Positions 1 to 64,000 of a stretch of 64,000 bases of DNA are shown piece after piece (position 1 is the first letter of the stretch; each line of letters begins with the position of its first letter). Made by a program: the position numbers and the translations under genes. The notes beneath the pieces are model-generated. The model was not told the origin of the DNA, did no database searches, and was given only the letters and a program-made list of their open reading frames with translations. Source of the DNA: Aureimonas fodinaquatilis (GTDB lineage: Bacteria; Pseudomonadota; Alphaproteobacteria; Rhizobiales; Rhizobiaceae); assembly GCF_008369445.1 (NCBI RefSeq), contig NZ_VTWH01000006.1, positions 124,001 through 188,000 on the forward strand, in the 5' to 3' direction.

Positions 1-2
1 CA

Positions 3-983
3 ATGGCATCAGCGCCATCGATCGCGCAGGAGCTGGAACGCAACAATGTCACGCTCGCTGTCGGCGGACGCGTGGCGCTTTACTACCTTCCGTTGAACAT
101 TGCCGAGATCAATGGCTACTTTGCCGAAGAGGGCATCAATGTCGACATCGTCGATTTTCAGGGCGGCTCCCGCTCTGTTCAGGCGGTCGTTGGCGGCAGT
201 GCGGATATTCTGGCCGCAGCCTTTGAGCACTCCGTCACCATGCAGGCACAGGGGCAGCCTCTGACCAGCTTTGCGCTTATGGGCCGTTATCCCGGCTTTG
301 TGCTGAGCGTGACACCGGAAATTGCCCAGAACTGGGATGGTATGGCCTCGCTCAAGGGCAAAAATGTCGGCGTGACCGCACCCGGTTCCAGCACCAATAA
401 AATGGTTGATCTTCTGCTGATCGGCGAAAACCTGGCCCCTTCTGACGTGTCTATCGTTGGCATTGGAGCAGGACCGAGCGTTCTTGCTGCATTCCAGAAC
501 GGTTCTGTTGCCGCCACTGTGCAAGCAGACCCGGCAACCACGCTGCTGGAGCAGGCCGGACTTTCCGTGCCGGTGGTTGACACCCGTAACCTGGAAGGAA
601 CGGAACAGGTTTATGGCGGTCCGATGCCTGCCGCGGCGATGATGGCAACGACGCGTTTTGTTGACGCCAATCCCAAAACTGTCCAGGCACTGACCAACGC
701 CGTTGTTAAGGCACTGGAATTCATCGACAATTCTTCCCCTGAGGAAATTGTTGCAGTTCTGCCGCAGGAATATCTGATCGGTGGGGACGAGGCCGCCTAC
801 GCCAAGATGCTGGAACTGGTGAAGCCAGCTTTTTCGCCGGACGGACTTTTGTCTGAAGAGGCTGTCGAAACCACTTACAACGCGCTCAAGATCTATAATG
901 AAACCGTTCGCGCCGCGGGCGAAATCAATCTTGAAGCCACTTACACCAACAGCTTTGTTGAAGCTGCCCATGGAGCGGAATGA
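3..983 (+). CDS. ABC transporter substrate-binding protein, NMT1/THI5-SsuA type (5' partial)
   Basis: Periplasmic solute-binding protein that should capture the substrate for the importer encoded by the next two genes. The mature part (about 325 residues) begins with a beta-strand and a YYLPLNIAEINGYFAEEGI segment, the usual opening of the NMT1/THI5/SsuA/TauA family, followed by the alternating two-lobe pattern. The ATG at position 3 falls where a signal-peptide cleavage site (A-M-A|S-A) would be expected, so the true start and signal peptide probably lie before the window. The stop is 3 bases before the ATPase ATG, so the two are co-transcribed. The family binds sulfonates, taurine, nitrate, pyrimidine precursors or aromatic acids. 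The sequence does not tell which one applies here. Confidence 0.85.
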   Translation: MASAPSIAQELERNNVTLAVGGRVALYYLPLNIAEINGYFAEEGINVDIVDFQGGSRSVQAVVGGSADILAAAFEHSVTMQAQGQPLTSFALMGRYPGFVLSVTPEIAQNWDGMASLKGKNVGVTAPGSSTNKMVDLLLIGENLAPSDVSIVGIGAGPSVLAAFQNGSVAATVQADPATTLLEQAGLSVPVVDTRNLEGTEQVYGGPMPAAAMMATTRFVDANPKTVQALTNAVVKALEFIDNSSPEEIVAVLPQEYLIGGDEAAYAKMLELVKPAFSPDGLLSEEAVETTYNALKIYNETVRAAGEINLEATYTNSFVEAAHGAE

Positions 984-986
984 CCC

Positions 987-1862
987 ATGAACGCTGTCAA
1001 GCCACTCAACGCTGTCTCACCGGGTGGTGAGGCAGCGGCATTCCAGCCGGAAACCGCGGTGCCCGCGCTGGGCATCTATGATGTCACGTGCACATTTCCG
1101 GCGCGCGGCAATCCGGGTGGAACCTACACCGCCGTTCGCGACACCACGATCACCGTGGCGGATGGCGAATTTGTTTCGATTGTCGGACCGACCGGTTGCG
1201 GCAAATCCACTCTGTTGAACGTTGCTTCGGGGCTGCTTGGCCCCAGCACGGGGCGCATCGAGATTTTCGGCGAGCCGCTGAAAGGTATCAACCGCAAGGC
1301 TGGATACATGTTTCAGACGGACGCGCTGATGCCTTGGCGCACGGCGTTGGAAAATGTGGTTGCCGGGCTTGAGTTCAACGGAGTGGACAAACGCGAGGCC
1401 GAAGCGCGTGGCGTTGACTGGATGGCGCGTGTCGGACTGGCCGGATTTGAAAAGAGCTACCCTCACCACCTGTCGGGCGGCATGCGCAAACGCGTGGCCC
1501 TTGCGCAGATGCTTATCATGGATCCCAAGATCATATTGATGGACGAGCCGTTCAGCGCGCTGGATGTGCAGACACGGCAGCTCATGGAAAACGAGCTCCT
1601 GGACCTTTGGCAGGCCGACCGCAAATCGGTGATGTTCATCACCCACGATCTTGAAGAGGCCATTGCCCTTTCAGACCGCGTGATCGCCCTTTCCGCAGGG
1701 CCGGGCACGCACCCGATTGGCGAATTTGTCATCAACCTGCCGCGCCCGCGCGACGTTGCAGACATCCGTCATCTCGATGAATTCAATAATCTTCACGCTC
1801 AAATCTGGGATGTGATGAAGGAGGAGGTTCTTAAAGGCTATGCCCAGCAAAAGCAGAAGTAG
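987..1862 (+). CDS. ABC transporter ATP-binding protein (SsuB/TauB type)
   Basis: Cytoplasmic ATPase that powers the importer. Walker A GPTGCGKST is at residues 67-75, the Q-loop glutamine near 110 (YMFQTD), the signature LSGGM at 162-166 and Walker B with DEP at 183-188, followed by the H-loop in FITHDLEE. All catalytic motifs are intact. The protein has 291 residues. About 30 extra N-terminal residues precede the first strand, so a later start is possible, although the ATG lies only 3 bases after the previous stop. The 3' end overlaps the permease start by 23 bases, which suggests translational coupling. It belongs to the nitrate/sulfonate/taurine importer branch; the substrate is unknown. 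Confidence 0.92.
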   Translation: MNAVKPLNAVSPGGEAAAFQPETAVPALGIYDVTCTFPARGNPGGTYTAVRDTTITVADGEFVSIVGPTGCGKSTLLNVASGLLGPSTGRIEIFGEPLKGINRKAGYMFQTDALMPWRTALENVVAGLEFNGVDKREAEARGVDWMARVGLAGFEKSYPHHLSGGMRKRVALAQMLIMDPKIILMDEPFSALDVQTRQLMENELLDLWQADRKSVMFITHDLEEAIALSDRVIALSAGPGTHPIGEFVINLPRPRDVADIRHLDEFNNLHAQIWDVMKEEVLKGYAQQKQK

Positions 1863-2697
1863 CGTTTTGGACGCTCGTGTAAATCGCAAGAGTTGGGCGA
1901 TGCGCCTTTTCCCCAACGACAAGAACCTTCTTCTTTATCACCTGCTGATCTTTGTCAGTTTTATCGCGTTCTGGAAGTCGCTGACGGCCTTCGATCTGAT
2001 GTCGGCATTTTTCGTCGGCGATCCGTTCATCGTTTTCCGCCGCATCATCGACTGGTTCCTTTCCGGAATGATCTTCCGGCACCTGCTTGTCACGCTGACT
2101 GAAACCGTGGTGGCGTTTGTCATTGGGTCTTTGCTGGGCCTGATGGCCGGGCTGTGGCTGGGATTGAGTGAATCGGCCTCACGGCTGGCCTCGCCCTATC
2201 TCAAAGGCTTCAACGCCATGCCACGCGTAATCCTTGCACCGATCTTTTCGGTCTGGTTCGGACTTGGCATGACGTCCAAGATTGCCCTCGGTATCACACT
2301 GGTGTTCTTTGTGGTGTTCTTCAACGTTTATCAGGGCGTCAAGGAAGTTAGTCCGGTTACTCTGGCCAATGCCCGCATGCTGGGTGCCTCGAAGCGACAG
2401 TTGCTGCGTTCAGTCTACATTCCTTCGGCTACAAGCTGGGTGTTCTCCAGCCTGCACGCTGCCGTGGGCATGGCCTTTGTTGGTGCCGTTATCGGTGAAT
2501 ACATGGGTTCGGCTGCTGGTGTCGGCTATCTCATTCTGCAGGCTGAAGGCCTTTTCGACATCAATGGCGTGTTTGCCGGGGTCATCCTTCTGACATTTTT
2601 TGCCATTGCCCTTGATGCAATCGTAACCGTTGCCGAAAAACGTCTGTTGCACTGGCAGCCGCGCGATGCCGCAACTGTTGGAGGTGCTGTGACATGA
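1840..2697 (+). CDS. ABC transporter permease (SsuC/TauC type)
   Basis: Inner-membrane permease of the same importer (285 residues). A basic N-terminus is followed by a first hydrophobic segment (LLLYHLLIFVSFIAFWKSL) and then the BPD_transp_1 domain. The cytoplasmic coupling loop is visible near residues 125-145, around KGFNAMPRVILAPIFSVW. Several further membrane segments run to about residue 270. The start lies inside the ATPase gene and the stop overlaps the next ATG (ATGA), so this is the third gene of a tightly packed operon. With the two upstream genes it makes a complete binding-protein-dependent importer. Confidence 0.9.
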   Translation: MPSKSRSSVLDARVNRKSWAMRLFPNDKNLLLYHLLIFVSFIAFWKSLTAFDLMSAFFVGDPFIVFRRIIDWFLSGMIFRHLLVTLTETVVAFVIGSLLGLMAGLWLGLSESASRLASPYLKGFNAMPRVILAPIFSVWFGLGMTSKIALGITLVFFVVFFNVYQGVKEVSPVTLANARMLGASKRQLLRSVYIPSATSWVFSSLHAAVGMAFVGAVIGEYMGSAAGVGYLILQAEGLFDINGVFAGVILLTFFAIALDAIVTVAEKRLLHWQPRDAATVGGAVT

Positions 2698-3707
2698 GCA
2701 GCACCCCTGCCACCAATCGCCAGATCAGGTTTGCCCGCCATCCGGAGGGCATGCCTGACACTGAATGTTTCACGCTGGAAACACGCCCTATTGAGCCATT
2801 GGCCGAGGGGCAGGTCCGGGTGCGCAATCACTATCTTGCGCTGGACCCCTACATCCGTATGCGGATGGAGAAAAAGGATTCCTATGCGCCGGTGATGGCG
2901 CTGGGCGACGTGCTGATCGGCCGTACTGCCGGGCAGGTTGTGGAAAGCCGCGCGCCTGGCGTTGCAGAAGGTGCATGGGTTGTCGGGCGGCTGGGCTGGC
3001 AGGATTACAGCACCGCCACCCCGTCGGAACTTCAGAGCATCGATACTGCCAAAGCTCCCGCCTCTGCCTATCTGGGTGCGCTTGGGTCAACCGGCGTTAC
3101 CGCCTGGGTCGGGCTGGTTCACATTGGCGGTGTTCGTGAAGGCGAGTCCGTGCTGGTGTCTGCAGCCTCCGGCGCGGTGGGCAGCGTTGTAGGCCAGTTG
3201 GCCCGTCGCAAAGGCTGCCGGGTGGTTGGCATAGCTGGCGGCGCGCGCAAATGCGGCATTGTGCGGGAAAAATTCGGCTTTGATGACTGCATCGATTACA
3301 AGGCCGACGATTTTCTTGAGAAAATCGGACAGGCAGCGGGAGATGGTTTCGACATTTATTATGACAATGTCGGCGGCCCTATCTTTGATGCAGCCCTGCC
3401 GCTGATGCGCAATTTCGGCAGAATTCCGCTGTGCGGTCTGGTGTCACAATACAACGCGACCGAGCCATATGGCGTGAAAAACATGCGCGAAGTCTTCAAC
3501 AAGCGCCTGACCATCCGCGGATTTGTCATTTCAGATCACCGCGATGTTTTTGCAGCCGCCACCAGCGAACTCGAAGCCGCTTATGCCGATGGTGACCTTG
3601 TGTATGAGGAAACCATTCATGACGGGCTTGAGAACGCGCCTGCGTCTTTTGTGTCCATGTTGCAGGGCGGAAATGTTGGCAAGCAACTCATCCGAATTGT
3701 AACTTAG
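2694..3707 (+). CDS. NADP-dependent oxidoreductase, CurA/leukotriene B4 12-hydroxydehydrogenase type
   Basis: Zinc-independent medium-chain reductase (337 residues). The family reduces the double bond of alpha,beta-unsaturated ketones or aldehydes with NADPH (curcumin reductase CurA, prostaglandin reductases, YncB). Seen here: an N-terminal GroES-like domain with the family segment YLALDPYIRMRM (47-58), a dinucleotide-binding loop SAASGAVGSVVGQ (156-168), and the family segment YYDNVGG. No structural zinc cysteines are present, as expected. It overlaps the permease stop by 4 bases, so it is translated with the transporter. In this operon it may reduce an enone or enal intermediate made from the imported compound; that role is inferred. 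Confidence 0.85.
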   Translation: MSSTPATNRQIRFARHPEGMPDTECFTLETRPIEPLAEGQVRVRNHYLALDPYIRMRMEKKDSYAPVMALGDVLIGRTAGQVVESRAPGVAEGAWVVGRLGWQDYSTATPSELQSIDTAKAPASAYLGALGSTGVTAWVGLVHIGGVREGESVLVSAASGAVGSVVGQLARRKGCRVVGIAGGARKCGIVREKFGFDDCIDYKADDFLEKIGQAAGDGFDIYYDNVGGPIFDAALPLMRNFGRIPLCGLVSQYNATEPYGVKNMREVFNKRLTIRGFVISDHRDVFAAATSELEAAYADGDLVYEETIHDGLENAPASFVSMLQGGNVGKQLIRIVT

Positions 3708-3709
3708 TA

Positions 3710-5158
3710 ATGGAATCTGACATGCACGCTCCTCTCTTCATCGATGGGCAGTGGATCGAAGCGCAAGCCACAGCCACTGTCTTCAATCCGGCCAGCGGGG
3801 AAGGCATCGGCACAGTCAGCCGGGCCGATGCGGCCCTGCTTGACCGCAGCCTTGAAGCAGCCCGCAAAGGCTTTGCACATTGGCGCAATGTGCCGGCCCA
3901 CGAGCGGGCGGCCATCATGCGCAAGGGCTGCGATATCATTCGGGAACGTGCACAAGGCATCGGGCGCATTCTTTCCGCCGAGCAGGGTAAGCCAGTTGCT
4001 GAGGCGGTTGGTGAAGTGCAGACCAGCGTCGATAATCTGGAATGGATGGCAGAGGAAGCCACCAGGGCTTATGGACGTTTGCTGGTTCCCCGCACGCCGG
4101 GAATTGAGCAGATTGTTCGCAAATCCCCCATCGGCCCGGTAGCCGCCTTCACGCCATGGAATTTTCCTGCGCTGACGCCGATGCGCAAGATTGGCGGGGC
4201 GCTTGCAGCCGGATGTTCCATCATTCTCAAGCCGTCTGAAGAAACACCGTTCACCGCGGTTGAGCTGGTACGCGCTTTTGCCGATGCTGGCGTTCCAGCC
4301 GGCGTTATCAATCTTGTGTTCGGCGACTCCCGGCTGATTTCCGGGCATCTGATTGACTCGCCGATCATCCGTAAAATCACCTTCACCGGATCTACCGCGG
4401 TTGGCAAGATTTTGCAGGCGCGCGCTGCACAGGGTGTAAAACGCGCAACCATGGAACTGGGCGGGCACGGCCCTGTCATTGTTTGCGATGATGTGGATGT
4501 CGACAGTGCTGCCCGACTTGCAGCGAAATCGAAGTTCCGCAACGCCGGACAGGTCTGCACGAGCCCGACGCGGTTCTTTGTGCAAAAGGGTGTCTACGAG
4601 CCCTTTGTCGAGGCTTTCACAGCAGCCACCAAGGCCCTGCGCATTGGAGAGGGCACTGAAGACAAGGTTGATATGGGGCCGCTGGCCAATGAGCGTCAGC
4701 TCAAAGCTGCGGAAAGCTTTGTTGCAGATGCTGTGGCAGCCGGTGCCAGGCTGACCACTGGCGGCAAGCGAATTGGCAATCGCGGGTTTTTCCATGAGCC
4801 AACTGTGCTGGCCGATGTGCCGGACAGCGCTCGCATCATGACGGAAGAACCCTTTGGACCGGTTGTGCCATTCCAGTCATTCGACACGCTGGACGAAGCC
4901 CTCTGCAAGGCCAACAGCCTGCCCTATGCACTGGCCGGTTATGTGATGACCCGCTCATTGTCCCGTTCGGCGCGGTTGAGTGAAGAGATAGAGGCGGGAA
5001 TGGTCGTGGTGAACCACTTCAGCGTTTCCACCCCCTATTCTCCATTCGGCGGCATGAAGGAAAGCGGCGACGGGCTGGAAGGCGGCATTGAGGGTCTGGA
5101 TGCCTATCTGGTCAGCAAGACAGTGACGACGCGCGTTGCAGGCGGAGATCTCGACTGA
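3710..5158 (+). CDS. NAD(P)-dependent aldehyde dehydrogenase, succinate-semialdehyde dehydrogenase type
   Basis: Oxidises an aldehyde to the acid; the closest family by sequence pattern is the GabD-type succinate-semialdehyde dehydrogenases. Counting from the second methionine (ATG at 3722), the PWNFP motif is at 145-149, the general-base Glu at 245 (MELGGHGP) and the nucleophilic Cys at 279 (NAGQVCTSP). All are intact and the length is normal (478-482 residues). The ATG at 3722 has a better-placed purine-rich stretch (GGAA) than the ATG at 3710, so the true protein may be 4 residues shorter. It lies 2 bases after the reductase stop and shares one base with the next gene. Paired with the iron alcohol dehydrogenase it could convert a 4-hydroxybutyrate-like alcohol to a dicarboxylate. 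Confidence 0.85.
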   Translation: MESDMHAPLFIDGQWIEAQATATVFNPASGEGIGTVSRADAALLDRSLEAARKGFAHWRNVPAHERAAIMRKGCDIIRERAQGIGRILSAEQGKPVAEAVGEVQTSVDNLEWMAEEATRAYGRLLVPRTPGIEQIVRKSPIGPVAAFTPWNFPALTPMRKIGGALAAGCSIILKPSEETPFTAVELVRAFADAGVPAGVINLVFGDSRLISGHLIDSPIIRKITFTGSTAVGKILQARAAQGVKRATMELGGHGPVIVCDDVDVDSAARLAAKSKFRNAGQVCTSPTRFFVQKGVYEPFVEAFTAATKALRIGEGTEDKVDMGPLANERQLKAAESFVADAVAAGARLTTGGKRIGNRGFFHEPTVLADVPDSARIMTEEPFGPVVPFQSFDTLDEALCKANSLPYALAGYVMTRSLSRSARLSEEIEAGMVVVNHFSVSTPYSPFGGMKESGDGLEGGIEGLDAYLVSKTVTTRVAGGDLD

Positions 5159-6312
5159 TGATTGGAACACCGTCACTGCAAGCGCCTGACACGATCAGTA
5201 TTCTGCAATTTCTCACCACAGTGCATTTCGGCTTCGGCGCATCGCAAAGGTTGCCCGCTCTGCTTGAGCAGGTGGGAAGCAAAAAGCCCTTGATCGTTTC
5301 GGATCACGGAGTGGCCAAGGCAGGGGTGCTCGACCAGGCGCTGTCTGCCCTGAATTCGGCGTCGGACCATCCACGCTTCCTTGATACGCCGGCAAACCCG
5401 ACCGAGGCAGCCGCCCGCGCAGGCGCTGATTTCTATGTCAGACAGGGCTGCGACGCCGTTATTGGTGTGGGTGGCGGGGCCGCGCTGGATCTGGCGAAGG
5501 CCATTGCCATTCTTGCCACAACGGACGCACCGCTGTGGGAATTCTGCAACCGCCACAGCGCATCGCGCCCGATAAAAAACCCTGCTCCACTTCTGCTGAT
5601 GCCCACCACGTCCGGCTCCGGCAGTGAAGTCGGGCGCTCTGCAGTCATTGTTTTTGACAATGGCATCAAGGCCGGGGTCGGGGCATCGGGTCTGGTGAGT
5701 GCCGCAATCTGCGATCCGGACCTGACATTGCGTCTGCCTGCCAGCGTCACGGCCGTTACGGCAATGGATGCGCTTTCCCACTGCATCGAAACCTATTCTT
5801 CGCCGGTGGCCAACCCGCCATGCGACGCCATTGCGCTGGATGGCCTGAAGCGTGGGCTGGCCCATGTGGAAAACGCCGTTGCCAATGGCGCGACTGACAA
5901 AGCGGCACGCTGGCATATGATGATGACATCGCTGCAGGGTGCCGTCTGCTTTCAGAAAGGCATGGGAGCAGTGCATGCACTTTCCCATCCGATAGGCGCG
6001 CTTGGCCATCATCATGGCACGCTGAACGCCATCTTCATGCCTTCTGTGCTGCGCTACAACCGGCAAGCGCTGGGCGATAAGTATCAGGCTTTGACCGCTG
6101 CACTGCCCGACGGCGCTACCGGCGACCTTGCCGACCATCTGGACAACCTCAATGACAGATTGGGCATACCGCGCCGCCTGTCACAGTTGGGTCTGACGGT
6201 TGAGCAACTGGACGCCATTCCTGAGAAGGCGTTGCTCGACAATGCTCACAAGACCAATCCCCGTCAGATCGATGCTTCCGGCTATCGAGAGCTGATCGCG
6301 ACGGTGTTTTAA
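5158..6312 (+). CDS. Iron-containing alcohol dehydrogenase (group III)
   Basis: NAD(P)- and Fe(II)-dependent oxidoreductase of the FucO/4-hydroxybutyrate dehydrogenase superfamily, 384 residues. A glycine-rich nucleotide loop GVGGGAALDLAK is near residues 103-114. Candidate metal ligands are Asp204 and His208 (MDALSHCIE), His273 (AVHALSH) and a His in the HHHGT run at 284-286. The ATG shares a base with the aldehyde dehydrogenase stop (TGATG), so the two enzymes are translationally coupled. That suggests successive oxidation of an alcohol and its aldehyde. The Agrobacterium blc operon pairs the same two families for gamma-hydroxybutyrate, but the rest of the operon here is different. Substrate unproven. 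Confidence 0.85.
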   Translation: MIGTPSLQAPDTISILQFLTTVHFGFGASQRLPALLEQVGSKKPLIVSDHGVAKAGVLDQALSALNSASDHPRFLDTPANPTEAAARAGADFYVRQGCDAVIGVGGGAALDLAKAIAILATTDAPLWEFCNRHSASRPIKNPAPLLLMPTTSGSGSEVGRSAVIVFDNGIKAGVGASGLVSAAICDPDLTLRLPASVTAVTAMDALSHCIETYSSPVANPPCDAIALDGLKRGLAHVENAVANGATDKAARWHMMMTSLQGAVCFQKGMGAVHALSHPIGALGHHHGTLNAIFMPSVLRYNRQALGDKYQALTAALPDGATGDLADHLDNLNDRLGIPRRLSQLGLTVEQLDAIPEKALLDNAHKTNPRQIDASGYRELIATVF

Positions 6313-6360
6313 AAGCAGAAATTGCAAGCTTTGCGCAGCAAAGCGGGGAGCCGTTCGACT

Positions 6361-7191
6361 ATGACAGAGCACGACAAAACCAGAAATGCAGTTCAGGACT
6401 GGTGGCAGACCGCAATTATCGACATGGAGCCCGGGCGTATCGGCATTCGCGGCTACCCCATCGAACAGCTCATCGGTTCAGTCAGTTTTGTTGAAATGAT
6501 CTGGTTGATGGTGCGCGGCGAATTGCCTGCGCGCGAACAGGCAAAATTGCTTGAAGCGGCGCTGGTTGCGGCGGTTGATCATGGCCCGCAGGCACCATCC
6601 ATTGCGATTGCCCGAATGGCCATGACTTGCGGCGGCAGTGTCAACAACGCCATGGCTTCCGCCATCAATGTGCTGGATGATGTGCATGGCGGCGCGGGGC
6701 AAGGCGCACTGGTTGTCTATTGCCAGATTTCCGAACGCATGGAACAGGGTGAACCGCTTGATACGGCAACCGATTCTGTGTTGCGGCCGATGCTGGATGC
6801 AAGGCAGATCATGCCGGGGTTCGGACATCGCTTTCACCCGATTGACCCACGCACGCCGCGTCTGATTGAGCTGGCAACCGTTGCGCGCACGCATGGGCAG
6901 ATTACCGGGCGGTTTCTCGATATTGCCGTTTCGGTGGAAAGCTGGCTGGCCGCCGCAAAGGGTAAGCACCTGCCGATGAACATCGATGGTATCACCGCCG
7001 CAATTTATGGCGAGCTTGGATTTGATCCGACAATGGCCCGCGGACTGTTCATCATCTCGCGTTCCATCGGCATTCTTTCGCATGCCTATGAGCAGTCGCA
7101 GATGGGCGGACGGATTAAAGGCCCTACCCCGCCCTCGCTTGGATATCGCTATACCGGCGAGCCGAAACGCACCGTGCCTGAACAGCAATGA
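6361..7191 (+). CDS. Citryl-CoA lyase / citrate synthase-like protein
   Basis: Small citrate-synthase-fold protein (276 residues from the ATG at 6361; the frame is open from 6322, but the first 13 residues do not resemble the family). It keeps the three active-site positions: His109 in DDVHGGAG, His156 in GFGHRFHPIDPR, and Asp209 in MNIDGITAA. Full citrate synthases have over 370 residues; this short form is the type annotated as citryl-CoA lyase, which cleaves or forms a citryl-type CoA thioester. No CoA ligase or CoA transferase is visible nearby. It overlaps the aconitase start by 4 bases (ATGA), linking the two. It probably acts on a citrate-like tricarboxylate; the direction of the reaction is unknown. 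Confidence 0.75.
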   Translation: MTEHDKTRNAVQDWWQTAIIDMEPGRIGIRGYPIEQLIGSVSFVEMIWLMVRGELPAREQAKLLEAALVAAVDHGPQAPSIAIARMAMTCGGSVNNAMASAINVLDDVHGGAGQGALVVYCQISERMEQGEPLDTATDSVLRPMLDARQIMPGFGHRFHPIDPRTPRLIELATVARTHGQITGRFLDIAVSVESWLAAAKGKHLPMNIDGITAAIYGELGFDPTMARGLFIISRSIGILSHAYEQSQMGGRIKGPTPPSLGYRYTGEPKRTVPEQQ

Positions 7192-9812
7192 TTGCCCGCA
7201 AAAACAGCTTCAGAACATTGCGGACCGATGCCGGTCAGCAGTTTGTGGACATGCATGCCGCTGATGCCTGTTTTCCGGGCCTGAACAGGCTGCCGATCTC
7301 TCTTCGGCTGCTGTTTGAAAACATGCTGCGCAATGAGGATGGCACCTCAGTCACCTCTGCCGATATTGAAGCTCTCGCACGGCGTGCGTATGGCGACACG
7401 GAAGAACTGGAAATCGCCTTCTACCCGACGCGCGTGCTGATGCAGGACTATGCAGGCATGCCGGCCCTGATCGACCTGGCAGCGCTGCGTGACTATGTGG
7501 CATCCAGCGGGCTTTCAGTGCAGGCGGTTAATCCGCGAGTGCGAACTGACGTTGTGGTAGACCATTCGATCATTGTTCATGACGCACGCTCTCCGCAATC
7601 GCTTGGCATCAACCAAGCACGCGAGATTGAAGACAATTACGAGCGTTTCGCATTTCTGAAATGGGCACAACAAGCCTTTGACAATCTGCGCATCGTGCCG
7701 CCGGGCCAAGGCATTGTTCACCAGATCAATCTGGAATATCTGGCTGATGTTGTCAGCCACATCACCGCAGAGGATGGCGATTGGCTGGTGCCCGATACGC
7801 TGATCGGCACCGACAGTCACACACCCATGATCAACGGCCTTGGCGTACTGGGCTGGGGCGTCGGCGGAATTGAGGCAGAAGCTGTGATGATGGGTGAAGC
7901 CGTGTCGATGCTGGTTCCGCCGGTGATCGGCGTGCGGTTGACCGGCTCGATCAGCGAGGGAATTCTGGCCACGGATATTGTTCTCTCCCTCACGGAATGC
8001 CTGCGCAAGCGCGGCGTCGTTGGTGCATTTCTGGAGTTTTTTGGGCCGGGCGTTGCAGCCCTTTCGGTGGCCGATCGCGCAACAATTGCCAATATGACGC
8101 CGGAATTTGGCGCGACAATTTCGCTGTTTCCCTGCGATAGCAGCACTATGCGCTACCTTGCGCTGACCGGCCGCACACCAGCGCAACAGCACCGAACGCA
8201 AACCTATCTCCAACGCAATGGCTTCTGGCGCAATGACGATGTGGAGCCGCTGTTTGCCGATGTCGTGGAGTTCAACCTTTCTACGGTCGGCCGTGTTGCA
8301 TCAGGGCCAGCCCGTCCCGAGCAGCGACGGGACCTGTCTGAACTGCCCGGCCTGATTTCAAAGCGTCCCGAAGGCGCAGCGATACCGGATGAAGCCGTGG
8401 TGCGGGATGGTGACATCGTCATTGCGGCAATCACCAGTTGCACCAACACATCCAACCCGGTGGCCATGCTTGCGGCAGGGCTTCTGGCTCGAAAAGCTCG
8501 CATACTGGGGCTGAACGTGCCGGATCATGTCAAAACATCGCTGGCACCAGGTTCCCGCGTTGTTGCCGATTACCTGCAGGAAACCGGCCTCATGGAAGAT
8601 TTATCTGCCTTGGGGTTTGATCTGGTGGGGTTTGGTTGCACAACATGTGTCGGCAATTCCGGCGAACTGGCAGGCCCGATCAGCACTGCTATTGATGCGC
8701 ACGGTCTGGATGTTGCAGCCGTTCTGTCGGGCAACCGTAACTTTGAAGCGCGCATCCATTCGAAGATCAAAAGCAATTTTCTGGTCTCACCGCCTCTGGT
8801 TGTTGCCTATGCTCTGGCGGGAACAGTGTTGCGCGATCTGACCTCAGAGCCGATCGGCATCTCGACTTCAGGCAATCCGGTGCATCTTTCCGATATCTGG
8901 CCAACAGCCGGGGAAATTGAGACCGCCGCGCTTGTGGCGGAAAACCCCGAGCGTTTTGCTGCGCGATATTCCGGCGTCTTTGACGGTGGACCGTTGTGGG
9001 CAGACCTGCCAGCGGACACGGGCGAACGCTTTTCCTGGGCAGAGGAAAGCACCTATTTTAAACGGCCGCCATTTTTTGACATGCCGCCGGTTGCCGCACC
9101 CCATTCACCAGTGCTGAATCAAGCCCGGCCGCTTCTGCTGCTGGGCGACAGCGTCACAACCGATCACATATCGCCTGTCGGTTCTATCGGGCCAGACAGC
9201 CCGGCTGGCCAATATCTTGTTTCACTGGGCGTGGAACGCGAAAGCTTCAACACCTATGGCGCAAGACGTGGCAATCATCAGGTTATGGCCAGAGGCACCT
9301 TTGCCAACCCCCGCCTGAAAAACCGACTTGCCGAAAGCGGAAATGGCAATGCCGCGATGACGGTGTTCAGTGACGCTGAGAACTTTGCCCAACAAGGCTG
9401 CTCAGCGGTGGTCATTGCTGGCAAAAATTATGGTGCTGGTTCTGCACGCGACTGGGCTGCAAAAGGAACCCGGCTGCTGGGCGTCAGCGCGATTCTGGCG
9501 GAAAGTTTTGAGCGGATCCACCGTTCCAACCTGGTGCGTATGGGTGTGCTGCCACTGCAATTTCCCGACGGATTTTCTGTGGCAACGCTGAACCTTGGCA
9601 GAGAGCACCGGTTTTCCATTGCTACAACAATGGAAGCGCTGGAACCGCGAATGTCCGTGCGGCTGGAGATCAGCGGCGGCCCGGTGGACATTGCGCCGAT
9701 TGATATGCTGGTCCGGATCGATACGGCGCAAGAGCTTCGCTATTTTCAGAATGGCGGAATATTGCAGTCCATCGCAGGAGACGTGATGGCCCGTGCGTCA
9801 GTACAAGGCTGA
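7188..9812 (+). CDS. acnA: Aconitate hydratase, AcnA type (operon-specific copy)
   Basis: [4Fe-4S] hydratase of 874 residues, close to the usual AcnA length of about 890. The iron-sulfur ligands are Cys418 (ITSCTNTS) and Cys484/Cys487 (GCTTCVG). The C-terminal swivel domain with GAGSARDWAAKGT is present, so the enzyme looks active. It is the last gene of the operon and overlaps the citryl-CoA lyase-like gene by 4 bases. Rhizobiales normally carry a separate housekeeping aconitase, so this copy probably isomerises the product or substrate of the neighbouring lyase (citrate or a substituted citrate). The symbol refers to the protein family, not to a proven TCA-cycle role. Confidence 0.85.
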   Translation: MIARKNSFRTLRTDAGQQFVDMHAADACFPGLNRLPISLRLLFENMLRNEDGTSVTSADIEALARRAYGDTEELEIAFYPTRVLMQDYAGMPALIDLAALRDYVASSGLSVQAVNPRVRTDVVVDHSIIVHDARSPQSLGINQAREIEDNYERFAFLKWAQQAFDNLRIVPPGQGIVHQINLEYLADVVSHITAEDGDWLVPDTLIGTDSHTPMINGLGVLGWGVGGIEAEAVMMGEAVSMLVPPVIGVRLTGSISEGILATDIVLSLTECLRKRGVVGAFLEFFGPGVAALSVADRATIANMTPEFGATISLFPCDSSTMRYLALTGRTPAQQHRTQTYLQRNGFWRNDDVEPLFADVVEFNLSTVGRVASGPARPEQRRDLSELPGLISKRPEGAAIPDEAVVRDGDIVIAAITSCTNTSNPVAMLAAGLLARKARILGLNVPDHVKTSLAPGSRVVADYLQETGLMEDLSALGFDLVGFGCTTCVGNSGELAGPISTAIDAHGLDVAAVLSGNRNFEARIHSKIKSNFLVSPPLVVAYALAGTVLRDLTSEPIGISTSGNPVHLSDIWPTAGEIETAALVAENPERFAARYSGVFDGGPLWADLPADTGERFSWAEESTYFKRPPFFDMPPVAAPHSPVLNQARPLLLLGDSVTTDHISPVGSIGPDSPAGQYLVSLGVERESFNTYGARRGNHQVMARGTFANPRLKNRLAESGNGNAAMTVFSDAENFAQQGCSAVVIAGKNYGAGSARDWAAKGTRLLGVSAILAESFERIHRSNLVRMGVLPLQFPDGFSVATLNLGREHRFSIATTMEALEPRMSVRLEISGGPVDIAPIDMLVRIDTAQELRYFQNGGILQSIAGDVMARASVQG

Positions 9813-9835
9813 TGGATTGGCGTGAAGGGCAGCGT

Positions 9836-10471
9836 TCAGGCTCGACGCGCCTCTGTGGCCATCCGCAATGCCAAAGCAGTGAGCACAGATCCCATCAACC
9901 AGCGCTGCACCAGAATCCAGCCAGGGCGGGCCGTCAGAAAAACGGCGATTGAGCCGGCGAGCGTGATGATGACTGAATTGACGCTGACACTGACCGCTAT
10001 TTGTACAAAGCCCAGTATAACCGACTGACCAAGCACGCTGCCCGCTGCCGGATCAATGAATTGCGGCAGCATTGACAGATACATGACGGCGATCTTGGGA
10101 TTGAGAAGGTTGGTCAGAAAGCCCATTGCAAACAGCCTGCGTGGACTGTCTTTGACAAGAACCCGAACTTCAAATGCCGATTGACCGCCCGGCTTCACGG
10201 CCTGCCAGGCAAGAAAAAGCAGATAAACGGCGCCGGCAATGCGCAAGGCATCATAGGCAAAAGGCACGGCCATGACCAACGCCGTTATGCCGAATGCAGC
10301 GCAGAGCATATAGAATATGAAGCCGGCGGCAACGCCGCCAAGGGAAATCCAACCGGCCATTCGTCCCTGTGAAATCGAACGGGAGACCAGATAGACCATA
10401 TTCGGCCCGGGCGTGAGAACCATGCCCAGTGCGATCAACGCAAAGGCCAAAAGACTGGTCAGATCAGGCAT
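9836..10471 (-). CDS. LysE/RhtB family amino-acid exporter
   Basis: Inner-membrane translocator of 211 residues. It opens with LLAFALIALGMVLTPGPNMVYLVSRS, the typical first membrane helix and PGPN motif of the LysE/RhtB family, and has about six hydrophobic segments. The family exports amino acids such as lysine, homoserine, threonine or leucine; the substrate cannot be read from sequence. It converges with the aconitase gene, with only 23 bases between the stops, and is probably transcribed on its own. Confidence 0.85.
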   Translation of the reverse strand: MPDLTSLLAFALIALGMVLTPGPNMVYLVSRSISQGRMAGWISLGGVAAGFIFYMLCAAFGITALVMAVPFAYDALRIAGAVYLLFLAWQAVKPGGQSAFEVRVLVKDSPRRLFAMGFLTNLLNPKIAVMYLSMLPQFIDPAAGSVLGQSVILGFVQIAVSVSVNSVIITLAGSIAVFLTARPGWILVQRWLMGSVLTALALRMATEARRA

Positions 10472-10537
10472 CTACCGCTCCGGACACCACAATGACAACC
10501 TGGTGCAAGCGCCGAGGCCCTGACCCACAGTTGCCAA

Positions 10538-11308
10538 TCAGGATTTGCAGCACGCGCCTGCTTCTGCCTCAATCCTGTCAGCATTGGCAACCTGCCCATT
10601 GTCGCCATATCTGTCGTGATGGAGCACCCAGTCGGTCAGATTATGGTTCGGGCCTGTCTCATTGCGCCCTTTGGGTGTCAGGTCAAGCAGCATATAGCTG
10701 GTCAGTATTTCCTCCGCGCCGCGCCCAAAGGTCGAATATGTGTGATAAACCACACCGTCCTCGTCCTTGTAAAAAACGCTCAGTCCTGACAATTCGTCGA
10801 TCTGAAAGTTTTCTTCCCGATAATTATAGACGACGCGCCCTGCGGCTCGCTGTTCTTCGGTGAACGAAACACCAAAGTCGAAATTGAAGTCGCTTGATGC
10901 CGAAGACACCCACGGGATAGTCCATCCCATACGTTGCCTGAACTTCAGAAGTTCTTTCAAAGGAGCCCGCGATACAGCGACAAGGGTCAGATCATGGTGT
11001 GGGATATGCAGCATTGCGCCTTCAAAATGGTCCATCTCAAAGGAGCAGCCGGTGCATCCCTCTGACCATTCGGGCCCAAACATGAAGTGCTTGATGATGA
11101 GCTGGCTGCGACCATCGAACAGATCGCTCAGGCTTCTGGGGCCGTCTTCGGTGTCGAATGAATAATCTTTCTCAACTTTCACCCAGGGCAAAGCGCGACG
11201 CTCGGCGGCGATAGCGTCTCTCAGCCTCGTTTGTGCCTTTTCTTTTTCAAGCAGTGAGACGCGAGCCTGTGTCCATTCTTTTTGAGATACGACGGCATGG
11301 TGAACCAT
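10538..11308 (-). CDS. DUF899 family thioredoxin-fold protein
   Basis: A 256-residue protein of the DUF899 family. The family has a thioredoxin-like fold and no settled function. Seen here: the N-terminal helix with repeated Lys/Glu, the segment FMFGPEWSEGCTGCSF with a CxxC pair at Cys85 and Cys88, and the C-terminal YSTFGRGAEEI and LDLTPKGRNE segments that recur in the family. The C-terminus ends in CCKS. The gene lies downstream of the bacteriophytochrome gene on the same strand, but the 42-base gap holds a palindrome (11341-11357), so it probably has its own regulated promoter. No regulator gene is next to it. Confidence 0.8.
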   Translation of the reverse strand: MVHHAVVSQKEWTQARVSLLEKEKAQTRLRDAIAAERRALPWVKVEKDYSFDTEDGPRSLSDLFDGRSQLIIKHFMFGPEWSEGCTGCSFEMDHFEGAMLHIPHHDLTLVAVSRAPLKELLKFRQRMGWTIPWVSSASSDFNFDFGVSFTEEQRAAGRVVYNYREENFQIDELSGLSVFYKDEDGVVYHTYSTFGRGAEEILTSYMLLDLTPKGRNETGPNHNLTDWVLHHDRYGDNGQVANADRIEAEAGACCKS

Positions 11309-11340
11309 TCTTGCTTCCTCCGTAAACCCGGCGGAAGCTT

Positions 11341-11357
11341 AGTATGAAAATCATACT
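11341..11357. promoter_or_regulatory. Perfect 17-bp palindrome, candidate operator of the DUF899 gene
   Basis: AGTATGA-AAA-TCATACT is a perfect inverted repeat 33-49 bases upstream of the DUF899 start, overlapping the 3' end of the phytochrome gene. Size and symmetry fit the binding site of a small dimeric winged-helix repressor (ArsR- or HxlR-like), but no such regulator is encoded in the window. The operator role is inferred. Confidence 0.45.
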
Positions 11358-13498
11358 GAATCAAGTCCGGCATCGGCATGGCGCGCTTCGTCTGCATCCA
11401 TAATGGGGCATGTCATGACAATCCTCAGGCCCGGTGCGTTGTCTTCGGCCTGAATTGTGCCGTTCAGGCTCTGCACCAGCGATGTCAGCATCTTTGACCC
11501 GAACCCGGTACCTTCCGTCTTGCCACTGTAACCCTTGCCGCGGTCCGACACGATAAGGCGCAGATTCTCCCGGAACTGCTCCAGCCGCACAACAACCGGT
11601 CCGGGTTGCCCGTCATAGGCATATTTGGAAACGTTGGTGATCAGCTCATTCACCACAAGGCCAAGCCGCACGGCTTTGTCCGTGCTGATGAGAATTGGCG
11701 TCAGATCCACCGTTATCCGCCTATCCCAGTCGGCGTCCATTGTCGTCTTCAATTCGTCGACCAGCTCTTCCAAATAGCGCGAGAGGTCGATGACGCTGAC
11801 ACTGTCGGCCTGATAAAGGCGACGATGCACAAGACCGACAGACACCAGTCTCCTTTGAGCCTCATCGAGCTGCTTTTTAACTTCCGCGTCGGCATTTCGG
11901 CTTTGCATCCGCAAAAATGCAGCCACAAGCGCCAGACTGTTCTGCACCCGGTGGTTCACTTCCTTGAGCAGATAATCCTTCTGCTGGATCAGGCTTTCAT
12001 TCTCTCGCAATGTCGTTGTCAATTCGCGATTCAGTTCCCGCATGCGCCGATTGTTCCGTACTTCCAGCATCAGCTTGACGATTCTGGTCGCCGATTCCGT
12101 TTCGGCATGCGTCCATTCGCGCGAGCGGCCGGAAACGCTTTCAGACCACGCTTCAAAAGATACTCTGGGCGCCAGCGTGACATCGGGTGAATATTCCACG
12201 TCCTTATGAGGATTGCCTGCCCATTTGACGGTTTGCAGTTGCTCTGCACGAAACCACATCAGAATGGTTGGCACCTCAGTCGACATAGTCACCGCCAGCA
12301 AGCCGCTGGCAACATCCTTGTATGCCTCTGCACCCGGCATGCGTTTTGACAGCGTGCTGGTCACAAAGGGCTTTATGGCCGCCGGTTGCCGTACATGCTC
12401 GGCCACAGCCCGCAAATCCAGGTTTTCGGGGCAATTTCCCGCACAGAAAATGTCACCTCCCTGGGCCGCGGCAAAGCCATCAGCATGCATCAACGTTGCC
12501 AGTTCCTCGCCCGAACTTTCAAAAAATCCGGCAAGCCCGTCATTTGATCCCAGATGCCGAATGACCCTGTCCTCATGGGCACGAAGGCGCATGCGCTCAC
12601 GGTAAAGCTCGTTTTCGTCCCGTGTCTTGATTTGACGGGCCAGGGCAGCGGCAACTGTCTGGCAGGCAAGCCGCGTGGTGAGGGAAAGGACCCTTGGCTC
12701 ATGGTGGTGGCAAGCCACCAGACCCCACAAAATGCCGTCAATAACAATCGACATGGATGCAGAAGCCGCGACCCCCATGTTTTTAAGATACTGAATATGA
12801 ACCGGCGAAACGCTGCGCAGGGTGGAATCGCTCATATCGATGGACGATAAATCCGTGCTCGCGCTGACAACCGGCGCGGGCGTGTAATGCACATCGGCAA
12901 TCACCCGCACCTTGTTGCGCACGTAAAGCGCCCGCGCCTGTTTAGGAATGTCCGAAGCAGGAAAGTGGTGATTCATGAAGCTGGCAGACTGGTCGTTAAT
13001 GCTTTCGCCAAGAACAACACCCGCATCATCATCAGTGAACCGGTAGATCATGACGCGGCTGTAACCGGTCAGTTCTTGGAAAATACGGGCGGCCTGCTGA
13101 GACAGGTCGCCAAGTGAGCCCGTCTGATCAAGACTGACACCAATGGTTTCCATGTCTGCCAGAAACGCAGCATCAAGCGCCTCACCGCGAACCGTTGCCG
13201 TCAATTCAACAACAAGATGATTTTCGCTGCGATAGGCCACCGCATCAAAGAGCGAGCCCTCAAATGTGACGACGCCAAGTGCCACAAGGCCGGCTCTGGC
13301 CGACACCGAGGCTGTGCAATCCAGCCCGATCAAGTCTGCAATGGCGCGGCCCAGAACGTTCTGCTCGCTGTTTGCATAGCCAACCACTGTTCCCGAGAGA
13401 TCGGAAATCAACATAACCCCATATGGCTGAATCGCACCGGGTATATGAATTGGTTCGCGATCGCAGGAGGTCAGGTCGCTTGCATTAAACTCGCTCAT
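11351..13498 (-). CDS. bphP: Bacteriophytochrome sensor histidine kinase (HisKA_2/HWE type)
   Basis: Red/far-red photoreceptor kinase of 715 residues from the ATG at 13498. The longer frame to 13576 adds 26 residues that do not match the family. Domain order: PAS with Cys12 in the N-terminal SCDREPIHIPG segment (the biliverdin attachment site of bacterial phytochromes), GAF with the PASDIP motif and SPVHIQYLKNMGV, PHY with the WAGNPHK tongue motif, then a HisKA_2-type kinase with phospho-acceptor His516 (LKEVNHRVQNSL) and an HATPase. The start overlaps the heme oxygenase stop by 14 bases, so the two form an operon that makes chromophore and apoprotein together. No response regulator gene follows, so the phosphotransfer partner must be elsewhere. 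Confidence 0.93.
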   Translation of the reverse strand: MSEFNASDLTSCDREPIHIPGAIQPYGVMLISDLSGTVVGYANSEQNVLGRAIADLIGLDCTASVSARAGLVALGVVTFEGSLFDAVAYRSENHLVVELTATVRGEALDAAFLADMETIGVSLDQTGSLGDLSQQAARIFQELTGYSRVMIYRFTDDDAGVVLGESINDQSASFMNHHFPASDIPKQARALYVRNKVRVIADVHYTPAPVVSASTDLSSIDMSDSTLRSVSPVHIQYLKNMGVAASASMSIVIDGILWGLVACHHHEPRVLSLTTRLACQTVAAALARQIKTRDENELYRERMRLRAHEDRVIRHLGSNDGLAGFFESSGEELATLMHADGFAAAQGGDIFCAGNCPENLDLRAVAEHVRQPAAIKPFVTSTLSKRMPGAEAYKDVASGLLAVTMSTEVPTILMWFRAEQLQTVKWAGNPHKDVEYSPDVTLAPRVSFEAWSESVSGRSREWTHAETESATRIVKLMLEVRNNRRMRELNRELTTTLRENESLIQQKDYLLKEVNHRVQNSLALVAAFLRMQSRNADAEVKKQLDEAQRRLVSVGLVHRRLYQADSVSVIDLSRYLEELVDELKTTMDADWDRRITVDLTPILISTDKAVRLGLVVNELITNVSKYAYDGQPGPVVVRLEQFRENLRLIVSDRGKGYSGKTEGTGFGSKMLTSLVQSLNGTIQAEDNAPGLRIVMTCPIMDADEARHADAGLDSV

Positions 13499-14126
13499 TA
13501 ACGTCACTTTCGTATGCGGTAAGGGCAGTTTGAAAAACGCGCCTGGCTGCCGCCAAAGCCGCAGCATGGTCAACATTGGGAACGGTTTCCAACAATTGAC
13601 GGAAAGCCTGCCAGCGCCTCATGTCCGCAGATTGCAGGGCAAGATGGCGAGCACCCCATTCTGCGTCAAAGCCAAGCGCTGCGGCACGGCGCAAAAGAAG
13701 CTTTGCGCCCAGGGACGAACCTTCCAGCACATAGAATGCACCAAGTTTCTCGCCTTCAGAGCCAAATTCAAGCACAGGATCAATCGGCGTCGGGCGCGCC
13801 AGATCGAGATCGGCGAGATCGTGGCTGATGGCATCCAATATCAGTTGCGCAGACCAGAAGTCCGAATCTTTCAAGGCTGGCTCTACGACGCTCCGGAACC
13901 GGAAACTACCGACAAGATAGATCTTGTACTGTTCAATATCGTCAAATGAACCAATTGCGTTTTCCAGAATATGGTGAAGATCGAGAGTGTGGCGCTTGAG
14001 CGCACTGCGTAAACTGTCGTCGGTCAATAGAGAACTCCGGCCGGAACCCGAAGTGGAGAACCGGATGTGCGGCAAAATAACGAACATTGCGACGTTACGC
14101 CCAGTGACATTTTGTCCCTCTTTCAT
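13485..14126 (-). CDS. bphO: Heme oxygenase (biliverdin-producing, BphO type)
   Basis: Cleaves heme to biliverdin, CO and iron; biliverdin is the chromophore of the phytochrome encoded next. 213 residues. The N-terminal helix carries the proximal-heme pattern T-x3-HHxLE with the likely ligand His51. The distal-helix pattern appears as GAFYVLEGSSLGAK. About 35 residues precede the conserved region, so an internal start (for example Met14) is possible. First gene of a two-gene operon with bphP. The divergent MFS gene begins about 160 bases away, so promoters for both directions should lie at 14127-14284. Confidence 0.88.
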   Translation of the reverse strand: MKEGQNVTGRNVAMFVILPHIRFSTSGSGRSSLLTDDSLRSALKRHTLDLHHILENAIGSFDDIEQYKIYLVGSFRFRSVVEPALKDSDFWSAQLILDAISHDLADLDLARPTPIDPVLEFGSEGEKLGAFYVLEGSSLGAKLLLRRAAALGFDAEWGARHLALQSADMRRWQAFRQLLETVPNVDHAAALAAARRVFQTALTAYESDVNERV

Positions 14127-14284
14127 GGAACAGATGCTTCAGGTTCGGTTGGCAATCGGCTCAGAATCAGTTCGTCCACATGCATCACGCAGCACAGACT
14201 TAACCTTTCCTTTTCACACTGTGAGCTAGCTTAACAATCACTGACATGGGTTTTTGTGCTGCCTTTTGCCGAAAAGTGGCTGAG

Positions 14285-15598
14285 ATGCTGTCAATTCTGA
14301 AAAACCGGACTTATCGGTATCTGTTTTTTGCGCAAATCGTTGCTTTGGTGGGAACCGGCATAGCCACGGTGGCGCTTGGGCTGCTTGCTTTCAATCTGGC
14401 TGGTGCGAATGCGGGAGCCGTTCTCGGCACCGCACTGGCGATCAAAATGTGCGCCTATGTCTGTATTGCACCTGTTGCTTCTGCAATGACCGAGCGTTTC
14501 CCTCGCCGGGCCATGCTGGTCGTGCTGGATGTGGTGCGGGCGGCAATTGCCATTCTCCTGCCCTTTGTTACCGAAATCTGGCAGGTCTATGTGCTGATCT
14601 TTCTGCTTCAATCGGCATCGGCCGCGTTTACGCCAACCTTTCAGGCAACAATTCCCGACATTCTTCCTGACGAAAAAGACTACACGCGGGCACTGTCGCT
14701 TTCACGTCTGGCTTATGATCTGGAAAGTCTGGTCAGCCCGATACTGGCCGCCGCGATGTTGGCGTTCATTTCATTTCACAGCCTGTTCGCCGCAACGGCA
14801 ATTGGTTTCGCCATCTCTTCAATGCTGGTGTTAAGCGTCGTGCTGCCCAGCCCCAAACCCGCGCAGAAACGCGGTATCTATGACCGGACAACCCGCGGCA
14901 TTCGCATTTACCTGGCAACGCCCAGGCTGCGCGGTCTTCTGGCAATCAACCTTGCCGTTGCTGCGGCGGGTGCATTGGTGATTGTCAACACCGTGGTCTA
15001 TGTGCAAGGCGCCTACGCACTGGACAATCAGGCCACTGCACTTGCTCTTGCGGCATTCGGCGGCGGTTCCATGCTGGCAGCTCTGGCACTGCCAAGGCTT
15101 CTGGAAACCCTGGCAGATCGCACCGTCATGCTGGCTGGCGCATTGGTGCTGGCAGCAGGCACTTTTATGGCAACGACGCTTCCCGGCTATGGCTGGCTGC
15201 TTGTTTTATGGTTTGTTCTGGGACTGGGTTACTCCACAGCGCAGACACCTTCCGGCAGGCTGCTGCGCCGCTCCGCCCATGCAGAAGACCGCCCATCACT
15301 TTTTGCCGCCCAGTTTGCTCTTTCGCATCTGTGCTGGCTTGGGGCCTATTCACTGGCGGGCTGGGCTGGAGCTGTGTTTGGCCTGCCAGTGGCGGCAGGT
15401 CTTCTTGCCGCCTTGGCATCCATTGCCCTTGCCACAGCGTTGGTCGTCTGGCCCGCATCAGAGCCGCAGATTGTCGAGCATCGCCATGACAATCTTCCGC
15501 CGGATCATCCACATCTGGCCGATGCCACTCCAGGCTACCGCCATGCCCATGCCTATGTGATCGACGATCTTCATGCCGTATGGCCTCGTCAGGGTTAG
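14285..15598 (+). CDS. MFS transporter, EntS/enterobactin-exporter type, with His-rich C-terminus
   Basis: Inner-membrane exporter of about 437 residues with roughly twelve hydrophobic segments, resembling the MFS_3/EntS group. The frame opens at 14246, but the ATG at 14285 (MLSILKNRTYRYLFF) fits the family start. The last 40 residues are unusual: after the final membrane helix they hold seven histidines (EHRHD, DHPH, YRHAHAY, DDLH), which could bind a metal. The 3' end overlaps the next gene by 19 bases. Substrate unknown; siderophore, drug or metal export are all possible. Confidence 0.8.
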   Translation: MLSILKNRTYRYLFFAQIVALVGTGIATVALGLLAFNLAGANAGAVLGTALAIKMCAYVCIAPVASAMTERFPRRAMLVVLDVVRAAIAILLPFVTEIWQVYVLIFLLQSASAAFTPTFQATIPDILPDEKDYTRALSLSRLAYDLESLVSPILAAAMLAFISFHSLFAATAIGFAISSMLVLSVVLPSPKPAQKRGIYDRTTRGIRIYLATPRLRGLLAINLAVAAAGALVIVNTVVYVQGAYALDNQATALALAAFGGGSMLAALALPRLLETLADRTVMLAGALVLAAGTFMATTLPGYGWLLVLWFVLGLGYSTAQTPSGRLLRRSAHAEDRPSLFAAQFALSHLCWLGAYSLAGWAGAVFGLPVAAGLLAALASIALATALVVWPASEPQIVEHRHDNLPPDHPHLADATPGYRHAHAYVIDDLHAVWPRQG

Positions 15599-16047
15599 CA
15601 AAAGTGGATGATTTGATTCCCCTGACCGGGCTGTTTGCCGTCGCCTTTGTTGCAGCAACCATACTCCCTGCCCAATCCGAAGCCGCTTTGGTTGGTCTTC
15701 TGGTGCTGGGTCAGCAATCCGTGGTTCTGCTGGTGATTGTAGCAACAATCGGCAATGTGCTCGGCTCCATAACCAATTGGCTGCTTGGCCGCTGGATTGA
15801 GCATTACAGACATCGACGCTGGTTTCCGGTCAGCGACAAGGCACTTGAGCGTGCAACAGGATGGTATGGGCGATGGGGCCGCTGGAGCCTGCTTCTCAGT
15901 TGGGCGCCTCTTGTGGGGGATGCCCTGACTGTTGCGGCCGGGGTTCTGCGAGAACCGTTCTGGAGCTTTGTGCTGCTGGTCACGATTGCCAAGGCTGGTC
16001 GCTATTGTGTGCTCGCATTTGTGACTGTCAGGCTTCTGGCAAGTTGA
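15580..16047 (+). CDS. YqaA/DedA-like small membrane protein
   Basis: 155-residue membrane protein of the YqaA branch of the SNARE-associated/DedA superfamily. Residues 1-60 hold two hydrophobic segments with a polar pair (ATILPAQSEAAL). A central basic loop carries GRWGRWSLLLSWAPLVGDALTVAAG, the conserved re-entrant core of this family. The start is inside the end of the MFS gene, so the two are co-translated. DedA relatives affect membrane lipid or envelope homeostasis; the specific role of this branch is not known. A TPP riboswitch begins 33 bases after the stop. Confidence 0.75.
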   Translation: MASSGLAKVDDLIPLTGLFAVAFVAATILPAQSEAALVGLLVLGQQSVVLLVIVATIGNVLGSITNWLLGRWIEHYRHRRWFPVSDKALERATGWYGRWGRWSLLLSWAPLVGDALTVAAGVLREPFWSFVLLVTIAKAGRYCVLAFVTVRLLAS

Positions 16048-16080
16048 CAAGCGGGCTTGGCCTGCCCAAAATCCAGGTCT

Positions 16081-19542
<3,462 letters not shown>

Positions 19543-19562
19543 TGGCCCACTATTTTCCTCAT

Positions 19563-19590
19563 TAACTGGACGTTTCTATTGGTCCAGTTA
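19563..19590. promoter_or_regulatory. Inverted-repeat operator between mocR and yggS
   Basis: TAACTGGAC (19563-19571) and GTCCAGTTA (19582-19590) are perfect 9-base inverted arms with a 10-base spacer, centred between the divergent mocR and yggS starts. One dimeric regulator bound here could control both directions. The adjacent MocR-type protein is the obvious candidate; binding is inferred. Confidence 0.6.
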
Positions 19591-19636
19591 TTGCCATAAA
19601 TTGAAGAAATTCAAGTCAGGATGGCGCGTATTACCC

Positions 19637-20413
19637 ATGGCCACATTATTCGAAACTGAAACAGCAGAGCGCTTCGGCACAGACCCCCTCGCAACCTTTC
19701 AGCACAATATTGCAGAAGTGCAGGCGCGAATTGCCCGCGCCGCCGCAGCATCAGGCCGCAATGCGACGTCCATCCGCCTTCTGCCCATTACCAAAACTGT
19801 CCCTGCGGAGATTTTGCGTCATGCCTGGCAGGCTGGCCTTCGGTCTTTTGGTGAAAACAAAATTCAGGAAGCAATGTCAAAGCAGGAGGCCTTGCAGGAT
19901 CTGGCCATAGATTGGTGTGTTGTCGGCCACCTTCAGACCAACAAGGCCAAATATCTGGCGCGGTTCGCGCAGGAGTTTCACGCGCTCGACAGTTTGAAGC
20001 TTGCCGCACTGCTGAACAGTAGGCTGGAACTGGAAGACCGTACGCTGGACGTTTACGTGCAGGTCAACACATCGAACGAAGACAGCAAGTTCGGGCTGTC
20101 ACCAGATGACTTGCCGGAATTTGCCGACATGCTTGCGCTGTTTCCCCGCCTGCGCCCACGAGGGTTGATGACTTTGGCGCTGTTCAGCACGGACATGGCC
20201 AAGGTGCGCCCGTGTTTTGCGCGGCTTCGACGCCTGCGCGACACAGCCATAAAGCACAATGCAGCCTTGACCGAACTGTCGATGGGCATGTCTGGCGACT
20301 TCGAAGAGGCAATTATGGAGGGCGCGGATGTGGTGCGCGTGGGCCAAGCCATTTTTGGTCGGCGACCCACACCGGATTCTGATTATTGGCCAGGCTTCGC
20401 CGGGAGTTTGTAA
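19637..20413 (+). CDS. YggS/PLPBP-family pyridoxal-phosphate-binding protein (B6-operon copy)
   Basis: PLP-binding protein of the YggS/PROSC family, a single alanine-racemase-type barrel without known catalysis that helps PLP and amino-acid homeostasis. 258 residues from the ATG at 19637; the open frame to 19532 crosses the operator and is unlikely to be translated. The PLP lysine is Lys53 (LLPITKTVPAE), and the family segments FGENKIQEA, VGHLQTNKA and ELSMGMSGDFEEAI are present. The N-terminus is about 20 residues longer than usual. The stop overlaps the pdxY start (TAATG). A second, more typical YggS is encoded at 37232-37894. Confidence 0.88.
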   Translation: MATLFETETAERFGTDPLATFQHNIAEVQARIARAAAASGRNATSIRLLPITKTVPAEILRHAWQAGLRSFGENKIQEAMSKQEALQDLAIDWCVVGHLQTNKAKYLARFAQEFHALDSLKLAALLNSRLELEDRTLDVYVQVNTSNEDSKFGLSPDDLPEFADMLALFPRLRPRGLMTLALFSTDMAKVRPCFARLRRLRDTAIKHNAALTELSMGMSGDFEEAIMEGADVVRVGQAIFGRRPTPDSDYWPGFAGSL

Positions 20414-21243
20414 TGGACGTCATTTCTATTCAAAGTCAGGTTGTCTACGGCCATGTTGGCAACAGTGCAGCGGTTTTTCCAATGCAGGCCAAGGGCCTGG
20501 AAGTGGCCGCAGTGCCAACGGCACTTTTGTCAAACCACCCGCATTACCCGACCATACACGGCAAGATACTGGAACCGGAGCTGGTGGCAGCGCTTTTGCA
20601 AGGCGTTGAAGAGCGCGGCCTGGTTGATGAAGCAAAAGTTGTGGTGACCGGCTATCTTGGGTCGGCTGAAAACGCCGCTGTGGTTGCCGCATTCATTGAA
20701 CGCGCACTGCAAAGAAATCCGGATCTGATCTTTGTTTGCGATCCTGTTATGGGTGACGATGATATCGGCATTTTTGTCCAGGATGGTTTGATACCAGCCT
20801 TTCGCGATGTGCTTGTGCCAATGGCAACGGTGATGACTCCCAATCAATATGAACTGGAGTTGCTGACCGGCCTGAGCGCCCGCACCGCGCCTGCACTGGC
20901 CGACGCAATGGAAGCCTTGGCTGCACGCGGCGTGCAATCCGGGGCAATCACCGGCTGCGTACTGCATGACACGCCGCCTGGCATGGTTGAAAGCGTGACA
21001 TGGTCGCCAACTGACGGCCTCGCCCGGACGGCGGTCCGGCGACTGCCCATACGCCCGTGCGGCACGGGGGATTTGTTCACGGCTTTGATGATAGCCCGGC
21101 TTTGTGAGAATAAGCCGCTGGCGCAAGCCGCCCAGGAAGCAACAGCAGAGATTTTTCAGGTTCTGCAACGCACGGCAGAAAATCCTGCTACCGAAATGCG
21201 GATCACCGGCTTTCCTTTCATTCCATGCGGGCAGGAAAAATAG
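20413..21243 (+). CDS. pdxY: Pyridoxal kinase PdxY
   Basis: Phosphorylates pyridoxal to PLP (vitamin B6 salvage). 276 residues from the ATG at 20413, which shares a base with the yggS stop. Ribokinase-fold motifs seen: the N-terminal ISIQSQVVYGHVGNSAAVFPMQ segment that opens pyridoxal kinases, FVCDPVMGD in the middle, and the anion-hole/catalytic segment CGTGDLFTAL near the C-terminus. Placed between a PLP-binding protein and next to a MocR regulator, it forms a B6-homeostasis module. Confidence 0.92.
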   Translation: MDVISIQSQVVYGHVGNSAAVFPMQAKGLEVAAVPTALLSNHPHYPTIHGKILEPELVAALLQGVEERGLVDEAKVVVTGYLGSAENAAVVAAFIERALQRNPDLIFVCDPVMGDDDIGIFVQDGLIPAFRDVLVPMATVMTPNQYELELLTGLSARTAPALADAMEALAARGVQSGAITGCVLHDTPPGMVESVTWSPTDGLARTAVRRLPIRPCGTGDLFTALMIARLCENKPLAQAAQEATAEIFQVLQRTAENPATEMRITGFPFIPCGQEK

Positions 21244-21247
21244 TCCG

Positions 21248-22150
21248 ATGACAGTTTTTCAGGGGCTTTGCGCATTTCCATTAACGCCGGCAGATGCGCT
21301 GGGGCGAGTCGACTGTTTGGCGTTGGGCAGATTGGTCAAAAGACTGGCAGATGCCAGGGTGGACTCGATTGGCCTTCTGGGCAGCACCGGCACATACATG
21401 TATCTGAACAGGCAGGAGCGCCGTCGCGCCCTTGAAATCACCTTGTCGCAAACGTTCGGCAGCGTTCCTGTCATTGTCGGTGTTGGCGCGCTGCGCACGG
21501 ATGAGGCGATCGCACTGGCGCAGGATGCCCGGGCGATGGGTGCCGCGGCCGGACTTTTGGCTGCGGTTTCCTATACGGGTCTAACGGATAGCGAAGTGTA
21601 TGAACATTTTGCCAGCGTTGCACGCGAGAGCCAGCTTCCCCTGATCATATACGACAATCCCGGAACCACGCATTTCAAATTTTCTGATGCGCTTATCAGT
21701 GAACTCGCCAGACTTCCGGAGATCATTGCAATTAAAAATCCGGGTCAGGAGCCGCAGAACACCGCCCTGCATTTGGCTGATCAGAGAAAACTGACGCATG
21801 ATGGATTTTCCATTGGCTATAGTGGCGACTGGCTTTGCACTGAATCGATGATCGCCGGCGCGGACGCATGGTACAGTGTTCTGGCCGGTTTATGGCCAAA
21901 GGTCTGCCTGAAAGTCATGCATGCGGCCAAAGCTGGAAACACGGTTGAAGCGCGCCGATTGAACGCTGAGCTGGAACCGATCTGGACTTTGTTCCGGAAC
22001 CACAGCAGTTTGCGGGTCATGCATGTGCTGGCCAATGAGATGGGGCTAAGCAACGCCGCACCACCACGGCCCCTTCTGTCGCTGCCAGAGGCGACCAGAC
22101 AGGAAATCATATCACGTCTGTCAGCCATGCCTGCCGAACTTATGCAGTGA
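21248..22150 (+). CDS. Dihydrodipicolinate synthase-family (DapA-like) aldolase
   Basis: Class-I aldolase/lyase of the DapA/N-acetylneuraminate lyase superfamily, 300 residues. The Schiff-base lysine is Lys163 (IIAIKNPGQ) and the partner tyrosine is Tyr135 (IIYDNPGT). The N-terminal FPLTPADALGRVD and the GSTGTYMYL loop match the family, with GSTGTY in place of the usual GTTGE, so it is probably not the lysine-pathway enzyme itself. It starts 4 bases after pdxY and belongs to the same operon. Substrate unknown: a pyruvate- or aldehyde-adding/cleaving reaction is expected. Confidence 0.8.
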   Translation: MTVFQGLCAFPLTPADALGRVDCLALGRLVKRLADARVDSIGLLGSTGTYMYLNRQERRRALEITLSQTFGSVPVIVGVGALRTDEAIALAQDARAMGAAAGLLAAVSYTGLTDSEVYEHFASVARESQLPLIIYDNPGTTHFKFSDALISELARLPEIIAIKNPGQEPQNTALHLADQRKLTHDGFSIGYSGDWLCTESMIAGADAWYSVLAGLWPKVCLKVMHAAKAGNTVEARRLNAELEPIWTLFRNHSSLRVMHVLANEMGLSNAAPPRPLLSLPEATRQEIISRLSAMPAELMQ

Positions 22151-22225
22151 CTGTGCCGTTCCCGGATTGCTCCCGCAATAGCTTGTGCTACCACTGGTTT
22201 GCAAAGTTACATACGGAGCCTTGGC

Positions 22226-23356
22226 ATGAGCCTGATCACCTACCTGACGCGCATTCAGTTTGAAACTGGCGCTATCGACCTGCTTGCCAGTGAACTGGCG
22301 CTGTTGAAAATCAACAGGCCTTTGATCGTGACCGACAAGGGTGTGCGCGCAGCCGGTGTCCTGGATGCTGTTTTGGCCGGTGGCGGGCTGAGCCAGCCGG
22401 CAATTTTTGACGACACGCCGGGCAACCCGACTGAAAGCGCCGTACTGGCCGCACGAGATCTTTACCTTTCCGCTGGCTGTGACGGCATTGTTGCTGTTGG
22501 CGGCGGCTCACCGCTTGATCTGGCAAAAGCCGTTTCCCTTCTGGCAACCCATCCCGGCGCACTGGAGCAATATGCGGCCATATTGGGCGGGATAGAACGA
22601 ATTGGCCCGGACAAACCGGCCGTTATTGCCATTCCGACCACAGCAGGTACCGGCAGCGAAGTCGGGCGTGCCGCGCTCATCACCTTGGAAGATGGCCGCA
22701 AGCTCGGTTTCCTGTCGCCTTACATGATTCCGAATGTTGCGATCTGTGATCCTGCATTGACCCTGAAGCTGCCCGCTGGCCTGACTGCCGCCACCGGCAT
22801 GGACGCCCTGACCCATTGCATCGAAACCTTTCTATCGCCGCGCTTCAACCCGCCCGCCGACGCCATTGCTCTGGACGGCCTGGCGCGTGCCGTGCGTTAC
22901 ATCGCCCGTGCCTATCGTGATGGCGGCGATCTGGAAGCGCGCGAAGGCATGATGATGGCGTCGCTGCAAGGTGGCATGACATTTCAAAAAGGACTGGGCG
23001 CAGTGCATGGCATGAGCCACGCGCTGGGAGGCCTGAAGGAACTGCGCCTGCACCACGGCACGCTGAATGCCGTTATTCTCCCGGCTGTTCTGCGGTTTAA
23101 CAAAGCCGGAAATGAAGCAAAATACGCTGCTTTGCGCACTGCAATGGGGCTGTCGGAAAATGCCGATGTGGCAGAAGCCATTTCCACTCTGAATAAAGAA
23201 CTGGGCATGCCTGAAAGTCTGTCGCAAATGGGCGTTCCGGCGGATGTGCTGCCGTTGATGGTGGAACGTGCGCTTGCCGACCATTCCACTATCACCAATG
23301 GTCGCCCGGTTTCAGCAGATGATTATGCAAAACTGTTCGACGAAGTGTCTGGTTGA
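22226..23356 (+). CDS. Iron-containing alcohol dehydrogenase (group III), second copy
   Basis: 376 residues from the ATG at 22226, which has CGGAG 8 bases upstream. Nucleotide loop VGGGSPLDLAKA is near residues 91-102. Candidate iron ligands are Asp193 and His197 (MDALTHCIE), His261 (AVHGMSH) and His276/277 (LHHGT). It resembles the copy at 5158-6312 closely in motif order (GSEVGR, CDPxLTL, SPxxNPPxDAIALDGL), so the two are paralogs. It lies 75 bases after the aldolase gene, probably in the same transcript. It may oxidise or reduce the aldehyde made or used by the aldolase; this is inference from context. Confidence 0.85.
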   Translation: MSLITYLTRIQFETGAIDLLASELALLKINRPLIVTDKGVRAAGVLDAVLAGGGLSQPAIFDDTPGNPTESAVLAARDLYLSAGCDGIVAVGGGSPLDLAKAVSLLATHPGALEQYAAILGGIERIGPDKPAVIAIPTTAGTGSEVGRAALITLEDGRKLGFLSPYMIPNVAICDPALTLKLPAGLTAATGMDALTHCIETFLSPRFNPPADAIALDGLARAVRYIARAYRDGGDLEAREGMMMASLQGGMTFQKGLGAVHGMSHALGGLKELRLHHGTLNAVILPAVLRFNKAGNEAKYAALRTAMGLSENADVAEAISTLNKELGMPESLSQMGVPADVLPLMVERALADHSTITNGRPVSADDYAKLFDEVSG

Positions 23357-23363
23357 ATAATAA

Positions 23364-23399
23364 GGGCATTTTCGTGTGGTTCAGTCAGCGAAAATGCCC
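23364..23399. terminator. Bidirectional terminator hairpin between iron-ADH and thiolase genes
   Basis: GGGCATTTTCG (23364-23374) and CGAAAATGCCC (23389-23399) are perfect 11-base arms with a 14-base loop. It sits in the 58-base gap between two convergent genes. The A/T-rich arms can supply a short U-run in either direction. Confidence 0.7.
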
Positions 23400-23414
23400 A
23401 TTCATTTCGAGGGT

Positions 23415-24605
23415 TCAGGCCACTTCAATAGCAATTGCGGTTGCCTCGCCCCCACCGATACACAAAGAGGCAACGCCGCGCTTGAGCCCGCGATTTTTAA
23501 GCGCGTGCAGCAGGGTCACAATCAGCCGCGCACCGGTTGCACCAATGGGATGCCCCAGTGCACATGCACCGCCATTAACGTTCAGCCTGTCGCGTGGAAT
23601 GCCAAGTTCCTTTGCTGCCGCCATGGCGACCACCGCAAAGGCTTCATTGATTTCAAACAGATCCACGTCACCCATCGTCCAGCCAGTTTTTTCAAGCAGT
23701 TTGCGAATGGCCGGAATTGGTGCGGTTGAGTACCACGCTGGCTCCTGTGCATGGGTGGAATGACCACGAATAACCGCCAGAACCGGCAGATTGTGCTTTT
23801 CTGCGAAAGAGCGGCGCGCCAGAACCATTGCGGCAGCACCATCGGCATTGGCCGACGCGCTGGCGGCAGTGATCGTTCCATCTGGCCGGAATGCCGCCTT
23901 AAGACTTGGAATTTTGTCAGGCGAGACTTTCAGCGGATGCTCATCTGTATCCACCAGCCGCTCACCGCCTTTGATGGCAATGGGAATGGGCGAAATCTCT
24001 GATTGGAACGCTCCGGATTCAATCGCTGCACGCGCACGTGTCAGGGTTTCAACCGCGTAAGCATCCTGATCGTCGCGCGTGAACTGATATGCAGAAACCG
24101 CCGCTTCGCCAAAATCTCCCATCGGACGGCCCACTTCATAAGCATCCTCCAACCCGTCCAGCATCATATGGTCGAAGATCCGGTCATGGCCCACGCGGTA
24201 GCCGGCCCGCGCCCGCGCCAGCAGATAGGGCGCATTCGACATTGATTCCATGCCCCCGGCAACAGCCACCCTGGCAGAACCCGCCATCAAAATGTCGTGC
24301 GCCAGCATTGTTGCCTTCATGCCGGAACCACACACCTTGTTAACCGTGGTTGCGCCAACACCATCCCCCAGACCTGCGCCTCGCGCGGCCTGCCGCGCCG
24401 GTGCCTGCCCCTGCCCGGCGGGAAGCACGCAGCCCATCAGCACCTCATCAATCAAAGCGCCATCGATGCCACTTTTCGCCACAGCCTCCGCAATAACATG
24501 CGCGCCCAGGGCAGGCGCCGTCAGGCCGGACAGATCGCCCAGAAATCGGCCCAACGGCGTGCGCGTGGCGGATATGATGACAACAGGATCGTGCACGTCA
24601 GACAT
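23415..24605 (-). CDS. Acetyl-CoA C-acyltransferase (thiolase)
   Basis: Condenses two acetyl-CoA to acetoacetyl-CoA or cleaves 3-ketoacyl-CoA. 396 residues from the ATG at 24605, preceded by a strong GGGGAGAGAG; the longer frame to 24710 is unsupported. Catalytic residues: nucleophile Cys92 (VNKVCGSGMKA), His352 (ALGHPIGATGAR) and Cys382 (LCIGGGEA). It converges with the iron-ADH gene and diverges from the RND efflux genes. No PHB synthase or acetoacetyl-CoA reductase is adjacent, so its pathway (PHB, ketone-body or fatty-acid metabolism) stays open. Confidence 0.92.
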   Translation of the reverse strand: MSDVHDPVVIISATRTPLGRFLGDLSGLTAPALGAHVIAEAVAKSGIDGALIDEVLMGCVLPAGQGQAPARQAARGAGLGDGVGATTVNKVCGSGMKATMLAHDILMAGSARVAVAGGMESMSNAPYLLARARAGYRVGHDRIFDHMMLDGLEDAYEVGRPMGDFGEAAVSAYQFTRDDQDAYAVETLTRARAAIESGAFQSEISPIPIAIKGGERLVDTDEHPLKVSPDKIPSLKAAFRPDGTITAASASANADGAAAMVLARRSFAEKHNLPVLAVIRGHSTHAQEPAWYSTAPIPAIRKLLEKTGWTMGDVDLFEINEAFAVVAMAAAKELGIPRDRLNVNGGACALGHPIGATGARLIVTLLHALKNRGLKRGVASLCIGGGEATAIAIEVA

Positions 24606-24864
24606 TTTCACTCTCTCCCCGGAGCTTGTTGCAGTGGGAAATTTCCATCTGCAAATGCACATATGAGCGATGCTGCACGTCGGAACCAGTAGCAGGATGC
24701 AAACATTCATAGGAATTTTTACGTCGATTTATCGCCGGATGACACCTTGCACTTATACATTCATCAACGTATTTATATGGCGCGCAACCTGTGTTGGCAC
24801 GTCTACCAAACCGGCACACCAACATGTATAAGCGGCGCAGCCGAATATTTCAGAGGCAAATTTA

Positions 24865-26079
24865 ATGCGTAGTTTGAAGATCGCCGCCACCGGGCCTTTG
24901 CTGGCCTCTATACTTCTGCTTGCAGCATGCCAGGGCGAAGACAAATCTGCGGCCGAGGCGCCACAGATGCCGCCCTCGCAAGTCGGAATTATTACGGCGA
25001 AGCAAGAGCCTCTTCCGGTGATTTCTGATTTGCCAGGTCGCGTTTCACCCACACGCATTGCCGAAGTGCGGCCGCGAGTGGGCGGCATTATTCTGCGCCG
25101 GGTTTTTGAGCAAGGCTCTGACGTCGAGGAAGGGCAGCCGATGTTTGAAATCGACCGCGCCACCTATGAGGTGCAGGTTGATGCTGCAAAGGCTGCAGTC
25201 ATGAAAGCAGAAGCCGTGCTGCTGCAGGCAACGCAGGATGCGGACCGCTCACGACAGCTTGTGGCAAGCCGCACAACCAGCCAGGCGACGCTGGACACAA
25301 GCATCGCCAATCAGAAACAAGCCGAGGCTGATCTTGCATCTGCAAGGGCCTCGCAACGCGCCGCTGAAATTGATCTGGAATACACCATTGTTCGCGCCCC
25401 GATTGCCGGCCGTACTGGCCGCGCACTGGTGACAGAGGGTGCCCTTGTCAGCCAGAACAACGCTGAAGCCTTGGCCACCATTCAACAGCTTGACCCGGTT
25501 TATGCCGACGTACAGCAGCCTGTGGGCGAATTGATCCGCCTGCGCCAGGCGCTGAAGGACGGTGCACTGGAACAGATTGCGCCCGATGTTGCACGCGCCA
25601 AGCTGTTGCTGGATGACGGTTCAACATATCCGCATCCAGGTCGCCTGCTCTTCTCAGAAGCCACGGTGGACCCTTCCAGTGGCCAGGTGACATTGCGGGC
25701 AGAGTTTCCCAACCCCGATAATGACCTGCTGCCCGGTATGTATGTCCGTGTTGCGCTTGAACAGGGCATTGACCAAAGCTCGATTGCCGTTCCCGACCAG
25801 TCGATACAGCGCGACACGGCTGGACGGTCGTTGATTTACGTGCTGGACGACCAGAACACGGTTGAAAGCCGCGTTGTGACGATCAACCGAAACCTGGGCA
25901 ATCTGGCCATTATCTCCACCGGTTTGAAGCCGGGGGAACGCGTTGTGGTGGACGGTTTTCAGAAAACCGGCCCGGGCGCTACTGTTGAACCTGTGGAATG
26001 GACAGATCCGACAACCACGCAAAACCCATCGGAAGAGGCAGCGACCGACGCGGCCGATCCTGATCAATCGGCGGAATAA
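24865..26079 (+). CDS. RND efflux periplasmic adaptor lipoprotein (AcrA/MexA type)
   Basis: Membrane-fusion protein that links the inner-membrane pump to an outer-membrane channel. 404 residues; lipoprotein signal with lipobox LAAC and lipidated Cys22. Then beta-barrel/lipoyl halves flanking an alpha-hairpin with coiled-coil character (about 90-165: DAAKAAVMKAEAVLLQATQ onwards), and a Glu/Asp/Thr-rich C-terminal tail after residue 375. It is 12 bases before the pump gene. No outer-membrane TolC-like gene and no TetR repressor are nearby; the 259-base upstream gap may hold regulatory dyads. Confidence 0.92.
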   Translation: MRSLKIAATGPLLASILLLAACQGEDKSAAEAPQMPPSQVGIITAKQEPLPVISDLPGRVSPTRIAEVRPRVGGIILRRVFEQGSDVEEGQPMFEIDRATYEVQVDAAKAAVMKAEAVLLQATQDADRSRQLVASRTTSQATLDTSIANQKQAEADLASARASQRAAEIDLEYTIVRAPIAGRTGRALVTEGALVSQNNAEALATIQQLDPVYADVQQPVGELIRLRQALKDGALEQIAPDVARAKLLLDDGSTYPHPGRLLFSEATVDPSSGQVTLRAEFPNPDNDLLPGMYVRVALEQGIDQSSIAVPDQSIQRDTAGRSLIYVLDDQNTVESRVVTINRNLGNLAIISTGLKPGERVVVDGFQKTGPGATVEPVEWTDPTTTQNPSEEAATDAADPDQSAE

Positions 26080-26091
26080 GGATCAGGTCCA

Positions 26092-29000
26092 ATGCCCCGT
26101 TTTTTCATTGACCGTCCAATCTTTGCCTGGGTGGTAGCAATTTTCATCGTGCTGGCCGGGGTACTCGCTATCCCCAGCCTGCCCATTGCCCAATATCCAA
26201 ACGTCGCACCGCCGCAGCTGACGATTTCCACGATTTATCCCGGTGCTGCGCCAGAAGACCTGTATCTGCAGGTTACCAAGCCCATTGAGGAAGAGCTGAA
26301 CGGCATTCCCGGGCTGCTGTATTTTGAATCGACAAGTGACGCCACCGGCGCGGTATCCATCAACGTAACCTTTGCATCCGGCACCAATATTTCACAGGCG
26401 CTGGTGGACACGCAAAACCGCATCAAACGTGTGGAATCCTCGCTGCCGACACAGGTGATGCAGCAGGGTTTGCAGGTTGAAGAAGCCAGCTCTGCCTTCT
26501 TGATGGTCGTTGCGCTGACCGCTGATGAATCCTCAAATCTCGATGCTGTCGGACTGGGCGACTATCTTTCGCGCAACGTCATCAACGAAATACGCCGCGT
26601 GCCGGGCGTGGGCCGCGCCCAGCTTTTCGCATCCGAACGGGCAATGCGCATATGGATTGATCCCGACAAGCTGATTGGCCTGAACCTTTCGACCAGCGAC
26701 ATCACCAACGCTATCCAGTCTCAGAATGCGCAGGTCGCTGCCGGTTCCATCGGTGCAGAGCCCAACCCGATCAGCCAGCAGACCACCGCAACCATTCTGG
26801 TGCGTGGGCAGCTTTCCACGCCGGAAGAGTTCGGCGCTATTGTTCTGCGCACCAACGCCGACGGTTCACTGGTGCGTCTGCGCGACGTTGCCGATGTTGA
26901 AATTGACGCCGAATCCTATGCGTTCAACACCTTCCTCAACGGCCAGCCAAGCGCTGCCGTGGGCGTGCAGCTTTCGCCCGATGGCAACGCTTTGAATGCT
27001 GCCGAAGGTGTGGCGCGCGTTATGGAGAATCTGGCGCCGCTGTTTCCGGCAGGCGTGGGCTATGACATACCCTATGACAGTTCGCCCTTCGTAAAGGCGT
27101 CGATTGAAAAGGTTATTCACACACTCATCGAGGCCATGGTGCTGGTGTTTGTGGTGATGTTCATATTCCTTCAGAACTTCCGCTACACGATCATTCCAAC
27201 GCTGGTCGTTCCCATCGCGTTGTCCGGCACATTGGCGGTCATGCTCGTGGCAGGATTTTCGATCAACGTGCTGACCATGTTTGCCATGGTGCTCGCCATC
27301 GGCATTCTGGTGGATGACGCGATTGTGGTTGTCGAAAACGTTGAGCGCATCATGTCGGAAGAAGGGTTGCCACCGAAAGAGGCAACCAAAAAGGCGATGG
27401 ACCAGATCACCGGCGCGATCATCGGTATCACACTGGTCCTGACATCGGTGTTCGTGCCTCTGGCATTCTTCCCCGGCTCCGTCGGCATTATCTACCAGCA
27501 ATTCTCGCTGACAATGGTAACGTCAATTCTGTTCTCGGCGCTCATGGCGCTGTCACTGACGCCCGCGCTTTGCGCCACCTTCCTCAAGCCGGTCAAAGCG
27601 GGCCATCATCACCAGAAGGGCGGACTGTTCGGCTGGTTCAACCGCGGTTTTGACAAGACATCCCATGGCTATAGCGGCATGGTGCGCGGTTCCACGCGCC
27701 GTGCGGGCCGACTGATGATAATTTATCTGGCTCTGCTGGTTGGGCTTGGCTACACATTTGTGCAAATTCCAACGGCCTTCCTGCCTCAGGAAGATCAGGG
27801 ATATCTGATCGCCAACTTCCAGGGTCCGGCTGGTGCCACCAGCAACCGCATGCGGGAAGTCACCAAGGCCAGTGAGGACTATATCCTCGCAAATCCTTCG
27901 GTTGATAAAATGATCACCATTCAGGGCTTTTCGTTCTCTGGTCAGGGTCAGAACGCCAGCCTTGCCTTCATAACGCTGAAGGACTGGTCAGAGCGCAAAG
28001 AGGCTGACCAGAGCGCCGGCGCGCTGGGTGGCGCCTTCACCATGCGTCTCCTGCAATTCCGCGATGCCATTGCATTTGCCCTTTCACCACCACCCATTCA
28101 GGGTCTTGGCAGCACCGGCGGCTTTGAATTCCGCCTGCAGGATCGCGCTGGCCAGACACCGGAAGCATTAAGTGCGGCACGCGACCAGTTGCTCGGCGCT
28201 GCGATGGAAAGCCCTGTGCTGGCCGATGTGCGATTTGATGGCCTGCCAGACGGGCCACAGGTGGAAATCAACATTGACCGCGAAAAGGCCAACACCTTTG
28301 GAATCACCTTTGCGGATATCAACTCCACCATTTCCACCAGTCTGGGCTCGGCCTATGTGAACGACTTTCCAAATGTCGGGCGCATGCAACGCGTGACTGT
28401 GCAGGCCGATGAACGGGCAAGAATGCGCATTGAAGACATTATGAACCTCAATGTGCGCAACTCTCAGGGTGGAATGGTGCCGCTGTCTTCGGTGGCCACT
28501 GCAAACTGGACTGTCGGTACCTCGCAGCTGATCGGCTATAATGGCTATCCGTCTGCCCGCATCAGCGGCAGCGCCGCCCCCGGCTATTCCAGTGGCGATG
28601 CAATCGCTGAAATGCAAAGGCTGGCTTCAGCCCTGCCCGAGGGCTTTGCCTTCGAGTGGACCGGCCAGTCGCTGCAGGAGATCGAGTCAGGCTCCCAGGC
28701 ACCTTTCCTGATAGCCCTGTCCATTCTGTTCGTGTTCCTGTGTCTGGCAGCGCTTTACGAAAGCTGGTCCATTCCGTTTTCGGTCATGCTTGTCGTGCCC
28801 CTGGGCGTTATAGGTTGCGTCATCGCCGTCATGTTGCGTGGGCTGGACAATGACGTCTACTTCACCGTTGGCATCATCACCATTATCGGTCTGTCTGCCA
28901 AAAACGCCATTCTGATTGTGGAATTTGCCAAAGATCTGCGCAAGGAAGGCAAGAGCCTGGCAGACGCCACTGTTGAAGCGGCGCACTTGCGCTTCCGGCC

Positions 29001-29223
29001 AATTCTGATGACGTCGCTGGCATTCACCATGGGTGTTATCCCGATGGCGATTGCCACCGGAGCCAGCGCCGCCAGCCAGAATGCAATTGGTACCGCCGTT
29101 ATTGGCGGCATGATTTCGGCAACCGTTCTGGCCCTGTTGTTTGTGCCAGTGTTCTTCGTGTTTGTTATGCGGATTTTCAACCGCGACAAACCCGCTGACC
29201 AAAAGCCGGAAACCGGCGCTTAA
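26092..29223 (+). CDS. RND multidrug efflux pump, inner-membrane permease (AcrB/MexB type, HAE1)
   Basis: Proton-driven drug exporter of 1043 residues, full length for the HAE1 family. The N-terminus MPRFFIDRPIFAWVVAI is the family hallmark. The proton-relay aspartates are Asp408/Asp409 (GILVDDAIVVVENVERI), and the matching lysine is Lys937 (LSAKNAILIVEFA). Two large periplasmic loops separate the membrane bundles. It forms an operon with the adaptor. The sequence supports a functional multidrug or hydrophobic-compound pump but not a specific substrate. Confidence 0.95.
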   Translation: MPRFFIDRPIFAWVVAIFIVLAGVLAIPSLPIAQYPNVAPPQLTISTIYPGAAPEDLYLQVTKPIEEELNGIPGLLYFESTSDATGAVSINVTFASGTNISQALVDTQNRIKRVESSLPTQVMQQGLQVEEASSAFLMVVALTADESSNLDAVGLGDYLSRNVINEIRRVPGVGRAQLFASERAMRIWIDPDKLIGLNLSTSDITNAIQSQNAQVAAGSIGAEPNPISQQTTATILVRGQLSTPEEFGAIVLRTNADGSLVRLRDVADVEIDAESYAFNTFLNGQPSAAVGVQLSPDGNALNAAEGVARVMENLAPLFPAGVGYDIPYDSSPFVKASIEKVIHTLIEAMVLVFVVMFIFLQNFRYTIIPTLVVPIALSGTLAVMLVAGFSINVLTMFAMVLAIGILVDDAIVVVENVERIMSEEGLPPKEATKKAMDQITGAIIGITLVLTSVFVPLAFFPGSVGIIYQQFSLTMVTSILFSALMALSLTPALCATFLKPVKAGHHHQKGGLFGWFNRGFDKTSHGYSGMVRGSTRRAGRLMIIYLALLVGLGYTFVQIPTAFLPQEDQGYLIANFQGPAGATSNRMREVTKASEDYILANPSVDKMITIQGFSFSGQGQNASLAFITLKDWSERKEADQSAGALGGAFTMRLLQFRDAIAFALSPPPIQGLGSTGGFEFRLQDRAGQTPEALSAARDQLLGAAMESPVLADVRFDGLPDGPQVEINIDREKANTFGITFADINSTISTSLGSAYVNDFPNVGRMQRVTVQADERARMRIEDIMNLNVRNSQGGMVPLSSVATANWTVGTSQLIGYNGYPSARISGSAAPGYSSGDAIAEMQRLASALPEGFAFEWTGQSLQEIESGSQAPFLIALSILFVFLCLAALYESWSIPFSVMLVVPLGVIGCVIAVMLRGLDNDVYFTVGIITIIGLSAKNAILIVEFAKDLRKEGKSLADATVEAAHLRFRPILMTSLAFTMGVIPMAIATGASAASQNAIGTAVIGGMISATVLALLFVPVFFVFVMRIFNRDKPADQKPETGA

Positions 29224-29230
29224 AACTGGT

Positions 29231-29264
29231 ATTGCCGTTGAAACGCGGTTGTTTCAACGGCAAT
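29231..29264. terminator. Hairpin terminator after the RND pump gene
   Basis: ATTGCCGTTGAAAC (29231-29244) and GTTTCAACGGCAAT (29251-29264) are perfect 14-base arms with a 6-base loop, 7 bases after the stop. The following AAAATGG is not U-rich on the plus strand, so the hairpin may also act as a 3' stabiliser. Confidence 0.65.
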
Positions 29265-29288
29265 AAAATGGCCAGATCAAAGAGTTGG

Positions 29289-29323
29289 AGCGTGTCGGTG
29301 ATCGCAAGATAGGCTGACACGCT
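29289..29323. terminator. Second hairpin between the RND pump and oleate hydratase genes
   Basis: AGCGTGTC (29289-29296) and GACACGCT (29316-29323) form an 8-base stem, followed on the plus strand by TCTTTGC. It lies just past the oleate hydratase stop on the other strand, so it may end transcripts from either side. Confidence 0.45.
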
Positions 29324-29333
29324 TCTTTGCATT

Positions 29334-31316
29334 TCAGCCACCCTTTTTTCGGTCGGTGAAATCCTCGCGCAGCTTTTCCAGCCAGCCAAAGACACGACCG
29401 GCCGCCTGTTCGCCTGCGCCCAGCAGCCCTGCTAATTCGCTTTCCGCCCTCTCGCGTATAGACCCTTCACGCTCTGGAAGCGGCGGAAGTATATGCGCGA
29501 AGTAAGTCTTGTCGAGCAATCGGTGAAGCAGGCGCTCGCCGGGAAACGGCTGGTCATTGTTTAGCGCCCGCGCAGCCTTGAAAAGCGTGCGAATGTCATA
29601 TTGAACGGGGCTGATGTCCGGCACCTGCTTGCGAAGCCCGAGCAGGGTGTAAACGCCGACGCGCGCAGTTCGGATCGAACTGTCCATGGTGAAGATGATA
29701 TCATTGGACGTTTCAACGAACTGGCCCAGCAGCGCCAGGTTTTTACAGCCAGCGGGAACGACATGAGGCCGGTCCCCGGCCGCTCGCGGCATGAACATGG
29801 ATGTGATGTAGGGCATGAGGGCGAGGCGCGCTTTGGTATTGGCGACAACCGCATCAACCTGATCCTCAATCCCGAGATGATAGCAAAGCTCGGCGATGAT
29901 CTCCCGGCCGGTGCAGGCGGGCATTGGCTTTTTGACGTAGTTGCCTTGCTTGTCCATCAGCAGCGCATAGACCCAGACAACGAGCACGTCACCGGGCTGG
30001 TCGGGAAAATGCGGCTGGCGGTTGCAGGTGAAGCTGAGCACCCAGTTTGAATCAGTAAAGGTGATGATGCCGCCGGTAACGGACTTACCCGAATAGGGAT
30101 CGTTGACCGACAACTCCTTCAGCTTTTCCACAAACGGCGACGGCTTGCATGTGAGGGTGACCGACTCCCACATCGATTGATCGATATCGCCATAGAATTT
30201 TTGCGGGTTTCCAAACACCGGGGATTTCTTCGCGAGATTCTTCCACAGTGCCCAGTCGCTCGTTTCGCCGGGTTCGTGCTGTCCGCGCTGGAGGACAGGG
30301 GCGGTTTCCATGTCGCCGTAGGCGGTGCCTTCGGTCATTGATCCTGTCAAGGCAAACACCACGTCGTTCGGGCCGACGGCGATCACCTCATCCTTTTCAC
30401 CAATTTTTGTGCGGATCGCGGTGACAGTGTGAGCTGCGCCTTCCACCGCCATGTCGAGGTCGTAGGCACGCGTGTCGAACTGGACCTTGACACCCTGCTT
30501 CTTCAGATGGTCGACCAACGGCCGCACGAAGCTGTCATATTGATTGTACTTGGGAAAAATCAGCGCCGACATGTCCTTGAGGCCGTCGAGTGCATCAAGG
30601 AAACGGTGCATGTAGAGTTTCATTTCGAGCAGGCTTTGCCAGTTCTCGAACGCGAACATCGAGCGCCAGAGATACCAGAAATTGGTTTCCAGGAAGCCAG
30701 CGCTGAAATATTGCTCAATGGTGATGTCGTCGAGATCTTCCTTGCGCTTCAGCAGCAGGCGGATGAGCTCCCATTGCTGCGAATGGGACAGGCCCAAAGT
30801 TGAAAAGTCGCGGATCTCGCCCCGCTTGTGCATCAAGCGAGCTTTCGAGTAGTTCGGGTCGTTGTCGTTGACCAGCCGGTATTCGTCCAGAACGCTGTAA
30901 CCCTCGGGCAGCTCTAACGCCTGTATGTCCTGGAACATGTCCCACAGGTTGTCGTAGTTCCAGTTCATCTCGCGGCCACCGCGAATGATGTAGCCGTCAT
31001 CCGGATTGCCGGCTCCATCGAGCGAGCCACCTTCTATATCCATGGCGTCGAGGATGGTGATGTTTTCGCCCGCCATTCCGCCGTCGCGGATCATGTAAAA
31101 CGCGGCCGCCAGCCCGGCGATGCCGCTACCGATGATCCATGCTCTGCGCCCTTTGATCTGATTTCCGGGCACTGGCCGGTTGCGCATATAAGCGCCCATC
31201 ATGTCGGGTGGAGGAAGAGTATTTTCGGGGCGATGATGCCAGTAGCCAGCCGTCGTGTCGTTTTCCACGCGGAACGGCGCGCCATTATCCACGACGGGGA
31301 ATTTTGCCTTTGTCAT
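29334..31316 (-). CDS. ohyA: Oleate hydratase (myosin-cross-reactive-antigen family)
   Basis: FAD-dependent enzyme that adds water to the cis-9 double bond of unsaturated fatty acids, giving 10-hydroxy fatty acids. 660 residues, as expected (570-690). The FAD-binding loop [13 protein letters not shown] starts at residue 63, followed by the family segment [16 protein letters not shown]. The C-terminal region with [14 protein letters not shown] and [11 protein letters not shown] is present. It is alone on its strand between two hairpins. In bacteria the family detoxifies or remodels host and environmental unsaturated fatty acids; a cyclopropane fatty-acid synthase is also encoded in this window, but not nearby. 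Confidence 0.93.
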
Positions 31317-31444
31317 GCCAGTTTACCTCCACCAAACTCAGTTACACAGCCGATATACTATTTCTGCGTGAACCATTATTGGCAAGGTCGCCCGCATTTT
31401 CATGCCGGCCTGCGTTATACGAAGAACAAATTACCGCGCACGCC

Positions 31445-31476
31445 CGCAACAGGTGATCCTTTGATCACCTGTTGCG
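31445..31476. terminator. Perfect 14-bp stem-loop downstream of acsA
   Basis: CGCAACAGGTGATC (31445-31458) and GATCACCTGTTGCG (31463-31476) pair perfectly with a CTTT loop, 64 bases past the acsA stop on the minus strand. No strong U-run follows on the minus strand; the plus strand has TATTTCTTT. Probably the acsA terminator. Confidence 0.6.
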
Positions 31477-31539
31477 CAGTATTTCTTTGCCAGGTCACGT
31501 TATCTTGACGTCAAAACGATCCGTTTCAACGAGACGTCA

Positions 31540-33495
31540 TCAGCCTTTGCGGTTCTGGCGATTTCCGATCAGATCATCCACCACACCCGGATCTGCCAGG
31601 GTTGATGTATCTCCCAACGCGCCAAAATCATCTTCGGCAATCTTTCGCAGAATGCGCCGCATGATTTTGCCCGATCGGGTTTTCGGCAGGCCCGGAGAAA
31701 ACTGAATCTTGTCCGGTGAGGCAATCGCGCCTATATCGTTGCGCACATGCTGGACCAGTTCCTTGCGCAACTCATCCGTTGGCTCCACCCCTTCCATCAG
31801 GGTGACATAGCAGTAAATGCCCTGCCCCTTGATGTCATGCGGATAGCCGACCACAGCGGCCTCAGACACAAGCGGATGCGCTACCAGCGAGGATTCCACC
31901 TCTGCTGTGCCCATGCGATGGCCTGAAACGTTTATGACATCATCCACCCGGCCTGTGATCCAGTAATAGCCATCCTCATCACGACGGCATCCATCGCCGG
32001 TGAAATACTTGCCCGGATAGGTGGAGAAATAGGTTTGCTCAAACCGGTCATGGTCGCCGAAAATTGTTCGCATTTGTGATGGCCATGAATCCGTCAGGCA
32101 CAGATTTCCATCCGCCGCACCTTCCAGCACCTTGCCTTCATTGTCCACAAGCTGCGGCACAACGCCAAAGAACGGCAATGTGGCTGAGCCGGGCTTCAGC
32201 TTTGTTGCCCCGACCAGCGGACTGATGAGGATGCCCCCGGTTTCCGTCTGCCACCACGTGTCCACCACGGGGCAACGCTCCTGCCCGACGACACGGTAAT
32301 ACCAGTTCCACGCTTCAGGGTTGATAGGCTCACCCACAGACCCCAGAACCCGCAAGGATTTGCGTGAGGTTTTCAGCACCGGCTCATCGCCCGCGCCCAT
32401 CAGCGCGCGAATGGCAGTTGGTGCCGTATAGAAAATCGACACCTTATGCTTGTCGACAACCTGCCAGAACCGCGATGTATCCGGGTAATTCGGCACACCT
32501 TCAAACATCAATGTCGTGCCGCCATTGGCCAGCGGGCCATAGACGATGTAGCTATGGCCCGTCACCCAGCCCACATCTGCAGAGCACCAGTAAACTTCGC
32601 CATCGCGATAATCGAAAACATATTGATGGGTCAGCGAAACATAGACGAGGTAGCCGCCCGTCGTGTGCAGAACACCCTTTGGCTTGCCGGTTGAACCCGA
32701 GGTGTAGAGGATGAAAAGCGGATCTTCAGCGCTCATTTCTTCCGGCGGGCATTCGGCCGCAACGGTAAGCCGCGCTTCGTGCCACCAGACATCTCGCCCT
32801 TCGACGACATTGATATCGCCACCCGTGCGACGCACAACAATCACCGTGTCCACGGCCTGACCAGCCTTGCCGGCAATCTCGACCGCCCGATCTGCATTTT
32901 TCTTCAACGGGATTTTACGGCCGCCGCGCAGCCCCTCATCAGCCGTTATCAAAACCGAAGACGCAGCACCTTCCAGTCTGCCCGCCAGTGCATCTGGCGA
33001 AAAGCCGCCAAACACCACGGAGTGGATGGCTCCAACGCGGGAGCATGCCAGCATCGCAAAGGCCGCCTCCGGTATCATTGGCATATACAGCGTCACCCGG
33101 TCGCCGCGCTTTACCCCGCGCTCTTTAAGAAGGTTGGCCATGCGGCAAACCTCCTCATACAGTTCGCGATAGGTGATGGCGCGTGAATCTGCCGGGTCGT
33201 CTCCTTCCCAGATAATGGCGGTCTGGTTGCCACGCTTTTCCAGATGACGGTCAATGCAATTGGCTGAAACGTTCAGCGTTCCATCTTCATACCATTTGAT
33301 GGAAATATTGCCGGGTTCAAAGGACGTGTTTTTCACACGGGTATATGGCTTGATCCAGTCGATCCGCTTGCCCTGCTCTCCCCAGAATCCATCCGGATCC
33401 TGCAAGCTTTGCGCATACCACGCGGCATAACCCGCCTCATCAAGCCCGGCGCCTTGTTTCCACTCGTCCTTGATATCGACGACCGTAGGTTCCAT
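31540..33495 (-). CDS. acsA: Acetate-CoA ligase (acetyl-CoA synthetase)
   Basis: Activates acetate to acetyl-CoA through acetyl-AMP. 651 residues from the ATG at 33495, which has GGGAGG at ideal spacing; the frame to 33522 adds 9 residues of no clear homology. The AMP-binding P-loop [12 protein letters not shown] and the A8/hinge region ([18 protein letters not shown]) are present. The C-terminal [13 protein letters not shown] carries the lysine that is acetylated in regulated enzymes. Single transcription unit, ended by the hairpin at 31445-31476. Confidence 0.96.
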
Positions 33496-33626
33496 TCCTG
33501 TTCCTCCCGCATGAATATGCACCGAAATTCAGAGTGCCTCGTCACAATCTAGACCATCTCACCGAAGCAAAAAAATACCCTTTGTGAGATTAACTGCCGG
33601 TGCCTGTCGCAATATTGCACTACTCT

Positions 33627-36600
33627 TTATTGCGGCTCGCCGTAACCACCACCGGTAGGGGTTTTTAGAATAAAGGCCTCACCCGGCTGCAGCACAGTGG
33701 CGGCGCAGCCCGGCAGGTCTTCCACAACGCCATCGGCTCGCCGCACCTGGTTTTTGCCAATCTGCCCCGGCTCACCGCCCGCCAAACCAAAAGGCGCAAC
33801 ACGGCGATGGCCGGAAAGTATCGCAAATTCCAGCCGCTCACGCGCACGTATCGTACGCTCCGTGCCATCTCCGGCATGCCAGCGCCCTTTGCCGCCAGAC
33901 CCTTTGCAGATGTGAAAATCCTCCAGCACCACAGGAAAACGGCTTTCCAGAATTTCCGGGTCGGTCAGCCGGGAATTTGTCATATGGGTGTGCACTGCAT
34001 CCGCGCCATCATGCCCCGGCCCCGCCGGTGCACCGGAACAGATTGTTTCATAATACTGGTAGTTCTGGTTGCCGAAGGTCAGGTTGTTCATGGTGCCCTG
34101 CGCAGCGGCCAGCGCCCCGACCGCCCCGAACAATGCGTTGGTGACCGCCTGGCTGACCTCGACATTGCCGGCAACCACCGCCGCTGGATAGCGCGGCGAC
34201 AGCATTGAGCCATCCGGAACAATCAGCTTGATTGGCCGCAGGCAGCCGGCATTCATAGGAATGGGATCGCTGACCAGCACGCGGAATACATACAGCACCG
34301 CGGCACGCGTAACGGCTGAGGGAGCATTGAAGTTATCGTCCCGCTGTGGCGATGTGCCGGTGAAGTTGACCGTAGCTTCACGTTTCTGCCGGTCTATCGA
34401 GACCGAGACCTTGATTTCACACCCCTGGTCCATTTCCAGCGTAAACTGCCCGTCCGGCAATTGCTCCAGCACCCGGCGCACACTTTCGGCCGCATTGTCC
34501 TGCACATGCCCCATATAGGCCTGCACGACATCAAGCCCGTAATCGCTGATCATTCGAGTCAGCTCGGCAACACCTTTGGCATTTGCAGCGATTTGCGCTT
34601 TCAGATCATTGATGTTTTGCGCCACGTTGCGAACAGGATAGGGTGCCTCCGTCAGCAGCCGTGTCAACGCTTCCTCTCGAAGCCGGCCTTTTTCCACCAG
34701 CTTGAAATTGTCGATATACACGCCTTCCTGCTCAATAGTGGTGGCCAGCGGAGACATGGAGCCCGGTGCAATGCCGCCGACATCGGCATGGTGACCACGG
34801 GACGCTACAAAAAACTGAATTGCTTTGCCGGCTTTGTCAAAGACAGGCGTGACCACAGTGATGTCCGGCAGATGGGTTCCGCCATTATAGGGTGCATTCA
34901 GGCAGAAAACGTCCCCCGGTCGCATGGTTGGGTTCTGCTTGATGACGGCATCAACCGATGCATCCATAGAGCCAAGGTGAACCGGCACATGCGGGGCATT
35001 GGCGACGAGCTGGCCATCCGCATCAAATATCGCGCAGGAAAAATCCAGCCGCTCCTTGATGTTCACCGAATAGGCGGTGTTTTGAAGCGTTACACCCATT
35101 TGCTCGGCTATCGACATGAAAAGATTGCTGAAAATTTCCAGCATAACCGGATCAACCTGCGTACCCACCGCCTTGCGAGCGGGCAGTGCTTCCACGCGCG
35201 TCAAAACAATATCATTACCGGTGGTCAGACGGGCCTGCCAACCTGGCTCAATCACGACAGTCTGGTTCGGCTCGATCAACACCGCTGGACCATTTACTGC
35301 CTGACCGGCCTGGATATCCTGACGCAGTACGACCGCAGCCTGATGTGATTTCCCCCCGGAAAACAGTCTCGTGGTTTGATCAATTCGTGGCTGGCCATCA
35401 CCTTCGTCGATTTGCAACGCCGGCAATTCTGCCCCGCCTCCAACCAGTTCAACCTCGACCGCCTCAACCACCAACGGCTTATTTTCATCGCTGAAGCCGA
35501 AGCGTTTCACGTGAAACTCTTCAAACCGCGATCGAAGCATGGCCACACTCTGGTCTGTGGCAACGGCAAGGCTGGTGTCTGTACCGGCATAGCGAATATG
35601 CACCCTGCAATAATAATCGCTGTTCTGTGCTCCTATGCCCTGCGCAATCAGCTCATCCAGACAACTGTGACGCAGCTCCTTAGCCAGTTCAGCAATTTTG
35701 GCGGGCGCTTCATCATCCAGCGGAACATCGAGCGATTTTTGACGAACCGAGCGAATGGAGGCCAGCCCCATGCCAAATGCCGACAGAAGGCCGGAATATG
35801 GATGAATGAGCACCTGACGCATGCCCAATGCATCAGCAACCAGGCAGGCATGTTGCCCGCCAGCCCCGCCAAAACAGTTCAGTGCATAGGCGGATACATC
35901 ATACCCACGCTGTACGGAGATCTTTTTCACAGCCTCGGCCATGGCTGCCACCGCTATTGTGACAAAGCCATCCGCTATTTCCTCGCCACTGCGGCCATCG
36001 TCCAGCTCTGCAGCCATGGCATCGAATTTTTCCCGCACGGCTGCTGCGTCGAGTTTCTGGTTCTGCTCCGGCCCGAACAATGCGGGAAAATAGTCTGGCA
36101 GCAGTTTGCCCAGCATCAGATTGGCGTCGGTAACGGTCAGCGGCCCGCCGCGGCGATAGGCAGTTGGGCCGGGATCAGAGCCGGCCGATTCCGGCCCCAC
36201 CCGAAAACGCCCCGCCTCGAAGCTCAATATCGAACCACCGCCGGCTGCAACCGTGTGGATCTGCATCATGGGTGCGCGCACGCGAACTCCGGCAACCTCG
36301 GTTTCCAGTGTTCGCTCATATTCGCCATCATAATGCGCCACGTCGGTGGATGTGCCACCCATGTCAAATCCAATGACGCGGTCAAAGCCCGCCAGACGAC
36401 CCGTTTCCGCCATGCCGACCAGACCGCCCGCCGGACCGGACAAAATGGCGTCCTTGCCCTGGAACAGCTCAGCCGCAGTCAGCCCACCGGATGACATCAT
36501 GAACATCAGGCGAATTCCCGAGTGTTCAACGTTCAGTTCTTGCGCCACGCGTTGGACATAGCGCGCCAACACTGGTGACAGATAGGCATCGACCACAGTC

Positions 36601-37232
36601 GTGTCCCCACGCCCGACCAGCTTGATCAGTGGGGACACTTCGTGACTGACGGAAACCTGCGCAAAGCCAATGTCCCGAGCAATGGCTGCAATGCGCTTTT
36701 CATGTTCGGGAAAGCGGTGTGCATGCATGAAAACAATGGCGACAGCCTCATAGCCTTCGCTTTGCAAACGCCTGAGTGTCGAACGCACTTCCGCTTCGTC
36801 CAGCTCGATTTCCACCGTACCGTCGGCCAGGACGCGCTCGGCAATTTCCGAAACCTGATCATAAAGGACATCGGGCTTGATGATATTGCGGGCGAAAATA
36901 TCCTTCCGCTCCTGATAGCCAATAGCGAGTGCGTCGCGAAAGCCTTTGGTCGTCAGAAGGGCAAGCCGCTCACCTCTGCGCTCCAGCAAGGCATTGGTGG
37001 CAACGGTGGTGCCCATTCGCACCTCCCCCACAAGACCCGGTGCAATCGGCTCGCCCAAGCGCAAACCCAAAAGCTGTCGAATGCCATGCACGCCAGCATC
37101 GCCATAGGCTTGCGGGTTTTCCGACAGCACCTTCAGCGCATGCAGATTTTGCTGCGGATCCCGCCCGATCACATCGGTAAACGTGCCGCCCCGGTCAATC
37201 CAGAAATCCCAAACCCCTGTGTCTTGCCGCAT
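33627..37232 (-). CDS. 5-oxoprolinase (ATP-hydrolysing), fused HyuA-HyuB type
   Basis: Hydrolyses 5-oxo-L-proline (pyroglutamate) to glutamate with ATP, or a related hydantoin ring. 1201 residues: the HyuA-like ATPase half starts with [14 protein letters not shown] (residues about 10-23), and the HyuB half starts near residue 690 ([16 protein letters not shown]) and ends in [12 protein letters not shown]-like Gly-rich sequence. This is the eukaryote/OplA-like fused form rather than separate hyuA and hyuB. Its ATG shares one base with the stop of the upstream yggS (TGATG), so the two are coupled. A parS-like palindrome is embedded at 35504-35517. Confidence 0.9.
35504..35517. other. parS-like site 1 (inside the oxoprolinase gene)
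   Basis: GTTTCACGTGAAAC, the perfect 14-base core of the ParB-binding palindrome TGTTTCACGTGAAACA; the outer bases (C before, T after) do not complete the 16-mer. Centromere-like site of the parAB system encoded at 42432-44321, about 17 kb from the proposed origin. Confidence 0.75.
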
Positions 37233-37894
37233 CAGGAACGCACTCCAAAGATTGCACTGCCCACCCGCACGCTGGTTGCGCCATGTGCCACCGCAATCTC
37301 GTAATCACCGGACATGCCCATTGAAATCACGTCAACACCCGCCTCACCCGCCAGTTTTCGCAAGAGATCAAAATGCGGACCGGCCTGCTCGTCAACGGGG
37401 GGAATGCACATCAGCCCGCTGATCGTCAGCCCATGTTCCAGACGACACCGCGCCACAAATGCCACCGCCTCGTCAGGCAGGATGCCAGCCTTTTGCGCCT
37501 CGTTGCCCGTGTTCACCTGGACATAGAGTTCCGGCCATTTTTGCTGCCTGTCCATTTCACGCGCCAGTTCCCGGGCAATTTTCTCCCGGTCAACGGTCTC
37601 GATCACATCAAAAAGCGCCACGGCATCCGCCGCCTTGTTGGATTGCAGCGGCCCGATCAGATGCAGCGCAAGATCGGGAAATTCACTGCGCAACGCAGGA
37701 AATTTCGAAGCCGCCTCCTGCACGCGGTTTTCACCGAAATGCCGATGTCCGGCATGAAGCAATGGCAGCACGGCATCCGCCGGATAGGTTTTGGAAACCG
37801 CAACAAGCCGTGTTGAACCCGGATTGCGCCCTGCGGCAAGCTCCGCATTGGCAATATCTGCCTTCACCGACTCGTAGCGTGCTGTCACATTCAT
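37232..37894 (-). CDS. yggS: YggS/PLPBP-family pyridoxal-phosphate homeostasis protein
   Basis: 220 residues from the ATG at 37894, which is preceded by GGGAGAGG; the frame to 37975 is not supported. PLP lysine is Lys35 ([11 protein letters not shown]). Family segments [19 protein letters not shown] and [13 protein letters not shown] are all present, so this is the standard chromosomal PLPBP. It controls PLP supply and amino-acid/keto-acid balance without known catalysis. Translationally coupled to 5-oxoprolinase and divergent from leuS. The paralog at 19637-20413 is longer and linked to pdxY. Confidence 0.92.
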
Positions 37895-38070
37895 TATATA
37901 TGCCTCTCCCGTGAAGACTTCGGATTGCCCTATCCATGTCATCCGTTTATCGGTTCCATAGCCCAGTTCAACCATGGCATGAAGCTTGCAATGGTTGACG
38001 TAGTGCTTCTGTCATGGTGAAGCACTGCAATTCCTTCGTCGTGAAATTTTTGAAAGATCGCTGCGTTATC

Positions 38071-40701
38071 ATGGCCATTGAACGTTATAATCCCCGCGCC
38101 GCTGAAACCCGTTGGCAAAAGGCATGGACCGACGCGAAGCTTTTTGAAACGCAGGATGGTGCCGAGGGCGAAAAATATTACGTCCTTGAAATGTTCCCCT
38201 ACCCTTCCGGACGAATTCATATAGGCCATGTGCGCAACTATGCCATGGGCGATGTTGTGGCCCGCTACAAGCGCGCAAAAGGCTTCAACGTACTGCACCC
38301 CATGGGCTGGGATGCATTTGGCATGCCTGCGGAAAATGCCGCGATGCAAAACAAGGTGCACCCGCGGGACTGGACATATGCCAATATTGCCGCCATGCGC
38401 GAGCAATTGAAGTCCATGGGTCTTTCACTGGACTGGAGCCGTGAGTTTGCCACTTGCGATGTCGATTACTATCACCGCCAGCAAATCTTGTTTCTGGACC
38501 TTTTGAAGAACGGTCTGGCCTACAGACGCAAAAGCAAGGTCAACTGGGACCCGGTGGACCAGACGGTTCTGGCCAACGAACAGGTGATTGACGGCAGGGG
38601 CTGGCGCTCCGGTGCTCTGGTGGAGCAGAGAGAGCTGACACAGTGGTTTTTCCGCATTACGCAATTTGCTGATGAATTGCTGACAGCGCTGGACCACTTG
38701 CCCGGCTGGCCTGAAAAAGTTCGCATCATGCAGAAGAACTGGATCGGCCGCTCAGAGGGTTTGCTGGTGCGCTGGGCCCTGGCTGACAATGAGCGCCGCG
38801 CCACGGCGCAGGCCACGGGTGAAGGCGTTGGCCGCGAGGTGGAGGTTTTCACCACCCGGCCTGACACCTTGTTTGGTGCTTCGTTCATCGCCGTCGCAGC
38901 AGACCACCCGCTGGCGCGCGCCGCCGCAGCCACCGATCCGCGCCTGGCCGACTTCATTTCGGAAATCAGGCGCAGCGGCACGTCAACCGAGGCGATCGAA
39001 ACTGCAGAGAAAAAGGGTTACGACACTGGCCTGCGCGCGGTGCATCCCCTGGACCCTCAGTGGACTGTTCCGGTTTATGTCGCCAATTTTGTCCTTATGG
39101 ATTATGGCACCGGAGCAATTTTTGGCTGCCCGGCACATGATCAGCGCGATCTGGATTTTGCACGTGCCTATCAACTGCCGGTGCAGCCGGTTGTGTTGCC
39201 CACCGGATCTGATGCGGCATGCTTCAGCATTGCCAATGAAGCATACACGGGCGAAGGCACCTTGTTCAATTCGCAATTTCTGGATGGGCTGACACCGGCT
39301 GAGGGCTTTAACAAAGTCGCCGAAATGCTGGAAACCGGCAATTTGAGCAACCGGCCGCAGGCCGAGCGCAAGGTCAATTTCCGGCTCAGGGATTGGGGCA
39401 TTTCACGGCAGCGCTACTGGGGCTGTCCGATACCCGTACTGCATTGCGAGACATGCGGAGTAGTGCCCGAGGCAAGCGAAAATCTGCCGGTGAAACTGCC
39501 GGATGATATTGATTTTGACAAACCTGGGAACCCGTTGGACCGCCACCCGACGTGGCGCAATGCAACTTGCCCGGAATGTGGCGGCAAAGCCCTGCGCGAG
39601 ACCGACACGATGGATACGTTTGTCGATTCATCCTGGTATTTTGCCCGCTTTACTGCGCCACATGCGGCAGAGCCGACTGTGCCCGCGGTGGCCAACGCCT
39701 GGCTGCCGGTTGATCAGTATATAGGCGGTGTCGAGCACGCCATTCTGCACCTGCTTTACTCGCGTTTTTTCACCCGTGCGATGAGTGTGTGCGGCCATGT
39801 GAATTTGGACGAGCCCTTCAAAGGCCTGTTCACACAAGGGATGGTGGTGCACGAGACCTACCGCGATAATGGCGAATGGGTATCACCCAATGATGTGGTG
39901 GTTGAGGAAAAGGATGGAACGCGCAGTGCGCGACGCCTGTCTACCGGAGCGCCCATCGAGATTGGCTCGATCGAAAAAATGTCGAAGTCGAAAAAGAATG
40001 TCGTCGATCCCGATGACATAATCGGCTCCTACGGGGCGGATACGGCGCGTTGGTTCATGCTGTCCGATTCTCCGCCAGACCGCGATGTGATCTGGACGGA
40101 ATCCGGTGTCGAGGGTGCGCATAGATTTGTGCAGCGGCTCTGGCGTGTGGTGAACGAGGGTGCGGAGCGGCTGAATTCCGTGGCAGCGGAGGAAAGCGAT
40201 GACGAGAGTGCTGCGAAGCAGCTGAGGAAGGCCGCTCACCGCGCGATTGCCGGCGTCAGTGACGATATTGAGCGCCTGGCGTTCAACAAGGCTGTGGCTC
40301 GGCTTTACGAGCTTGTGAACACACTTTCAGCCAGTATTTCTGCTGAAAAGATGTCTGCGCCAGCGGCCACACGTGAAGCTTTGGCAATTCTGGTTCAGCT
40401 GGTTGCGCCGATGATGCCTCATTTGGCGGAAGAATGCTGGGTGGTTCTGGGTGGAAAGGGGCTGGTAGCTTCTCAAGGCTGGCCGGTTTATGATGCAACG
40501 CTACTTACCGACGATGAACTGGTGCTGCCAGTGCAGGTCAATGGCAAGAAGCGCGGCGATGTAAGCGTTGCGGCGACGGCCACCAAGGAAGAGATTGAGC
40601 GGGCGACTCTGGCACTACCTGTTGTTCAGGAATTGTTGGCGGGTGGCCAGCCTAAACGTGTTGTTGTGGTGCCGGGAAGGATTATCAATGTTGTGGTTTA
40701 A
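38071..40701 (+). CDS. leuS: Leucyl-tRNA synthetase
   Basis: Charges tRNA-Leu. 876 residues from the ATG at 38071 ([16 protein letters not shown] matches the family start; 19 extra upstream residues in the open frame do not). Class-I signatures HIGH at 50-53 (RIHIGHVRN) and KMSKS at 636-640, with the CP1 editing domain between them ([11 protein letters not shown]) and a C-terminal anticodon/LeuS-specific domain ending in [11 protein letters not shown]. Head of the leuS-lptE-holA operon; its 3' end overlaps lptE by 14 bases. Confidence 0.97.
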
Positions 40702-41344
40702 AGCAATTCCAGCAAAAGTGTGGAGCGGTTTTGCGTTCGGAATTGCGAAAGCTGAGCCAATTCCAGCAAGAGTGCGGAACGGTTTTTCCTTGCGAAAAGC
40801 CGCTGTGGTGGCTGCTTTGGTAGCGATGGGCGGTCTTGCTGCCTGCACCTCCGGGCCGGTTTACAGCAATGGTGGGCCGCAGCAGGCGGGGGCGGCTTCT
40901 CCGTCTCAGCCAGCCCTTCTGACCACGATGCGAGGCAGGGTGGCGGTGGCAGAGCCAAACACGCGGACGGATCAGATTTTCCGCAATGCTCTGCTGTTTC
41001 GGCTGAATGGCGCTGAACCCGTATCGTCACCTCTGTTCGAGGTGCGGTATTTCGTCAGCGCTATGGACACGGTGACCTCGATTGAAAGTGGCTCTGGTGT
41101 GCCTGCGGCAAGCACTTATCGCATGCAGGCTGATTACACGCTCATCCGGCTTTCTGACGGGCAGACCATTGGCGCGGGCACACGTTTCAGCACCGTGCCA
41201 TATGACCGTAACTCGCAGCTTTATGCCTCGCAAAGCGCCGTGGAAGATGCGCGCGAACGGGCGGGCAAGGATCTGGCGGAGCGGGTCGGCATGGCACTTT
41301 TGCCCGTGTTGAAGCGCGAAGGTGAACCGACCCCTGTAAACTGA
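40688..41344 (+). CDS. lptE: LPS-assembly lipoprotein LptE
   Basis: Outer-membrane lipoprotein that plugs LptD in LPS export. 218 residues from the ATG at 40688; lipobox GGLAAC with Cys53; then a DUF-type LptE domain rich in beta strands. Identification rests mainly on its place between leuS and holA, the constant rhizobial arrangement. The N-terminus is odd: residues about 5-37 are translated from two copies of a palindromic repeat (40703-40800), so the signal peptide is preceded by a long extra leader. A TTG at 40790 or a GTG at 40805 would give a normal signal peptide; none has an obvious ribosome site. Confidence 0.8.
40703..40800 (+). repeat. Two tandem copies of a rhizobial-type palindromic repeat
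   Basis: Copy A spans 40703-40746 and is bounded by inverted ends GCAATTCC/GGAATTGC. Copy B (40758-40800) repeats CAATTCCAGCAAGAGTGCGG with few changes. The spacing is 54 bases, a multiple of three, so both copies are read in the lptE frame. The pattern (AATTCC-agcaaaagtg-tggagcggtt-GGAATT) resembles the short interspersed palindromes common in Rhizobiales genomes. No third copy was noticed in the window. Confidence 0.65.
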
Positions 41345-41356
41345 TCCGTTTGAACC

Positions 41357-42397
41357 ATGGCCCAGAAAAAAGCCGGCGAGGTCGAGGCATTTCTGTCTCG
41401 ACCTGACACATCCTTCCCTGTTCTTCTGCTCTATGGGCCGGATTCCGGACTGGTGTCTGAGCGCGCCACCAAACTGGCTGCGCTGTCTGGTGTTGATAAC
41501 ACCGACCCGTTTGCCAGCATTGTGCTGATGGCGGACGAGTTGGAAAAATCGATCGGAAGGCTTTTTGATGAAGCCGGCACAGTCTCCATGTTCGGCGGAA
41601 GACGGCTGATACGCATCAAGGGTGCAGGCAACGGCAAAGCCCTGGCCGACGCCGTGGCTGATCTGGCGTCCAACCCACCAACCGACACAACCATTATCAT
41701 CGAGGCGGGTGAGCTGAAGAAAACGGCCGGGCTACGGGTGAATGCTGAGCGTGGCAAGGCTGCAATGGCCCTGCCCTGTTATCAGGACGAGGCCAGAGCT
41801 TTGGACCGGCTGATCGATGAGGAGCTGGCAAATGCCAGTCTGACGATTGACCGTGCCGGGCGTGAAGGATTGAAAGCGCGGCTGGGAGCCAATCGCCTTG
41901 CATCCCGTGCAGAGGTGCAGAAGCTCTGCCTCTATGCCCTTGGCAAATCAACCATCAGCCTCAGCGATGTCACCACAGTTGTGGGCGATGTATCAGCCGA
42001 GACTGTGGATGAAGCGGTGGATGCTGCCGCAACGGGCGAAGTGCGTAAGCTGCCTTATCTGATAGAGAGGCTGATTTCCGCCGGAGTGAGCGGTTTTCAA
42101 CTTCAAAACCCGCTTCTGCGCTATTTCCAGCAATTGCTGCTGATGCGCGAGGAACTGGAAAAGCAGGGCCTGACCGCAAGCGACGTGGTTGCACGAAAGC
42201 GTGTGCATTTCAGCCGCGCCCGATCTATGGAGCTGGCGCTGGCCAATTGGCCCGTCCCTGCCATCTCCAGCGTCTTGTCGAGGCTGGAAGCGGACATTCT
42301 GCAAAGCCGCAAGGAAGCGATCCTTCAGCAAAGCATCATGCACCGGACCCTGATGGAAATCAGCGTCGAGGCTGCAAGGCTGCGTGCCCGCAGATAG
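41357..42397 (+). CDS. holA: DNA polymerase III subunit delta
   Basis: Clamp-loader subunit that opens the sliding clamp. 346 residues; N-terminal AAA+-like region starting AQKKAGEVEAFLSRPD with the LLLYGPDSGLVSERA segment (a degenerate P-loop, as is normal in delta), and the C-terminal collar region ending in LMEISVEAARLRAR. It starts 12 bases after lptE, in the same operon, and converges with parB across 34 bases. Confidence 0.92.
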   Translation: MAQKKAGEVEAFLSRPDTSFPVLLLYGPDSGLVSERATKLAALSGVDNTDPFASIVLMADELEKSIGRLFDEAGTVSMFGGRRLIRIKGAGNGKALADAVADLASNPPTDTTIIIEAGELKKTAGLRVNAERGKAAMALPCYQDEARALDRLIDEELANASLTIDRAGREGLKARLGANRLASRAEVQKLCLYALGKSTISLSDVTTVVGDVSAETVDEAVDAAATGEVRKLPYLIERLISAGVSGFQLQNPLLRYFQQLLLMREELEKQGLTASDVVARKRVHFSRARSMELALANWPVPAISSVLSRLEADILQSRKEAILQQSIMHRTLMEISVEAARLRARR

Positions 42398-42431
42398 TGG
42401 GGTGATCCTTCGCCCGCCCTGGTGCGGGTGT

Positions 42432-43376
42432 CTATTCAGTTGCCGGGCTGTAGGCGGAGCCAGCCTGCAAAAGGCGGCAGATTTCGTCCAGTTGCTCAAG
42501 ATTTCGGAAATTGAGAACCAACTGGCCCGCCTGCCCCTGAAGACCGATGGAAACAGGCATAGACAGTGCCTCTGAGAGCAATCTTTCCAGCGCCTTGGTG
42601 TCTTCGTCTTTAGCAGACGTGTCGGCCTTGGTGCGGGCCTTACGGCCTTTTTCCTGAGGCAGCGCTATAACCGATTCACCACGCGCCAGCTTTTCCGCGT
42701 CACGAACGCTCATACCGCCGGCGACAACCTGCCGGGCAAACAGTTCGGGATCGTCCACCGACACCGCACTTCGCGCCGCGCCGGGTGCAAGCTCTCCCCG
42801 CTCAACCATGCCACGCACAGTTTCCGGCAGTTTCAAAAGCCGCAATGTGTTGGCCACGTGGCTCCGGCTTTTGCCGACAATATCGGCAAGGTCAGACTGC
42901 GTGTAACCATGTTCATCGATCAGCATTTCATAGCCAAGCGCTTCTTCAATCGCATTGAGATCAGCGCGCTGCACATTTTCTATGATGGCAATCTCAAGCG
43001 ATTCCCGATCAGAAATTTCTCTCTCGACAATAGGCACCTCAACCAGACCGGCGGCCTGGGCAGCGCGCCAGCGACGCTCCCCCGCTACAATTTCGAGAGA
43101 ATCCATGCCTGGAATCCGACGGACGAGAATTGGCTGGACGACGCCATGAACACGAACCGACGCCGTCAGTTCGGCCAGCTCATCCTGGTTGAAGCTGCGC
43201 CGCGGATTTTTTGGATTGGGAACCAGAGATGCAACAGGAGCCTTGGCCTCACCCGGCACAACAGCCGCGGTTGCATTGACGGAGAATGGCGTGGTCACAC
43301 GATCCGCCGATGGCGCATTGCCAATCAACGACGCCAAACCTCTGCCAAGGCGAGCGCGTGACTTTTCTTCTCTCAT
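42432..43376 (-). CDS. parB: Chromosome-partitioning protein ParB
   Basis: CTP-dependent clamp that loads at parS and spreads over the origin region. 314 residues. The N-terminal segment GRGLASLIGN is followed by the CTP-binding region with VPNPKNPRRSF and the GERRWRAAQAAGL motif, then the KorB-like HTH (YTQSDLADIVGKSRSHVANTLRLL). The C-terminal dimerisation domain is also present. Second gene after parA on the minus strand, but separated by 126 bases, so parB may also have its own promoter. Its targets are probably the five parS-like sites listed here. Confidence 0.97.
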   Translation of the reverse strand: MREEKSRARLGRGLASLIGNAPSADRVTTPFSVNATAAVVPGEAKAPVASLVPNPKNPRRSFNQDELAELTASVRVHGVVQPILVRRIPGMDSLEIVAGERRWRAAQAAGLVEVPIVEREISDRESLEIAIIENVQRADLNAIEEALGYEMLIDEHGYTQSDLADIVGKSRSHVANTLRLLKLPETVRGMVERGELAPGAARSAVSVDDPELFARQVVAGGMSVRDAEKLARGESVIALPQEKGRKARTKADTSAKDEDTKALERLLSEALSMPVSIGLQGQAGQLVLNFRNLEQLDEICRLLQAGSAYSPATE

Positions 43377-43502
43377 CGAAACTCTCTCCTGTTCAGGCCT
43401 GGACCGTTAAATGTGATCCTTCGATCAACTTCAACGTCCCACCTCATTGTCTGTCACACTGTTCCGCCGTCTAACGCCCGAGTTGAAGGCAACTCTGTTT
43501 GT

Positions 43503-44321
43503 CTAAGCCGCCAGCATTTCTCGTTCGCGTTGAATAACCTCCGACGCCAACCGGATATAGGCCTGGCTGCCGGGACATTTCATATCATAAAGTATGGCTG
43601 GCTTACCGAAAGACGGAGCTTCCGACACGCGGACATTGCGCGGAATAACCGTGTCGTAGACATGGTCACCCATATAGGTGCGCACATCTGCAACCACTTG
43701 TTCTGCCAGATTGTTGCGTCCGTCGTACATGGTCAGAACAATGCCATGCAGCGCCAATGCCGGGTTCAATGTATCGCGAACCTGCTCTACGGTTTCCAAA
43801 AGCTGGCTTAGGCCTTCCAGCGCAAAAAATTCGCACTGCAGTGGCACAAGGATAGCATCGGCAGCGGCCATTGCGTTGATGGTCAAAAGATTGAGTGAGG
43901 GTGGACAGTCCACCAGCACAAAATCAAATTGTTCGGCCGGGCGAGCGTCAACCGAATGGCGGTGCAAGGCATCACGCAGGCGGTAGGCGCGTTCATTTGC
44001 CGAAGCAATTTCCATTTCAACGCCCAGAAGATCGAGCGTTGAAGGCACGAGGGTCAAATTGGGCACCACGGTTGGCATGGCCGATTCAGCAACGGTCGCG
44101 TGACCAAGTATCACATCATAGGAAGAGCGATCACGCATATCCTTTTCAACGCCGAGCCCGGTCGATGCATTGCCCTGCGGATCCAGATCTACAAGCAGCG
44201 TTCGACGGCCGATGGCTGCAAGTGCAGTAGCCAGATTTATTGCGGTGGTGGTTTTGCCCACACCGCCTTTTTGATTGGCTATCGTGATGACGCGCATTCT
44301 GCTGCGAGAATGACTATCCAC
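43503..44321 (-). CDS. parA: Chromosome-partitioning ATPase ParA
   Basis: Deviant Walker-type ATPase that moves ParB-parS complexes. 272 residues from a GTG at 44321 that has AGGAG 7 bases upstream; an ATG 8 codons later (44297) is the alternative. Walker A KGGVGKTT with the signature lysine, then LLVDLDPQGNAS and FVLVDCPPSLNLL, are intact. It lies directly before parB, with a parS-like site 38 bases upstream of its start. Confidence 0.97.
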   Translation of the reverse strand: MDSHSRSRMRVITIANQKGGVGKTTTAINLATALAAIGRRTLLVDLDPQGNASTGLGVEKDMRDRSSYDVILGHATVAESAMPTVVPNLTLVPSTLDLLGVEMEIASANERAYRLRDALHRHSVDARPAEQFDFVLVDCPPSLNLLTINAMAAADAILVPLQCEFFALEGLSQLLETVEQVRDTLNPALALHGIVLTMYDGRNNLAEQVVADVRTYMGDHVYDTVIPRNVRVSEAPSFGKPAILYDMKCPGSQAYIRLASEVIQREREMLAA

Positions 44322-44358
44322 CGATAAGCTCCTGTCATATTACCATTGCGAGGTGGAT

Positions 44359-44374
44359 TGTTTCACGTGAAGCA
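44359..44374. other. parS-like site 2 (parA-rsmG gap)
   Basis: TGTTTCACGTGAAGCA differs from the consensus TGTTTCACGTGAAACA at one base. It lies in the 67-base gap between parA and rsmG and could couple ParB binding to parA transcription. Confidence 0.8.
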
Positions 44375-44388
44375 AATGCTGGCCTTAG

Positions 44389-45063
44389 TCAGGCTTCAAC
44401 GCTTCGCAACTCGAGAATGACAGAATCCACTTCAACTGTTGACGAATGCTTTACCATGCTGAATCGCCAATTGGCAGAGGCTTCATCGATTTCCTGCTGA
44501 TGCGCGCGTCCTTTGAAGAAGTAACACACAGCTTCTTTGTTCAAGTTGGGTGCAACCAGATTGAGCAGGTCAGGCAGAGACGCCAAGGCCCGGGCACTGA
44601 CCGCAGTTGCTGCCTCCACGACCGCGGCGCTGCTTTCAATTCGCTGGCAATGCACTTCAGCCGGTAGTGCCAACTCACGGACAACAGTTCGCAGGAACGC
44701 ACATTTTTTTGCATTCGATTCGATCATTGCCACTTTGGTGCCCGGATTCGCGGAGGCCGTTATGGCAAGCACAAGCCCGGGGAATCCCCCGCCTGAACCA
44801 ATATCGACCCAGAGCGATTGACGGCCTGCAACGTGATCCAACCACAGACCGTCCTCAATGTGACGCGTCCATATGTGAGAAACTGTCGAGGGAGCGATGA
44901 GATTGATGCTGCGTTGCCATTGCAACGTCAGTTCAACCAGCCGATCCAGCTTGTCTGTCGTTTCACGTGAAACAATGTTCCGGGCTAAGACCTCCGCTCG
45001 ATCCTCTTTCAGATTGGCATCCTGCGAAACAACAGATGATGAATGCATTGTGTGGTCGCTCAA
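44389..45063 (-). CDS. rsmG: 16S rRNA (guanine527-N7)-methyltransferase RsmG
   Basis: Methylates G527 of 16S rRNA. 224 residues; the SAM-binding loop is VDIGSGGGFPGLVLAI (about 86-101), followed by the ESNAKKCAFLRTV segment. The N-terminal extension NIVSRETTDK is encoded by a parS-like site (44959-44974). The gene follows mnmG with a 3-base gap, and the order mnmG-rsmG-parA-parB is the classic one. Confidence 0.95.
   Translation of the reverse strand: MSDHTMHSSSVVSQDANLKEDRAEVLARNIVSRETTDKLDRLVELTLQWQRSINLIAPSTVSHIWTRHIEDGLWLDHVAGRQSLWVDIGSGGGFPGLVLAITASANPGTKVAMIESNAKKCAFLRTVVRELALPAEVHCQRIESSAAVVEAATAVSARALASLPDLLNLVAPNLNKEAVCYFFKGRAHQQEIDEASANWRFSMVKHSSTVEVDSVILELRSVEA
44959..44974. other. 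parS-like site 3 (inside rsmG)
   Basis: CGTTTCACGTGAAACA matches the 16-base consensus at 15 positions. In the rsmG frame it encodes V-S-R-E-T. parS sites inside rsmG (gidB) are known from other bacteria. Confidence 0.85.
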
Positions 45064-45066
45064 CTC

Positions 45067-46941
45067 TCAGGCAGCTTTCGACATTTCGTGTCGGCGGATC
45101 GCGACAAGAATGATCGCCAGGGCTGCTGGCGTGATTCCATCAATCCGCTCGGCTTCAGCAATTGTTGTTGGACGGTAAGCTGTCAGTTTCTGAACAATCT
45201 CGTTGGAGAGTCCTTTCAGCTGGGAATAGTCAATGCCTGAGGGAATAAGCCGCTGCTCGTCCCTTTTCAAATTGGCTTGATCGCGCCTCTGACGGTCCAG
45301 ATAAACATCATAGGCGGCCTCAATCTCAACCCGTTCCCGAATGGGCGCAGGCACAGTCGACAGTTCCGGCCATATATTTGCAAGGGTCATCAGGCTGACA
45401 TCGCCCTGAGCCAGCAACTGCCATGCTGTACGACGGCGTCCATCCTGATTGACCGCCAAACCGTGGCGGGCAGCCTCATTGGGCGTCAGTGACAGATTTT
45501 TCAAACGGGTTTCTGCATCAATCAACGCAGTCTCGCTGGCCTTGAACACCCGTTCTCTGTCACGCTCCGCCAAGCCCCATTCTGATGCCATCGGGGTCAA
45601 TCGCCTGTCGGCATTGTCTGCGCGCAGTGACAGCCTGAATTCAGCACGAGAGGTGAACATGCGATAGGGCTCGCTGACGCCCGTGCGTGTCAGATCGTCC
45701 AGCATCACGCCGATATAAGCGTCTTCCCGGCCAAAGGTCACTGCTTGCGCGCCGGAGGCGAAGCGAGCAGCATTCAGCCCGGCGACAAGCCCTTGCGCCG
45801 CCGCTTCTTCATATCCAGTCGTGCCGTTGATCTGCCCCGCCAGAAACAGGCCTTGTTGTGCCTTGAGCTCCAGACCACGGGTCAGCTCGCGCGGGTCAAC
45901 ATGGTCATACTCAATCGCGTAGCCCGGCTTGAGGATCACCACATTTTCCAGCCCGGGAATTGAGCGGAGAAACTCTGCCTGCACGTCTTCCGGCAAGGAG
46001 CTGGACAGACCGTTGGGATAAATCGTGTGATCGTCCAGGCCTTCAGGCTCAAGAAAAATCTGGTGCCCTTCCCTATCGCCGAACTTGACAACCTTATCCT
46101 CGATAGACGGGCAATACCGCGGTCCTGTGCCCTCAATCCTGCCTCCATAGAGCGCCGAACGGGACAGGTTGTCACGGATGATGGCATGGGTTTTTGCAGT
46201 CGTGCGGGTTATGCCGCAATCAATCTGCGGCGTGGTGATCTGTTTCGTCAGATAAGAAAATGGATATGGCTCATCATCTGCCGATTGGCGGTCCAACCCC
46301 GACCAGTCAATGCTGCGTCCATCCAGTCGCGCCGGAGTGCCTGTTTTCAGGCGGCCCAGTCGAAGCCCCAGGCGACCCAGTGTTGCCGACAGTCCAACAG
46401 AGGGATCCTCCCCCACGCGCCCAGCAGGTATCTGCTTTTCACCAATATGGATCAGCCCTCGAAGAAACGTGCCAGTGGTGATGACAACGCTGCGTGTCGT
46501 CAGTGCGCGGCCGTCCGCCATAATCACCGAAGCAATATTTCCCGCGCCATCAAAACCAATGTCAAACGCATCACCGGTCAGGACTGTCAGTCCGGATCGC
46601 TGGTTGATGGCAGCCTGCATGGCTGCGGCGTAAAGCTTGCGATCGGCCTGAGTGCGTGGTCCGCGAACCGCTGGCCCCTTGCGACGATTGAGCAGACGAA
46701 ACTGGATACCGGACTGATCAGCCACCCTGCCCATCAGGCCGCCCAGAGCATCAATCTCCCGCACGAGATGGCCCTTGCCGATACCGCCAATGGCCGGGTT
46801 GCAGCTCATAATGCCGATCGTGTCTGCACGATGTGTCACCAATGCCGTGCGCGCGCCAACACGGGCCGCCGCGTCTGCTGCCTCACACCCGGCGTGACCC
46901 CCACCGATCACCACCACATCAAAATCAAATTCTTTATCCAT
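45067..46941 (-). CDS. mnmG: tRNA uridine-5-carboxymethylaminomethyl modification enzyme MnmG (GidA)
   Basis: FAD-dependent partner of MnmE in modifying U34 of certain tRNAs. 624 residues. FAD loop [19 protein letters not shown] is near residue 11, the Cys-containing [15 protein letters not shown] segment near 45-59, and the C-terminal helical MnmE-binding domain ends in [16 protein letters not shown]. It is followed 3 bases later by rsmG and preceded by mnmE, both on the same strand, so the three form one operon. Confidence 0.97.
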
Positions 46942-46986
46942 AGCTTTGGGTTAAGCGCCATTCATCGCCGCGTGTCAATTCCGTGG

Positions 46987-48309
46987 TTACTTACCAATGC
47001 AGAATTGCGAAAAGATAACATCCAGCATGTCTTCCACGCCGCGTTGCCCGGTCAGCGCACCAAGCCGCTCCGATGCCGAGCGCAGAACTTCTGCGTAGAT
47101 TTCCAATGGCAGATCATCCTGGCAATCCGACAGAACAAGAATAGCCTGTCCGATGATATCCCTTTGCCTCGTGTGCACCGGCACAAGCTGCGAAGGATCT
47201 CCTGCTGCTTCGGCAGCGATTTGCGCTATGCGCTCCACAAGTTCATCAAGCCCCTCGCCTGTGCGAGTGGATATTGCGAGCTCGCCATCTTGTGCAGTTC
47301 CCAGATCCGATTTCGAGCGAACTTTCAGAACGGGCGCCTCATTTGCTAAGTCGTTCAGGGTAAGCTCCATCGCATCGTCCGACGGCACCAGATGCAGAAC
47401 CAGCCCAGCATGCGAAAGCGCTTCGCGCGCCCTATCCATGCCCAACTGCTCGATCCTGTCCGGGGAGTCGCGAAGCCCGGCAGTGTCAATCAACCGAACC
47501 GGTATGCCCCGCAAATCCAGTGAAACCTCGATGAGATCTCGCGTGGTACCCGGAATGTCCGAAACGATCGCGACGTCGCGCCGGGCCAGTGCGTTCATAA
47601 GGCTGGATTTTCCCGCGTTCGGGACACCGGCAATGGCAACGGAAAAACCATTGCGGAATATCTCTCCCTGATGTGCATGACTGACATAGCCACGCATCTC
47701 TGCCAGCAGGTCGGATATTTCACGTGAAACATCTGCGGCGACGTCATCACTGACGTCATCTTCATCAGCAAAGTCGAAATCCGCCTCCAGCATGGCCCGG
47801 CAAAAAGTCAGGCGCTTCATCCAGCCCTCATACAAAGCCCGGGTCTCCCCGCCCGCCTGCATCACAGCCTGCCGCCGCTGACCTTCAGTTTCCGCAGCCA
47901 GCAAATCAGCCAGCCCCTCAGCCTCTGTCAGGTCAATACGCCCATTGATGAAGCTGCGCCGTGTAAACTCGCCAGGCTGAGCCAAACGCACATCTGGCAG
48001 CGCCGTCAACGCCGCCAGGCAGGCAGCAACAACTGCCTTTCCTCCATGAAGGTGAAATTCCGCAAGATCTTCCCCGGTGACGCTATCTGGACCCGGGAAG
48101 AATACGACAATCCCACGATCGATAATCTGACCATCGTGGTCTTTCAGCACCCGAAGACTTGCCCGTCGCTCGGGAGGCACAGAGCCAGCCAGAGTGCGTA
48201 TGGCCACGGTCGCCATTGTGCCGCTCAAGCGCAACACAGCCACGCCGCTCGGCAGGCCACCACTGGAAAGAGCAACTATCGTTTCATTCATCGTCGCCAT
48301 CGCTGCCAT
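46987..48309 (-). CDS. mnmE: tRNA-modification GTPase MnmE (TrmE)
   Basis: GTPase that works with MnmG on wobble uridines. About 440 residues. N-terminal folate-binding domain (ALSSGGLPSGVAVLRLSG), helical domain split by the G domain with G1 GVPNAGKSSL and DTAGLRDS, and the catalytic C-terminal FCIGK. Three in-frame ATGs (48309, 48300, 48291) are possible starts; only the first has a purine-rich site, and MNETIVALSSGG at 48291 best matches the family start. A parS-like site is embedded at 47716-47731. Confidence 0.95.
   Translation of the reverse strand: MAAMATMNETIVALSSGGLPSGVAVLRLSGTMATVAIRTLAGSVPPERRASLRVLKDHDGQIIDRGIVVFFPGPDSVTGEDLAEFHLHGGKAVVAACLAALTALPDVRLAQPGEFTRRSFINGRIDLTEAEGLADLLAAETEGQRRQAVMQAGGETRALYEGWMKRLTFCRAMLEADFDFADEDDVSDDVAADVSREISDLLAEMRGYVSHAHQGEIFRNGFSVAIAGVPNAGKSSLMNALARRDVAIVSDIPGTTRDLIEVSLDLRGIPVRLIDTAGLRDSPDRIEQLGMDRAREALSHAGLVLHLVPSDDAMELTLNDLANEAPVLKVRSKSDLGTAQDGELAISTRTGEGLDELVERIAQIAAEAAGDPSQLVPVHTRQRDIIGQAILVLSDCQDDLPLEIYAEVLRSASERLGALTGQRGVEDMLDVIFSQFCIGK
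47716..47731. other. parS-like site 4 (inside mnmE)
   Basis: TATTTCACGTGAAACA differs from TGTTTCACGTGAAACA at one base. On the mnmE strand it encodes part of DVSREIS. About 4.7 kb from the proposed origin. Confidence 0.75.
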
Positions 48310-48406
48310 AGAGTGTCCACGTGCTCCTTCGATCCCTTGAATCACTCCCACTCAAGATTTGATCGCATTGCCTTGCCGCCGACGTGGTTGTCGTCAGCAA
48401 TGCAAA

Positions 48407-48433
48407 AGGCCGCCGGTGGTGAACCGGCGGCCT
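48407..48433 (-). terminator. Intrinsic terminator of rho
   Basis: AGGCCGCCGGT (48407-48417) and ACCGGCGGCCT (48423-48433) form a perfect 11-base GC-rich stem with a GGTGA loop. Read on the minus strand it is followed by TTTGC, 28 bases after the rho stop. Confidence 0.8.
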
Positions 48434-48460
48434 GCTATACACATCGATTTCGGAACAGGT

Positions 48461-49726
48461 TCAAGTGTTCATGGAGTCGAAGAAATCGCTGTTGGTTTTT
48501 GTCTGCTTCAATTTGTCATTCAGGAACTCAATGGCGTCGGTTGTGCCCATTGGTGCAAGAATTCGGCGCAGAACGAAGATTTTCTGCAGATCCTGACGCG
48601 GAACCAGGAGATCTTCCTTACGTGTACCGGATTTCAGAATATCCATTGCCGGGAATATGCGCTTGTCCGCAACCTTGCGATCCAGCACAATTTCAGAATT
48701 GCCCGTGCCCTTGAACTCTTCAAAAATAACCTCGTCCATGCGCGAGCCGGTATCGATCAGCGCAGTGGCGATGATTGTCAGGGAGCCACCTTCTTCAATA
48801 TTACGCGCAGCACCGAAAAACCGCTTGGGCCTTTGCAATGCATTGGCATCAACACCACCGGTCAAAACCTTGCCGGATGAAGGAACAACGGTGTTGTAAG
48901 CGCGGCCCAGGCGGGTGATGGAATCCAGAAGAATAACAACATCACGGCCATGCTCAACAAGGCGTTTTGCCTTTTCAATCACCATCTCGGCAACCTGAAC
49001 GTGGCGTGTTGCAGGCTCGTCAAAAGTTGACGAAACAACCTCACCCTTAACCGAGCGCTGCATGTCGGTCACTTCTTCCGGACGCTCGTCGATCAGCAGA
49101 ACAATGAGATAGCATTCCGGGTGGTTTGCAGTGATTGAGTGAGCGATGTTCTGCAAAAGTACGGTTTTACCGGTGCGTGGAGGCGCAACGATCAAGCCAC
49201 GCTGGCCTTTGCCCAAAGGTGCCACGAGATCGATAACGCGAGCAGACAGGTCTTTTTTCGTGGGGTCGCCAATTTCCATTTTGAACCGCTCATTCGGATA
49301 AAGCGGGGTCAGATTGTCAAAATGGCTCTTATGGCGAATTTTTTCCGGGTCATCAAAGTTGATTGTGTTGACCTTCAGCAGTGCGAAATAGCGCTCGCCA
49401 TCCTTGGGTCCGCGAATTGGCCCTTCAACCGTATCGCCAGTTTTCAATGAAAACCTGCGAAGCTGGGAGGGCGAAATGTAGATATCATCGGGCCCAGGAA
49501 GATAGTTGGCTTCCGGGGAGCGCAGAAAGCCAAATCCATCCTGCAGAACTTCAACCACGCCCTCGCCGATAATTTCGACGTCCTGCCCGGCCAGTTGCTT
49601 CAATATGGCAAAAAGCAGTTCCTGCTTTCGCAGCACGGAGGCATTTTCAACACCATTTTCTTCCGCAAAGGCAATAAGTTCGGGCGCTGTTTTGTTTTTA
49701 AGATCCTGGAGTTTAAGCTCAGGCAT
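48461..49726 (-). CDS. rho: Transcription termination factor Rho
   Basis: Hexameric RNA helicase/ATPase that ends factor-dependent transcription. 421 residues from the ATG at 49726 ([20 protein letters not shown] matches the family; the frame to 49750 adds 8 residues). N-terminal helical and cold-shock RNA-binding domains ([25 protein letters not shown] is split over 70-100), P-loop [10 protein letters not shown], Walker [17 protein letters not shown], and the R-loop region. No unusual insertion. The 203 bases upstream (49727-49929) may hold an autoregulatory leader; no known motif was seen there. Confidence 0.97.
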
Positions 49727-49929
49727 AGGATTGATTGCTCCACCTCGCACGGCCAGAAATGACCGGTGAGTCGACTATTTGAATGAGAGAACGCAAGCCA
49801 GAAACTGAAAGGAATATCGTTTGGCGATGCTGTGTGATCGGGAGGTGTGAACCTGCGCCGATGAAAGGCGGGATAAGCGGCATATAAACCGACTTGAGCC
49901 TGTGCGCAAGAGTTGGCCGCTTCCGGAGA

Positions 49930-50439
49930 TCAGATATTTGGCGCCAATGCCTGAAGGGCCGCGCTGACAACTTGTTCAGGATTTTCCTCGACGCTGATCA
50001 CAATGCCATTCTCGTCGCTTTGCAGCGGCTCCAGAGCGTCAAACTGTGAATTCAGCAGCGACAGTGGCATATAATGATCGGAGCGCCTGGACATGCGCTC
50101 CCCGACAAGTTGCACCGGGGCATCAAGCTGCAGAAAGCGCAGATCAGCCTCAGTTCCCTGCAAAATGTCCCTGTAGCGACGCTTGAGTGCGGAACAGGTT
50201 ATGACCGTGTTGACGCCCTCTTTGGATTTCTGCGTCATCCAGTCTCGGATTGTTTCCAGCCAGGGTTGACGATCCTGATCGTCAAGCGGAATTCCAGCCG
50301 ACATTTTGGCAATGTTGCTGGCAGGATGAAACTCGTCACCTTCAGCAAAAGTCCAGTTCAGGGCGTTGGCAATTGCCTTTGCAGTGGTCGTCTTCCCCAC
50401 TCCCGAAGGCCCCATGACCATGATGCAAACTGCCCGCAT
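49930..50439 (-). CDS. Gluconokinase (GntK type)
   Basis: Small P-loop kinase phosphorylating D-gluconate to 6-phosphogluconate. 169 residues from the ATG at 50439, which has GGAGG 5 bases upstream; the frame to 50508 would overlap hemJ and is rejected. P-loop MGPSGVGKTTTA, then the family segments FAEGDEFHPASNIAKMSAGIPL and TCSALKRRYRDIL. No other gluconate gene is nearby. It sits between hemJ and rho, inside an otherwise conserved origin-proximal block, so it looks like a local insertion. Confidence 0.88.
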   Translation of the reverse strand: MRAVCIMVMGPSGVGKTTTAKAIANALNWTFAEGDEFHPASNIAKMSAGIPLDDQDRQPWLETIRDWMTQKSKEGVNTVITCSALKRRYRDILQGTEADLRFLQLDAPVQLVGERMSRRSDHYMPLSLLNSQFDALEPLQSDENGIVISVEENPEQVVSAALQALAPNI

Positions 50440-50476
50440 GTGACCTCCGACGAACCAGACCTTTTGCCCAATTGCA

Positions 50477-50986
50477 TCAAAATGGTTTGACCACAACCAG
50501 AATAACAATCAACACCATCAAAACTGTGGGCACTTCGTTCATTGTGCGCCAGAATTTTGGACCTCGACGGTTCTGGTCACGTTCAAAACGGCGCTGCGAT
50601 CCTGAAAGGAAGCCGTGGACGCCCGACAGAACCAGGACCAGCGCAATTTTCGCATGCAGCCAACCACCTTGAAAGCTGAAGATCCAGGCAAGCCACAGGC
50701 CAGCCGACCAGGTCACGATCATGGCAGGGTTGATGATGGCTTTCAGCAATCTGCGTTCCATAACCTTGAAGGTTTCAGATTGTTGCGTGCCGGGTGCCGT
50801 TTCGGAATGGTAGACAAACAGCCTTGGCAGATACAGCATGCCCGCCATCCATGAAATGACGGCAATGACATGCAGTGCCTTCACCCATAAAATGGCTTCC
50901 GGTGGCACAAAGGCGAACATGCCAATAATCAACGCAGCGCTTGCAACTGCCATAATAACCAGTTGCCGACTTTTGCTAATGGCCAT
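50477..50986 (-). CDS. hemJ: Protoporphyrinogen oxidase HemJ
   Basis: Membrane heme protein for the penultimate step of heme synthesis in many alphaproteobacteria. 169 residues from the ATG at 50986 (GGGG at good spacing); an ATG two codons earlier (50992) is the alternative. About four hydrophobic segments; the conserved WVKALHVIAVISWMAGMLYLPRLFVYH segment is split over the second helix and carries the essential histidine; the C-terminus contains GPKFWRTMNEVPTVLM. It follows hemE by 15 bases, so the two heme genes form an operon. Confidence 0.9.
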   Translation of the reverse strand: MAISKSRQLVIMAVASAALIIGMFAFVPPEAILWVKALHVIAVISWMAGMLYLPRLFVYHSETAPGTQQSETFKVMERRLLKAIINPAMIVTWSAGLWLAWIFSFQGGWLHAKIALVLVLSGVHGFLSGSQRRFERDQNRRGPKFWRTMNEVPTVLMVLIVILVVVKPF

Positions 50987-51000
50987 CAGCATTTCCCCTT

Positions 51001-52026
51001 TTATCGATTTCGAACCCGTTTAATCAAATTCTCAACATGATCAATCGGCGCATTGGGCGTGATACCATGGCCAAGATTAAAGATAAGTGGTCCCTGCCCC
51101 AATTCTTCCAGGATGCGGTCCACACCTTCTTCCAGAGCCCTGCCCCCGGCTATCAAGCGCATCGGGTCCAGATTGCCCTGCACAGGACTGGATTGCTGCA
51201 GGTTTTTCGCCGCTTCCATGGAGATTGACCAGTCAAGTCCCAGCGCAGTGACGCCAGTGCCTTTTCTGTAGTTTTCCAGGCGCGAACTCGCGCCTTTGGC
51301 AAAGCCGATAATTTTGGCGTCTGGTACGACAGTGCGCACCCGATCAATCAAACGGCGCGTTGGCTTGATGACGAAGCGTTCAAAGCTCTGTTCGTCCAGA
51401 ATGCCCGCCCAACTGTCGAATATCTGCACGCAATCGGCACCGGCCTGCAACTGCCAGACAAGGTAATCAGCCGACATATCCGCAAGAACATTCAGAAGCT
51501 GTTCCATGGCCTGCGGATTTTGATAACCGAACATCCTGGCTGGCCCCTGATCGGGTGTTCCATGGCCAGCGATCATGTAGGTTGCGACGGTCCATGGCGC
51601 GCCACAGAAACCGATCAAGGTTGTTTCGTCCGGCAATGTGCCCCGCAGCCGGCTGACGGTTTCGATCACAGGCGCAAGATGAGCTTTGGTGTTTGTCGGA
51701 TCCAGATGATCAACGCCATCTGCGTCCAGCGGATCAAGCAGCGGACCCTCGCCTGCTACAAAGCGTACATTACGGTTCAAAGCATCGGGGATAACCAGAA
51801 TATCTGAAAACAGAATGGCTGCATCGAAGCCAAATCGGCGGATGGGCTGTAACGTCACCTCGCTTGCAAGTTCCGGGTTGTAGCAAAGATCGAGAAAACT
51901 TCCTGCCTTTTCCCGGACAGCCCGGTATTCCGGCAGATAGCGTCCTGCCTGCCGCATCAGCCAGATTGGTGGCGTTGGCAGAGTTTCGCCTGAAAGTACG
52001 CGGAGCATTTTTCGATTTTGCATCAT
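51001..52026 (-). CDS. hemE: Uroporphyrinogen decarboxylase HemE
   Basis: Converts uroporphyrinogen III to coproporphyrinogen III. 341 residues from the ATG at 52026 (or 52023). The signature [16 protein letters not shown] is near residue 20, and [18 protein letters not shown] lies in the middle. The C-terminal [16 protein letters not shown] is also present. First gene of a hemE-hemJ operon. Its upstream region is the proposed replication origin, as in Caulobacter and rickettsiae where the origin lies beside hemE. Confidence 0.96.
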
Positions 52027-52619
52027 CAATCCTGTTTTGGTCCTGCGGAAGTTCACAGGCCGTGGCGGTTATCCTCCTAGAAAAGAATCCTGATAGATCT
52101 GGATTCTAATTCTATGAGTCAGTGGATTGCATGAATCCCCAGAGGAAGGCCATTCGGCAGGCCATTTCTGACGCAATTGAAAGTGCCTGTCAGTCAATTT
52201 TCCAACAGACTGTGGAAAAGTTCCAATTTTGGAGAAAATATATCAGTGTTTTCAAATGGTTAAATCCAGAAGGCTGATTATTTTCCATTTGAATTGTCAT
52301 TGGACAGACTGTGAAATCCGACTTTGGTTTTCCACGATACACGATACGCGCAGTCCACAGGCTGGAATTGCACCAGACCTGTGGATGAAGCATGTTGTTA
52401 CCAACAGGCTTTTGCGACCGGACACGCTGACAGCATATTTGTTCAGTGATTCCCACAAGCGGTGCGAAATTACGGGGGCAAAGTTCGCAACGTCCTTGCC
52501 ACAAGGGGTAGAATCGAGTCCCTGCCCCTTCACACCGCTGCTGAATGGAATATTCTCGCGTTTGAGAAAGCCGAAAAGTCGATCCAATCATATAAACACG
52601 ACAAAAACGGAGACGTCAG
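52027..52619. other. Probable chromosomal replication origin (oriC), hemE-maf gap
   Basis: A 593-base gap without a credible gene between divergent hemE and maf; the short frames across it have no recognisable product. It contains DnaA-box-like sites: TGTGGAAAA at 52211-52219 (fits TGTGNAWAA), TGTGGATGA at 52380-52388 and TTTTCCACG at 52328-52336 (one mismatch each), plus weaker ones at 52310, 52449 and 52069. An A/T-rich stretch lies at 52220-52290. There are seven GANTC sites at 52085-52520. Location next to hemE, with parAB and parS nearby, matches alphaproteobacterial origins. Replication activity is inferred, not shown. Confidence 0.75.
52085..52137. promoter_or_regulatory. Cluster of four GANTC (CcrM methylation) sites upstream of hemE
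   Basis: GANTC occurs at 52085, 52102, 52116 and 52133 within 53 bases; three more follow at 52448, 52511 and 52516. These are the recognition sites of the cell-cycle methylase CcrM. Chance would give about one per 256 bases in even-composition DNA. Methylation state here could time hemE transcription or origin firing. Confidence 0.55.
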
Positions 52620-53237
52620 GTGGGGGCATCAGATCAGGCCAACCAGACTATTGTTCTGGCTTCAGGCAGTGAGCATCGCAGAAAACTTCTTGAGAATGCC
52701 GGCGTGGCAGTGTCTGTCACCCGCTCGCAGATTGATGAGCGCGCAGTTGAAGTTCCGATGCTGAAGGGCGGCGTTGGCCCGGAAGATATCGCGCTGGTTC
52801 TGGCGCAGGCCAAGGCTGAGAATGTGTCCGAACGCTCGCCAGGGGCTTATGTCATCGGGGCCGACCAGACATTGGAGCTTGATGGCGAACTTCTGCACAA
52901 GCCAGATACGATGGAAGCTGCAAGGCGAACATTGTTGAAGCTGTCCGGCCAGACCCATCGTTTGCACAGTGCCTATTGTATTGTCAGAAATTCTGAAGTT
53001 TTAAAGAGCCGGGTCGAAAGTGCAGAAATAGAATTTCGCGATCTGACTCCAGAAGAAATTGGACAATATCTTGGTAAAACAGGTGAAATTGCATTGTCCA
53101 GTGTCGGCTGTTACCAGATAGAAGGCAGGGGTCTGCAGCTTATAAAAGGCATAAGAGGGAACTTCTTTACAATTGTCGGGCTGCCAATGCTGCCTTTGCT
53201 GAACGATTTGCGTGAGCTTGGATTGCTGAATGACTGA
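52620..53237 (+). CDS. maf: Maf-like nucleotide pyrophosphatase
   Basis: House-cleaning NTP pyrophosphatase of the Maf family (205 residues). It starts with GTG at 52620; no ATG is near, and GGAG lies 8-11 bases upstream. Motifs: VLASGSEHRRKLLENAG at the N-terminus, the DERAVEVP loop, VIGADQTLELDGELLHKP, and SSVGCYQIEGRG. The stop overlaps aroE by 8 bases. Head of the maf-aroE-coaE-dnaQ operon on the right side of the origin. Confidence 0.93.
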   Translation: MGASDQANQTIVLASGSEHRRKLLENAGVAVSVTRSQIDERAVEVPMLKGGVGPEDIALVLAQAKAENVSERSPGAYVIGADQTLELDGELLHKPDTMEAARRTLLKLSGQTHRLHSAYCIVRNSEVLKSRVESAEIEFRDLTPEEIGQYLGKTGEIALSSVGCYQIEGRGLQLIKGIRGNFFTIVGLPMLPLLNDLRELGLLND

Positions 53238-54084
53238 TATGACTCAAACCGGACCGCGGGCATTTGTTACCGGCTGGCCGATCTGGCACTCGCGATCACC
53301 GATGATCCATCAACACTGGCTTCAGCAATTCCAAATTGTTGGCTCATACGAGCGAGTGGGGGTTCCGCCCGAGGAAATTGGCGAGTTTCTGACATCATTC
53401 AGAGATCAGGGCTTTGCAGGCGGCAATGTCACCATACCGCACAAGGAAGTCGCCTTCGCTGCGGTCGACAGGCATGATGCCGCCGCTACAGCTATCGGCG
53501 CAGTCAATACACTCTGGTACGAAGGCGATGTCCTTGTTGGCGGCAATACTGATGCCTACGGTTTCGCAACCAATCTGGACGAGCGTTTGAAAGGCTGGCG
53601 TGAGGCGGAAGAGGCCTTGGTGCTGGGTGCCGGCGGCGCTGCCAGAGCGGTAGTTCACGCAGTATTGGAAGCAGGCATTTCAAGGGTGCGAATTGTCAAT
53701 CGCAATGCCGGGCGGGCCCGGTCTGTGGCGGATGAATTTGGCAGCAACGTGCATGGGCATGGCTTGGAAGACGAGACAGACCTGATCGGCCGCGCGGACT
53801 TGCTGATCAACACCCGCCCGGCATTCCTGCGGGATGATGGCGAGGCAGAGGAGGCTTTTGACCTGACCGGTCTGCCTGATGGAGCGTTGGTAACCGACAT
53901 TGTCTACACACCGCTTGAAACGCCGATTTTAAAAGCTGCTCGGGAAGCTGGCCACAAAACTGCTGACGGGCTGGGAATGCTCCTGCATCAGGCGGTACCC
54001 GGTTTTGAAAAATGGTTTGGCGTGAGCCCTGTGGTGGATGCCACGCTGCGCAGCAGGCTTCTGGCTGACATTGAGCGAGTGTAA
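53230..54084 (+). CDS. aroE: Shikimate dehydrogenase
   Basis: NADPH-dependent reduction of 3-dehydroshikimate in aromatic amino-acid synthesis. 284 residues. Substrate-binding WPIWHSRSPMIHQHWL, catalytic Lys in NVTIPHKE, Asp in GGNTDAYG, and the NADP loop VLGAGGAARAV are all intact. It overlaps maf by 8 bases and is followed closely by coaE. Confidence 0.95.
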   Translation: MTDMTQTGPRAFVTGWPIWHSRSPMIHQHWLQQFQIVGSYERVGVPPEEIGEFLTSFRDQGFAGGNVTIPHKEVAFAAVDRHDAAATAIGAVNTLWYEGDVLVGGNTDAYGFATNLDERLKGWREAEEALVLGAGGAARAVVHAVLEAGISRVRIVNRNAGRARSVADEFGSNVHGHGLEDETDLIGRADLLINTRPAFLRDDGEAEEAFDLTGLPDGALVTDIVYTPLETPILKAAREAGHKTADGLGMLLHQAVPGFEKWFGVSPVVDATLRSRLLADIERV

Positions 54085-54116
54085 TCGGTTTGGGCCAAGC
54101 TGCTGAGCATAAGCCG

Positions 54117-54695
54117 ATGGTGATCCTGGGTTTAACCGGATCCATCGGAATGGGAAAATCCACCACGGCGGACATGTTTGCCGAATTGGGTGTGCCGATC
54201 CATTCGGCGGATGCCGCCGTGCACGCCATCTATTCCGGGCCGGACGCAAAGCTGATCGAAAAGCAGTTTCCGGGAACAGTGATTGATGGTGTCGTGGACC
54301 GCGGAAAGCTGGCAGCGCAGGTTTTGGACAGGCCGGAAGCGTTGAGTATCCTCGAAAAGCTTGTTCATCCTCTGGTTCGCCAGGCCGAGACCGAGTTTTT
54401 GAAACAGGCGCGTGAGGCGGGCAGGACGCTGGTGGTTCTGGACATACCCTTGTTGTTTGAGACGGGCAGGGAAGCGGCGGTGGATGCGGTGCTTGTTGTA
54501 ACCGCGCCAGCCGATGTGCAGCGGCAGCGTGTGTTCGCCCGGCCGGGAATGACTTTGGAAAAACTTCGGAACATTCTGGCGCGGCAAATGCCGGATGAGG
54601 AAAAACGGCAGAAGGCGGATTTTATCATCGATACGTCGCTGGGGTTGGATCATGCACGTAAAGAGGTTGCCAGCATTGTGAACGAGCTCGGTTAA
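54117..54695 (+). CDS. coaE: Dephospho-CoA kinase
   Basis: Last step of coenzyme A synthesis. 192 residues from the ATG at 54117, which gives the standard start MVILGLTGSIGMGKST (P-loop at once). A TTG at 54090 would add 9 residues and sits only 5 bases after aroE, so it cannot be excluded. The DIPLLFETG segment and the lid-type RQRVFARPGMT are present. Same operon as aroE and dnaQ. Confidence 0.95.
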   Translation: MVILGLTGSIGMGKSTTADMFAELGVPIHSADAAVHAIYSGPDAKLIEKQFPGTVIDGVVDRGKLAAQVLDRPEALSILEKLVHPLVRQAETEFLKQAREAGRTLVVLDIPLLFETGREAAVDAVLVVTAPADVQRQRVFARPGMTLEKLRNILARQMPDEEKRQKADFIIDTSLGLDHARKEVASIVNELG

Positions 54696-54761
54696 CTGGG
54701 CCAAAGCAGTTGCTTCCATCAGTCCGGCCATGCACAAAGGGCGCGACACTGGGGATGTGGC

Positions 54762-55475
54762 ATGCGTGAAATTGTATTTGATACGGAAACAACAGGGCTG
54801 GATTTCGCTGCGGATCGGGTTATCGAAATCGGTGGCATTGAACTGTTGAACCACATTCCCTCCGGGCGGGAGTTTCACTGCTTCATTCGCCCGGCCTCAC
54901 GCAAAGTCGACCCGGGCGCCTATGACATTCACGGGATTTCAGACGACTTTCTGAAAGACAAGCCGCTTTTTGCCGATGTTGTCGAACAGTTTCTGGAGTT
55001 TTTCGACGGCGCAATGCTGATCGCGCACAATGCTGCGTTTGACATACGCTTTCTCAACGCGGAGCTGGACAGGCTGGGTCGCCCCCCGATCGAGCAAAGC
55101 CGCGTTATCGATACGCTGCCAATGGCGCGGCGAAAATTTCCAATGGCTCCAGCCACTCTGGACGCGCTGTGCTCGCGATTTCAGATTGATACGTCAAAGC
55201 GTGACAAACACGGCGCGCTGGTCGACTCCGAGCTTCTGGCGCAGGTTTACATTGAGCTGATTGGCGGGCGGCAGGCAGCATTGCTGCTTGGAACCGATGA
55301 TCAGAAATCACGCTCGTTCAACGATGCAGACGATTTGATTGTGGAGATAAGGCCTCGACCAGTGCCTTTGCCATCGCGCCTGGATGCAGCAGATATGGCG
55401 CGCCATGTGGCCTTTGTTCAATCACTTGGCAGTGAGACCTTGTGGCAGAAATATCTTCCGGTCGAAGGCGAATAG
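54762..55475 (+). CDS. dnaQ: DNA polymerase III subunit epsilon (proofreading exonuclease)
   Basis: 3'-5' exonuclease of the replicative polymerase. 237 residues. Exo I FDTETTGL at 6-13, Exo II around HNAAFDIRFLN, and Exo III with KRDKHGALVDSELL, giving the DEDDh set. The C-terminal tail should bind the alpha subunit. Last gene of the maf operon, separated from convergent secB by a hairpin. Confidence 0.96.
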   Translation: MREIVFDTETTGLDFAADRVIEIGGIELLNHIPSGREFHCFIRPASRKVDPGAYDIHGISDDFLKDKPLFADVVEQFLEFFDGAMLIAHNAAFDIRFLNAELDRLGRPPIEQSRVIDTLPMARRKFPMAPATLDALCSRFQIDTSKRDKHGALVDSELLAQVYIELIGGRQAALLLGTDDQKSRSFNDADDLIVEIRPRPVPLPSRLDAADMARHVAFVQSLGSETLWQKYLPVEGE

Positions 55476-55499
55476 CAATTGCGACAAAGCAAATGACCA

Positions 55500-55538
55500 G
55501 GGCCCCTCAAGTGATCGAATGATCACAGGAAAGGGCCC
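55500..55538. terminator. Bidirectional terminator between dnaQ and secB
   Basis: GGGCCC (55500-55505) pairs with GGGCCC (55533-55538), enclosing an inner stem GTGATC (55511-55516)/GATCAC (55521-55526) with a GAAT loop. It lies in the 94-base gap between convergent genes. Confidence 0.6.
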
Positions 55539-55569
55539 GGGTCGGACGATTTTGCTTACCGTCGGGTCA

Positions 55570-56064
55570 TCAGGAAGCCTGGACCTGCTGACGAGCGCGC
55601 TCTTCGGCCATTCGTTGCTGGAAAAGCGCAGCGAAGTCGATCGGGTCGACCATCAGCGGTGGGAATCCGCCATTGCGTGTCAGGTCAGAGATGATCTGAC
55701 GTGCAAACGGGAACAGCAGGCGCGGACACTCGATGAACAGAACCGGCAGAATGTGCTCCTGAGGGAAATTCTGCAGGCGGAAAATGCCACCATACTGCAA
55801 TTCGATCAGAAACAGTGACTCGGCGCCTTCGCCAGCGCGGGCGTTGAGCGTCAGCTTGACGTCATATTCACCTTCGGCACCATTGACGGGCAGGGCACTG
55901 ACGTTGACGCCAATGTTAATGGCTGGCGGGTTGGATTGTCCGCGCAGAGCTTCAGGAGCGTTAGGGCTCTCGAACGACAGATCCTTGATATACTGGGTCA
56001 GAACGTTCAGGCTTGGAGCGCTGGCCGGATTTGCCGCACCGTTCGCTGCTTCAGTGTCAGACAT
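55570..56064 (-). CDS. secB: Protein-export chaperone SecB
   Basis: Tetrameric cytosolic chaperone that keeps exported proteins unfolded and hands them to SecA. 164 residues with the Ala/Pro-rich N-terminus of the alphaproteobacterial form. The [19 protein letters not shown] segment and the C-terminal [18 protein letters not shown] match the family. A good AGGAAA precedes the ATG. It lies beside fxsA in the standard rhizobial order. Confidence 0.96.
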
Positions 56065-56166
56065 GGATTTTTCCTGATAATGTTCAACTTGTTGTCAGGT
56101 TGCGCTATCATGCATCGACAAGAGTGACAAGCAAACTGCGCAGCCCTGCAGCCTTTGCAGGCAAAT

Positions 56167-56673
56167 TCATCGCAATCTGTCTGGCCCGTCACCGGCATCA
56201 TCGCGTGACCAGGGGCTGTTGTCATCTCTTCTGGAAAACTCGTCATCCTGCAGGTCGATAACGCCGCTGTCCGTTGAGGCTGGATTGCGCGTTCCCTCCC
56301 TCGTCATGGTCGTCTCCACCACCATGTGCCTTCTTGCTCGTGTCCACAAAAAGTCGCGAACCGGTGAGAGAAACAGCAGAAGGCCGAAAAAATCGGTCAC
56401 AAATCCGGGAATGATCAACAGCAACGCAGCGATGAAAATCATCGCCGCATGGACAATTTCCCGGTCAGGAGCAACGCCGGCGCGCATCTGGGCCTGCGCA
56501 GATTGTAAAGTGGAATATCCCTGCCGTCGCAGAAGTACGATTCCCAGAATGAAAGAGAGCACCACCAGCGCAAGAGTCCAGCCAATGCCGATTGCTTCGC
56601 CGACGGCAATGAAGACGCCGATTTCAACAAGGGGAAGGGCAACAATGCCCAGTAAAATGAATTTGGCGGGCAT
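56167..56673 (-). CDS. fxsA: FxsA family membrane protein
   Basis: 168-residue inner-membrane protein of the FxsA family, named after an E. coli gene that affects phage T7 exclusion; its normal role is not clear. Seen here: four hydrophobic segments with the LPLVEIGVFIAVGEAIGIGWT start and the LLLIPGFVTDFFGLLLFL pair, then a polar tail rich in Asp/Arg. Same strand as secB, 102 bases upstream of it; divergent from the Tim44-like gene. Confidence 0.88.
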   Translation of the reverse strand: MPAKFILLGIVALPLVEIGVFIAVGEAIGIGWTLALVVLSFILGIVLLRRQGYSTLQSAQAQMRAGVAPDREIVHAAMIFIAALLLIIPGFVTDFFGLLLFLSPVRDFLWTRARRHMVVETTMTREGTRNPASTDSGVIDLQDDEFSRRDDNSPWSRDDAGDGPDRLR

Positions 56674-56856
56674 AAAGGTGTTTTGCTTTCCGATTCAAGG
56701 CCATGGCCGGTGGTTTTCGATAGGGTTAGACTTGCCGTCGCCCTCAACCAATGCAAATAGGTGACATTGGCTCTGATTTGAATGCTGGCGCGCAAATGTC
56801 TATATGCCAATAGTGGCATTGTCACCGCGGGTGACTACTAGAAGGATCTGTATGGA

Positions 56857-57552
56857 ATGGGCTTCGGGACGATCTTTTTTATCGTAGTGACGGTGATTGT
56901 CCTATACCAGCTGAGGGCTGTGCTGGGCCGGCGCACCGGCAACGAGCGCCCGCCATATGATCCTTATTCAAGAACTGAGGAACCCGCAGGCACACAGTCT
57001 GGCAATGTTGTAACCCTGCCTACCCGACGACTGCCGGACGAAACCTCTGTCCAGACGCCCTATGAAAGCATAGACAAGCTGACCACGCCGGGAAGCGATG
57101 TCAACAATGGCCTGCGTGCCATTGGCGATGCGGATGAATCCTTCGATGCGGCACAATTTCTGGATGGTGCAAAAATCGCTTATGAAATGATTGTGACCGC
57201 TTTTGCTGATGGCGATCGCAAATTGTTGAAGAACCTGCTTTCGAGCGAAGTTTACCGCGGTTTTGAAAATGCGATCTCCGAGCGCGAGAAGCGTGGCGAG
57301 CGCATGCAATCTTCATTCGTTGGCATCAACGAAGCGAAAATTGTTTCCGCGGATCTGAAAGAGCATGAGGCCCTGGTCACGGTTCGCATCGTTTGCCAGC
57401 TGATTTCGGCAGTTGTTCGCCAAAGCGGTGAAATCGTCGACGGCGACCCGGAGACAGTTGTGGAAGTGCGCGACATCTGGACATTTGCTCATGACACGCG
57501 CTCGCGCGATCCTAACTGGAAGCTGGTTGAAACAGAATCAGAGGATGAATAG
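56857..57552 (+). CDS. Tim44/TimA-like membrane-anchored protein
   Basis: 231 residues: one N-terminal membrane segment (TIFFIVVTVIVLYQLRAVLG), an Arg/Pro-rich linker, then a Tim44-like C-terminal domain (about 95-225: FDAAQFLDGAKIAYEMIVTAF onward). Related to the mitochondrial import component Tim44; the bacterial TimA-type protein is thought to act in the inner membrane, but its function is not settled. Conserved neighbour of secB-fxsA in Rhizobiales. The gap to smr is only 31 bases; see the finding on missing mltA. Confidence 0.88.
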   Translation: MGFGTIFFIVVTVIVLYQLRAVLGRRTGNERPPYDPYSRTEEPAGTQSGNVVTLPTRRLPDETSVQTPYESIDKLTTPGSDVNNGLRAIGDADESFDAAQFLDGAKIAYEMIVTAFADGDRKLLKNLLSSEVYRGFENAISEREKRGERMQSSFVGINEAKIVSADLKEHEALVTVRIVCQLISAVVRQSGEIVDGDPETVVEVRDIWTFAHDTRSRDPNWKLVETESEDE

Positions 57553-57583
57553 GGCAGGGCACTCTGCCCCCGCGAGTTGAGTC

Positions 57584-58120
57584 ATGAAACGACGGCGTCT
57601 GCTGAGCGGCGAGGAAAAGCAGCTCTGGGTCAGCGTTGCACGCACAGCAACGCCATTACGTGGTAAAACCCTGCCAGAGCTGGCAGCGGAAGTCGCGACA
57701 GACTTTGCTGAGGCAGTCTCGCAGCCGGTCAGCGCAAAGGTGAGTCCCGCTGTTCCAGATCCGTCGCCGGTTAAAAAGCCAGGCAAATTGCCTTTGAATC
57801 TGATTGATCGCCCGGTTCGGCGGAAACTGGGCAAGGGGCGCATCTCGATCGACGACCGCATTGATCTGCACGGCAAGACCGAAGCAGTTGCGCATTACGC
57901 TCTGTTGAATTTTTTAACGGCAGCTCACGCAGCGGGCACTCGCCATGTTCTGGTGATCACCGGCCGTGGATCATCGCTTGGCTCGCAGGGCGCCCTCCGC
58001 CGAGCCTTACCGCATTGGCTGGCTACGGATATGTTCAGGCGGCTGGTTTCCGGTTATGAAACGGCGGCGCGTGGTCACGGTGGCGACGGCGCATTTTATC
58101 TGCGATTGCGACGTTCATGA
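57584..58120 (+). CDS. Smr/MutS2-domain endonuclease-like protein
   Basis: 178 residues: a variable N-terminal half and a C-terminal Smr domain with IDLHGKTEAVAHYALLNFL, the family LDLHG-type motif, and VLVITGRGS (the GxGxxS/T loop). Smr domains have nicking nuclease activity or bind branched DNA/RNA. It overlaps the next gene by 4 bases (ATGA). Confidence 0.88.
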   Translation: MKRRRLLSGEEKQLWVSVARTATPLRGKTLPELAAEVATDFAEAVSQPVSAKVSPAVPDPSPVKKPGKLPLNLIDRPVRRKLGKGRISIDDRIDLHGKTEAVAHYALLNFLTAAHAAGTRHVLVITGRGSSLGSQGALRRALPHWLATDMFRRLVSGYETAARGHGGDGAFYLRLRRS

Positions 58121-58512
58121 CTCCTTTTGGCCAGAAAGTACGGGCTCTTCGTAAGAAGAAGGGTGTAACTCAATCGGAGATGGCCAAGGCTTTGAACATT
58201 TCCGGGCCATATCTTTCAGCATTGGAACACGGCAGGCGCGGCCGTCCCAGTTGGGAATTGCTGCAGCGAATTATCGGCTATCTGGGAATTATATGGGACG
58301 ACGCTGAAGAGCTGGAGCGACTGGCTGCTCTGTCTCATCCCAGGGTAACCGTGGAAACTGGCGGATTGTCACCAGAAGCCACTGCTCTGGCAAATCGCCT
58401 TGCTGAAACGATTACCAAGCTTTCCGCTGCCGATGTCAAAGTGCTGCTTGCGGCGCTGGAAGATGCAGCGGCAAGGGCAGAAGCCGAAATTCGGGCCCGT
58501 CGTCGCCGGTAG
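58117..58512 (+). CDS. XRE-family transcriptional regulator
   Basis: 131 residues. N-terminal helix-turn-helix of the Cro/C1 type (FGQKVRALRKKKGVTQSEMA then LNISGPYLSALEHGRRGRPS), followed by an acidic middle and a basic Ala/Arg-rich C-terminal helix. Coupled to smr by a 4-base overlap, an association kept in rhizobial genomes. Target unknown. Confidence 0.85.
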   Translation: MTPFGQKVRALRKKKGVTQSEMAKALNISGPYLSALEHGRRGRPSWELLQRIIGYLGIIWDDAEELERLAALSHPRVTVETGGLSPEATALANRLAETITKLSAADVKVLLAALEDAAARAEAEIRARRRR

Positions 58513-58581
58513 GAAATTTCCGGTAGAAGCGTGATTGCTTCCGCTACAGGACAATGCAGCCAGTGACGCGCCTGAATCAGA

Positions 58582-59889
58582 TCATGAATACAGCTCGCGA
58601 CGGGTCGGTCCCAGTTGGCTCGGCCCCTTTTCCTTTCGAGAGGCGACCGTTTGGAAGATCAACGCATCGCCGCGTTCAAAGCTGATGGCGCAACCGGCAA
58701 GATAGGCCAACCACAGTCGGGCCTTCGGTTCGCCAACCATGGCAATTGCGGTGTCAAAGTTCTGTTGCAATCGTTCAGCCCACAATCGGCAGGTGCGGGC
58801 ATAATGCTCACGCCAGGCTTCCACATCATGAACTTCGAACCGGTGAGCTTCCAGTTTCTGCAGCGAATGGCCGATGTAATCCAGTTCACCCCCCGGGAAA
58901 ATCAGGCGGGTCAAAGCGCGGTATTCCGGTGATTTTTTGTGAAACTGGCGCAGGGTCTTTTTAGCCGGGCGGGTGATGGCGTGATGCAGATAGAGCCCAC
59001 GCGGTTTCAACAGACGATGAACTGTGGAAAAATACTCGTCGTGATGAGCAAAGCCAACATGTTCAAACATGCCGATGGATGAGATTTTGTCGTACTCGCC
59101 TTGAAGCTGTTGAAATGGCTTCAGCTCAATGGTTATTCTGTCTTCCAGACCAGCGGCAGCAATACGTTGGCTTGCAAGGTCAAATTGCGCCTGGCTGAGT
59201 GTTACGCCGTGGCCTGTAACACCGAAAAAGCGCGTTGCATGAATCAACAGAGCGCCCCAGCCACAGCCAATATCCAGAAGTCGCTCTCCCGGCTTCAGGC
59301 GCAGTTTACGGCAGATCATGTCCAGCTTGTCATGCTGAGCCTTATCGATATCCTCATGCCAACCGTCAAAATATCCGCAGGAATAGACCATGTTCTCGTC
59401 TAGAAACAGGCGGTAAAAGTCGTTCGAGACGTCGTAGTGATATTGGATCGCCTGTTGGGTAGACCCGCTTTCTCCTGCGCCCTGGCCAGCCTGAGGCCTT
59501 ACAAGTCTGGACTGGCGTCGCAGTTTGAAAAGCGCAGGCAACGCCTTTGCCACTTCCCATTTGTTGATCCGCTTCAGGGCGTGACGGGTTTTGACCGCGC
59601 TCTTGACCTTCGCCAAGTCAAACAAAGTGCCGTTTTCAATGTCGATCGCTTTTTCCATCCACAATTCAACCAGTGTTGGCAAAGTGGGGCGAAATGCCAG
59701 ATGCGACAGGGCGTAAGGATCGTTCAGCGCGACGATGGGTCCGCTGCAATCACCAATTGTACCGCCATTCCAAAGCCGCACGCCGATCTGTGGCTGGAAG
59801 CTTTCATATCCCTTGCGGATAAGCGCCTCCAGCGCATCAGCTCCGCGCGTGTCAAGTTGTTGAGCCGTCTCATGTCTCACGTGAAACAT
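58582..59889 (-). CDS. cfa: Cyclopropane-fatty-acyl-phospholipid synthase
   Basis: Adds a methylene from SAM across unsaturated phospholipid acyl chains. 435 residues. The SAM loop LLDIGCGWGALLIHA and the bicarbonate-site/active region with YSCGYFDG and GMFEHVG are present. The start MFHVRHE overlaps a parS-like site (59873-59888). It is convergent with the XRE gene and not part of the conserved smr cluster. The stationary-phase membrane role is known for the family. Confidence 0.94.
   Translation of the reverse strand: MFHVRHETAQQLDTRGADALEALIRKGYESFQPQIGVRLWNGGTIGDCSGPIVALNDPYALSHLAFRPTLPTLVELWMEKAIDIENGTLFDLAKVKSAVKTRHALKRINKWEVAKALPALFKLRRQSRLVRPQAGQGAGESGSTQQAIQYHYDVSNDFYRLFLDENMVYSCGYFDGWHEDIDKAQHDKLDMICRKLRLKPGERLLDIGCGWGALLIHATRFFGVTGHGVTLSQAQFDLASQRIAAAGLEDRITIELKPFQQLQGEYDKISSIGMFEHVGFAHHDEYFSTVHRLLKPRGLYLHHAITRPAKKTLRQFHKKSPEYRALTRLIFPGGELDYIGHSLQKLEAHRFEVHDVEAWREHYARTCRLWAERLQQNFDTAIAMVGEPKARLWLAYLAGCAISFERGDALIFQTVASRKEKGPSQLGPTRRELYS
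59873..59888. other. parS-like site 5 (first codons of cfa)
   Basis: TGTCTCACGTGAAACA differs from TGTTTCACGTGAAACA at one base. It covers the first codons of cfa, so ParB loading here could affect cfa expression. About 7.5 kb from the proposed origin, on the right arm. Confidence 0.7.
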
Positions 59890-59938
59890 CCTTGTCTATG
59901 GCCGAGCGGCTAAACCATAGCATGTCATTTTAGGCTTA

Positions 59939-60259
59939 TTAAGCGGGAGTTGAAAGCTTCATCAGCACCAGTCCTGACACGATCAACGCAGCGGCCAGCA
60001 CACGCATGGGTGACAGGCTTTCACCCAGAAATGTGATGCCAACCACAAAGGCTCCGACAGCACCGATGCCGGTCCAGATCACATAAGCCGTGCCAAGTGG
60101 CAAGGTGCGCATGGACAGAGACAACAGTGCGAAGCTGCCGAACATGAAGACAAATGTTACGATGGTTGGTGTCAGGCGCGTGAAGCCATGCGATTGCTTC
60201 ATTGAAAACGCCCAGACAATTTCAAGAAGACCGGCAACGAAAAGATAGGCCCAAGCCAT
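59939..60259 (-). CDS. gdx: SMR-family guanidinium exporter Gdx (SugE)
   Basis: Small multidrug-resistance-type transporter of 106 residues from the ATG at 60259, which has AGGGG 7 bases upstream; the frame to 60304 crosses the riboswitch. Four hydrophobic helices; the essential membrane Glu is Glu13 in [12 protein letters not shown], and the Gdx-type segment KQSHGFTRL follows. A guanidine-II riboswitch directly upstream supports guanidinium as substrate rather than drugs. Single-gene unit. Confidence 0.92.
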
Positions 60260-60274
60260 GGAGAACCCCTGATT

Positions 60275-60325
60275 TTCGGGCCGTCCCGTATCGCGCACGT
60301 CCATATGGAAGAGGTCGTCCTCTGA
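60275..60325 (-). promoter_or_regulatory. Guanidine-II (mini-ykkC) riboswitch upstream of gdx
   Basis: Read on the minus strand there are two small hairpins, each with an ACGR tetraloop: AGAGG-ACGA-CCTCT (60323-60309 region) and CGGG-ACGG-CCCG (60288-60277). The second lies just before the AGGGG ribosome site of gdx. Tandem hairpins with ACGR loops are the hallmark of the mini-ykkC RNA, which binds free guanidine and turns on Gdx exporters, normally by freeing the ribosome site. Confidence 0.88.
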
Positions 60326-60401
60326 TCATGATGTCATGATCCGCACAGATATGTGGACCTTAAACGCACGAGTTTCAAGTATTTTTCAGGTGAAACCACG
60401 C

Positions 60402-60596
60402 CTAGAAGTCGCTGATGATACCGTTTTTCTCCCAGTCGCCATAACGAATTGGTTCCGGGCCTTTTCTACCGTTCACTTCCACAGGTCGTTCCTGTTCCTG
60501 CACTTCCTGCTTTGCTCTGCGTTCAGCAGCCTCAGCCAACGCCCTTTGCGCTGCCGGTGGAAGATTTTCCAACCCATCCGAACGATTGTTGACCAT
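60402..60596 (-). CDS. Succinate dehydrogenase assembly factor 4-like (DUF1674)
   Basis: Short protein of 64 residues from the ATG at 60596, which has GGGAGAG upstream; the ATG at 60614 would use that site as coding sequence. The family C-terminus GPEPIRYGDWEKNGIISDF is complete. The relative SdhAF4/Sdh8 binds the flavoprotein of succinate dehydrogenase during assembly. Divergent from htpX. Confidence 0.88.
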   Translation of the reverse strand: MVNNRSDGLENLPPAAQRALAEAAERRAKQEVQEQERPVEVNGRKGPEPIRYGDWEKNGIISDF

Positions 60597-60707
60597 GGCG
60601 AACTCTCCCGACATGCCTATTTGGCAATTGATCTATCCAGACAATATTGAAGCATTGCGTTAAAATTACCAGATTGATACCAGCACGAAACGGAGACCTG
60701 TACGCCA

Positions 60708-61697
60708 ATGAACATAATTAAGACCGCCATGTTGATTGCGGTTATGACCGCACTGTTTATGGGGGTTGGTTTGCTGATTGGCGGGCGGGGAGGCATGTTG
60801 ATTGCCTTGGTCATCGCCGTGGCAATGAACTTCTTTGCTTATTGGAATGCGGACAAAATGGTGCTGAGAATGCACCATGCCCATGAGGTGGATGAGCGCA
60901 CAGCACCGGATTACGTTCGTTTGGTCCGCGGATTGGCGGAGAATGCCGGGCTGCCAATGCCGAAGGTTTATCTGATCGAGAACGATCAGCCAAATGCGTT
61001 TGCCACTGGCCGCAATCCACAAAATGCTGCCGTGGCTGCGACCACCGGTCTTCTGAGACAGCTTACGCCGGAAGAAGTGGCGGGTGTGATGGCGCACGAA
61101 CTTGCGCATGTGGAAAACCGCGATACACTGATTATGACCATCACCGCCACGCTGGCGGGTGCTATTTCCATGCTCGGCAATTTTGCCTTCTTTTTTGGCG
61201 GCAATCGGGATAACAACAATCCACTAGGCATAATCGGAGTGCTAGTAGCCGTCATCGTTGCACCCTTTGCTGCGATGATCGTGCAAATGGCCGTTTCCCG
61301 CACTCGGGAATATGCCGCTGATCGACGGGGAGCCGAAATATGCGGTGAGCCTTTGTGGCTGGCTTCAGCGCTGGGCAAAATTGCAAAGGCTGCGGGTCGA
61401 ACCGTCAATGTTGATGCCGAGCGTGCCCCGGCTACTGCTCATATGTTTATTATCAACCCGTTGAATGGTCAGCGCATGGACAATCTGTTTTCCACCCACC
61501 CGGATACCGGCAACCGTATTGCGGCCTTGCAGAACATGGCGGCGCAGACAGGTGGCACGTCATTTGGTGGAGGGGCCGATGGTGGTCAGGGCGGCATCGG
61601 ATTTCGTGCGCCTCATAGCCCAGCACCGAAAACCAGAGGGCCTTGGGGCACCAACAAGAATTCGTCACACGGGAAGCGCAAAGGTCCATGGGGTTGA
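60708..61697 (+). CDS. htpX: Membrane zinc metalloprotease HtpX
   Basis: Quality-control protease of the inner membrane. 329 residues: two N-terminal hydrophobic helices (about 5-25 and 28-47), zinc motif HELAH at 130-134 with active-site Glu131, and a third/fourth membrane region near 145-190. The C-terminal tail is Gly-rich and basic, as in other alphaproteobacteria. The stop overlaps the rsmB start by 10 bases. Confidence 0.95.
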
Positions 61698-63067
61698 AAT
61701 CCACCGCTAAGCAAAAACGAGCCTTTGTTCAGGAATTTGAGGATCAGCGCCCGGGGCTGGCGGTGCGCCGTGTTGCAGCCCGGCTCCTTTCCGCCATCGT
61801 CGATGCCCGCACGTCGCTGGACGGCCTAACCGACAAAGTCGGTGGGCATCCTGAGTTTCGCAGGCTCGATCCGCGCGATCAGGCGCTGGTTCGCGCCATT
61901 CTTGTGTCGGCCCTTCGGCGGCGGGGCACAATCTCTGCCATATTGGACGCGTGCATCGACCGACCTTTGCCTCCGCGTGCCGCGCCGTTGCGAACAATTC
62001 TGCATACGGGACTGACCCAGATACTGTTTCTGGATGTGCCGGATTCTGCCGCCGTGGATCTGGCGGTGACGCTGGCCTCGGGAGATCCGCGCACAGACCG
62101 GTTTGCCGGTTTGGTCAATGCCGTATTACGGCGCGCATCACGCGAAAAAGACGATCTCCTGGCTCAGTTCAATGATCCGATGCTGAACATGCCGGACTGG
62201 CTGAAGCAGCGTCTGATAGCAACTTACGGCCTTGAGCAAACGATCCAGATCGCTGCGGCACACCAGGTTCAGGCCCCGGTTGATCTGACCGCCAGAAATG
62301 ACGCGGCGGCGGTCGCTGCAAGCATGCCGGCGCAATTGCTTCCCTTTGGCACCGTGCGCCTCTCCGCCGAAACAGACGGTCAGATTGCCTCACTGCCCGG
62401 CTTTGCCGAGGGCGAATGGTGGGTGCAGGATGCTGCGGCCAGCCTGCCTGCCAAGCTGTTCGGCGATATTTCCGGTCTGAAGGTGGCCGATGTTTGCGCG
62501 GCGCCGGGTGGCAAAACGGCTCAGCTCGCTGCGGCCGGTGCCAAGGTAACCGCGGTGGATATTTCCGCCTCCCGGATGAAGCGGCTGCTCGACAATTTTT
62601 CTCGGCTGACCCTGCCGGTTGAAACTCACATTGGTGATCTGCGCAGCTTCAACCCGTCTGAGCCATTTGATGCTGTCTTGCTGGATGCTCCGTGTTCATC
62701 AACCGGCACCATTCGCCGCCACCCGGATGTGGCCTACACAAAGGACGAGGCAGAAGTTCGCAAACTGGCGCAGGTGCAGGCGGGGCTGTTGCGCGATGCC
62801 GCCCGTCTTGTACGAAACGGCGGCGTTATTGTCTTCTCCAACTGCTCGCTTGACCCTGTGGAAGGTGAAGAGGTGGTTGCCGCCTTTTTGGCAGAGCGCC
62901 GCGATTTTGAACGTTTGCCGGTTCAAGCCCATGAACTCCCGGGGCTGGAAGAAGCCATCTGTGCCAATGGAGATGTGCGGACAACACCCGCAATGTTCCA
63001 GCGGGGAACCGCAGAACAATCCGGTCTTGATGGATTTTATGCGGCAAGATTGCGACGGCTGGCCTGA
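61688..63067 (+). CDS. rsmB: 16S rRNA (cytosine-C5)-methyltransferase RsmB/Fmu
   Basis: 459 residues from the ATG at 61688 inside htpX. N-terminal NusB-like domain (about 20-150), then a SAM methyltransferase with [19 protein letters not shown], catalytic-motif [15 protein letters not shown], and the second cysteine in [11 protein letters not shown]. Co-transcribed with htpX. A 133-base gap follows before the heparinase gene. Confidence 0.94.
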
Positions 63068-63200
63068 ACGATCCAGTTTATTTGCCCGAAATTAGGGAAT
63101 ATTTTACCAGGTTTTGTGAAAATCCCGCCTGAATAGTTTGCGCGTGCAGGCCCTGGCGTCTTCAGCCAAGGGTCATACACATTTCAGGAGCCGGGCAATC

Positions 63201-64000
63201 ATGGCTGCGGAACTGGTAGATGATCCGCGATTGGCGGGGTTGGCGTTAAAAGAAGCCTGGCGTCGGGTGCGCCGCGCGACGCGTGCGCCATGGCTGCCGC
63301 TTTTTTCAGGTGCCGGACCCGACCGCATTCTCGCCGTTCCGCGAGAGTTTCATCATGGGGATATGGCAACCGCCGAAACCATTTATGCCGGTTGTTTTCA
63401 TCTGGCCGGCCATCGCATTGAAGTGACGGCCCGTTCGCCCTTTGAGCGGCTGGATGCCCCGTTGGCCTGGCAGGTGGAGCTCTATGGCTTCAGTTGGCTG
63501 CGCCACCTGTCTGAAACGCAGGATGCCCTGTCGGCAGAAAATGCCCGTGCACTGGTTCTAGATTTCATGAACCTGCCGCGTCGCCGTCGCTCGCCCGCCA
63601 GCGAACAGCCGGAGGTCATGGCTCGCAGGATCGTTTCATTCCTCACCCATTGCCCCATCATCATGGCACAGGGCGATGATGCATTCCGCGGCAGGTTTCT
63701 GGACCTGCTGGCGTCCGAAGTGCGCTATTTGCGGCGTATTGCGGCAGAGGTTTCAGATGGAATGCCGCGCCTTGGTGTGCGCATTGCGCTGGCGTTTTCG
63801 GCTTTGTGCCTGCCCGCACATGGCCACCAGATCAAACTGGCGACGCAAAATCTTTCCAGCGAGCTGGACCGCCAGGTTCACGCGGATGGCGGGCATGCAT
63901 CGCGCAATCCCGAGCTGATCATCGAAATTCTGGCGCAATTGCTGCCGCTGCGTCAGCTTTACGCTCAGCGCAGTCAGCCAGTGCCGCGTGTGCTGCTGGC
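63201..64000 (+). CDS. Heparinase II/III family protein (3' partial)
   Basis: The first 266 codons of a gene that runs off the window; open from an ATG at 63201 preceded by CAGGAG. The translated part shows the family segments WQVELYGFSWLRHL and DGGHASRNPELI. The family contains polysaccharide lyases; in Rhizobiales this rsmB-linked gene (usually followed by purH) has no proven substrate. The catalytic lyase region would lie partly beyond the window. Confidence 0.85.
   Translation, partial: MAAELVDDPRLAGLALKEAWRRVRRATRAPWLPLFSGAGPDRILAVPREFHHGDMATAETIYAGCFHLAGHRIEVTARSPFERLDAPLAWQVELYGFSWLRHLSETQDALSAENARALVLDFMNLPRRRRSPASEQPEVMARRIVSFLTHCPIIMAQGDDAFRGRFLDLLASEVRYLRRIAAEVSDGMPRLGVRIALAFSALCLPAHGHQIKLATQNLSSELDRQVHADGGHASRNPELIIEILAQLLPLRQLYAQRSQPVPRVLL

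What the first reader, a model, noticed from the sequence alone, without database searches (positions are those of the whole stretch)
19637..23356. Vitamin B6 module extended by an unknown aldolase and dehydrogenase
yggS, pdxY and a DapA-type aldolase are joined by a TAATG overlap and a 4-base gap, and an iron-ADH follows within 75 bases, all beside a PdxR-like regulator. The aldolase has Lys163 and Tyr135 but a changed substrate loop (GSTGTY). An aldehyde-handling step linked to PLP homeostasis, for instance control of reactive aldehydes, is possible and to my knowledge undescribed.
Basis: partly seen in the sequence, partly recalled or inferred. Interest (0 to 1): 0.55.

Follow-up and report, generated by a model that had tools for sequence, protein, structure and literature searches.

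The report
Vitamin B6 operon with unassigned aldolase
A bacterial gene group that manages vitamin B6 includes an enzyme of unknown job whose relatives often sit beside genes for coping with a toxic plant amino acid, while the last gene, an alcohol dehydrogenase, seems to be a local add-on.

Summary
A MocR/PdxR-type regulator (18067-19539, -) faces yggS (19637), pdxY (20413, 1-base overlap), a DHDPS-family aldolase (21248, 4-base gap) and an iron-ADH (22226, 75-base gap). I saw no terminator-like site before the ADH; a strong hairpin follows it. A repeated operator (ACTGGnCCA-N14-AACTGGAC) lies in the divergent gap and is shared with relatives. The aldolase's link to regulator and YggS is real: of the 80 best named aldolase relatives, 26 have a regulator of this type nearby and 44 have some recurrent partner, against 0 of 20 control loci. 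The ADH is not part of it: no orthologue was detected in the 80. Suvorova & Rodionov 2016 already list COG325 (YggS) and DapA-family genes in PdxR regulons. New here: this aldolase clade recurs with a PLP gamma-lyase-type enzyme, CtdA (canavanyl-tRNA deacylase), LysE/RhtC exporters and homoserine-breakdown operons. I read the aldolase as a Schiff-base lyase for an oxo acid from a PLP-reactive amino acid such as canavanine or homoserine. The substrate is untested; this genome shows no CtdA or gamma-lyase orthologue, and 11 more distant regulator loci show no aldolase.

The parts
18067..19539 (-). MocR/PdxR-type regulator (GntR HTH plus aminotransferase-like domain); ATG start, 490 aa
   Evidence: Pfam GntR + Aminotran_1_2; NCBIfam NF052282 PdxR 428 bits over cut-off 320; regulators 62-66% identical to it lie near the aldolase in 22 of 80 named loci, 48-57% in 4 more
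19541..19591 (.). Operator in the divergent gap: ACTGGCCCA-N14-AACTGGAC...GTCCAGTT
   Evidence: Alignment of intergenic regions; exact direct-repeat motif once in the window (0.06 expected by shuffles at up to 2 mismatches), in 20 of the 26 named loci with the regulator and 0 of 20 control loci; the AACTGGA..CCAGT part occurs once in the genome at up to 1 mismatch, but the reversed control pattern gives 1 and 1, so that count alone is no evidence
19637..20413 (+). yggS-2: PLP-binding YggS/COG325 protein of a specialised clade
   Evidence: TIGR00044; 60-73% identical to YggS found in other loci with PdxR, PdxY or aldolase, about 40% to this genome's second YggS at 37232-37975
20413..21243 (+). 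pdxY: pyridoxal kinase family, overlaps the yggS stop by one base
   Evidence: TIGR00687 215 bits over 144.5; 69% identical to the Shinella daejeonensis protein
21248..22150 (+). DHDPS-family (class I, Schiff-base) aldolase/lyase of unknown substrate; 300 aa
   Evidence: Pfam PF00701 145 bits; closest solved relative 2r8w, 313.5 bits; GSTGxY, Y109, Y135, K163 in 106/106 rows; Thr140 in 102/106, at the place of the Arg in DHDPS 3pud
22226..23356 (+). Iron-containing alcohol dehydrogenase, 4-hydroxybutyrate dehydrogenase type; apparently a lineage-specific neighbour
   Evidence: NF058672 566 bits over 500; Pfam Fe-ADH; no conserved link to the other genes detected
23364..23399 (.). Hairpin after the ADH, before the convergent thiolase gene: likely end of the transcription unit
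   Evidence: RNA fold of 23350-23414: -21.5 kcal/mol, z -4.0, 0 of 200 shuffles as stable; it was not in the tool's terminator list

Best explanation
This is a MocR/PdxR-controlled operon that keeps pyridoxal phosphate (PLP) available and clears a product made by, or reacting with, PLP enzymes. Inferred working: the regulator, which has a PLP-enzyme-like sensor domain, binds the operator between itself and yggS and switches the operon. YggS-2 buffers PLP and PdxY re-phosphorylates pyridoxal. The aldolase forms a Schiff base through Lys163 with a 2-oxo acid and splits it to pyruvate (or a near relative) and a small carbonyl compound. The likeliest substrate class is the oxo acid of a gamma-substituted four-carbon amino acid (homoserine or canavanine type), for example 4-hydroxy-2-oxobutanoate to pyruvate plus formaldehyde. 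The ADH was added in this lineage and, if co-transcribed, would reduce the resulting small aldehyde or a 4-carbon semialdehyde. Shown: the genes, their families, the conserved operator-like sequence, and the recurrent link of regulator, YggS and aldolase. Inferred: regulation, substrate, chemistry, and any role of the ADH.
For: Operator shared with most aligned regulator loci. 26 of 80 named aldolase loci with a regulator of this type, 44 of 80 with any recurrent partner, 0 of 20 control DHDPS-paralogue loci. YggS clade found with regulator, PdxY or aldolase. The aldolase tree places the window in a starred 38-row set that holds every row with a gamma-lyase or YggS neighbour. Context of relatives: CtdA homologues in 14 of 80 (55-100% identical to the L093 protein, which gives 285 bits to PDB 9f7e), LysE in 11, RhtC in 12, gamma-lyase type in 21; homoserine-catabolic genes near the aldolase in L053, L077, L287 and L290. 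Pyruvate-dependent aldolases are reported to turn 2-oxo-4-hydroxybutyrate into pyruvate and formaldehyde (PMC13279387, passages). Catalytic Lys/Tyr present and the DHDPS Arg replaced.
Against: This genome has no CtdA hit (the tool warns that an empty answer without a positive control shows little, though the same query hits 14 of 80 named loci) and no gamma-lyase orthologue (best 36%). 36 of 80 aldolase loci show no recurrent partner. All 11 order-level regulator loci looked at (53-61% identical) have an FMN_bind_2 gene beside the regulator and none has the aldolase; none of 14 order-level PdxY loci has it either. The five-gene order was found in no other genome searched. No metabolite or expression data. 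Partner queries came from the loci themselves, and many loci are close relatives of one another (Mesorhizobium).
Confidence: 0.42

Rival explanations
1. Plain PLP homeostasis: the operon is an ordinary PdxR regulon for B6 salvage. The aldolase is a recurrent but secondary member doing general pyruvate chemistry, and the ADH is a separate 4-hydroxybutyrate dehydrogenase read through from upstream.
For: PdxR regulons with COG325 and DapA-family members are already reported. The ADH passes the 4-hydroxybutyrate dehydrogenase model and is unlinked elsewhere as far as seen. In 11 of 11 order-level regulator loci the neighbour is an FMN_bind_2 gene, followed by yggS in three (L253-L255), without an aldolase.
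Against: The aldolase clade is enriched with specific partners (44/80 vs 0/20) in several different operon layouts, which a passenger would hardly give.
Confidence: 0.33
2. Reactive-aldehyde control: aldolase and ADH form one pathway that scavenges aldehydes which would otherwise trap pyridoxal or PLP enzymes.
For: 75-base gap without a terminator-like site, strong hairpin only after the ADH; aldolase-type active site.
Against: No ADH beside the 80 named aldolase relatives except one 27% hit at 3.8 kb (79 of the 80 have at least 1.5 kb of DNA after the aldolase). It belongs to a 4-hydroxybutyrate dehydrogenase family.
Confidence: 0.12
3. Canaline or oxime repair: the aldolase uses its pyruvate Schiff base to take up aminooxy compounds (as the pyruvate oxime) that would otherwise tie up PLP, with YggS and PdxY restoring PLP.
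For: Canaline is described as toxic through stable oximes with carbonyl compounds (PMC10018355, introduction); CtdA, exporter and PdxR contexts of the aldolase clade.
Against: I know of no DHDPS-family enzyme that does this (recalled; not searched). This genome shows no CtdA and no gamma-lyase orthologue.
Confidence: 0.05

Closest known systems
PdxR regulons (Suvorova & Rodionov 2016, PMC5320631; abstract, section 11 and found passages seen)
   Same: MocR-type regulator passing the PdxR model, with a B6 kinase, COG325 (YggS) and a DapA-family gene; repeated boxes in the divergent gap
   Different: The paper pools families over many genomes, names pdxK (pdxY does not occur in its text) and gives the DapA-family gene no role; 'aldolase' and 'alcohol dehydrogenase' do not occur in its main text
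Canavanine utilisation/defence loci with CtdA and canavanine-gamma-lyase (Hauth et al. 2023, PMC10018355; abstract, introduction and found passages seen; Hauth et al. 2022 not held)
   Same: Relatives of the aldolase lie near CtdA homologues, exporters, a PLP gamma-lyase-type enzyme and homoserine/aspartate catabolic genes
   Different: The window genome shows no CtdA and no gamma-lyase orthologue; the word 'aldolase' does not occur in the main text of PMC10018355; whether the cluster gamma-lyase is canavanine-gamma-lyase is not shown
DHDPS-family protein AGR_C_1641p (PDB 2r8w; Agrobacterium gene Atu0899 by recall)
   Same: Closest solved relative (313.5 bits over residues 2-296), with matching GSTG-x-Y and Y-N-N-P-x-T-T stretches
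   Different: Listed under a locus name only; I know of no assigned function
4-hydroxybutyrate dehydrogenase NF058672
   Same: The ADH scores 566 bits, cut-off 500
   Different: No 4-hydroxybutyrate pathway gene was recognised next to it; a second family-like ADH (433 bits, below cut-off) sits elsewhere in the window at 5158-6312

Membership tests
PdxR-type MocR regulator | GntR DNA-binding plus aminotransferase-like domain, above the PdxR model cut-off | tested here: met
   (428 vs 320 bits)
PdxR-type MocR regulator | Divergent operator made of repeated CTGG-type boxes, shared with orthologues | tested here: met
   (sequence only)
PdxR-type MocR regulator | Binds PLP and controls B6 genes | not testable with these tools
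   needs binding and expression assays
YggS/PLPBP (COG325) | TIGR00044 above cut-off | tested here: met
   (186 vs 106 bits)
Pyridoxal kinase | TIGR00687 above cut-off | tested here: met
   (215 vs 144.5 bits)
PdxY in the narrow sense | PRK05756 equivalog cut-off | tested here: not met
   (245 vs 292 bits); hence 'pyridoxal kinase family', with pdxY as a working name
DHDPS/NAL superfamily (class I aldolase) | Pfam PF00701 and Schiff-base lysine | tested here: met
   (K163 in 106/106 rows); catalysis itself not tested
DapA (dihydrodipicolinate synthase) | DapA equivalog cut-off and the substrate Arg (Arg138 of E. coli, numbering recalled) | tested here: not met
   135 vs 206 bits; Thr140 at that place in the alignment with 3pud
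N-acetylneuraminate lyase | Equivalog cut-offs PRK04147 and nanA | tested here: not met
   85 vs 281 and 56 vs 382 bits
4-hydroxybutyrate dehydrogenase (ADH gene) | NF058672 above cut-off | tested here: met
   566 vs 500 bits
4-hydroxybutyrate dehydrogenase (ADH gene) | Oxidises 4-hydroxybutyrate | not testable with these tools
   needs an enzyme assay
Canavanine utilisation locus | CtdA and a gamma-lyase present with homoserine catabolism | tested here: not met
   in the window genome: no CtdA hit, gamma-lyase best 36%; in relatives partly met

The most novel reading that the evidence does not exclude
The PdxR-type regulators facing these aldolase operons control a response to canavanine-type, PLP-reactive amino acids. 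In rhizobia the regulon combines a PLP gamma-lyase, a MOSC plus flavin/iron-sulphur reductase pair that could reduce hydroxyguanidine, CtdA, exporters, YggS/PdxY for PLP repair, and the aldolase as an unrecognised step. The window carries a cut-down version in which a 4-hydroxybutyrate-type dehydrogenase has joined the aldolase.
Probability: 0.25. Interest if true: 0.65.

Novelty: new variant of a known kind. Interest (0 to 1): 0.42.

Why it matters
An unassigned DHDPS-family enzyme that keeps turning up with PdxR-type regulators would gain a testable substrate class. It would link B6 homeostasis, through a PLP-sensing regulator family, to how plant-associated bacteria withstand or eat toxic plant amino acids. 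If that fails, the work still shows that the ADH should be left out of the module and that the 'substrate loop' is a family signature.

Tried and rejected
Rejected: (1) ADH as a conserved module member. (2) 'Changed loop' as special to this protein. (3) DapA or N-acetylneuraminate lyase function. (4) Foreign island by composition: GC is flat, 0.54-0.59 over 14-29 kb; this does not exclude transfer from a similar genome. (5) The gamma-lyase of relatives as methionine gamma-lyase proper: 471 bits vs cut-off 666, and the place of Cys116 is Asn in the alignment with 3vk2 (number and meaning of Cys116 recalled).

Led nowhere: pdxY orthologues on plasmids (no match at 1e-80); canavanine paper of 2022 not held; no paper with MocR and canavanine (0); one paper with canavanine and dihydrodipicolinate synthase, a plant root-hair review judged from the listing; no paper beyond PMC5320631 with three of PdxR, yggS, DapA, dihydrodipicolinate synthase; PMC9997740, passages only, nothing on yggS, aldolase or ADH. 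First operator spacing typed one base too long gave no hits, corrected. The relaxed operator pattern (one substitution) hits 52 of 80 named and also 7 of 20 control loci, so only the exact pattern is used as evidence; relaxed hits before CtdA-RhtC-aldolase genes (L093, L096, L097, L099, L113) are suggestive only.

Places within 10 kb were compared by eye, only for matches above the stated E-values, in partly fragmented genomes. In some searches, 3 of 109 aldolase rows were dropped for in-frame stops.
Full report
Observation. The regulator passes the PdxR model, YggS passes TIGR00044, the kinase passes the pyridoxal kinase model TIGR00687 (but not the narrower PdxY model), the aldolase is a DHDPS-family protein that passes no equivalog cut-off, and the ADH passes the 4-hydroxybutyrate dehydrogenase model NF058672. 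There is no terminator-like site in the 75-base gap before the ADH and the stretch 22148-22226 folds like its shuffles (z 0.11), while a strong hairpin (z -4.0, 0 of 200 shuffles as stable) lies between the ADH and the convergent thiolase. So one transcript through the ADH is possible but unmeasured.

The operator. The 97 bases between regulator and yggS hold ACTGGCCCA-N14-AACTGGAC followed by GTCCAGTT. Alignment with the same gap of 26 other loci shows these boxes as the conserved core in most of them, weaker in the four with the most distant regulators. The exact direct-repeat part is found in 20 of the 26 named loci with the regulator, in one further named locus without it (L082), and in none of 20 control loci. 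In the window it occurs once (0.06 expected at up to 2 mismatches). The AACTGGA..CCAGT part occurs once in the 3.9-Mb genome at up to one mismatch, where the reversed control pattern gives one hit on each strand, so that genome count by itself is no evidence; its conservation is.

Conservation of the set. By the listed places no genome other than the window's has two of these matches within 10 kb; one further genome (G170) has an apparent 3' remnant of pdxY before the aldolase. In 20 same-genus genomes the closer aldolase matches are 49-54% identical (two more are split, with 65-66% only over about 60 residues), and none of the 8 loci fetched for them shows regulator, YggS, PdxY or ADH within 1.5 kb. 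In 397 genomes of the order, 15 have a close PdxY (E 1e-65) and 13 a close regulator (E 1e-150), own included. Of the 12 other regulator loci, one (G183) has the regulator facing gamma-lyase and aldolase; the other 11 (53-61% identical regulators) have no aldolase, all 11 have an FMN_bind_2-type gene beside the regulator, and three also have yggS. None of the 14 other PdxY loci shows an aldolase (1.5-kb flanks for all 14, about 7 kb for four of them). These are results against a fixed regulator-aldolase or kinase-aldolase pairing.

Named relatives. Within these loci: a PdxR-type regulator in 26 of 80 (62-66% identical in 22), a Cys/Met-type PLP gamma-lyase family enzyme in 21, ArgP in 13, LysE in 11, RhtC in 12, a B3/4 protein in 14, YggS in 5, PdxY in 1, the ADH in 1 (27% identity, 3.8 kb away); at least one of regulator, gamma-lyase, YggS, PdxY, LysE, RhtC or B3/4 in 44 of 80. 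In 20 control loci around other DHDPS paralogues each of these counts is 0 of 20. Thirty-six of 80 show none of these partners. Layouts include regulator facing gamma-lyase-aldolase (Mesorhizobium, Ensifer, some Microvirga), regulator facing gamma-lyase-yggS-aldolase (Microvirga L039, L057), regulator facing yggS-aldolase (Hyphomicrobium L060; Bosea plasmid), MFS-yggS-pdxY-aldolase (Shinella L035), CtdA-RhtC-aldolase (Mesorhizobium L093 and others) and ArgP facing LysE-type exporter and aldolase (R. leguminosarum and S. medicae plasmids).

What the partners are. The B3/4 protein is CtdA-like: 285 bits to the solved CtdA canavanyl-tRNA deacylase 9f7e. A CtdA homologue is reported beside canavanine degradation genes in Rhizobium leguminosarum (PMC10018355, passages). 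On R. leguminosarum plasmid pRLN3 the aldolase lies with ArgP and a LysE-family gene between an amino-acid ABC transporter with a class-V PLP enzyme and RidA on one side, and phosphotransferase (homoserine kinase-like), aspartate ammonia-lyase, dapA, aldehyde dehydrogenase and homoserine dehydrogenase genes on the other. In three Ensifer/Sinorhizobium loci (L053, L077, L290) the regulator-gamma-lyase-aldolase set is followed by that same homoserine set (in L290 the stretch is cut before homoserine dehydrogenase). Thirteen of 80 loci also have a MOSC protein and a PDR/VanB-type reductase near the regulator; the MOSC enzyme mARC reduces N-hydroxyguanidines (PMC10302757, passages), and hydroxyguanidine is the product named for canavanine-gamma-lyase (PMC10018355). 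A canavanine exporter, MsiA, is described in PMC3333776 (passages; that it is of the LysE family is recalled). That the gamma-lyase here is canavanine-gamma-lyase is inference.

The aldolase. In 106 aligned rows (window included) GSTG-x-Y, Tyr109, Tyr135 and Lys163 are invariant; position 49 varies; Thr140 (102 of 106) stands where DHDPS 3pud has Arg. So the Schiff-base machinery is there and the DHDPS substrate residue is not. In the tree the window is a long single branch inside a starred set of 38 rows that holds every row with a gamma-lyase or YggS neighbour; its exact place inside is not resolved (89/77). Pyruvate aldolases are reported to turn 2-oxo-4-hydroxybutyrate into pyruvate and formaldehyde (PMC13279387, passages), which suggests a reaction that would fit homoserine-linked operons; this is a proposal, not a result.

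YggS. The operon YggS is 60-73% identical to YggS proteins found with regulator, PdxY or aldolase in other genomes and about 40% to this genome's other, intact YggS at 37232-37975. This supports joint inheritance of regulator, YggS and aldolase.

Against the wider reading: the window genome has no CtdA hit at E 1e-5 and no gamma-lyase orthologue (best 36%). So the canavanine setting cannot simply be carried over to it.

Known or new. Suvorova & Rodionov 2016 list COG325 proteins, pdxK and DapA-family genes in PdxR regulons, and note DapA and RhtB families in MocR regulons of unknown function (PMC5320631, section 11). So the core link was in print. I found no paper joining MocR and canavanine and none relevant joining canavanine and dihydrodipicolinate synthase in the library searched. 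The verdict is a new variant of a known kind, with what looks like a lineage-specific ADH.

Noticed in passing
window 37232-37975 (-): A second, intact YggS of 247 aa, only about 40% identical to the operon copy; probably the housekeeping one.
   Followed up: partly
window 2694-9812 (+): Tightly packed ORFs: oxidoreductase-like, aldehyde-dehydrogenase-like (3710-5158), a second 4-hydroxybutyrate-dehydrogenase-like Fe-ADH (5158-6312; 433 bits, cut-off 500), citrate-synthase-like and aconitase-like; possibly a 4-carbon semialdehyde pathway. Only the Fe-ADH was scanned; the other names are read from the sequence.
   Followed up: partly
window 13485-14126 (-): 213-aa ORF beside and slightly overlapping a phytochrome-like kinase ORF (11351-13576, name by eye); no Pfam or NCBIfam match at 0.001; possibly a haem oxygenase (guess).
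   Followed up: no
L037, L043, L053, L077, L285, L290 and others: Behind the regulator lie a MOSC protein and a PDR/VanB-type reductase (13 of 80 named loci), with an annotated transketolase in L285 and L290; relaxed operator copies precede them in several loci. Possibly a hydroxyguanidine reductase.
   Followed up: partly
L250-L260: An FMN_bind_2 (PaiB-like) gene lies beside the regulator in 11 of 11 order-level loci, followed by yggS in L253-L255, without the aldolase.
   Followed up: partly
L202:4026-4493: Apparent 3' remnant of pdxY directly before an intact aldolase gene: the kinase seems to be decaying while the aldolase is kept.
   Followed up: no
L287 (R. leguminosarum pRLN3, 100188-115081): Two DHDPS-family genes, the aldolase of this report and a dapA, in one homoserine/aspartate catabolic region.
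   Followed up: no
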